Shown here: one piece after another, positions 1-30,648 of the stretch
Numbering within the stretch: the first letter of the stretch is position 1
How the letters are laid out: each line of letters begins with the position of its first letter
IMG/VR virus record: IMGVR_UViG_3300026484_000411
Span: 1-30,648 of that record
DNA: 30,648 bases
Source: a virus
Direction: 5' to 3' (one strand)
Notes under the pieces: model-generated
What the model saw: the letters and a program-made list of their open reading frames with translations, nothing else
Databases searched by the model: none
Told to the model about the DNA's origin: nothing
Program-made: the position numbers and the translations under genes

Positions 1-210
1 TTATCTCTAAAATAGATAACTATTAATAGTTGAAGAATTTTATAACAAGTCTTAATATAATCTTAACAAGGGTGTTTAAAGCCCTATTTTTAGGGCTTTG
101 GTATTCTTGAAAATACTAAGATTTCAAAAATCAATGTAAGGTCTAAATATTTTTCTTGAAATAACTATTGGTAGTGCGTGGTACTCTTAGTTATCTCCAA
201 AATAGTTATT
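1..210 (-). repeat. ~200-bp intergenic repeat, copy C (inverted relative to copies A and B)
   Basis: Read on the minus strand, this stretch matches the two copies at about 12170-12581 almost base for base. It has the TAAGAGTACCACGCACTACC start, the AAATATTTAGACCTTACATTG core, a GCCCTA/TAGGGC hairpin, a TTAAGATTATATTAA segment and AACTATTAATAGTT and GAGATAAC palindromic elements. It has no long open frame. It overlaps the stop codon of the gene at 206-538 and lies at the 3' end of the leftward block. It probably separates transcription units (terminator plus possible promoter), or marks a protein-binding or replication site. The identity is seen in the sequence; the role is inferred. Confidence 0.85.
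78..99. terminator. Hairpin terminator in repeat copy C
   Basis: A perfect 9-bp stem (AAAGCCCTA / TAGGGCTTT) closes a TTTT loop, with A/T runs on both sides, so it could stop transcription from either direction. It sits downstream of the leftward block. The same hairpin recurs in both other repeat copies. Confidence 0.6.
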
Positions 211-538
211 CAAAATTTATTAAAGGGGTTTCTTTTTTTTCTCGTATTCTTTTAAATTTCATTTTGGTTTTACAATTTGCATTTAAAATATCTTTTGTTA
301 TATTTTGATACATTGTTAAAAAACTAATACTAGAATCATAATCTGCCCATTCAAATAAGTCTCTTAAAAAAGATTTTGTTTCGATAGTATTTTCATAAAC
401 TTGGATAAATTTTTTTAAAGTATTTTCATTTATTTTTTTAATAAACCACTCGGTGTTTTGTTGATTAAAACCTCTATATATGTACTCATCTATATTATCT
501 TCTTTTGGTATATAATCTTCCAAATATAATATTTTCAT
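206..538 (-). CDS. Small hypothetical protein, divergent member of the DW-motif paralogue array
   Basis: This 110-residue protein matches no family I recognise. Its middle (FLRDLFEWADYDSSISFL) has the same layout as the array consensus, in which an aromatic FLW or FDW segment is followed by a helix, so it is probably the most divergent member of the neighbouring paralogue array. It ends in INFE, matching the FE of the family's FEGD terminus, where repeat copy C begins. It starts directly after the stop codon of the 539-898 gene, whose last codons supply its ribosome binding site, so the two are translationally coupled. Function is unknown. Confidence 0.65.
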   Translation of the reverse strand: MKILYLEDYIPKEDNIDEYIYRGFNQQNTEWFIKKINENTLKKFIQVYENTIETKSFLRDLFEWADYDSSISFLTMYQNITKDILNANCKTKMKFKRIREKKETPLINFE

Positions 539-898
539 TTAATCTCCTTCAAAAATTATTACTGGTTCTTCTTTTATTTTATCTTTAAAAAAATAAATAT
601 CTTTCGGATTATAATTATAAATAATATGACACCAATCATCGTGGATATTTCTCCAAGTTTCAAAATCTTTGTGTAAATAGTTATTAGACCAGTCAAATAA
701 ATATAATAACCAATCCGCCGGTTTGGTTATTTCAATATATTTATTTATGTTTTTTGCTACTTCCGATGAAGTATGATCCTTTGCATAAAAACCAAGCTCA
801 TTTAATTGATAATTACTTAATTCCAGGTATTCCTTTATTAAATTCTGAATACCCAAACTACTTTCATTTTCAATAAATTCTTCAAAAAAAATTTTCAT
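539..898 (-). CDS. Small hypothetical protein, paralogue array member
   Basis: This 119-residue protein belongs to the same small family as the genes at 1184-2874. It has a FDW aromatic core near residue 68, a DDW segment resembling the family's NEWYK, and the family C-terminus IIFEGD. The start follows a good AAGGAG site. It is the first gene after the promoter-like pair at 1134-1163 and a roughly 200-nt leader that may be structured. It overlaps nothing upstream, unlike the other array members, which abut each other. Function is unknown. Confidence 0.7.
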   Translation of the reverse strand: MKIFFEEFIENESSLGIQNLIKEYLELSNYQLNELGFYAKDHTSSEVAKNINKYIEITKPADWLLYLFDWSNNYLHKDFETWRNIHDDWCHIIYNYNPKDIYFFKDKIKEEPVIIFEGD

Positions 899-929
899 TT
901 ATTAACTCCTTTTATTATTTTCGTTGAAA

Positions 930-1125
930 AAAATGATCCCGCGCCTTGCTTTGAGGAACTAAGCTAAGCCATTTGGTTAACCAACTCTATCAACAATTAC
1001 CGTCGTACTTATCTCTAAGTACTGATTCTTGATATGTTAATTCCCAAATGGTCCTACCATAGTGCTCTATGCCTGACCGGAAATCCGAATGAATAATCGT
1101 ATTTCATATTACTCTTTCTTTTCTG
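930..1125 (-). ncRNA. Candidate structured leader RNA upstream of 539-898
   Basis: This gene-free stretch is visibly richer in G+C than its surroundings and can fold. A GTACTTA/TAAGTAC hairpin with a GAGA tetraloop lies at 1005-1022. A CATAG/CTATG hairpin lies at 1058-1071 and is closed by GGTC/GACC (1050-1053 with 1075-1078). CCATTTGG at 969-976 can pair with CCAAATGG at 1044-1051. The stretch lies between a promoter-like pair and the start of 539-898, so it would be transcribed as a leader of about 200 nt. I do not recognise a known RNA family. It could instead be decayed coding sequence, since short open stretches remain in it. Confidence 0.35.
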
Positions 1126-1133
1126 ATTATAAA

Positions 1134-1163
1134 ATATCTATACACATGATATGTTATTCTAAA
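1134..1163 (-). promoter_or_regulatory. Promoter-like pair P1
   Basis: Minus-strand TTTAGAATAA, 11 bp, then TATAGATAT. The same pair with 10-11 bp spacing occurs at 9403-9432, 12109-12137 and 22790-22819. It lies just downstream of the 1184-1561 gene and would drive the leader and the two genes at 206-898. It can also be read as a sigma70-like TTTAGA with 17-bp spacing to TAGATA. Confidence 0.5.
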
Positions 1164-1183
1164 GTACTTTTGATACTTTTCAT

Positions 1184-1561
1184 TTAATCTCCCTCGAATT
1201 TAATTAGTTTTTCATCTTCGACTATTTTAAAATCTATTATTTTTTCTTTTGAAAATATAATTGTAAGCTCACCTCGATTATCGTTTACTAATTTTTTCCA
1301 TCGATCATGTAAATTATCTAATAATGCACCACTTATTAAAATATGTCTTCTATTTACTATGGTAGCCAACCATAGAAAAGCATTTAATACATACAACCGA
1401 ACCTCAGTTCGTTCTATAAATTCATCGGCGGTTTGATATAAAATATCACCTAATTTTTGATTTTCTGGTCTCATATTTTCTAACCATTCATTAACATTAA
1501 TACCGTCTTCTTTTAACCAGTCTAAGAAATAAAGAATTTCATTATTTTCAGTTTTTTTCAT
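1184..1561 (-). CDS. Small hypothetical protein, paralogue array member
   Basis: This 125-residue protein is clearly related to the next three copies. It shares an N-terminal FLDWL segment, WLENMRPENQK near residue 25, and a C-terminus of KIV.DEKLIKFEGD. Its middle (TEVRLYVLNAFLWLATIV) is diverged from the others, and the aromatic FLW core is kept. Its stop codon is followed at once by an ATG that opens only a 9-codon frame before promoter P1, as though another array member had once followed directly. Function is unknown. Confidence 0.75.
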   Translation of the reverse strand: MKKTENNEILYFLDWLKEDGINVNEWLENMRPENQKLGDILYQTADEFIERTEVRLYVLNAFLWLATIVNRRHILISGALLDNLHDRWKKLVNDNRGELTIIFSKEKIIDFKIVEDEKLIKFEGD

Positions 1562-1927
1562 TTAATCTCCCTCGAATTTAATTAGTTTTTCATTTCCGAC
1601 TATTTTAATTAGTTTTTCATTTCCGACTATTTTAAAATCTTTTATATTATCTTTTGAAAATTTAATATTGGAATGATTATTGCATATTTTATACCACTCA
1701 TTAATCAAATTTTCAAATTCCCATCTGGCTGCTAAGTTACTTTGATTGAAACGAAAGGAGCACCCAACCCAATTACTATTCCTAAAAGTTTTAATAAATT
1801 CATCGATTGATTCAAACGGTTTTTTTGATGACCATTTTTGATTTTCTGGTCTCATATTTTCCAACCATAATTGTGAATTAAAATTATTTTCCTCTAGCCA
1901 ATCTAAAAAATATATAATTTTTTTCAT
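1562..1927 (-). CDS. Small hypothetical protein, paralogue array member with a 27-nt tail duplication
   Basis: This 121-residue protein is nearly identical to the next copy (1928-2269) over most of its length, including FLDWLEENNFNSQLWLENM and the NEWYKICNNHSNIKFSKD segment. Near the C-terminus the nonapeptide IVGNEKLIK is duplicated in tandem (27-nt units at 1581-1607 and 1608-1634) before the usual FEGD end. It starts immediately after the stop of 1928-2269, whose GAA-GGT-GAT codons provide the ribosome binding site. Function is unknown. Confidence 0.8.
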   Translation of the reverse strand: MKKIIYFLDWLEENNFNSQLWLENMRPENQKWSSKKPFESIDEFIKTFRNSNWVGCSFRFNQSNLAARWEFENLINEWYKICNNHSNIKFSKDNIKDFKIVGNEKLIKIVGNEKLIKFEGD

Positions 1928-2269
1928 TTAATCACCTTCAAACTTTATTTTTAAATTTTCATTTCCGACTATTTTAAAATCTTTTATAGTATCTTTTGAA
2001 AATTTAATATTGGAATGATTATTGCATATTTTATACCACTCATTAATCAAATTTTCAAATTCCTGTATGGATGCTAAGTTACTTTGATTGAAAAGAAAGG
2101 ATTTCCAAACCCAATTACTATTCCTAAAAGTTTTAATAAATTCCTCAATTGATTCAAAAGGTTTTTTTAAGGACCATCTTTGATTTTCTGGTCTCATATT
2201 TTCCAACCATAATTGCGAATTAAAATTATTTTCCTCTAGCCAATCTAAAAAATATATAATTTTTTTCAT
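1928..2269 (-). CDS. Small hypothetical protein, paralogue array member (reference copy)
   Basis: This 113-residue protein is the cleanest copy of the array. It has an N-terminal FLDWLEE, WLENMRPENQ, an aromatic FRNSNWVWKSFLFNQSNL core, a helix with NEWYKICNNHSN, and a C-terminal KFEGD. No domain is recognised. The very high identity with 1562-1927 and the pseudogene at 2270-2511 points to recent tandem duplication. The reading frames abut: stop codon, then ATG with no gap. Confidence 0.8.
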   Translation of the reverse strand: MKKIIYFLDWLEENNFNSQLWLENMRPENQRWSLKKPFESIEEFIKTFRNSNWVWKSFLFNQSNLASIQEFENLINEWYKICNNHSNIKFSKDTIKDFKIVGNENLKIKFEGD

Positions 2270-2511
2270 TTAATCTCCCTCGAATTTAATTAGTTTTTCA
2301 TTTCCGACTATTTTAAAATCTTTTATAGTATCTTTTGAAAATTTAATATTGGAAGGATCATTGCATATTTTATACCACTCATTAATCAAATTTTCAAATT
2401 CCTGTATGGATGATAAGTTACTTTGATTTTCTGGTCTCATATTTTCCAACCATAATTGTGAATTAAAATTATTTTCTCTAGCCAATCTAAAAAATATATA
2501 ATTTTTTTCAT
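2270..2511 (-). pseudogene. Degraded array member: frameshift plus internal deletion
   Basis: The expected start (ATG at 2509-2511, directly after the upstream stop) opens the family N-terminus MKKIIYFLDWLE. A single base is then missing compared with the intact copies, in the CTAGAGGAAAAT stretch, and this breaks the frame. About 40 residues are also missing between the two NQ motifs, apparently by recombination between short AATCAAAG repeats. An open frame of 71 codons can be read from a TTG inside the gene, but it lacks the family N-terminus and has no ribosome binding site, so I call the locus a pseudogene. Confidence 0.7.
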
Positions 2512-2874
2512 TTAATCTCCTTCAAATAGTATAGAAGTATTATTTAACTTTCTAAATAATAATAATTCATGTTGAGGACATAATTTAAAATTATATATAT
2601 CACTGTTATTACGAACATAATTCATCCAAATATCATCCAATGTATTAATTTCGAAATTAGTACATCCAAGAATATTTTTATTCCATAAAAAGGAATAAGC
2701 TATATAATTTTCAGATGGTACGACTTCGTCGAAATTAAATAAATTAATTTCTATATGATCTTCTAATATATCTTCAGTAAAACTATTGTAATCTGGTAGC
2801 ATATTTTTTAACCATAATTTTCTATTAAGTCCCTGTTCCTCAACCCAGTCCAAAAAATAAAAAGTTTCTTTCAT
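2512..2874 (-). CDS. Small hypothetical protein, divergent paralogue array member
   Basis: This 120-residue protein starts with KETFYFLDWVEEQGLNRKLWLKNM, clearly matching the N-terminus of the array copies. It keeps the SFLW core and ends in SILFEGD, but the middle has diverged. It is the first array gene after the clamp loader and has an AAGGA site 5-6 bases before its ATG. Its last codons provide the ribosome binding site for the following pseudogene. Function is unknown. Confidence 0.75.
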   Translation of the reverse strand: MKETFYFLDWVEEQGLNRKLWLKNMLPDYNSFTEDILEDHIEINLFNFDEVVPSENYIAYSFLWNKNILGCTNFEINTLDDIWMNYVRNNSDIYNFKLCPQHELLLFRKLNNTSILFEGD

Positions 2875-2896
2875 ATTCGTCCTTTTAACGACAGGA

Positions 2897-2926
2897 GAAT
2901 ACCAAAGGATTACTCCTTTGGTATTC
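2897..2926. other. Perfect 13-bp hairpin over the clamp-loader stop codon
   Basis: GAATACCAAAGGA and TCCTTTGGTATTC flank a TTAC loop. The right arm encodes the last residues of the clamp loader, the loop overlaps its stop codon, and the left arm is in the gap before 2512-2874. No U-run follows, so it looks more like an mRNA-stability, processing or attenuation element than a plain terminator. Confidence 0.55.
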
Positions 2927-3947
2927 CACCTTTACGGTTATGAGTATTTAATAATAATTTTCCTATTGTACTTACTAAATGTAAATTAGGAAATTTTTTA
3001 TTATCTATATCTTGATAATTTTCTATTAATATATTTTTAATATCAATACTAAAATTTTCTTCTAATAAAGCATTAAAAATATAATCGTAATCTAAATTTA
3101 AATCAGTTTTTGTTGTATCCAGAATTGCTTTATAGTACTGCGCAAAATTTGGATCATTATCAACATTAGTTAATATTTTAGATAAATTTTCTACCGTTTG
3201 TGTATCAGCATATTGAATTAAATATTTTAATAAATCTAAAATATAATCTTCATTGTTACTAGAACTCTGAAGTTCTGAAATAGTAGTAAGAATATTATCT
3301 TTAATATTAATTTCAATATTATTTAAAAGAACCCTTAAACCTTTAGAAATATGTTTACATATAAATTCCCATAACTGATCTCTATCATAAGTAATTGTTT
3401 CCTTATCAAGAATCTTTGTAATATAAAAGAAAGTTTCTTCTGGCTGAATTTCTTTAAAATTTAATTGATAATTAAATCTTGTTCTTAAAGCAGGATCTAA
3501 TTTATGTGGATGGTTGGTATTTGCTATAAAAGAAACATACCCTTGATATTTTTCCATTAAACCATCTTTTAACATATTTTGAGCTTGAGGACTTAATTTA
3601 TCGGCTTCTTCAATTAGTACTATTTTTTGATTACTTCTTCCTGGTTTAGATACTAACCAAGCCTTTAAAGTATCTATCGCATCAACACCTTTTCCTAGTC
3701 TATGAAAATCTTTAGGTTCTTTGATTATACTTTTTATAATAACATCAGCTGTACTAGATTTTCCAAAACCACCTGGACCATAATTTAAAAGATTCCCACC
3801 AAGAAATTGTTTTGCTACGATCTCTTGGAATATATTTTTAATATCTTCTGGTTTTACTTTATTTCCATTTAAAATATTTGGAAAAACTAATTCGTCTATC
3901 GTTGTTGGTTTATGTTTCATAAACCAAGCTCTATTATCTATTTGCAT
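2910..3947 (-). CDS. Sliding-clamp loader ATPase (T4 gp44-like)
   Basis: This 345-residue AAA+ protein loads the DNA polymerase sliding clamp onto primed DNA using ATP. Seen in the sequence: an N-terminal W-hydrophobic-KHKPTTIDELV segment typical of clamp loaders, a Walker A GPGGFGKSS at residues 57-65, a Walker B IVLIEEAD at 109-116, a sensor 1 region FIANTNHP near 141-148, and LRTRFN at 154-159 in place of the usual SRC arginine-finger motif. The C-terminal half would be the lid and collar helices. Length fits T4 gp44 (about 320). The small-subunit partner (gp62) and the clamp are not recognisable in this window. The start has an AAGGTG site. Confidence 0.9.
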   Translation of the reverse strand: MQIDNRAWFMKHKPTTIDELVFPNILNGNKVKPEDIKNIFQEIVAKQFLGGNLLNYGPGGFGKSSTADVIIKSIIKEPKDFHRLGKGVDAIDTLKAWLVSKPGRSNQKIVLIEEADKLSPQAQNMLKDGLMEKYQGYVSFIANTNHPHKLDPALRTRFNYQLNFKEIQPEETFFYITKILDKETITYDRDQLWEFICKHISKGLRVLLNNIEINIKDNILTTISELQSSSNNEDYILDLLKYLIQYADTQTVENLSKILTNVDNDPNFAQYYKAILDTTKTDLNLDYDYIFNALLEENFSIDIKNILIENYQDIDNKKFPNLHLVSTIGKLLLNTHNRKGGIPKE

Positions 3948-3959
3948 ATAACACCTTTT

Positions 3960-4088
3960 TTATTTTAATTCTAAAATATCTTTTTTTAAATATTCATTCC
4001 ATTCTAATACAACAATATTGTTTTTAGATACCACTAATTCAATTTTATCATAATCTAAAATATAAAGAACTTCTTTTAATTCGATCAT
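3960..4088 (-). CDS. Possible 42-residue hypothetical protein
   Basis: A short frame fills the gap between 4120-4308 and the clamp loader: MIELKEVLYILDYDKIEL followed by VVSKNNIVVLEWNEYLKK and a short tail. Codon use looks like that of the neighbours, and its stop sits just before the clamp-loader ribosome binding site, as expected for a packed operon. There is no good ribosome binding site before its ATG and no further in-frame start, so it may be a decayed gene. Function is unknown. Confidence 0.4.
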   Translation of the reverse strand: MIELKEVLYILDYDKIELVVSKNNIVVLEWNEYLKKDILELK

Positions 4089-4119
4089 CGAAATCTATAA
4101 AGTTACTTTTTAGATCAAT

Positions 4120-4308
4120 TCACTTATTATCTTCGTCGATAAAGTCTTCTCTTGATAAATAATCATTTTTGTTAATCTCCTCTTCTAATTGTTCTTTATC
4201 ATCAAAAGCAATTGGAAGATCATCTAATATTTTATCCCAAGCTCCTTCATTGTTAACCAATTGTTTTGCTACTAGTAGTAAATTATTTACTAATTCTAAC
4301 TTATCCAT
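4120..4308 (-). CDS. Small acidic hypothetical protein
   Basis: This 62-residue protein is predicted helical, with an acidic second half (DDKEQLEEEINKND, then EDFIDEDNK). An AAGGA site precedes the ATG. It lies in the row of short genes between Gat-QueC and the clamp loader. Small acidic phage proteins can be inhibitors or DNA mimics, but nothing specific supports that here. Confidence 0.65.
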   Translation of the reverse strand: MDKLELVNNLLLVAKQLVNNEGAWDKILDDLPIAFDDKEQLEEEINKNDYLSREDFIDEDNK

Positions 4309-4319
4309 TTTTTATCCTT

Positions 4320-4523
4320 TTACGCGAAATTAATATCTGGTTGATGTTTTTTTCTAATTATTATTTTAAAAAAACCCATTACAAATATACGTTTATCTCT
4401 ATCATCGAGCACTCCAAAATGAGTAGTTACAATCATTGGATTAGAAACTCCTTCGTTTATATTAATCTTTAAACCAAATTCTAAATCACCAATTACAGAA
4501 ATATGTTCTATATCAAATTGCAT
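4320..4523 (-). CDS. Small hypothetical protein
   Basis: This 67-residue protein looks mostly beta-strand, with alternating hydrophobic residues (MIVTTHFGVLDDRDKRIFVMGFFKIII), and has no recognisable motif. An AAGGA site precedes the start by a normal distance, and the gene is spaced 9 bases from its downstream neighbour. Function is unknown. Confidence 0.65.
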   Translation of the reverse strand: MQFDIEHISVIGDLEFGLKININEGVSNPMIVTTHFGVLDDRDKRIFVMGFFKIIIRKKHQPDINFA

Positions 4524-4532
4524 GAAAATCCT

Positions 4533-4904
4533 TTATTTATAAAGTTTATTTTTTAAAATATCTAATAAATTTTTAAATTCAATTGTTTTAATAAATTTAA
4601 AATCATTAAGTTTTTGATAATCAGAACAAGTATAAAATTCAAATGATTTACCAAATCTTGGAGTAATCTTATATTGTTTTAAAGAAACTTCTTTTATATT
4701 TTTAATATTAGTAACTGCTTTAAATAAACATTTTAAATCCAAATCTTTTATAATAGGATTGTTTATTTCTTCAGTACCGTTAAAATATTTATCAAATGAT
4801 TTTGAAATTACTTTATCTTCAAATAACCATAATGTTTTAGAAATAACTTCTTTACTTTTAACACTATCAAACTTCTTTACTTTTACTAAACTTACTTTAT
4901 TCAT
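4533..4904 (-). CDS. Hypothetical protein, basic
   Basis: The open frame begins at 4913, but the only good ribosome binding site (AAGGA) directly abuts that first ATG. It is correctly spaced from the ATG three codons later at 4902-4904, so I prefer the shorter 123-residue form. The protein is lysine-rich with alternating strands and helices and a KITPRFGKSFEFYTC segment. I recognise no family. It lies between two other small unknowns in the leftward block. Confidence 0.65.
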   Translation of the reverse strand: MNKVSLVKVKKFDSVKSKEVISKTLWLFEDKVISKSFDKYFNGTEEINNPIIKDLDLKCLFKAVTNIKNIKEVSLKQYKITPRFGKSFEFYTCSDYQKLNDFKFIKTIEFKNLLDILKNKLYK

Positions 4905-4916
4905 TAATCTCATTCC

Positions 4917-4982
4917 TTAATTATCTATTTTTAATATTCTATTATTACAATGTTCCAATAATTTTTTATTGCAAAACCTCAT
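4917..4982 (-). CDS. Possible 21-residue peptide
   Basis: A frame of 21 codons starts in a TAATG overlap with the stop of 4982-5194 and ends just before the next gene's ribosome binding site. The peptide contains two cysteines and is basic. Coupling by stop/start overlap is common in this block, which gives mild support. It may equally be a meaningless spacer. Confidence 0.25.
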   Translation of the reverse strand: MRFCNKKLLEHCNNRILKIDN

Positions 4983-5194
4983 TAAATATCTTCTATCGCT
5001 TTTATATACATACAATTTTCAGTATGTTTTATTACCCTCATAATTTCAAATCTATTGTAGTTAGATTGAGTTATACCTTTACCCTCAATTGTTACTTCGT
5101 CACATATAGGACATATAAATGCATCCGGTGATGTATTTTCTTCATCTATAATAGCAGGAATACTATTTATAATATCGATTACTTTTATTCTCAT
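4982..5194 (-). CDS. Small zinc-finger-like protein
   Basis: This 70-residue protein has CPICDE at about residues 28-33 and a spaced H-x4-C (HTENC) near 56-60, a C-x2-C...H-x4-C arrangement that looks like a C2HC-type zinc finger. A good AAGGAG site precedes the start. It directly follows Gat-QueC in the operon. A nucleic-acid-binding or adaptor role is possible, but nothing identifies a partner. Confidence 0.65.
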   Translation of the reverse strand: MRIKVIDIINSIPAIIDEENTSPDAFICPICDEVTIEGKGITQSNYNRFEIMRVIKHTENCMYIKAIEDI

Positions 5195-5292
5195 ATTAAC
5201 TCCTTGGTTAATTTTTAATTTATCTATATCTTTTTTTGGTTATTTTTTACAACTCAGATAATAACTAAACCCATTATTATCATCTTTCTTCT

Positions 5293-6708
5293 TTATCCAT
5301 TTATAGCTTTTTCTCTTAATATACAGCTACCACAACTACCACATGCTTTACCATCTTTTGGATAATAACAACTAAAAGAAATATCTAATAATTCATTAAG
5401 AATTTCTTTACCAAATTCACTTTTAAATTCTCTGATCATATTAGTCTTAGTACGATTTATATATGGACTAAGTAATTTAATATTACCGTATCTTTTACCA
5501 CCATACTTACACATCTTTTCTATATTTTCCAACCAAGCGATATTATTATCTCCATATACCTGACCATCACTTAAATTTAAACCTAAACCAACCATAATTA
5601 AATGATCGTTAGATGAAACTTCTATATTATCAAATTCTTTTTGAGCTTGAGCAATTAAAGTTTGGACCATTAATGAATTTCTAAAAGGTACATAAGCACT
5701 TGTACTTTCCGTTTCTACTATATCTCCAAAAGCATTTGTATCTAATAATTTAGAAGCTTCTCCAGCTATAGATGATATACCAACAACAACTCTTTCAAGA
5801 TTTTCTTCGTATTGGTTTATATTTAAAGATTTAAAAATATCCTTATGTTTCAAATAAGACATAAAAGCATGAGAAGCGTTTAATTCTTCATTTTCTGCAT
5901 TACAACCGTACTCAAAATAAATTAATTCAACTTCAATATTAAAGTTAGTTAATTCCGATAGCTTTTTTTCAAGATCTGAGAATATTTTATAAGTATTTAA
6001 TACTGAATCCATACCGCCACTAAAAGCAATTTTTAAAATTATATGTTTATTTTTTAATTCCTTTTTTCTTGGAACCATAGATATCCCTAACCCTTCCCTA
6101 GAAAAAATATTGGTGGTACTATAAGTAGTTATATCTTCTTTTTCTTCTATGTATTTACCCATCCCTCGATCAATCATTTTTATATTTAATTTATGATCTA
6201 TTTCGATATAGCTATACAAACCTTTTAACTTTTCAAAATCCTGTTTTCTTAAATGAGCAAATATTTCCGTATCAACGGAAATCCTTCTATTTAAAGATTT
6301 TGATAATTGTTTATCATTAGAAATGGTTCCATGTACAAAATAAATACAATCCATATAATTATTAAAATATGGACTTATATTAATAACCTTTTTTTCCATT
6401 TCTGGTCGCTGTCTGCTAAATAAACATAAAACTAGTTTTGGTTTATATTTTAATTTATTTAATTCTTTCATGAATTTATTAAGTATAGAACTTAAAGCAT
6501 CATATAATTCGATAAATGAATTTTTAGAAATATGTATATCTGATAAACTAGAGCTATTCAATATGCTTATTGAATAGCCTTCCTTCTGACCCAAACCACC
6601 ACCTTTTATACTTAGTAATTTTTCAAAATCTTTTATATTTTCTAAATCTTTTCTAAGTAAAGCTTGACCATTTTTTTTATTATATTCTCTAATTATAATT
6701 TGACACAT
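5293..6708 (-). CDS. Gat-QueC: glutamine amidotransferase fused to QueC-like domain (7-deazaguanine DNA modification)
   Basis: This 471-residue two-domain enzyme has an N-terminal half like class II (Ntn) amidotransferases. Cys2 would be the nucleophile after Met removal; FVHGTISND at 124-132 and DTE at 146-148 match the family's HNG and DTE segments. From about residue 222 it is QueC-like. It has the ATP-pyrophosphatase loop SGGMDS (230-235), YVPFRNSLM near 339-347, and a C-terminal zinc site C447/C456/C459/C462 followed by ILR. Gat-QueC fusions in archaea and phages convert preQ0 to an amidine or amide form. In phages the base is inserted into DNA and shields it from restriction enzymes. 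The DNA transglycosylase (DpdA) and preQ0 pathway genes are not in this window. The exact base made here is inference. Confidence 0.85.
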   Translation of the reverse strand: MCQIIIREYNKKNGQALLRKDLENIKDFEKLLSIKGGGLGQKEGYSISILNSSSLSDIHISKNSFIELYDALSSILNKFMKELNKLKYKPKLVLCLFSRQRPEMEKKVINISPYFNNYMDCIYFVHGTISNDKQLSKSLNRRISVDTEIFAHLRKQDFEKLKGLYSYIEIDHKLNIKMIDRGMGKYIEEKEDITTYSTTNIFSREGLGISMVPRKKELKNKHIILKIAFSGGMDSVLNTYKIFSDLEKKLSELTNFNIEVELIYFEYGCNAENEELNASHAFMSYLKHKDIFKSLNINQYEENLERVVVGISSIAGEASKLLDTNAFGDIVETESTSAYVPFRNSLMVQTLIAQAQKEFDNIEVSSNDHLIMVGLGLNLSDGQVYGDNNIAWLENIEKMCKYGGKRYGNIKLLSPYINRTKTNMIREFKSEFGKEILNELLDISFSCYYPKDGKACGSCGSCILREKAING

Positions 6709-6717
6709 CGTTTTCCT

Positions 6718-7005
6718 TTAAATAATATCTAAATATATTTTAGAATGTTTTGTACTAGAATTATTTATACTTTCGTGTTTATCTACAATCAATCCTATTA
6801 TTAACTTTTCTAAAGCTCTTTTATTTAAATCAAATACTAAATTTAATCTACTTGCTGGTATCTTTGGATAGTTTCTTTCTAAACATTTATCATTTAAATA
6901 AAATCTATCCAAAGTGTTTTTAATAGCTTCTATTGTTACTTTACTTGAAGTAAATGATAATTTAAACTCAGTATCATCTTCTTCTGTTAAATCATAAACT
7001 TTCAT
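6718..7005 (-). CDS. Hypothetical protein
   Basis: This 95-residue protein starts with an acidic MKVYDLTEEDDTEF segment, followed by mixed helix and strand, and shows no recognised motif. It lies directly upstream of Gat-QueC with a 9-base gap, so it is co-transcribed with it. Its ribosome binding site (GAGGAG) is encoded by the last codons of the preceding gene (FERGD end). Function is unknown. Confidence 0.65.
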   Translation of the reverse strand: MKVYDLTEEDDTEFKLSFTSSKVTIEAIKNTLDRFYLNDKCLERNYPKIPASRLNLVFDLNKRALEKLIIGLIVDKHESINNSSTKHSKIYLDII

Positions 7006-7013
7006 TTTTTACA

Positions 7014-7307
7014 TTAATCTCCTCTTTCAAATAAATTCAAATCTTTATTATATACTTTATAATGAATTGGAGGCTGTATTAAATCAACTTTTGGTTTCAT
7101 TCTTGGACTAATAAATTTTGGTTCGTTATAAGCCTTATTTAAAAAATCATTATAAACAAAAGAAATTGATTTACCTATAACATAAGGTAATTGTATTGTT
7201 ATACAATTATCTCCTTCGTTAAAGGAGATAATTACTTTATTTACTTCGTGTAGTAATTGGGCTGTTTCGGCTTCCACTGTATTGTTATAATATAATTGTA
7301 ATATCAT
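7014..7307 (-). CDS. Hypothetical protein
   Basis: This 97-residue protein has an N-terminal half rich in beta-branched residues and a proline-rich, basic segment (FISPRMKPKVDLIQPPIHYKV). It ends in ERGD, and those codons contain the ribosome binding site used by the next gene. There is no clear ribosome binding site of its own, so it may depend on translation of the GRDP-like gene upstream. Function is unknown. Confidence 0.6.
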   Translation of the reverse strand: MILQLYYNNTVEAETAQLLHEVNKVIISFNEGDNCITIQLPYVIGKSISFVYNDFLNKAYNEPKFISPRMKPKVDLIQPPIHYKVYNKDLNLFERGD

Positions 7308-7316
7308 TTTATTACT

Positions 7317-7994
7317 TTAAGAACTACATGAACTACATGAACTACATGAACTACATGAACTACTAGAACCACTAGAACCACTAGAACCACTAGAACCACT
7401 AGAACCACTAGAACCACTAGAACCACTAGAACTTTCAGATGTAGCAGGAGAATAAGTATCATACAAAAAATATGGTGTTGATGAATCATATCTTTCATTA
7501 ACCGAACTATTTTTTGGAACTGCTCTTGGAGACTTAGTAACTAAATACTCTTTGTTTGAATTTACAATTCTTTTTGCTATATCTTTTTTAACTGTTTCCG
7601 TTAATAGTTCATCATTTATAAACGGGACATGATGAATGTATTCTTCAAAATAAGTAAAGCAAAAATTCATATAAGCCTTTGTATCTAATAAAAAGATATG
7701 CCATAATATATCAGCTTTTTTATCAAACATACTTAACTTATTATAACTTCTAGAAGCTATAAAATAATCAAATAATCTAAATGAAATTAATTTAATATCA
7801 TTTTCTTCATCTGGAAATGTTTTAGCTAATTCCTCTTTAGTTCTTTTAACTACCACTTCTGGTAATAAATAATTATAAACTACTAATTTTTCAGGTTCAT
7901 TATTTTCTAGTTCATCACGTAACGAATCAATAAAAAATTTATATTTATTTAACTTAACTAATTCTTCATCTTTTATAATACTGTATCCAAACAT
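7317..7994 (-). CDS. GRDP-like (glycine-rich domain family) protein with Ser/Gly/Cys repeat tail
   Basis: This protein has 225 residues. The core (about 60-135) carries LWHIFLLDTKAYMNFC followed by a FEEYIHHVPF segment, matching the WH...Y..FC...HH.P pattern of the GRDP-like family, which occurs in plants, bacteria and large phages with no settled biochemical role. The tail (from about 187) is a low-complexity run of seven GSS and then four CSS units encoded by 9-nt repeats (7320-7430), the kind of tract that changes length by slippage. Start and stop overlap neighbouring genes (TAATG at the start). The family match is from memory of the motif and is only moderately certain. Confidence 0.65.
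   Translation of the reverse strand: MFGYSIIKDEELVKLNKYKFFIDSLRDELENNEPEKLVVYNYLLPEVVVKRTKEELAKTFPDEENDIKLISFRLFDYFIASRSYNKLSMFDKKADILWHIFLLDTKAYMNFCFTYFEEYIHHVPFINDELLTETVKKDIAKRIVNSNKEYLVTKSPRAVPKNSSVNERYDSSTPYFLYDTYSPATSESSSGSSGSSGSSGSSGSSGSSGSSSSCSSCSSCSSCSS
7320..7430. repeat. 9-nt tandem repeats encoding (GSS)n(CSS)n
   Basis: On the plus strand the units are GAACTACAT-type (four copies) and AGAACCACT-type (about seven copies). They encode the C-terminal tail of the GRDP-like protein in frame. Copy number is likely to vary between relatives. The regular short unit without spacers rules out CRISPR. Confidence 0.9.
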
Positions 7995-8188
7995 TAACTT
8001 ACCTTTATATTTAATTGTATTGCTTCTATCATGTATTTAATAAAATTACATAATAGGACCTCGTTTTCAAAAATAATACTTTCTTTATTATTTAAAAGAG
8101 CATTATCATATTCCTTAACCAATAGTTTATATTTTCTTTCATTAAAAGTAATATATTTATTATTACCAATAAAAATTTTTACTTCCAT
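7994..8188 (-). CDS. Small hypothetical protein
   Basis: This 64-residue protein has a beta-like N-terminus (MEVKIFIGNNKYITFNERKYKLL) followed by helices. It overlaps the end of the DHH gene by 10 bases, and its AAAGGA site is read as the KGS codons of that gene. It also overlaps the GRDP-like gene by a TAATG junction. The tight coupling supports it as real. Function is unknown. Confidence 0.65.
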   Translation of the reverse strand: MEVKIFIGNNKYITFNERKYKLLVKEYDNALLNNKESIIFENEVLLCNFIKYMIEAIQLNIKVS

Positions 8189-9003
8189 AGAGATCCTTTG
8201 AAATCAATCAGGAAATTTAATCCTATTTTAAATTTTAATCCTATTTGAAAATTTAATCCTATTTTAAATTTTAATCCCATTTGAAAACCACCTGCCTTTT
8301 TATGACCACCACCATCAGAGTCAATAGCGATTTTAGAAACGTCTGGTAAATTGTTAGTACAAAGTACTAACAATTTACCAGTATCAATTATTTCTGGTAT
8401 GGTGTGTTTATTAATTATATTTCTAAATGCTTCCGGTCTAGAAATATCTTTTTCAAGGTTCATTAAATGGTTTAATCCTTCTGAAAACTCTTTAGAATTT
8501 TTTAATTTCCAAGTCAAAAGATCTCTATCTTGAACATATTGAAAATAGTTTCTTTGAAATACATTATCTAAATCAATACCAAAAGATTTATGGATTTCTT
8601 GAGCATAATCCCAACACATCGTCGCACCGGATTTATCCATATCAAAATACATTTCTATATTTTTGATATCTTTAATATCCTGATCATTCAAAATTTCTTT
8701 AGTAGTTTTATGATGATCAATAATAATAATCTGATCAAAAACTTTACTAAGTTCAATTGTTAAATCCTTACCAAAGGAAAAATCAACAATAAACAATATA
8801 TTGTTATCAACAAGTTCTTTTTCTGTTAAATAATCCATAAATGAATTTTTATTATTTAAAAACCATTCATTATATTGAACGCTAAAACTTTGAAATTCCC
8901 CATTGAAAGCACCTAATGATTTAATAGCTACTTCGCTAGCAAATCCATCCATATCTCTATGATAAGCAATTAATACGTTATCATTTTTTTTAATTTGATA
9001 CAT
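8179..9003 (-). CDS. DHH-family phosphoesterase, probably remodelled or shortened at its C-terminus
   Basis: This 274-residue DHH-superfamily protein (NrnA/oligoribonuclease-like group) likely cleaves short oligonucleotides or cyclic dinucleotides using metal ions. Seen: AYHRDMDGFAS near 13-23 (motif I), FIVDFS near 71-76 (motif II), IIDHHKT at 95-101 (motif III) and the DHHA1 signature GGGHKKAGGF near 232-241. The stretch between residues 200 and 230, where the family normally has an 80-90-residue connection, is very short and is encoded by a perfect 18-bp inverted repeat (8343-8381). After the DHHA1 motif come two 12-residue repeats (FQ[MI]GLKFKIGLN). Both features suggest deletion and slippage, so activity is uncertain. 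It starts directly at the stop of the zinc-ribbon gene. Confidence 0.8.
   Translation of the reverse strand: MYQIKKNDNVLIAYHRDMDGFASEVAIKSLGAFNGEFQSFSVQYNEWFLNNKNSFMDYLTEKELVDNNILFIVDFSFGKDLTIELSKVFDQIIIIDHHKTTKEILNDQDIKDIKNIEMYFDMDKSGATMCWDYAQEIHKSFGIDLDNVFQRNYFQYVQDRDLLTWKLKNSKEFSEGLNHLMNLEKDISRPEAFRNIINKHTIPEIIDTGKLLVLCTNNLPDVSKIAIDSDGGGHKKAGGFQMGLKFKIGLNFQIGLKFKIGLNFLIDFKGSLWK
8215..8287. repeat. 36-nt tandem repeat at the 3' end of the DHH gene
   Basis: Two near-identical 36-nt units, each made of two similar 18-nt halves, encode two copies of FQ(M/I)GLKFKIGLN. They keep the reading frame and leave the next gene's ribosome binding site intact. This looks like slippage expansion in an AT-rich tract. 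Confidence 0.85.
8343..8381. repeat. Perfect 18-bp inverted repeat inside the DHH gene
   Basis: CTGGTAAATTGTTAGTAC and its exact reverse complement flank AAA. In the coding strand this is TGKLL...NNLPD at about residues 208-220. Such a long perfect palindrome inside a coding region is unusual and coincides with the missing part of the DHHA1 region. Confidence 0.9.
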
Positions 9004-9246
9004 TTAAACATCCTCTATAAGTTTTTTAAGATCGTTATAATCTTTTTGCGTTAGCATATCGCTACCACAATCAGGACATTTTTGCCCAACTTTAAATTTT
9101 TCAAACTTGTCTTTTGGTGAAATATAACCACACCCAATATTGTCACATTTTAATACTAACATATAATCCATTTTTTTTAAAAAATTTGGACAAACTTCAT
9201 CTAACATTTTTACCATTTCTAAATCAGCTTCTATTGTTTTTTTCAT
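9004..9246 (-). CDS. Small zinc-ribbon protein
   Basis: This 80-residue protein has two metal knuckles: CDNIGCGY near residues 34-41 and CPDCGSD near 58-64. It is a typical treble-clef or rubredoxin-like ribbon in which the first knuckle is C-x4-C. It is followed by a short helical tail. It is the first gene after promoter P2 and its stop codon directly precedes the DHH gene's ATG, so they are coupled. It is probably nucleic-acid or protein binding; the partner is unknown. Confidence 0.7.
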   Translation of the reverse strand: MKKTIEADLEMVKMLDEVCPNFLKKMDYMLVLKCDNIGCGYISPKDKFEKFKVGQKCPDCGSDMLTQKDYNDLKKLIEDV

Positions 9247-9479
9247 AGTATTTCCTTTTTAATTAAGTTTAAAAATAAAGAGTATTTAATTACAAATCCT
9301 CTAATTGTTAAGTCATGTCTATTGCACCCATAACATATCCTTTTTATTTTAAGTTAGAAGATTAAAAAATTTTTCAATTCTTTAACCTTCACTGTTTATA
9401 AAATATCTATACTTATCATGACTTATTTTAAAGTTAAATATTATAGTTTCTCTATGGATTTTGCTGAGGATATCTATAC
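9247..9479. other. Gene-free stretch between the mobile endonuclease and the zinc-ribbon gene
   Basis: This 233-nt stretch holds promoter-like pair P2 and a second TATAGATAT copy at about 9470-9478, immediately after the endonuclease stop codon. There is also a 7-codon frame (MGAIDMT) with an AAAAGGA site that might be a leader peptide but is too short to claim. I see nothing else in it. Confidence 0.5.
9403..9432 (-). promoter_or_regulatory. Promoter-like pair P2
   Basis: Minus-strand TTTAAAATAA, 11 bp, TATAGATAT. It lies upstream of the zinc-ribbon gene and restarts transcription after the mobile endonuclease. The surrounding bases (TTTTATAA downstream, TCATG in the spacer) also match P1, so the similarity extends beyond the two boxes. 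Confidence 0.55.
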
Positions 9480-10343
9480 TTAAATTTTTTCTTTTAAAAT
9501 TATATTTATATTTTTGAATTCTGTGTACGGAATTCTAATTATAGGTATATTATTTTTAATACAATAATCATTCTTTATTTTATCACGTTCTTGTGTTTTT
9601 ATTAAGGCATCCTCTCCTCCAAAAAATTCTATACTTTCAAAATGTTGTTTACCATCATATTCTATTACAGTATTAATATCTTTTAAATAAAAATCAAAGC
9701 GAAACTGATCAAATAGAATATATTCCTGAATGTATTCTATATTATTTTTTTCTAGATATTCTCTTATTTTTCTTTCCCCTTTAGATTCTTTACATTTAGG
9801 ACAACCATTTCCTCTTTTATGCATACTTGGAGATTGTAAAAACTCCCCATGTTTTGGACAAATTATATTTATTTTAGTATTTGTATTTTTATAAACTACT
9901 TTTGAATAATCATATTTATCTCCATGAATTTTTTTAAAATCATAAATATGTTCATCTTGAGTTTTTATAATATTATTTGAACATTTAGGACAACCTTTTA
10001 AAAAATGATTATATGGGAATTGTAAAAAGTTTCCATGTTTTGGACAAATTATATTTATTTTAGTATTTGTATTTTTATAAACTACTTTTGAATAATCGTA
10101 TTTATCTCCATGAATTTTTTTAAATCTTAAAATAACTTCTTTTAAAGATAATCTTTTGCATTTGGAGCATCCAGAACCTAGTTTATGATTACTAGGTGTT
10201 TGCCAAAAACTACCGTGTTCTTTACAAATTATTTCAACTTCTTTTAAATTTTTAATATAAACTACTTTTGAATAATCGTATTTATCTCCATGAATTTTTT
10301 TAAAATCATAGAGAACTTTATCTAAAGATAATCGTTTAGACAT
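9480..10343 (-). CDS. Free-standing mobile (homing-type) endonuclease with three zinc-finger repeats
   Basis: The protein has 287 residues. Three repeats of about 60 residues each read (D/G)KYDYSKVVY...I.C..HG.F.Q.P..H..GC.KC, like the DUF723-type zinc modules of phage homing endonucleases, which contact DNA. The C-terminal about 100 residues look like the Vsr-like EDxHD nuclease fold: KIREYLEKNN, FRFDFYL, VIEYDGKQHF, then RDKIKNDYC and IPIIRIPY. It would cut phage DNA to spread its own gene. It overlaps the recJ stop by 8 bases and borrows its end as ribosome binding site (AAGGTGA). Repeats two and three are nearly identical in DNA at a 186-nt period. A paralogue lies at 25398-26099. Confidence 0.8.
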   Translation of the reverse strand: MSKRLSLDKVLYDFKKIHGDKYDYSKVVYIKNLKEVEIICKEHGSFWQTPSNHKLGSGCSKCKRLSLKEVILRFKKIHGDKYDYSKVVYKNTNTKINIICPKHGNFLQFPYNHFLKGCPKCSNNIIKTQDEHIYDFKKIHGDKYDYSKVVYKNTNTKINIICPKHGEFLQSPSMHKRGNGCPKCKESKGERKIREYLEKNNIEYIQEYILFDQFRFDFYLKDINTVIEYDGKQHFESIEFFGGEDALIKTQERDKIKNDYCIKNNIPIIRIPYTEFKNINIILKEKI

Positions 10344-12078
10344 TAATAGGAATCACCTTAGAAACTTTAAGGACTATTTTTGTACTTCCTCTGAATGTTT
10401 CAAATTCAGGTTTAAAAAATAAATATACTTGATCTCCTTTTTCAGGTTTATATTCATGAAAGAAATTTAAAGCTTTAAAAGTTAACAATTTATTATCGTC
10501 TTGGATTGTCATACTTAAATGATTTTTTTGTTTTCCTATTTCGGTACTTGTTTTTATAGTTGCTTTTGTAACAAAATCTGGTTTATAAAACCAATGACCG
10601 TACGGTTCAAACTTATCCAACATTGTAATTAAATCTTCATTAATATGTTTTATATCTATAAATCCAGTAGCCTTTTTACGAGACATGAATTGATTACTTG
10701 GTAAAGAAGCAAATTCTTTTTGAACTTCTAAGAAAAATTCTTCAAGATCGTTAAATTTAATGCCTAGACCTAAAGCTTGCTTATGTCCTCCGACATGAGT
10801 TAAAAATTTATTAATACCAGGTTTTCTAAATTGTTCGAGAATATTAATAGTACCAACACTTCTTCCGGAACCACTGTAAGCAGTTTTCTCTTCGTTTAAG
10901 TTTAATACGATACAGGGTACTTTATATTTATCGCTTAATCTACCAGCAACTATTCCAAGTAAACCTTTAGCTTCTTGATTAAATTGTCCCGGTATCATTA
11001 TAAATTTATAATTATTTGTCTTATTAGGTAAATAATCTTTGAATCTGTATTCGACATAATCCAATAATTTTTGTTGTTTTTCTTTTCTAGTATCATTTAT
11101 ACTAGATATATAATTCCACCATTCTAATGAATTAGTCTGATCAGTTTGAATTAAAAAATTAATAGAATCATCTATAGTAGTTATTCTATTAGTAGCATTA
11201 ATTAATGGAGAAAAACCAAAAGCAATATCTTCAGCAACTGGTTCTTTAGTTAATAAATCTTTTTCTTTTAAAAATGTTTTAAAGAATTGATCTTCAGTAT
11301 TTTTATATTTTCCATTGTTAAAAAAATCTTTTACAAAGTATCTACTTAACCCATGATTAACTTTCATAACGTCAGAAATAGTAGTTATGGCTAAACCTGG
11401 TAAAAAAGATTCATATAATTCTTCACCAAAACAAGGCAATTTATAAGTTTCAGAAAGAGCTTGTAACATATAATATAAAACAACGGTTCCTGAAATATTC
11501 ATGTCTTTTTTACCAAAAGGACAATCGGTTTGACAAGGATCTATAATCGCAACTCTAGATTCTTCTTCTGGTTTATGAGAGTGCCATAACGGCCAAACTT
11601 TCTCATAATCCGGAGTGTGATGATCGTTAATAATTACATTTGCTCCAGCTCTCAAAGCATATTCAACTCCTTCTTTATTAGTAATTCCGTTATCCGTTGT
11701 TATAAATAAATCGCCTTTTTGAACCGTTCTATCAAGAACGTGTTTTGGGAGAAAACCATAACCATCTTTTCTATTAGTAACGATAAATTCAATATTAGAA
11801 TATGATAAATACTTAGAAAAATATTTATAAAGTAGATAATATGTAAAAGCTCCGTCACAATCACAATCACAAACAAAATTTAATTTATTTCCAGAAGCCA
11901 TAGCAGTAACCATTAAATTAATACCTTTTTTCATATCTTTAAAGTCCCAATGATTATAAGACCAAAAATCTTCCTTAGTAACTTGAGTATAATTGTCCAA
12001 TTTCCTTTGAAGAATTTTTTCTATTTCTTCAAATGTTTCAAACTTATGTAATCTATTTATCTCATCTATTTCTTGCAT
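10336..12078 (-). CDS. recJ: RecJ-like single-strand DNA exonuclease (DHH/DHHA1)
   Basis: This 580-residue DHH exonuclease degrades single-stranded DNA 5' to 3' in bacterial RecJ, serving recombination and repair. Seen in order: FVCDCDCDG at 68-76 (RecJ DxDxDG), ITTDNGIT at 126-133, IINDHHTPD at 149-157, AIIDPCQTDCPF near 173-184, and a DHHA1 domain with GGHKQALGLGI. A C-terminal OB-like part follows (VYLFFKPEF near the end). The length matches bacterial RecJ. It is the first gene of the leftward block, right after promoter P3, with AAGGAA before its ATG. The symbol is used by family similarity; a separate phage name may apply. Confidence 0.88.
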   Translation of the reverse strand: MQEIDEINRLHKFETFEEIEKILQRKLDNYTQVTKEDFWSYNHWDFKDMKKGINLMVTAMASGNKLNFVCDCDCDGAFTYYLLYKYFSKYLSYSNIEFIVTNRKDGYGFLPKHVLDRTVQKGDLFITTDNGITNKEGVEYALRAGANVIINDHHTPDYEKVWPLWHSHKPEEESRVAIIDPCQTDCPFGKKDMNISGTVVLYYMLQALSETYKLPCFGEELYESFLPGLAITTISDVMKVNHGLSRYFVKDFFNNGKYKNTEDQFFKTFLKEKDLLTKEPVAEDIAFGFSPLINATNRITTIDDSINFLIQTDQTNSLEWWNYISSINDTRKEKQQKLLDYVEYRFKDYLPNKTNNYKFIMIPGQFNQEAKGLLGIVAGRLSDKYKVPCIVLNLNEEKTAYSGSGRSVGTINILEQFRKPGINKFLTHVGGHKQALGLGIKFNDLEEFFLEVQKEFASLPSNQFMSRKKATGFIDIKHINEDLITMLDKFEPYGHWFYKPDFVTKATIKTSTEIGKQKNHLSMTIQDDNKLLTFKALNFFHEYKPEKGDQVYLFFKPEFETFRGSTKIVLKVSKVIPINV

Positions 12079-12108
12079 ATTTTTTCCTTTAAATTCAATA
12101 TAAGAAAA

Positions 12109-12137
12109 ATATCTATTAGAACTAAAGTTATTTTAAA
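12109..12137 (-). promoter_or_regulatory. Promoter-like pair P3
   Basis: Minus-strand TTTAAAATAA, 10 bp, AATAGATAT. It lies about 30-60 bases before the recJ start and would drive the leftward block. The spacer is one base shorter than in P1, P2 and P5. Confidence 0.5.
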
Positions 12138-12142
12138 GTAAA

Positions 12143-12340
12143 TAACTATTTTGGAGATAACTATTAATAGTTATAACTAACATACCACCTTTAGCTATTT
12201 CGAGAAAAATATTTAGACCTTACATTGATTTTTGAAATCTTAGTATTTTCAAGAATACCAAAGCCCTATTTTTAGGGCTTTAAACAACCTCGTTAAGATT
12301 ATATTAAGACTTGTTATAAAATTCTTCAACTATTTTGGAG
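12143..12340 (+). repeat. ~200-bp intergenic repeat, copy A
   Basis: This copy follows the same plan as copies B and C, but its left edge is diverged (CATACCACCTTTAGC in place of AGAGTACCACG). It begins with TTTTGGAGATAACTATTAATAG, that is, GGAGATAAC next to the AACTATTAATAGTT palindrome. It lies in the divergent region between the leftward and rightward blocks. Together with copy B it fills most of the 580-nt gap, which otherwise holds only promoter P3 and the AT-rich approach to the polymerase gene. Confidence 0.85.
12260..12281. terminator. Hairpin terminator in repeat copy A
   Basis: AAAGCCCTA, TTTT, TAGGGCTTT: a perfect 9-bp stem identical to those in copies B and C. It is A/T-flanked and could work on both strands. 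Confidence 0.55.
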
Positions 12341-12581
12341 ATAACTATTTTAGAGATAACTAAGAGTACCACGTACTACCAATAGTTATTTCAAGAAAAA
12401 TATTTAGACCTTACATTGATTTTAGAAATCTTAGTATTTTTAAGAATACCAAAGCCCTATTTTTAGGGCTTTAAACACCCTTGTTAAGATTATATTAATA
12501 CTTGTTATAAAATTCTTCAACTATTAATAGTTATCTATTTTAGAGATAACTAAGAGTACCACGCACTACCAATAGTTATTT
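12331..12581 (+). repeat. ~200-bp intergenic repeat, copy B with a partial third start
   Basis: This is a direct repeat of copy A and a near-exact inverse of copy C. The unit runs from CTATTTTGGAGATAACTATT through the hairpin to CTATTAATAGTTATCTATTT. A further partial unit (GAGATAACTAAGAGTACCAC, 12543 onward) follows and stops at 12581, just before the leader of the polymerase gene. The repeated (G/A)GAGATAACTA element occurs four times in 12153-12552 and could be an iteron-like binding site. TTAAGA with 16 bp to TATAAA near 12484-12510 could serve as a sigma70-like promoter for the rightward block. Confidence 0.8.
12451..12472. terminator. Hairpin terminator in repeat copy B
   Basis: The same perfect AAAGCCCTA/TAGGGCTTT stem with TTTT loop. 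It is placed upstream of the RNA polymerase gene, where it would insulate the rightward block from read-through. Confidence 0.55.
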
Positions 12582-12658
12582 GGTTTTTAAAAGCATTTTA
12601 AAAGCTACTAAATAATAACATGAACTAAATATTAATTAATTAAAAAGGTTTTTAACAG

Positions 12659-15600
12659 ATGAATGCAAAAATAAAGATAGATTTTAACAACGAAAAGAAC
12701 GGTAAATTACAATTTTATGAAAAACATAATGAGGCCGGAGAATTAATAGAATATGCTTTTTTAACTTCTAAAGACGATGAAATTCAATACTTTACTCAAG
12801 ATGATGATATTAAAACTTTTCCAAAAGATCAGTTAAATAATTTTTTAATTGGATTATATAATAAAATAGCTAAAGCAAAAACTAATTCAGATAGAATTGA
12901 TAAAAAAAATAAAACAAGTGTTGTTTATTTTAACTTAAGAATGTTTGCTAGTAATTTTCCACTGGTTTTATTATTTTTCGTACATAAAGGTATTCTTGGA
13001 ACTTTAAAGTACTATGGTATAAATTATACTAAAAGTCGTACTAAAGATAGACATGCTTTTTTAAATGTTAAAATTACTCAGGATAAAAATGCAGGTTTTC
13101 TAAATATATTTGCTAAAGATACATTTGAAGAATATTTAATAAATGGAATACGTAAAGAAAACACAAGACTATTTCCAATAGATGAAAAGATGTTAGATAA
13201 TCCAAAAACTATGGAAAACTTTTTTAAAAAGTATTATTCGTTAAGCAAATATCTAAATCTTAAGAATGCTGAGAAAAACTTTATAGATATTACTACTAAA
13301 AAGGTTCTTGCTGCTAAAGGGGATCCTTCAGAATTTTTTGAGGTATTTGGTAAATTCATGCCAGATAAAATTATAAATGGAAAAATACAAAGTATTAATA
13401 GTTTAGATAATGTTCGTATTCGTATGTCAGAAAGTATTACTCATTTAGCATATAAGGTACTTCAACAGGGTATATCTCATATGAAAAATAATAGTGGACG
13501 ATATAATATTAAACTGGACATTGATAAAAATTTTATTTCAAAAGAATTACAAGCTTCGGGAATGTTACAATATACTCAAAATATTAACCCCTTAGCAGAA
13601 TTAACACTTAGTAATAAAATTACTAAGACTGGTGTAGGTAATCCTAAGAAAGACCAAATCGTTTTATCAAGAAGAGATATTAATAAAAGTTATTTTGGGA
13701 CAATTAGTCCAACTACTACAAATGAGTACGGTGGTATTGGACTAAATCAAACACTTAGTAATAAAGCTATTATTAAAGATAGATTTGGTAATGTTTTGGT
13801 ACGACCATTTAATAATGATATCAATGGCTTGGATATGCTAAGCGCAACCGATTCATTAAGTCCGTTTTATGAATACGATGATACAACTAGACGTATCATG
13901 GGAAACCAACAAGTTTCGCAGTTTGCTCAAATAGAACATCCAGATGAACCATTAATACAAACTGGTATGGAAAGTATGGTACCACATTTAGTATCTGATA
14001 GATTTGCAATTAAAGCAAAAGAAGATGGAAAAATCATTAGAGTAGATAATGAACTTAATGTAAGTTATAAAAAAGGAGAAGATGATTTCTTTAACTTAGA
14101 TGATATTATTTCAAGAACTTCTCGTGGTGTATATCTACCTTTAAAATTAACACCCTTAGTTAAAAAAGGAGAAAATGTTAAAAAGGGTCAACTCTTAGCA
14201 ACAACTTCTTCATTAAAGACGGGTAAATTAGCGGTTGGTAAAAATCTAGTAATCGCTTTAATGTCTTATAGAGGAATGAATTATGAAGATGGTTGGGCAG
14301 TAGCCGATTCAATAGGAAAAAAATTCAAAAGTACTTTACTAAAAAGAGTTGTTATACCAATAGATAGAGAAGCAAGACTATTGGATTATAAAATAGAATT
14401 GAATAAAGATACTAAACCAGGTGAAACCTTAATAGAGTATACAAATACTAAAAATGAAAATATTGAAAGTTTGATTCTAGATGCTAATGAAACTACTCAA
14501 GGCGAGGCAACAGATGGAACAGATATAGGAACTGGCCGTTCATATGAAAATGGAAATATTAAATATTTATCACCAGGTGGAAAAATAAAGAATATTAATA
14601 TTTTAATAAATTCTCAAAGTATAGATTCTCAATTATTAATACAATGGAAAAAATTAAATAAAGAGTTATCTAAAAAAATGGAGAACTGTAGAAAATTAGT
14701 AGATCCTGTTAAAAAAATGGATTGTCAAGACCAAATAAATAATTTAAAATCTGCTGTTATTGGAAATCATAAATTAAATAATGAAGTGTACGATGGAACA
14801 ATTATAGAATTATTTATAGAGTATCCAAATCCTATTCAAAATGGATCTAAGTTTACTTTACTTGGTAGTTCAGGTGGTAAAGGAACAGTCCAGTATAGAA
14901 TACCAGAAGGAATGGAACCAATAGCAGAAAAAACTGGTTTAAAGGTAGAATTTTTACCAACCCCAATGTCAAATATTTCTCGTAAAAATATATCAGTTGT
15001 CTTAAGTATTTACCTAGGAAAAATAACTTATTATATGAATCTAAAAGTTCAAGAATTAATATTATCTTCTCAGTTTCAAAAAGCAGAAGAATTATTAGTA
15101 ACTATGTTTACGTTATTAGATAAAACTCCAGAATTGGATATGGTTAATTCAATTAAAGCTTTTTTTAAATCACGAAATCATAATGAAATTATAAATATAG
15201 TTAAGAATGCTCATCCTTTACAAAGACCAGCATTTCCAATACTTGTAACACCATTTAAGAATAAACTATTAATGAAAGATATTAAAGCGGCGGCTGCTTA
15301 TTTAAAAATACCATTAAATGAAAAAGTAAAAATTATGGAAGAAGATGGTGTACTTACAGAACGAGAAGTACCAGTCGGAATAGCTCCAATAGCTGTATTA
15401 GAACATATACCACAATTTATGGCTAATGTTAGAGGGTCGGTTAATGTTAAAAAATCTACAATAACTGGTCAAGGACGTTCTGGTACTAAAGATGGAAATG
15501 GTTCAGTAAAAATAGGACTGTATGATATGTTTGGTCTTAGTTTTAAAAAGAGCACTTCTTTATTAAAAGAATTACATTATATGAAAGCAGATAATATAGC

Positions 15601-15754
15601 AGCAAGTACCAAATTAAATAATAGTATTTTAAGAACTGGAAAAATGCCAAGCCAAGAAGAATTAGATTTAACAGATGAAACTGAAAAACAATCTAAAGCT
15701 AAAAAATTAATAAGTACTTATTTTATAGGTGCTATGATACAACCAAATTTATAA
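12659..15754 (+). CDS. Phage multisubunit RNA polymerase beta subunit, single polypeptide
   Basis: This 1031-residue protein is colinear with bacterial RpoB (about 1340 in E. coli). Matches in order are: NVRIRMSESITHLAYKV (251-267), INPLAELTLSNKITKTG (309-325), RRDINKSYFGTISPT then IGLNQTLS (338-367), SPFYEYDDTTRRIMGNQQV (401-419) with IQTGMES (433-439), ALMSYRGMNYEDGWAVADS (533-551), NGSKFTLLGSSGGKGTV (728-744) with the two nucleotide-contacting lysines K731 and K741, MSNISRKNISVVLSIYLG (770-787), and a C-terminal GRSGTKDGNGSVKIGLYDMFG (939-959). The two lysines are 10 apart here, against 8 in E. coli. It is the first gene of the rightward block. In phiKZ-type phages beta is usually split into two genes; here it is one. 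No beta-prime gene is in the window. It probably transcribes phage genes. Confidence 0.9.
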   Translation: MNAKIKIDFNNEKNGKLQFYEKHNEAGELIEYAFLTSKDDEIQYFTQDDDIKTFPKDQLNNFLIGLYNKIAKAKTNSDRIDKKNKTSVVYFNLRMFASNFPLVLLFFVHKGILGTLKYYGINYTKSRTKDRHAFLNVKITQDKNAGFLNIFAKDTFEEYLINGIRKENTRLFPIDEKMLDNPKTMENFFKKYYSLSKYLNLKNAEKNFIDITTKKVLAAKGDPSEFFEVFGKFMPDKIINGKIQSINSLDNVRIRMSESITHLAYKVLQQGISHMKNNSGRYNIKLDIDKNFISKELQASGMLQYTQNINPLAELTLSNKITKTGVGNPKKDQIVLSRRDINKSYFGTISPTTTNEYGGIGLNQTLSNKAIIKDRFGNVLVRPFNNDINGLDMLSATDSLSPFYEYDDTTRRIMGNQQVSQFAQIEHPDEPLIQTGMESMVPHLVSDRFAIKAKEDGKIIRVDNELNVSYKKGEDDFFNLDDIISRTSRGVYLPLKLTPLVKKGENVKKGQLLATTSSLKTGKLAVGKNLVIALMSYRGMNYEDGWAVADSIGKKFKSTLLKRVVIPIDREARLLDYKIELNKDTKPGETLIEYTNTKNENIESLILDANETTQGEATDGTDIGTGRSYENGNIKYLSPGGKIKNINILINSQSIDSQLLIQWKKLNKELSKKMENCRKLVDPVKKMDCQDQINNLKSAVIGNHKLNNEVYDGTIIELFIEYPNPIQNGSKFTLLGSSGGKGTVQYRIPEGMEPIAEKTGLKVEFLPTPMSNISRKNISVVLSIYLGKITYYMNLKVQELILSSQFQKAEELLVTMFTLLDKTPELDMVNSIKAFFKSRNHNEIINIVKNAHPLQRPAFPILVTPFKNKLLMKDIKAAAAYLKIPLNEKVKIMEEDGVLTEREVPVGIAPIAVLEHIPQFMANVRGSVNVKKSTITGQGRSGTKDGNGSVKIGLYDMFGLSFKKSTSLLKELHYMKADNIAASTKLNNSILRTGKMPSQEELDLTDETEKQSKAKKLISTYFIGAMIQPNL

Positions 15755-15763
15755 GGAAGAATT

Positions 15764-16045
15764 ATGCAAGAATTATTAGAATTAAGTTTAGAAGAAGAAT
15801 TGGAAATTGAATTTAACTTAAATTATGGAGTTTCTTTAAAAATTAAAGAACATACTGAAAGAGAAAATAAACAATATTTAAAAGCAAATGATTTTTTTAA
15901 AAGTTGTAAATATGCTTTAACAGAACCAAGATTAAATATCTTGGTTTCTCCTGATCAAGAGAGCATCGAAACTAAAACAAGAAAAGAATTTCTGAAAGTT
16001 AGTCAAAATAAAACAAGGTACCTAAACGAGGTAAAAGGTAATTAA
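15764..16045 (+). CDS. Hypothetical protein
   Basis: This 93-residue protein begins with a strongly acidic helix (ELLELSLEEELEIEF) and becomes basic towards the end. A good AAGGA site follows the polymerase stop. It lies 9 bases after the polymerase gene and its stop codon directly precedes the ATG of 16046. Position suggests co-expression with the polymerase; any contact with it is speculation. Confidence 0.7.
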   Translation: MQELLELSLEEELEIEFNLNYGVSLKIKEHTERENKQYLKANDFFKSCKYALTEPRLNILVSPDQESIETKTRKEFLKVSQNKTRYLNEVKGN

Positions 16046-16504
16046 ATGATATTAAATATAAATAAAAAAGTAATTTTAGAAGAAGCTTCTTATAATAATT
16101 CTGGTTTTATGACTGGAGTTAATAAAGGTTTTCATGATTCTGTTTTGCCTAAATCAGCGATTCAGAGTTATTCAAACCCTGATTTAATTAAAAACGATTT
16201 AAAGAAAACCGATTTGGCATTGTCTCAAGATTTAGCTATTCGTATGGGAAGTATGTTAGCTATTAAAGGAACTTTAGGTGGTTTAGTTTACGCGGGCGGT
16301 TTAAAAGCTCATGAAATGGCTGCTGAGGCTTATCCAGAACTTGAATTAGAACCTGGTTCACAATCAGCTGATTTTGGAGCGACTGTTCCAGCGATCGCTG
16401 CTGCTTGGATAGGCGCAGATAAATTATTAGAAAAATTACCACAAGCACATAGAAAAGTATTTAAAGAAAAAAGTATATACAAGGACCCAAATGAAAAACA
16501 ATGA
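16046..16504 (+). CDS. Probable virion-internal protein with N-terminal INKK/LEEA motif
   Basis: This 152-residue protein begins MILNINKKVILEEASY, the shared motif of this gene cluster, with an L-E-E|A site after residue 13. It has two hydrophobic segments, roughly 69-90 (MLAIKGTLGGLVYAGG) and 108-125 (FGATVPAIAAAWIGAD), so it may insert into membranes. No family is recognised. The start directly abuts the previous stop. If the motif is processed like T4 internal proteins, the mature form would start at Ala14. Confidence 0.7.
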   Translation: MILNINKKVILEEASYNNSGFMTGVNKGFHDSVLPKSAIQSYSNPDLIKNDLKKTDLALSQDLAIRMGSMLAIKGTLGGLVYAGGLKAHEMAAEAYPELELEPGSQSADFGATVPAIAAAWIGADKLLEKLPQAHRKVFKEKSIYKDPNEKQ

Positions 16505-16751
16505 AGTAATTAATAAAAAAAGAATTTTATTAGCAATGCAAAACCTAAAAGATCCTCAAAGTCATGGAAAAGCTTTTGGTTATACATTAGGAACTGGTTT
16601 AGCTGGTTTAACAGCAGGTGCTTTAATAGGTGATGTTGTTGGTAGTCCTTGGACAGGTGCTGGTATAGGTATATCTGCTGGTGCTGCGACTGGAGCAGTA
16701 CAGGCAAGAAAATATTACATAGAAAAAAATTCAAAACCGAGTTTCATATAA
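16491..16751 (+). CDS. Small glycine-zipper membrane-like protein
   Basis: This 86-residue protein has a long Gly/Ala-rich segment (about 27-67) of the type LGTGLAGLTAGALIGDVVG...GAGIGISAGAATGA, a glycine-zipper pattern able to span or cluster in membranes. It begins MKNNEVINKKRILLAMQ, which keeps the INKK part of the cluster motif but lacks the LEEA end. It overlaps the end of the preceding gene by 14 bases, with an AAGGA site inside that gene. Virion or membrane-channel roles are possible but not shown. Confidence 0.7.
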   Translation: MKNNEVINKKRILLAMQNLKDPQSHGKAFGYTLGTGLAGLTAGALIGDVVGSPWTGAGIGISAGAATGAVQARKYYIEKNSKPSFI

Positions 16752-16763
16752 AGGACAATATTT

Positions 16764-17000
16764 ATGATATTAAAAATAAATAAAAGATTAATACTGGAAG
16801 CCAAAGCAGGTCCAATATATGAATCTGAATACTATGATAATTCAATACCATGTAAAGGTATTAAAAAGAAAATGGGTTTTACTTGTAAAAAAGATAAACA
16901 AGGATTTTATATAAGTACTCATAGAGCAAGAAGTAAATCTTATAAAAGCTTAGATAAGATACCTCTTAAAGATATAAATTTTATAGATAGTACTAGATAA
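16764..17000 (+). CDS. Small basic protein with N-terminal INKR/ILEA motif
   Basis: This 78-residue basic protein begins MILKINKRLILEAKAG, with an I-L-E|A site after residue 12. The rest is lysine/arginine-rich with two cysteines (SIPCKGIKKKMGFTCKK), fitting a DNA-associated internal head protein in size and charge. An AAAGGA site lies 9 bases before the ATG. A weak hairpin (AGATAAC/GTTATCT, 16995-17014) follows its stop. Function is inferred only from the motif and composition. Confidence 0.65.
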   Translation: MILKINKRLILEAKAGPIYESEYYDNSIPCKGIKKKMGFTCKKDKQGFYISTHRARSKSYKSLDKIPLKDINFIDSTR

Positions 17001-17046
17001 CTAACTCGTTATCTAAATGGATATACTATTAATTAAGGAAAAAATA

Positions 17047-17700
17047 ATGATAATAAATATAAATAAAAAAGCACTTCTAGAAGAAGCCTTTCTAGATTCA
17101 ATAAGTAAATTTTTCGCGACGATAATCCCAACTAAACTAGATAAGTTTATTAAAGAATATTTTAGTAAAGATTCTAAAAAAATATTAAATGAAGCCACAT
17201 TTAAACAATCGAAAAGAATAAACGGGGAAACGAATATGACGGACACCTGCTTAACATCAATACTAAAATTAATAGGTAAAGAAAATTTAATTAATAAATA
17301 TAAAGCAAATAGCGAAACATTTTTAAAGGGTTATTTAAAATTTGGAAAACCTATTAAAATTACTAAGAAAAATATAAAAGATGTAAAAAAAGGAACTGTT
17401 ATTTTATTTTGGTGGGAACCGGATATTAAAAAAATAAATGGAAAAAGATTACATACTAATTTCGATGGTAATAATTTAATTTCATCTAATATTGTTGGAA
17501 ATGCTGCTCATTTTGGAATAGTTTTAGATCCAGAAAAATATCTTATTTTACATAGTGCTCCTTATTCATTTGGTAATGATGGAGTAATGGATGGTATTGG
17601 TAGTGGATTGGATTTAACGATCGAAGTTAAAAAAAGTTTTTTTACTAATCCAAGTGGAGATTCTTACGCATTAGATATGAGGGTAATAAATAAATTATGA
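17047..17700 (+). CDS. NlpC/P60-like (papain-fold) protein with N-terminal INKK/LEEA motif
   Basis: The frame is open from 17017, but the ATG at 17047 has the AAGGA site and the cluster motif (MIININKKALLEEAFLDSI), so I choose it (217 residues). After about residue 60 the pattern fits NlpC/P60-like cysteine hydrolases or amidases: MTDTCLTSILKL (C68 as candidate nucleophile), VKKGTVILFWW (114-124), and AAHFGIVLDPEKYLILHSAP (153-172) with H155. A second L-N-E|A site at residues 47-50 would release the N-terminal stretch. The likely job is hydrolysis of peptidoglycan or of a peptide bond at entry, but the fold assignment needs confirmation. It overlaps the next gene by ATGA. Confidence 0.6.
   Translation: MIININKKALLEEAFLDSISKFFATIIPTKLDKFIKEYFSKDSKKILNEATFKQSKRINGETNMTDTCLTSILKLIGKENLINKYKANSETFLKGYLKFGKPIKITKKNIKDVKKGTVILFWWEPDIKKINGKRLHTNFDGNNLISSNIVGNAAHFGIVLDPEKYLILHSAPYSFGNDGVMDGIGSGLDLTIEVKKSFFTNPSGDSYALDMRVINKL
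17056..17103 (+). repeat. 48-nt duplicated 5' gene segment, first copy
   Basis: Codons 4-19 of this gene match codons 4-19 of the next gene (17706-17753) at 47 of 48 bases, including synonymous positions. The downstream proteins are unrelated. This points to recent exchange or duplication of the N-terminal module itself. Confidence 0.85.
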
Positions 17701-19895
17701 TGAAGAATATAAATAAAAAAGCACTTCTAGAAGAAACCTTTCTAGATTCAATAGGAGACTCTGGTACAACAAGAAAAGTAAATAGAAAAGTAAATAATAG
17801 CGCAAGTATATTAAAGAATAGAAAACAATTTTTAATCGATAATGTTTTGGCATCCGATGATAAATTTTTTAGAGGCAATCCTAAAAGATATATTAAAGAA
17901 ATTGATAAAGCATTCGTTGATTATGCTTCAGATAAAAAAAAGCTTCCAAATATAGATATTAGAGCCCCAAAATTATTATTAATATCGTCAACTAGATTAG
18001 AAAATGAAAACGATTTTAAAAATATTAACTTAAACTTCGTTGGATTAAAATATTCTTCTAATCAATATTATACTGAATCTATATATAATAATATTGGAGC
18101 AATTGATTTAAAATTTAAAAAAATTCTAAAACCAGATGAAAATTTATTAAAATTTATTCAATCTAATATACATGCTAAAACTAAAAATTTATTTTCTGGA
18201 CATACAACGACCATAAATAATATTAAAAATTTATTACAAACGTTACCTGTTGATTTAAGATTTGAATCTCGTTTAGGTTCAGATCATCAAACTATAATTA
18301 AATACAAATTCCCTGTAATTAAAAATACACTGACTCAAACATACAAAGGAATATATGAAAAATTAATAGATAAAGGAACCAAAGGTGATTTATACATAAT
18401 AACTTATTTCGATGATAAGTATATATTTTTTAAAGATGATGTCATAAAAAATTTAGAAAATATTTTAAATTTAGTACTTGGTAACGATATTAAAAAATTT
18501 AAAGAACAAAAAACTAAAGCAGAAAATATCAAAAAAAATATAGTATTACCAGAAGTAAAAAATATCAAAAATTTCAATGCTGTTTTATATCCTCATCAAG
18601 AAGAAGGTGTTTCTTGGTTATTAAACCAATATTATGCTAAAACACCAGGTATTATTTTAGCAGATGATGTTGGTATGGGTAAAACCATACAATCAATTGC
18701 TTTCGCGAAACTATCAAAATTAAAAGATGTCGTTGTTGTTTGTCCGGCTTCTGTAATATCAGTTTGGGAAAAAGAAATCAAACTATTTTATCCGGAATTA
18801 CTAAAAAATACTAAAATTTATTCTTATGAATCTTTTATTGGTACTAAAATAGCTAAAACAGATTTACTTATTTTGGACGAAATTCAAAAGGTAAAAAACG
18901 ATAAAACTCAAGCACATAAAAAAATAGGCACCATAGATAAAAAATTTATTATTTTATTATCTGGTACTCCTATTGAAAATAAAGTACAGGATTTATTTAA
19001 TGTAATGTACTTTATAAATCCAGTATTTAGTCAAATCTTTAATAAATTAAAAAAGATAGGTAAACAGGAAAATTTTCTAGCAAGTATAGCTAGAAAATTT
19101 ATAGATGGTTTTTATTTAAGAAGAATAAAAACAAAAAATGAATTAAAAGCAGATTTAATTCATAAAACTATTTTAATTCCTGCAAGTCAATCAGAAAAAT
19201 TAATACATAATGAAATAAAAAAATTTTATGGAAATAAATTAATAAAAGCTAAATCAGATAACAATTTATCTTATTATAATGATGTTATAATTTCTTTAAT
19301 GAGAATGAGACAGTTGACATCCGATATTAAAATGTTAAGACACGAATCATATGTTAAAGATTATATAAACGCACGAACCGTTATAAGTTCAAAATTTGAA
19401 AAAACCAAAGAATTAATAACATCATTTAAAGAAAATGATAAAATTATAATATTTTGTAGTTTTTCAAGTACTATCCAAATGTTTAAGAAAAAATATCCAA
19501 ATGCTTTTATAATAGAGGGAAGTACTCCATCAGGAAAAAGAGGAAAAATAATTAATGATTTTCAAGAATCATTACTTCCAAAAAGCATTATATTAATTTC
19601 TCTAAAAGCTGGTAATGCTGGTATAACATTAAATAATGCTAATAAAGTAATTATATATGATTTATGGTGGAATCCTGCCGTATTACATCAAGCTATTGCA
19701 AGAGCTTATAGAATTGGTCAAACGAGAGATGTAACTGCTTTTCTAATGGTTACGAAAGACACAATAGACGAAAATATTTTAAAAATTCTAGATTTTAAAA
19801 AAGAAATAATTAATACTTTTAATAATCAAGAAGCAAATGTATCTAAAAAACAAGAAGATAATGCTATAAAACAATTAGCTAAAATGATATTTTAA
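17697..19895 (+). CDS. SNF2-family ATPase/helicase with N-terminal INKK/LEET motif
   Basis: This 732-residue protein begins MMKNINKKALLEETFLDSIG, the cluster motif. Residues 20-290 match nothing I recognise. The SNF2 motor follows: LYPHQEEGVSWLL (297-309), DDVGMGKT (323-330), VVVCPASV (346-353), LLILDEIQK (390-398), LLSGTPIENK (420-429), SLKAGNAGITL (635-645) and HQAIARAYRIGQ (664-675). Such motors move along double-stranded DNA or remodel bound proteins; bacterial RapA acts on RNA polymerase. Two adjacent ATG codons are possible starts. Position after the polymerase gene allows a RapA-like role, while the N-terminal motif suggests packaging into the head. Both are inference. Confidence 0.85.
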   Translation: MMKNINKKALLEETFLDSIGDSGTTRKVNRKVNNSASILKNRKQFLIDNVLASDDKFFRGNPKRYIKEIDKAFVDYASDKKKLPNIDIRAPKLLLISSTRLENENDFKNINLNFVGLKYSSNQYYTESIYNNIGAIDLKFKKILKPDENLLKFIQSNIHAKTKNLFSGHTTTINNIKNLLQTLPVDLRFESRLGSDHQTIIKYKFPVIKNTLTQTYKGIYEKLIDKGTKGDLYIITYFDDKYIFFKDDVIKNLENILNLVLGNDIKKFKEQKTKAENIKKNIVLPEVKNIKNFNAVLYPHQEEGVSWLLNQYYAKTPGIILADDVGMGKTIQSIAFAKLSKLKDVVVVCPASVISVWEKEIKLFYPELLKNTKIYSYESFIGTKIAKTDLLILDEIQKVKNDKTQAHKKIGTIDKKFIILLSGTPIENKVQDLFNVMYFINPVFSQIFNKLKKIGKQENFLASIARKFIDGFYLRRIKTKNELKADLIHKTILIPASQSEKLIHNEIKKFYGNKLIKAKSDNNLSYYNDVIISLMRMRQLTSDIKMLRHESYVKDYINARTVISSKFEKTKELITSFKENDKIIIFCSFSSTIQMFKKKYPNAFIIEGSTPSGKRGKIINDFQESLLPKSIILISLKAGNAGITLNNANKVIIYDLWWNPAVLHQAIARAYRIGQTRDVTAFLMVTKDTIDENILKILDFKKEIINTFNNQEANVSKKQEDNAIKQLAKMIF
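17706..17753 (+). repeat. 48-nt duplicated 5' gene segment, second copy
   Basis: Partner of 17056-17103. The only difference is GCC to ACC, which changes the residue after the LEE from Ala to Thr. Confidence 0.85.
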
Positions 19896-19903
19896 GGAAA
19901 AAT

Positions 19904-20515
19904 ATGAGACCAAACGAAGACAATAATGAAATAATAGATTATGATAAAAATATAAAATTAGTTTATATGAAATCAAAAGATATTCTAACGATTAAAGAAC
20001 GTATTTGGAAACAACATAATGAAATATGTCCAATACTTGGACTTAAAATCCCTTTGAATAAAGCGGTTCTTGATCATAAACATAAATTAAAAGCAACAGT
20101 GCCTGGACCTAATCAAGGCACTGTTAGAACTTTTCTAGATTTTCGGGCAAACGCACTTGCTGGAAAAATGGAAAATGCTTTTAAAAGATATTTTGGTGCA
20201 GATGAATCAAAACATCCTATAAGTTTACCAGAGTTTTTAAGAAATACGGCTGATTATTTAGAAAATGGAGATTATGTAGAAACTTACGACGAAATTGATT
20301 ATTACTACATTCATCCAAATGAAGTACCAAAAAGAATAAAAGTTAAAAAATCTATTCAGAATAAAATCAATAAATATTATTTAGAATTGTATCCAAGAAG
20401 GAAAAAAATTCCTTCGTTTGTATACATGAGTGATGAAGTACAAAGAATATTAGATGATATAAAAGATTTAGAAATAGCCAAAGTATTAGCTAAACAAGAA
20501 AGAAAACAAAAATAG
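19904..20515 (+). CDS. Endonuclease VII-like resolvase lacking most zinc ligands
   Basis: The central part of this 203-residue protein aligns with T4 gp49, which cleaves branched DNA before packaging. VLDHKHKL (55-62) matches LDHDHEL with catalytic D57/H58, and GTVRTFLDFRANALAGKM (72-89) matches GKVRGLLCNLCNAAEGQM with N83 in the place of catalytic Asn62. Next come FKRYFG and LPEFLRNTADYLENG. Of the four zinc cysteines in T4, only the first is present (C42); the others are Leu, Asp and Ala. It therefore appears to be a zinc-less variant that keeps the active-site residues. An unrelated basic extension follows from about residue 125. AAGGAA precedes the start. Confidence 0.75.
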   Translation: MRPNEDNNEIIDYDKNIKLVYMKSKDILTIKERIWKQHNEICPILGLKIPLNKAVLDHKHKLKATVPGPNQGTVRTFLDFRANALAGKMENAFKRYFGADESKHPISLPEFLRNTADYLENGDYVETYDEIDYYYIHPNEVPKRIKVKKSIQNKINKYYLELYPRRKKIPSFVYMSDEVQRILDDIKDLEIAKVLAKQERKQK

Positions 20516-20627
20516 ATAACTAGGAAAAAATGTATATATGTTTTTAATTTTTATTAAAATAGAAATATTTTTATTTAGATTGTATTACTTCTAGAATTAA
20601 ATTATATACGACAGGAAAATATAAAAA

Positions 20628-20747
20628 ATGAAAATATACAACAAAAAGAAAACAATTTTTGATATTATTATACCATTAGGAATTGTTTTAATTGTTAATA
20701 TTATAGCTTATTTAATGGGAGGAAGCACATGCTGTGTTTTAAGATAA
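20628..20747 (+). CDS. Possible 39-residue single-pass membrane protein
   Basis: The frame starts with AGGAAAA upstream and encodes MKIYNKKKTIFDIIIPLG, then IVLIVNIIAYLMGG and a STCCVLR tail. This is one strong transmembrane segment with a basic N-terminus (inside) and a Cys-Cys tail. It overlaps the start of 20729 by 19 bases and carries that gene's GGAGGA site. Its place just before the holin makes a role in lysis possible, but nothing proves it. Confidence 0.5.
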   Translation: MKIYNKKKTIFDIIIPLGIVLIVNIIAYLMGGSTCCVLR

Positions 20748-21136
20748 ATAAAAAATTAATTTTGGAAGAAGCGTTAACAGTTGATAAAAAATATTCAATC
20801 GCTGCAAATATGAGAGATAGTAGTAAGAGTATTAAAGAAGGAGCTGATTGGCTTAAAAAATCAAAAGCAATTAGAAATAACAAAATAACTAAAGATACTC
20901 TAACTAAAGATACTCTAACTAAAGATACTCTAACTAAAGATACACTAACTAAAGATACTCTAACTAAAGATACTCTAACTAAAGATACACCAACTAAAGA
21001 TACACCAACTAAAGATACACCAAGCTCTAAACTAAAGTATACTCCTCATTTAGGTTATGATCATGATGGTCAACCAACAATTGACCATAATCTAAATTCT
21101 AGCACAGCTAAACAAAGATTTAATACAATAACATAA
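20729..21136 (+). CDS. Small protein with INKK/LEEA motif and TKDT(L/P) repeats
   Basis: This 135-residue protein begins MLCFKINKKLILEEALTVDKK, with L-E-E|A after residue 14. Residues 54-98 are nine pentapeptides TKDTL or TKDTP encoded by 15-nt tandem repeats, followed by a hydrophilic tail. It has a strong GGAGGA site. The repeat region is likely extended and flexible. The motif suggests that it is a virion-internal protein; no other function is visible. Confidence 0.7.
   Translation: MLCFKINKKLILEEALTVDKKYSIAANMRDSSKSIKEGADWLKKSKAIRNNKITKDTLTKDTLTKDTLTKDTLTKDTLTKDTLTKDTPTKDTPTKDTPSSKLKYTPHLGYDHDGQPTIDHNLNSSTAKQRFNTIT
20888..21022 (+). repeat. 15-nt tandem repeat, nine units
   Basis: Nine units of ACTAAAGATAC(T/A)C(T/C)A run without gaps (135 nt) and encode six TKDTL then three TKDTP. 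There are no spacers, so it is not a CRISPR array. The near-identical units suggest slippage and variable copy number. Confidence 0.95.
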
Positions 21137-21147
21137 AAGGATTAATT

Positions 21148-21579
21148 ATGACAGTTCCATTCGTCTCGGATATTATTCAAAGTGGTGTAGATATTTTTAA
21201 ATCTTATTTTCCACCAAATTTAACTCCTGCTCAAAAGGCTAAACTAGAAGAAGGTTTACGAGATTATGAATTAAAAATGCAAAGAAGTATAGAATCTTAT
21301 GGTAAAGAAGTTGCGAAACAACAAGGCGAAGTAATCAAGGCAGAAATTAATTCAGAAAGCTGGATGGCTAAAAATTGGCGACCAATTACTATGTTAACTT
21401 TCGTTTTTATTATAACAAATAACTATATTTTTTATCCATATATAAATTTATTTACTGATGGTGGAATATCTTTAACTATTCCACCTGATATGTGGGATTT
21501 GCTTAAAATAGGTTTAGGTGGTTATGTAGTTGGAAGATCTGTTGAAAAAGCAGTAAAAAATTATAAACAAAAGGATTGA
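21148..21579 (+). CDS. Holin (3-TM phage holin superfamily)
   Basis: This 143-residue protein has an N-terminal helix, a long charged helix (PAQKAKLEEGLRDYELKMQRS) and the family hallmark ESWMAKNWRPITMLTFVFI at about 69-87, then transmembrane segments near 79-96, 97-103 and the Gly-rich LLKIGLGGYVVGRSVEKA near the C-terminus. Such proteins form membrane holes that start lysis. It is followed directly by the secreted nuclease and the M15 endolysin, which supports a lysis cassette. An AAAAGGA site precedes the ATG. Confidence 0.85.
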   Translation: MTVPFVSDIIQSGVDIFKSYFPPNLTPAQKAKLEEGLRDYELKMQRSIESYGKEVAKQQGEVIKAEINSESWMAKNWRPITMLTFVFIITNNYIFYPYINLFTDGGISLTIPPDMWDLLKIGLGGYVVGRSVEKAVKNYKQKD

Positions 21580-21580
21580 T

Positions 21581-22261
21581 ATGAAAATATTAAAAAATTT
21601 ATTTAAATCAATAAAGTTGTTTATAGTACTGGTGATTGCCAGTTTTACTTCATTATTAGCAACTCAATTAGAATACAAAGAATACGCTTATGATCAAGTT
21701 ATCCATAAAAGTTATTACAGTAGTTATTACAATTATGAATTAAAGGGACCAGTAATGGTAAAATATCAATTAGATGGAGATCTGGTTAATAAAATCAATA
21801 TTAAAAAAAGACCAGGTTTTAGATCAGAGAAAAAAATTCCTGCAAAGTATAGAAATTACTCATCTGATTTTAAAAAACAACCAACTTATAACAAAGGTCA
21901 TATGTTGGCAGACGCTGCAACAGATTTCGATAAAGCGATTTTAAAGGAAGCTTACGAAATGAGTAATATAGCAGTACAATCTTCTAAATTAAATCAAGGT
22001 CCTTGGAAGCGTTTAGAAGCGTATGCTAGAACACTAGCAGTTGAATACGGAACTGTTTTTGTTGAAAATTATATAAGATATAAGCAACCATTAAAAAGAA
22101 TTGGTAGACATGAAATAGCAGTTCCATATAAAATTACAAAAAAAATTGAGTATTTTGATGAAACAAAAGCTCTGATAAAAGAATGTTATGCTTTTCCTAA
22201 TGAAAATTCTTTACTAATAAGTAAAAAGTTTAAAGATTATAAAGTACAATGTTCTGATTAA
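21581..22261 (+). CDS. Secreted DNA/RNA non-specific endonuclease (beta-beta-alpha metal, NUC1 type)
   Basis: This 226-residue protein has an N-terminal signal-like segment (LFKSIKLFIVLVIASFTSLLA, about 7-27). The core has YNKGHMLADAATDF at 104-117, matching the YDRGHLAPDA motif with H108 as the likely catalytic base. NQGPWKRLEAY at 139-149 follows, with N139 as metal ligand and E147. The usual DRGH has become NKGH, so Asp and Arg are replaced. Enzymes of this family degrade DNA and RNA outside the cytoplasm. It sits between holin and endolysin in the lysis cassette, with an AAGGA site. The style resembles chromosomally encoded nucleases of Campylobacterota, from memory, so it may be a captured host gene. 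Confidence 0.8.
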   Translation: MKILKNLFKSIKLFIVLVIASFTSLLATQLEYKEYAYDQVIHKSYYSSYYNYELKGPVMVKYQLDGDLVNKINIKKRPGFRSEKKIPAKYRNYSSDFKKQPTYNKGHMLADAATDFDKAILKEAYEMSNIAVQSSKLNQGPWKRLEAYARTLAVEYGTVFVENYIRYKQPLKRIGRHEIAVPYKITKKIEYFDETKALIKECYAFPNENSLLISKKFKDYKVQCSD

Positions 22262-22271
22262 AGGATTTTAA

Positions 22272-22793
22272 ATGACTAATATCACTACAGAATTAGATAT
22301 TAAAGATACTATTAAATTTAACGAAGCAAAGACTATTAAATTATCTAAAAATTTTACATTAAGTGAATTTTTATATTCTAGCACTGCTCTTAGAAAAAAT
22401 ATAAACAACGATTTACCTAGAAAATATTTACAGAATATAAAAGATTTAGTAAATTATATTCTTCAACCACTTCGGGATAAATTTGGTCCTATAAAAATAA
22501 CTTCTGGTTTTAGAACGGAAGAATTATGTGTAGCTATTGGTAGTTCTGTAACGAGTAATCATGCTAAGGGTTTAGCGGCCGATTTCAAACCATATAATAA
22601 AAAAATAAAATTATATGATATTATAGAATTTATTAATGAATTAGATTATAAAGAACTTATTGGAGAATATTTTCCAACTGGTTGGATACACGTCGCTTTT
22701 CAAAATAATAATAATAAAGGTACTTTAAGATTAAAAGATAAATACTGTGATTATGAAGAAGTTGAACTAAAAGATTTTTTAAAGTTTTCTTAA
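22272..22793 (+). CDS. M15-type peptidase endolysin
   Basis: This 173-residue protein is of the D-Ala-D-Ala carboxypeptidase-like M15 fold used by many phages to cut peptidoglycan cross-links. Seen: FTLSEFLYSSTA near 28-39, ITSGFRTEELC near 76-86, SNHAKGLAADF at 95-105 with zinc ligands H97 and D104, and GWIHVAF at 137-143 with H140. There is no signal peptide, so it would need the upstream holin to reach its target. An AAAGGA site precedes the ATG. The stop codon overlaps promoter P5. Confidence 0.85.
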   Translation: MTNITTELDIKDTIKFNEAKTIKLSKNFTLSEFLYSSTALRKNINNDLPRKYLQNIKDLVNYILQPLRDKFGPIKITSGFRTEELCVAIGSSVTSNHAKGLAADFKPYNKKIKLYDIIEFINELDYKELIGEYFPTGWIHVAFQNNNNKGTLRLKDKYCDYEEVELKDFLKFS

Positions 22794-22819
22794 AAATATA
22801 AGAATAGTTTTATAGATAT
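22790..22819 (+). promoter_or_regulatory. Promoter-like pair P5
   Basis: TTAAAAATAT, 11 bp, TATAGATAT on the plus strand. It has the same arrangement as P1-P3 and lies just before 22843-23580. The first box overlaps the endolysin stop codon. Confidence 0.45.
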
Positions 22820-22842
22820 TAATAAGAAACAAAGGATTTAAA

Positions 22843-23580
22843 ATGATATTTTATGCAAATAATGATCCTTCAGATAATGATATTAACCCTAACATAATTC
22901 AACCATCTATTGAAGATATTTTGTCTGAGACAAAATATCTTCACGGTATTGATATTAAAAATTTTAATTATTATTTATTTGAAAGTGATCTTGAAAAATT
23001 ACAAGACCGAGAATTAAAAATAGTAATGGATTCTTTAATACAGGATTTTTTAGATAATTTAAATGAAAATTATTTAGATATCGATTTAGAAAGTTTTAAA
23101 GCATTAATTAAAGAAGATAAAAAAACAATTTTAAAAAAATTTATATTATTTTTTATGCAAATACTACCTTTCGAAATTTTAAAACCAATTTTAAAAACAT
23201 TACATACTAATGGTTTAGGAAATGATATTATAGATAATAGTTTTATTTTAAATGATTTAAAATCTCCTAATTTAAATCTTTTAAATAATATTTTTGATTA
23301 CGATAATCAAAATATACATTTATTAAAAGATTTAATACTAGATGAAATTAATAAAAAAATTAATAAAACTAAAAATTTTATTACTATAGTAGATGAAATT
23401 TTAGAATCAAGTAAGAAAAATACTTTAGAAAATTCTAGAGATATTTTCGAAGAACATGTTATAAAACAAAATAATTATTACGGTGTTTATAAATCAATTA
23501 TTCAGAATACCGATTTAGAAAAAATAGTAAGATTATTTAGAACATATATACAAAACGATTATTTAAATATAGTTAGTTAA
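22843..23580 (+). CDS. Hypothetical acidic, helical protein
   Basis: This 245-residue protein is rich in Asn, Asp, Leu and Ile, with mostly helical segments and a hydrophobic patch (KKFILFFMQILPFEILKPI, about 94-112) that could be a helix buried in a complex rather than a clear membrane span. I recognise no family. An AAAGGA site precedes the start. It follows promoter P5 and is followed closely by the zinc-knuckle protein, which ends at a terminator. Confidence 0.7.
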   Translation: MIFYANNDPSDNDINPNIIQPSIEDILSETKYLHGIDIKNFNYYLFESDLEKLQDRELKIVMDSLIQDFLDNLNENYLDIDLESFKALIKEDKKTILKKFILFFMQILPFEILKPILKTLHTNGLGNDIIDNSFILNDLKSPNLNLLNNIFDYDNQNIHLLKDLILDEINKKINKTKNFITIVDEILESSKKNTLENSRDIFEEHVIKQNNYYGVYKSIIQNTDLEKIVRLFRTYIQNDYLNIVS

Positions 23581-23592
23581 GGAAAAAACATA

Positions 23593-24087
23593 ATGAAAAT
23601 TACTATAAAAAGTAAAGAAGAATTATTAAAAACAGTTGGTGATGAAAATACAGTAATAGATGAAAAAACAGATTTATTGTTTAATGAAATAGCTGATCAT
23701 ATTATAGAACCTAATGACTTTAGTGTTTATCGTTATCTTTCTGGAGATGCAATGAAACAGAAATTTAGTTTTGAGTACTTCGTACCAAATTCTAGATTTC
23801 GTAATATAATTATTCCGGAAGAATGGGTAACCGATATAGATTTAGAAGATAATAATGATTTATATATGTGTAAAAGCTGTTATTATAAATTTAAGGAAAC
23901 TCAATTGTATCCATTTAGAGATTCTAAAGTAGTAACAGTAGATGATAAAAATACAGATGATGTTACAGATGATGAATACGATAATAAATATCACAAAACA
24001 TATAAATATATGAGAGAAAATTCTTTAGATACATTATGTCCAATATGTTTTAAAAAGAATAATTTCGTTCAAATCAAAGTAGATTAA
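23593..24087 (+). CDS. Small zinc-binding protein with two CxxC knuckles
   Basis: This 164-residue protein has YMCKSCYYKF near residues 95-104 and TLCPICFKKN near 147-156, together a four-cysteine treble-clef-like site separated by about 50 residues of variable sequence. An AAGGAA site precedes the start. It is the last gene before the terminator at 24086-24109. The placement of the zinc pair around an acidic linker (DDKNTDDVTDDEYDN) is unusual. A structural or transcription-related role is possible; no family is recognised. Confidence 0.75.
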   Translation: MKITIKSKEELLKTVGDENTVIDEKTDLLFNEIADHIIEPNDFSVYRYLSGDAMKQKFSFEYFVPNSRFRNIIIPEEWVTDIDLEDNNDLYMCKSCYYKFKETQLYPFRDSKVVTVDDKNTDDVTDDEYDNKYHKTYKYMRENSLDTLCPICFKKNNFVQIKVD

Positions 24088-24109
24088 TCAAGGCAATCGC
24101 CTTGATTTT
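24086..24109 (+). terminator. Rho-independent terminator
   Basis: AATCAAGGC and GCCTTGATT form a 9-bp stem around an AATC loop, followed by a short T-run. It begins at the stop codon of 23593-24087 and ends the long rightward unit that starts at the polymerase gene. Confidence 0.8.
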
Positions 24110-24150
24110 CCTGTCGTTTGATTTCACGACCAGAACAAAGGTATAATCAA

Positions 24151-24190
24151 TTTAAAATAACTACGATAATTCACTAGTTATAATAGATAT
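24151..24190 (+). promoter_or_regulatory. Promoter-like pair P4 with wider spacing
   Basis: TTTAAAATAA then AATAGATAT, but with a 21-bp spacer instead of 10-11. It lies after the terminator and before 24220-25389. The two boxes are well matched, so either the spacing is tolerated or the first box is coincidental. Confidence 0.35.
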
Positions 24191-24219
24191 ATTAAACATA
24201 ATTATAAAAGGAAACAAAA

Positions 24220-25389
24220 ATGTCTTTTAAAAAAGTCATAAGTCTAAAAACGACTCAATCAAATGAAGTAATAAATCCAATTTCTCAACAAATTATAGGC
24301 AGTACTTACCATACTGTTAAAACACAATATCGTATTTTAAGCAAAAACGATTTTGGAATAATTAAAGATAGAATTAATATAGGTTTATTTAATAAAAAAA
24401 CTGATTTTAGAATCTCAGAAAAAGAATCAATCATGGTTTTAAATAAAAAAACTATGTTATTAGAAAATCCAGATGTATTAGAAATACAAAAAAATAATAA
24501 AAATTATTTTTTATTATATAGATATTCCTTTGATGAAAGAAATAATATGTTTCTTGAATTACATGATAAAAATACTAATACTAAACATGATGTTGAATTA
24601 TCGTATGAATTTGGAAAAAGAATTGCCTTAAGTCAAACAGAAGAAATAAAGTTTTCGGAAATTGAATTATTATTTATTAAAAGTTTTTTAAGTACAAAAT
24701 ACGGTAAAGTGAGTTTTAATAAATATATTTTAGTTAATTCAAATTATAAATTTTTAATTGGGTTATTACACATTCTTAATGATAATGTAATTCCATCTAA
24801 TTTAAATATATATAGTATAAGTTTAGTTTTAAATTTATTAGAATGTGGTTATAGTATTAGAAAAACTGATGGTAAATTTATAGTAAGATATTTAAATAAT
24901 CAATATCTATATTCTTTATTATTTAATTCTGGTGATTTTAAAATTATAAATTTTTTAGAAGATAGTTTTAGAAAATTAAAATATTTTATAAAAGATAATA
25001 AAATAGTTAAAAATTATTCAAAAATAAATGAAGATATATCAATTGAACATAATTCCAATTTAGTAAATACTGGAAAAATAGAATTAATACCATGTAATGA
25101 TATAATTTTTGAAAAAATAGAGAATTGTGAAGACGATAAAATGATAGATTTAGTTATGGAACATGATGAAGCTCACAACTTTTTTTTAAATGGTACCCCT
25201 TCCTTAAAAAATTCAGACGGAGATATTATGGCAGCTATAGCTATTTTTAGTAAAGAAGCAGCTAAAGAAGCCGAAGAAAATTTCAGTACTGTTAATAAAA
25301 CAAAATTTATAAATTCAGCTTCTTTAGCTGTTCAAAATTTTGGTGTAAAGACTGATAGCTTACTGGGTTTATACAACTGTACTAAATAA
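24220..25389 (+). CDS. Hypothetical protein
   Basis: This 389-residue protein starts with a segment rich in Lys, Ser and Thr, then mixed beta and helical parts, and a C-terminal region that is more helical and acidic (MDLVMEHDEAHNFFLNGTP-like near 320-340). There are no Walker, zinc or catalytic motifs that I recognise. An AAAAGGA site precedes the ATG and promoter P4 lies just upstream. Its stop is followed 9 bases later by a mobile endonuclease. It may be a structural or assembly protein, but this is guesswork. Confidence 0.75.
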   Translation: MSFKKVISLKTTQSNEVINPISQQIIGSTYHTVKTQYRILSKNDFGIIKDRINIGLFNKKTDFRISEKESIMVLNKKTMLLENPDVLEIQKNNKNYFLLYRYSFDERNNMFLELHDKNTNTKHDVELSYEFGKRIALSQTEEIKFSEIELLFIKSFLSTKYGKVSFNKYILVNSNYKFLIGLLHILNDNVIPSNLNIYSISLVLNLLECGYSIRKTDGKFIVRYLNNQYLYSLLFNSGDFKIINFLEDSFRKLKYFIKDNKIVKNYSKINEDISIEHNSNLVNTGKIELIPCNDIIFEKIENCEDDKMIDLVMEHDEAHNFFLNGTPSLKNSDGDIMAAIAIFSKEAAKEAEENFSTVNKTKFINSASLAVQNFGVKTDSLLGLYNCTK

Positions 25390-25397
25390 TATTTAAA

Positions 25398-26099
25398 ATG
25401 TCTTTAAATAATAAAATATTTATAAATAGGTGTATAAAAAAGCATAATCACAAGTATAATTATTCTTTAGTCAAATATAAAACTTTAGCGGATAAAGTAA
25501 CAATAATATGTAGAAAACATGGAAAATTTGAACAAGTCGCAGAATATCATATGAATGGTTCCGGATGTCAACTTTGTAATAAAAGAGGAAAGAATTCAGG
25601 TAAAGAAATAATAGAAAGATTTAAGAAAACACACCTTGATGATTATGATTATTCTTTAGTTGATTATAAAACTACCAGAACAAAAGTACTTATAATATGT
25701 AAAAAACATGGAAAATTTTTACAAACACCAATGAGCCATATGAATGGTTCTGGATGTCCAATTTGTAAAAATTCAAAAGGTGAGATAAAAATAAGAAATT
25801 ATTTATTAAACACTGGACTAACCTTTTATCAAGAATATAAATTTAAAAATTGTTTTGATAAATTAAAATTACCTTTTGATTTTTATTTACCAGAATTAAA
25901 TACTGTTATCGAATATGATGGAGTACAACATTTTCAAGAAATAAAACAATTTGGTGGATTTAAAAGATTTAAAGAAACTAAAAAAAGAGATGAAATTAAA
26001 AATAAGTTCTGCAAAGAAAATAAAATTAATTTAATAAGAATTCCATTTTATTATTTTTCTCAAATAGAAGAAATATTAAAATTTAAACTAAGAAATTAA
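25398..26099 (+). CDS. Free-standing mobile (homing-type) endonuclease with two zinc-finger repeats
   Basis: This 233-residue protein is paralogous to the gene at 9480-10343. It has two DNA-binding zinc repeats: YNYSLVKYK...VTIICRKHGKFEQVAEYHMN, then DYDYSLVDYK...VLIICKKHGKFLQTPMSHMN, each closing with GSGC..C. The C-terminal EDxHD nuclease-like part has KGEIKIRNYL, PFDFYLPE, VIEYDGVQHF and RDEIKNKFC with IRIPF. The start has no ribosome binding site, so it is probably translated poorly or by coupling to the gene before it, from which it is separated by 8 bases. It is inserted between an unknown gene and the primase-helicase. Confidence 0.8.
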   Translation: MSLNNKIFINRCIKKHNHKYNYSLVKYKTLADKVTIICRKHGKFEQVAEYHMNGSGCQLCNKRGKNSGKEIIERFKKTHLDDYDYSLVDYKTTRTKVLIICKKHGKFLQTPMSHMNGSGCPICKNSKGEIKIRNYLLNTGLTFYQEYKFKNCFDKLKLPFDFYLPELNTVIEYDGVQHFQEIKQFGGFKRFKETKKRDEIKNKFCKENKINLIRIPFYYFSQIEEILKFKLRN

Positions 26100-26107
26100 A
26101 TAAGAAT

Positions 26108-26116
26108 AATAGATAT
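26108..26116 (+). promoter_or_regulatory. Possible promoter element P6
   Basis: AATAGATAT as in P3 and P4, with TTTAAACTAA 16 bp upstream inside the endonuclease tail. It lies about 25 bases before the primase-helicase start. The spacing does not match P1-P3, so this is weaker support. Confidence 0.3.
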
Positions 26117-26140
26117 TCTTATAAACTAAAGGATACAAAA

Positions 26141-29125
26141 ATGACAAATGATGTTATAAACGATATAATAAACGAAGTAAATGTAAATGAATATTGGAAT
26201 AGGATTTTTAAAGTTCAGGAATTAGGATTAGATGAAACTGCAAGAATAGTTTTTCAAGCTAAAGTAAAACCAGAATATAAAGACATGTATGAAAATATTA
26301 AAAATTTTGAAATTACAGATAATGTTCAATTGCGTACTTCGGATGATTTAATTAAATATTTAAGAAATAAAATAAGTACTCTTCCTTATCATGAGTGCGG
26401 TATTTCAATATCTTCTGGGATATTTGAATACAATAAAAATAATCTTAATGAAAAAAATAGGGTAAAAGCTCCAAGTATAAGCACCTTTAAAAAACTAAGT
26501 ACTTTAGTACTTGATATAGATGCACATATCAAAGGATCAAAGGAAAGATTTCACGTTTACACATTAGATGAAAATTATAGAAAAATGATAATAATGAGAA
26601 GTTATATGGAAATAACTCATTATTTAAAAATAAATGGTTTTGATAATGTCGTGCCAACATTTTCTTTAATTTCTGGTGGTGGTATACAAATCGCTATGGA
26701 TTTTGATAAAGAATTATTTAGTACAGATGCGAAAATGATTTTTGGTAGACTTGGTGAAATCATGGGAGGTAAAAAGTTCGGTGTACTCGTAAAAGATATT
26801 ATGGGAAATTTTTCAGAGATTGAATTAGACATAGATGCAACTTTTAAAGATATTTCTCATACTCAAAGAGTTGCTGGTATCATTAACCAAAAATATCAAT
26901 TTCAAGCTGATTTTTGTACATTAGGTGAAGAAAGTATTTTTGATTTTAATAATTTCGAAGTTCTTAAAACAGCATGTACTAATATTATTGTTGGAATAGA
27001 TGCAGAAATTATCGCTTCTGGTTATACGGATATTCAGAAAAAAGGTTTTGAAAATTATTATATTGAAATTACAAAAAGTTTTTTAAAGATTGCTCAAGAT
27101 GTAAAAACTAATAAATTAAATAAAGATATTATGATGGACGATGCCAGAATAAATATGGCACAATCTAAAAATAATATGTCATTAATGAATACAAATCCAT
27201 TAGAATATGAATTAATTAATACATTAAAAGAAAAATTAAATAATAAAGAAATTGAATTAACGTTATTATTTCCTGATATTACTTTTCCTGATCATGGTGG
27301 TTATTGGAAAATACTATGTCCGTTCCACGAAGAACGTACTCCAAGTATGGCAGTATATAAAAATTCTTTAAAATTTCAAGATTTTCATGATGATACTTCA
27401 TATACATTAATAGAAATGTTTATGAAAATACATGAAATTCAAAAAGGGGATGCAATTAATAAAATTGCTGATCTTACTGGAATTAAATTTAAGAAAACTG
27501 ATAAAAAAGAATTTGAAAAAATGGAACTCGATGAACTTATAGAAGTTCTTATCGAAAAGATAGATATTGAGAATTATGTTTATTACAGACTTGCTAATAA
27601 AAATAGAGCTTGTATTATTAGACATATTGATACCGGAGAAACTTTTGGTTTTGATGGAATGCATTTGCTTAGCAATCACGTTTTAATGAATCAATTAAAT
27701 ATTACTGATATTGATAAAGAATTCCAAAAGGAATTTTGTTATGCTTTTGAAAGAAAAATTATTATAGAAGCTTTTGAAGAATTCCAACCAGGAAAACCAA
27801 CTGTTTTCCAAAGGAATTTTATTAAGTTTGTTAATCTTTGGGTACCAAGTAAAAATTATATTAAAGCACATGAGGCATGTGATAAACTACAAGAGGATTT
27901 TCCTGAAAAATTTACATTGCCAGATTCACTAGCAATTATGAAATCTAAAACTCCTTGGACTTATAAATACATATTACAATTAGTACAAAAAGGTGATATA
28001 GAATGGTTTATTAATTGGCTTACTGCTACTGCTAATCATTATGTTTTACCAACGGTACCTGTGTTTTTTGGAGTACCTGGAGCAGGTAAAAATTTATTTG
28101 TAACAACAGTTCTTGAATGGTATGTGAATTCAGAATTTACTAAAATTTTAAGCACTGATAGATTAATGTCAAATTTTAATAGTATTTTAGAAAGCTGTTC
28201 TTTAATGGTTCTCGATGAGGGTGATTTTAGTACACAAAAAAGTAACGATGCATTAAAATTAATTACTGGTTCTGATAAATTATTAATTGAAAAGAAAGGT
28301 GTTGATACTCAATCTAAAAATAAAAAATTAAATATTATGATGTTTAGTAATGGTATGGTTCCAGCAAGACATCCAAGTTCCGATAGAAGAATGGTTTATT
28401 TTAATTCAGAAATAACTTTATTAGAATTAACAACTTCTCTTGGAATTACAATTGAAGATTTCGTTAATAATATTAAAGAAGAGTTGGAAACTTTTTGGAG
28501 TATTATTTTGAATACTAAATTAGATAAACCAAAAGCAATGACTAATATTAAGAATGCAACTTTTTGGATTCAAATACTTAAAATGCATCCATCTGGGGAA
28601 TTAATATTACAAATGTTAAATTCAGATTGGAAAGAAATTGGTTTACAATTAAATGAAAATGTTTCTGATCCAATAATGATGAAAAACAATTTAGATTTAC
28701 TTGAACAGATAAAAGCTCAATTTAATACATCTGGAGCAATTTCATTAACTTTAATTAATCGTTATTTACAAAGTCTTAACTTTAAAGTAAGTACTAGTGT
28801 TCAAAGATTCCTTGGGAATAACAATTTGGAATTATTTGGAATTACTATTGAAATAAAAAATGGAGAGGTATTATTAATTATCAATAAAACTAAACTTAAA
28901 AAATCTCTGGAAAGTTCTAATATAGTATTAGATGAAATTCCAGAAATTTCTAAAAAAATTAAAAGAGTTCAAAATAAAATTAAAAAAATGAATCCTCAAG
29001 AAGTACTCAGTACCGAAGATTCTCAAATAGCTCAAGAGGAAGTTTCATATGCAGAAGAACAACCACATATGGAAACATCATCTGCACCAAATTTAACACC
29101 GCCTATTATTAAACCAAATATCTAA
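26141..29125 (+). CDS. Primase-helicase: archaeo-eukaryotic-type primase, degenerate CHC2 zinc finger, SF3-like helicase
   Basis: The protein has 994 residues. The N-terminal part fits an AEP/PrimPol primase: LVLDIDAHIKG at 123-133 (metal-binding DxD), SLISGGGIQIAMDFD at 175-189, and RVAGIINQKYQF at 243-254. In the middle, LCPFHEERTPSM at 392-403 starts like a CHC2 zinc finger, but the second Cys pair is replaced by FHDD (415-418). The C-terminal part is an SF3/D5-like ATPase: VFFGVPGAGKN at 641-651 (Walker A), SLMVLDEGDFST at 687-698 (Walker B), LNIMMFSNGM at 730-739 and SSDRRMVYF at 746-754 (arginine finger). It would synthesise primers and unwind DNA at the fork, partnering the clamp loader at 2910. 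AAAGGA precedes the ATG. Confidence 0.85.
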   Translation: MTNDVINDIINEVNVNEYWNRIFKVQELGLDETARIVFQAKVKPEYKDMYENIKNFEITDNVQLRTSDDLIKYLRNKISTLPYHECGISISSGIFEYNKNNLNEKNRVKAPSISTFKKLSTLVLDIDAHIKGSKERFHVYTLDENYRKMIIMRSYMEITHYLKINGFDNVVPTFSLISGGGIQIAMDFDKELFSTDAKMIFGRLGEIMGGKKFGVLVKDIMGNFSEIELDIDATFKDISHTQRVAGIINQKYQFQADFCTLGEESIFDFNNFEVLKTACTNIIVGIDAEIIASGYTDIQKKGFENYYIEITKSFLKIAQDVKTNKLNKDIMMDDARINMAQSKNNMSLMNTNPLEYELINTLKEKLNNKEIELTLLFPDITFPDHGGYWKILCPFHEERTPSMAVYKNSLKFQDFHDDTSYTLIEMFMKIHEIQKGDAINKIADLTGIKFKKTDKKEFEKMELDELIEVLIEKIDIENYVYYRLANKNRACIIRHIDTGETFGFDGMHLLSNHVLMNQLNITDIDKEFQKEFCYAFERKIIIEAFEEFQPGKPTVFQRNFIKFVNLWVPSKNYIKAHEACDKLQEDFPEKFTLPDSLAIMKSKTPWTYKYILQLVQKGDIEWFINWLTATANHYVLPTVPVFFGVPGAGKNLFVTTVLEWYVNSEFTKILSTDRLMSNFNSILESCSLMVLDEGDFSTQKSNDALKLITGSDKLLIEKKGVDTQSKNKKLNIMMFSNGMVPARHPSSDRRMVYFNSEITLLELTTSLGITIEDFVNNIKEELETFWSIILNTKLDKPKAMTNIKNATFWIQILKMHPSGELILQMLNSDWKEIGLQLNENVSDPIMMKNNLDLLEQIKAQFNTSGAISLTLINRYLQSLNFKVSTSVQRFLGNNNLELFGITIEIKNGEVLLIINKTKLKKSLESSNIVLDEIPEISKKIKRVQNKIKKMNPQEVLSTEDSQIAQEEVSYAEEQPHMETSSAPNLTPPIIKPNI

Positions 29126-29137
29126 AATATTTGTCAG

Positions 29138-29177
29138 GAGAAAATACTGATAGTATCTATACTATCAGTATTTTCTC
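29138..29177. terminator. Bidirectional terminator with an 18-bp perfect stem
   Basis: GAGAAAATACTGATAGTA and TACTATCAGTATTTTCTC flank a TCTA loop. It lies between the converging primase-helicase gene and the gene at 29176-29529, and its right arm overlaps the latter's stop codon. TTTT and AAAA runs within the arms would serve termination in both directions. Confidence 0.85.
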
Positions 29178-29529
29178 ATTCTATATAAATATCAGAAGCA
29201 TTCCAAAGATCTTCTTTTTTATATTTATCTCTCTGCTCATCTGCTTTATCATCTAGATAAATTTCTAAATCTTTTCTCATTTGTATTTTCTGTTTAAAAT
29301 CTATACTTTCGTTATTTAATAAAGTATAAAAATTATTAGTAAATTCAAGAAGTAATTCTTTGATATTATCCTCCGCTATTTCAGTAAATAATTTATTTAG
29401 ATTATAGTTTTTAAATCTTGGTAAATTTTCTAATCCTCCGTACTCCTTACTTACATTTCTTATAGCATTCGCTGCTAATTCATAATAAGTCATATAATCA
29501 TTTTCATTTGTCTCTATAAATATTTTCAT
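29176..29529 (-). CDS. Hypothetical protein
   Basis: This 117-residue, mostly helical, charged protein has an N-terminus of MKIFIETNENDYMTYYELAANAIRN type and a C-terminal helix rich in Lys/Asp/Glu. No family is recognised. AAGGT lies 6 bases before the ATG, and the sequence before the start is like that of the MORN-like gene upstream of it. Function is unknown. Confidence 0.65.
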   Translation of the reverse strand: MKIFIETNENDYMTYYELAANAIRNVSKEYGGLENLPRFKNYNLNKLFTEIAEDNIKELLLEFTNNFYTLLNNESIDFKQKIQMRKDLEIYLDDKADEQRDKYKKEDLWNASDIYIE

Positions 29530-29538
29530 CTTTTTACC

Positions 29539-30261
29539 TTAATTAAATTTTATTTTTAAGTCGTTTTCGTATCTTTTTAGAAATCTCTTTTTAGAAATCT
29601 CTTCTCCGTTTAAATACCATTCGCAAATACCATTTGGATATTCTATCGCTGGACCATCTTCTCCATGTAATTTACCATTTAAATACCATTCGCGAATACC
29701 ATTTTGGTATTCTATCGCTGGGCCATCTTCTCTATGTTTTTTACCATTTAAGTACCATATTTTTTTACCATCTGGATATTCAACTGCTGGACCATCTTCT
29801 CTATGTAATTTACCATTTAAGTACCATATTTTTGTACCACCAGGGTATTCTATCGCTGGTCCATCTTCTCTATGTCTTTTATCATTTAAATACCAATCTT
29901 TAGCTCCATCTGGATATTCTACTGCTGGACCATCTTCTCTATGTCTTTTACCATTTAAATACCATATTTTTGTACCACCACCAGTGTATTCTATCGCTGG
30001 TCCATCTTCTCTATGTTTTTTACCATTTAAGTACCATATTTTTGTACCACCAGTGTATTCTATCGCTGGTCCATCTTCTCTATGTAATTTACCATTTAAG
30101 TACCATTCTTTATTTCCCGTTGAGTATTCTATCGCTGGACCATCTTCTCTATGTAAGTTACCATTTAAGTACCATCTTTTAGCCTCGTCCTTATGTTCAA
30201 CTACTGGACCATCTTCTCTATGTTTATTATCATTGTTATTTGTCTTTGTAACTATTTTCAT
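29539..30261 (-). CDS. YwqK/MORN-like repeat protein, nine repeats
   Basis: This 240-residue protein is made almost entirely of nine 23-residue units with consensus HREDGPA(I/V)EY.(D/G)G.K.WYLNG(K)(L/K/R), ending in the tail EEISKKRFLKRYENDLKIKFN. The repeats resemble the MORN_2/YwqK antitoxin-type and related phage repeats, which form beta-hairpin solenoids; a molecular function in phages is not established. The DNA repeats are near-identical, so copy number may vary. The first unit (VVEHKDEAKR) is the most diverged. A second gene of the same kind lies upstream, cut by the window edge. Confidence 0.8.
   Translation of the reverse strand: MKIVTKTNNNDNKHREDGPVVEHKDEAKRWYLNGNLHREDGPAIEYSTGNKEWYLNGKLHREDGPAIEYTGGTKIWYLNGKKHREDGPAIEYTGGGTKIWYLNGKRHREDGPAVEYPDGAKDWYLNDKRHREDGPAIEYPGGTKIWYLNGKLHREDGPAVEYPDGKKIWYLNGKKHREDGPAIEYQNGIREWYLNGKLHGEDGPAIEYPNGICEWYLNGEEISKKRFLKRYENDLKIKFN
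29600..30235. repeat. 69-nt tandem repeats in the YwqK/MORN-like gene
   Basis: Nine units of about 69 nt encode the 23-residue repeat. Plus-strand frames through this region are open only because of the regular repeat and are not genes. There are no non-repeat spacers, so it is not CRISPR. Confidence 0.9.
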
Positions 30262-30270
30262 CTTTTTACT

Positions 30271-30340
30271 TTAATTAAATTTTATTTTTAAGTCGTTTTC
30301 ATATCTTTCTAAAAATTCCTTTTTAGAAAATTTTTTTCCC
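30271..30340 (-). pseudogene. Relic of a YwqK/MORN-like gene tail
   Basis: Minus-strand codons read SKKEFLERYENDLKIKFN and a stop, matching the C-terminal tail of 29539-30261. No start codon or repeats are attached; upstream is the end of the next repeat gene with a different tail. It is a leftover from recombination between tandem repeat genes. Confidence 0.7.
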
Positions 30341-30375
30341 TGGTGTTTGTACTATATTAGTCTTCAATTATTTTA

Positions 30376-30648
30376 TCATTCAAACTTTATTTCCTTTGTT
30401 TTTAAGGTTTCTAAAAATTCCTTTTTAGAAATCTCTTCTCCGTTTAAATACCATTCGCGAATACCATTTTGGTATTCTACTGCTGGACCATCTTCTCTAT
30501 GTAATTTACCATTTAAGTACCATTCTTTTTTACCATCTGGATATTCTACTGCTGGACCATCTTCTTTATGAAGTAATCCATTTAAGTACCATATTTTTGT
30601 ACCATCTGGATATTCTACTGCTGGACCATCTTCTCTATGTCTTTTACC
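30376..30648 (-). CDS. YwqK/MORN-like repeat protein, C-terminal part (cut by window edge)
   Basis: The last 90 codons of a second repeat gene are visible, with units KRHREDGPAVEYPDGTKIW, LLHKEDGPAVEYPDGKKEW, KLHREDGPAVEYQNGIREW and the tail EEISKKEFLETLKTKEIKFE before TGA. It uses the same 23-residue unit as 29539-30261 but a different final tail, while a relic of the common tail lies after its stop. The start lies beyond 30648. Confidence 0.75.
   Translation of the reverse strand, partial: GKRHREDGPAVEYPDGTKIWYLNGLLHKEDGPAVEYPDGKKEWYLNGKLHREDGPAVEYQNGIREWYLNGEEISKKEFLETLKTKEIKFE

Follow-up and report, generated by a model that had tools for sequence, protein, structure and literature searches.

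Reviews treat the DxDGD triad as invariant in all two-barrel RNA polymerases (RNAPs) (PMC4666361, PMC7824862) and virion RNAPs as early enzymes (PMC4666361, PMC7598289, PMC7824862, PMC13282480). A 1031-aa protein (P0001) encoded in a 30,648-base IMG/VR virus record, the whole of which we call the window, raises the question of which kind of phage RNAP it belongs to and whether that enzyme is still a polymerase. Its gene is a single uninterrupted frame (Table 1), and the product matched Rpb2_6 (3e-12) and Rpb2_3 (1e-5) in Pfam, the phage-beta profiles of PHROG (best phrog_3148, 3e-44) and bacterial betas of solved structure in the PDB (1e-35), in agreement with an earlier sequence-only reading that had taken it for the beta subunit of a phage multisubunit RNAP. 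Similarity to bacterial beta is only distant, and scores against the NCBIfam rpoB models fall far below their cut-offs. Other IMG/VR contigs, up to 281 kb long, yielded nine relatives of about equal length (40–76% identity), and our beta alignment comprised these and the window sequence. Pairwise dN/dS was 0.04–0.20 for beta and 0.08–0.22 for the N-terminal gene of the partner subunit (beta-prime N), showing that both are under purifying selection (0.04–0.22). Foldseek returned RNAP beta at the top for an AF2 model of a window-type beta (pLDDT 55) and RNAP beta-prime for that of beta-prime N (pLDDT 68, barrel <50); because of the low values for beta and for the beta-prime barrel, we left loop geometry uninterpreted. 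Judged by these matches, the ORF is a real gene for a multisubunit-RNAP beta subunit.

Table 1 Positions of the features discussed, in the window unless a related contig (G001, G003 or G005) is named
Feature	Position	Strand	Remarks
Predicted beta core subunit (middle and C-terminal parts) of a virion-type multisubunit RNAP	12659-15754	+	1031 aa; Pfam, PHROG and PDB matches, alignment, tree
E543-D544, equivalent to E. coli beta E813-D814	14285-14290	+	Invariant in clade
K731-FTLLGSSGG-K741, equivalent to E. coli beta K1065...K1073	14849-14881	+	Both Lys invariant, 10/10; spacing 10 versus 8
Intergenic region between RecJ-like gene and beta	12079-12658	.	Candidate phage promoter/terminator region
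AACTATTAATAGTT-type elements, three copies before beta	12140-12192, 12339-12391, 12529-12581
155-nt direct repeat holding AACTATTAATAGTT-type elements	12180-12334, 12371-12525		With hairpin AAAGCCCTATTTTTAGGGCTTT
Further copy of upstream element	11-30	-
Downstream block, same direction as beta	15764-21136	+
Primase/helicase-like gene	26141-29125	+	Last gene collinear with G001, where beta-prime N starts 1.5 kb on
Virion-type beta-prime N	G001 68576-70015
Separate beta N-terminal gene	G005 226344-227999		Directly upstream of beta
Separate beta N-terminal gene	G003 21282-22931
Separate beta N-terminal gene	G001 129998-131797

In an IQ-TREE phylogeny (LG+F+R4), the window beta groups with the virion betas of phiKZ, SA1 and LPJP1, apart from non-virion and cellular betas (SH-aLRT/UFBoot 96.6/93; FastTree support 0.98), and its own clade received 100/100. 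BLAST matched the virion-type set to phiKZ gp178, gp180 and gp80. By tree and best matches, then, the window beta belongs among the virion RNAPs of phiKZ-type jumbo phages. The sequence-only reading had proposed this phylogeny and a search for beta-prime; the tree, together with the distance from bacterial beta, rules out a recent host rpoB remnant, and beta-prime homologues are present in related genomes. Three contigs read nearly throughout (G003, G005 and G001; 281, 272 and 167 kb) each carry two RNAP sets, virion-type and non-virion, the second being seen in these relatives and the window spanning 30.6 kb only. The non-virion set comprises a beta-prime N with a zinc ribbon, a beta-prime C carrying NADFDGD or NHDYDGD and a two-piece beta, and it groups in the tree with the non-virion RNAPs of AR9 and phiKZ. 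Its beta-prime is split within the catalytic barrel, just before NADFDGD (G005 125471–126715 and 122685–124697; also G003 and G001), with PF00623 positions 1–113 in one gene and 124–161 in the next, whereas in phiKZ the beta-prime split comes after the barrel.

The window beta had been described as unsplit, with all main blocks in one frame. The phiKZ break between gp178 and gp149, which gives the C-terminal piece (gp149) a gene of its own (PMC7824862), is indeed absent, but another break detaches the N-terminal third. Profile alignment covers only residues 424–1329 of E. coli beta, from about residue 225 of P0001 onwards; the conserved N-terminal block is missing from the frame and in relatives forms a separate gene of ~550–600 aa, which rules out a whole, unsplit beta. 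In the virion betas of SA1 and LPJP1 (~1420–1440 aa) it is the second half that aligns to P0001, and residues ~440–580 match the separate gene (profile E 5e-8). In the distant relative L085 a similar-looking block (GRMLIDGKINLLVNQLFIVPI) is, by eye, contiguous with the P0001-homologous part; profile comparison of the separate N-terminal gene with L085 was not significant. Because the alignment starts at E. coli residue 424 and the N-terminal block is separate in relatives, the clade beta is, on this evidence, a two-piece subunit made of an N-terminal gene and a joined middle and C-terminal gene, broken at a different place from that of phiKZ.

Within the beta alignment, the equivalents of E. 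coli beta R678, Q688, E813, D814, K1065, K1073, R1106 and H1237 are invariant (10/10). The alignment bears out the earlier observation that K731 and K741 are kept but two residues farther apart, with the intervening Arg/His lost; the spacing is 10, versus 8 in E. coli. The lysine motif reads GSKFTLLGSSGGKG, with a spacing of 10, in the window and the relatives closest to it, and the spacing is 9 in more distant relatives; in the virion RNAPs of phiKZ, SA1 and LPJP1 and in the non-virion RNAP of the clade the spacing is 8, also without Arg/His. The spacing of 9–10 is thus clade-specific as far as these sequences go. The loss of Arg/His is ordinary, because those phage RNAPs lack it too, and it is ruled out as the mark of a special enzyme.

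The catalytic aspartates lie in the partner subunit. Virion-type beta-prime N reads KRDP[GA]W...P[LI]GGDS in 15/15 clade contigs, where outgroups have R[YF]P...(A/G)D[FYH]DGD, and two of the three DxDGD aspartates are gone from every legible clade sequence (15/15). The triad is complete in 12 of the 13 outgroups; the thirteenth, phiR1-37, ends at DFDG, its annotated gene being cut mid-motif. Depending on the alignment, four residues have been deleted (against phiKZ-type sequences) or two substituted without a gap (D460P/D462G, against E. coli), with one Asp left either way. The Asp of RDP, which corresponds to E. coli beta-prime A426, is present in 15/15 clade members, and 13/13 outgroups have Tyr or Phe there; the Arg before it (E. 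coli R425) is universal, and the position of the Asp lies near the NTP ribose. In the clade the barrel is without the long insert that virion-type enzymes have before the loop, and beta-prime C keeps the bridge helix (SGARG..D.RK) and the trigger-loop hinge (TA.PGYL.R). Six clade contigs have exactly one D[FY]DGD-coding site apiece, and two others have none; in G001, G003 and G005 the site falls within the non-virion beta-prime. In phiKZ (NC_004629; gp180/gp179, L061 36100–39258), an apparent loss in gp180 (APLGAD) proved to be an intron artefact: the annotated gene stops at an intron, with the HNH gene gp179 inside, that separates PLGAD from FDGDTVSF, and FDGD lies in exon 2, the exon missing from the record. 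Because phiKZ gp180 retains the motif across its intron, triad loss is not ancestral. In the open-access literature we found no report of triad loss.

Window positions 2910–29125 are collinear with G001 41014–67071. From this synteny and the 15/15 relatives we infer that the beta of the window phage pairs with a triad-less beta-prime, the window ending (30648) just short of where that gene would be expected.

We consider it probable that this clade keeps an RNAP whose Mg-binding triad has been destroyed, which would make it either the superfamily's first pseudo-RNAP, put to a new use in the virion, or its first case of a relocated metal site. The more specific reading, to which we assign a probability of roughly one half, is that the window encodes the beta core of a virion-type RNAP in a clade that also has a canonical non-virion RNAP, and that the virion-type enzyme has turned into a pseudo-polymerase. 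The complex of beta and triad-less beta-prime would be packaged in the head, would no longer add nucleotides while still binding DNA or nucleic acid, and might act, once injected, as a scaffold or regulator bound to the genome; synthesis would be done by the canonical non-virion RNAP, possibly with host RNAP at first. If so, evolution can preserve a polymerase that has lost catalysis, as an injected DNA-binding machine; the alternative would mean that the metal site is open to rebuilding. The clade also casts doubt on the rule that, in jumbo phages with two RNAPs, early transcripts are always the work of the virion RNAP.

The putative packaging in the head has contextual support from the genes downstream of beta and from the relatives. 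Four ORFs (16046–16504, 17017–17700, 17697–19895 and 20729–21136) share an N-terminus, INKKxLLEE[A/T], that resembles the T4-type capsid-targeting/prohead-protease signal with its LxE/A cleavage site, and the third, an SNF2 helicase, weakly matches the phiKZ virion helicase gp203. A T4-type prohead protease (PF03420) was found in related contigs, and the G001 protein at 158459–159238, which carries an INKKxLLEE-type peptide, lies near one of the weak, below-cut-off matches to the Gp23-type major capsid protein (PF07068) seen in two of seven contigs. What counts against a pseudo-polymerase is that the invariant beta active centre and the kept bridge helix and trigger-loop hinge seem to exceed what a purely structural role demands.

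The region before beta bears on which enzyme transcribes these genomes. The gene heads a rightward block, as the sequence-only reading had noted, with a divergent RecJ-like gene on its left, and the intergenic region between them is rich in repeated elements (Table 1). In G001 the orthologous beta, too, is preceded by an element of this kind, and in each of the three long contigs a distinct upstream element recurs many times; that of G005 (~80 bp, TTTTAGAACT..TATATATC) is present in 38 copies, one of them before the non-virion RNAP genes. These elements are candidate promoters of a phage RNAP. Sigma70-like promoters showed no excess upstream of the relatives' genes, and because of this and the strong phage-specific elements, host RNAP as the early enzyme is not supported.

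A different reading of the same residues, unlikely in our estimate, is that the enzyme still polymerizes with a rewired metal site, in which the Asp of PLGGD, the Asp of RDP and the Glu-Asp pair of beta hold the metals. It stays a rival because the beta residues, bridge helix and trigger-loop hinge are kept and because the RDP Asp, next to a universal Arg, is specific to the clade; the strong purifying selection and the upstream elements, which suggest a phage promoter system, also fit it. Set against this, no double-barrel RNAP is known to function in the absence of DxDxD (PMC7824862, PMC4666361), and with pLDDT <50 the geometry of the beta-prime barrel is beyond modelling. We think it improbable that the aspartates are supplied in trans, the window-type beta working with the non-virion beta-prime or in a hybrid assembly: the active side of beta is intact and the same phages hold one intact beta-prime, but the virion-type beta-prime N is itself under purifying selection, contigs with this beta also carry it, and the two beta sets are very distant on the tree. 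That the virion RNAP is an ordinary active enzyme whose loop was misread, an exon, intein or further gene restoring FDGD, gains some plausibility from the phiKZ intron at this exact site and from the group I introns in AR9 RNAP genes, yet it is largely refuted, since the frame passes unbroken through 'PLGGDSFNTN' in 15 contigs, the beta-prime N and C genes of G001 overlap by one base, and the 281-, 272- and 167-kb contigs contain no other DxDGD. Of the two roles left open by the sequence-only reading, virion or late transcription enzyme, the virion one agrees with the tree and best matches, and the late one, although the gene heads a rightward block, is very doubtful, as a separate set groups with the AR9 and phiKZ non-virion RNAPs.

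Among described systems, the virion RNAP of phiKZ (gp178, gp149, gp180 and gp80, with orthologues in SA1, LPJP1, 201phi2-1 and phiR1-37) is the closest counterpart of the clade enzyme, sharing the beta branch, the beta lysines, a beta-prime divided into N and C genes of comparable length, and two RNAP sets per phage. The clade departs from it in the place of the beta break, the loss of two triad aspartates, Asp for Tyr/Phe in RDP, the lysine spacing of 9–10 rather than 8 and the missing barrel insert. The AR9 and phiKZ non-virion RNAPs are homologous but belong to a different branch from the window beta; the clade phages have an orthologous canonical set that keeps DxDGD and the zinc ribbon. 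The mReC RNAPs (Weinheimer and Aylward 2020, PMC7481178) likewise are multisubunit enzymes of uncultivated Caudovirales from IMG/VR and other metagenomes. Resemblance to cellular beta and beta-prime was the criterion by which they were chosen, and NADFDG is kept in them (PMC7481178). By that published description the clade stands apart, its beta-prime being split and the virion-type motif lost: a near-cellular beta-prime with NADFDG is absent from the virion-type set, and the non-virion set has NADFDGD or NHDYDGD but is split. For the Gp23-type major capsid protein, another mReC trait, the clade gave the weak matches described above. Profile searches run without a positive control gave no match to chimallin (phrog_4795), the marker of the nucleus-forming Chimalliviridae, in seven clade contigs and none to the gp68 promoter subunit, and a host search over the genome contigs returned one short, weak stretch and nothing more.

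The rest of the window holds several further features. On the minus strand lie six adjacent ORFs of 110–125 aa (206–2874), at least four of them clearly paralogous (FLDWLEE...) and most ending in FEGD; a QueC-like 7-deazaguanine synthesis domain joined to an N-terminal part that weakly resembles a glutamine amidotransferase (5293–6708), possibly concerned with DNA modification; an ORF with a C-terminal SGSSGSS/CSSCSS tract (7317–7994); and proteins of HREDGPAxEY..WYLNGK repeats (29539–30648), with related ORFs in G001. Two related ORFs, at 9480–10343 (minus strand) and 25398–26099 (plus strand), combine Cys-pair repeats with an endonuclease-like EYDGKQHFE-like motif and have several copies in G001. 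A perfect, terminator-like 19-nt inverted repeat lies between converging genes at 29138–29177.
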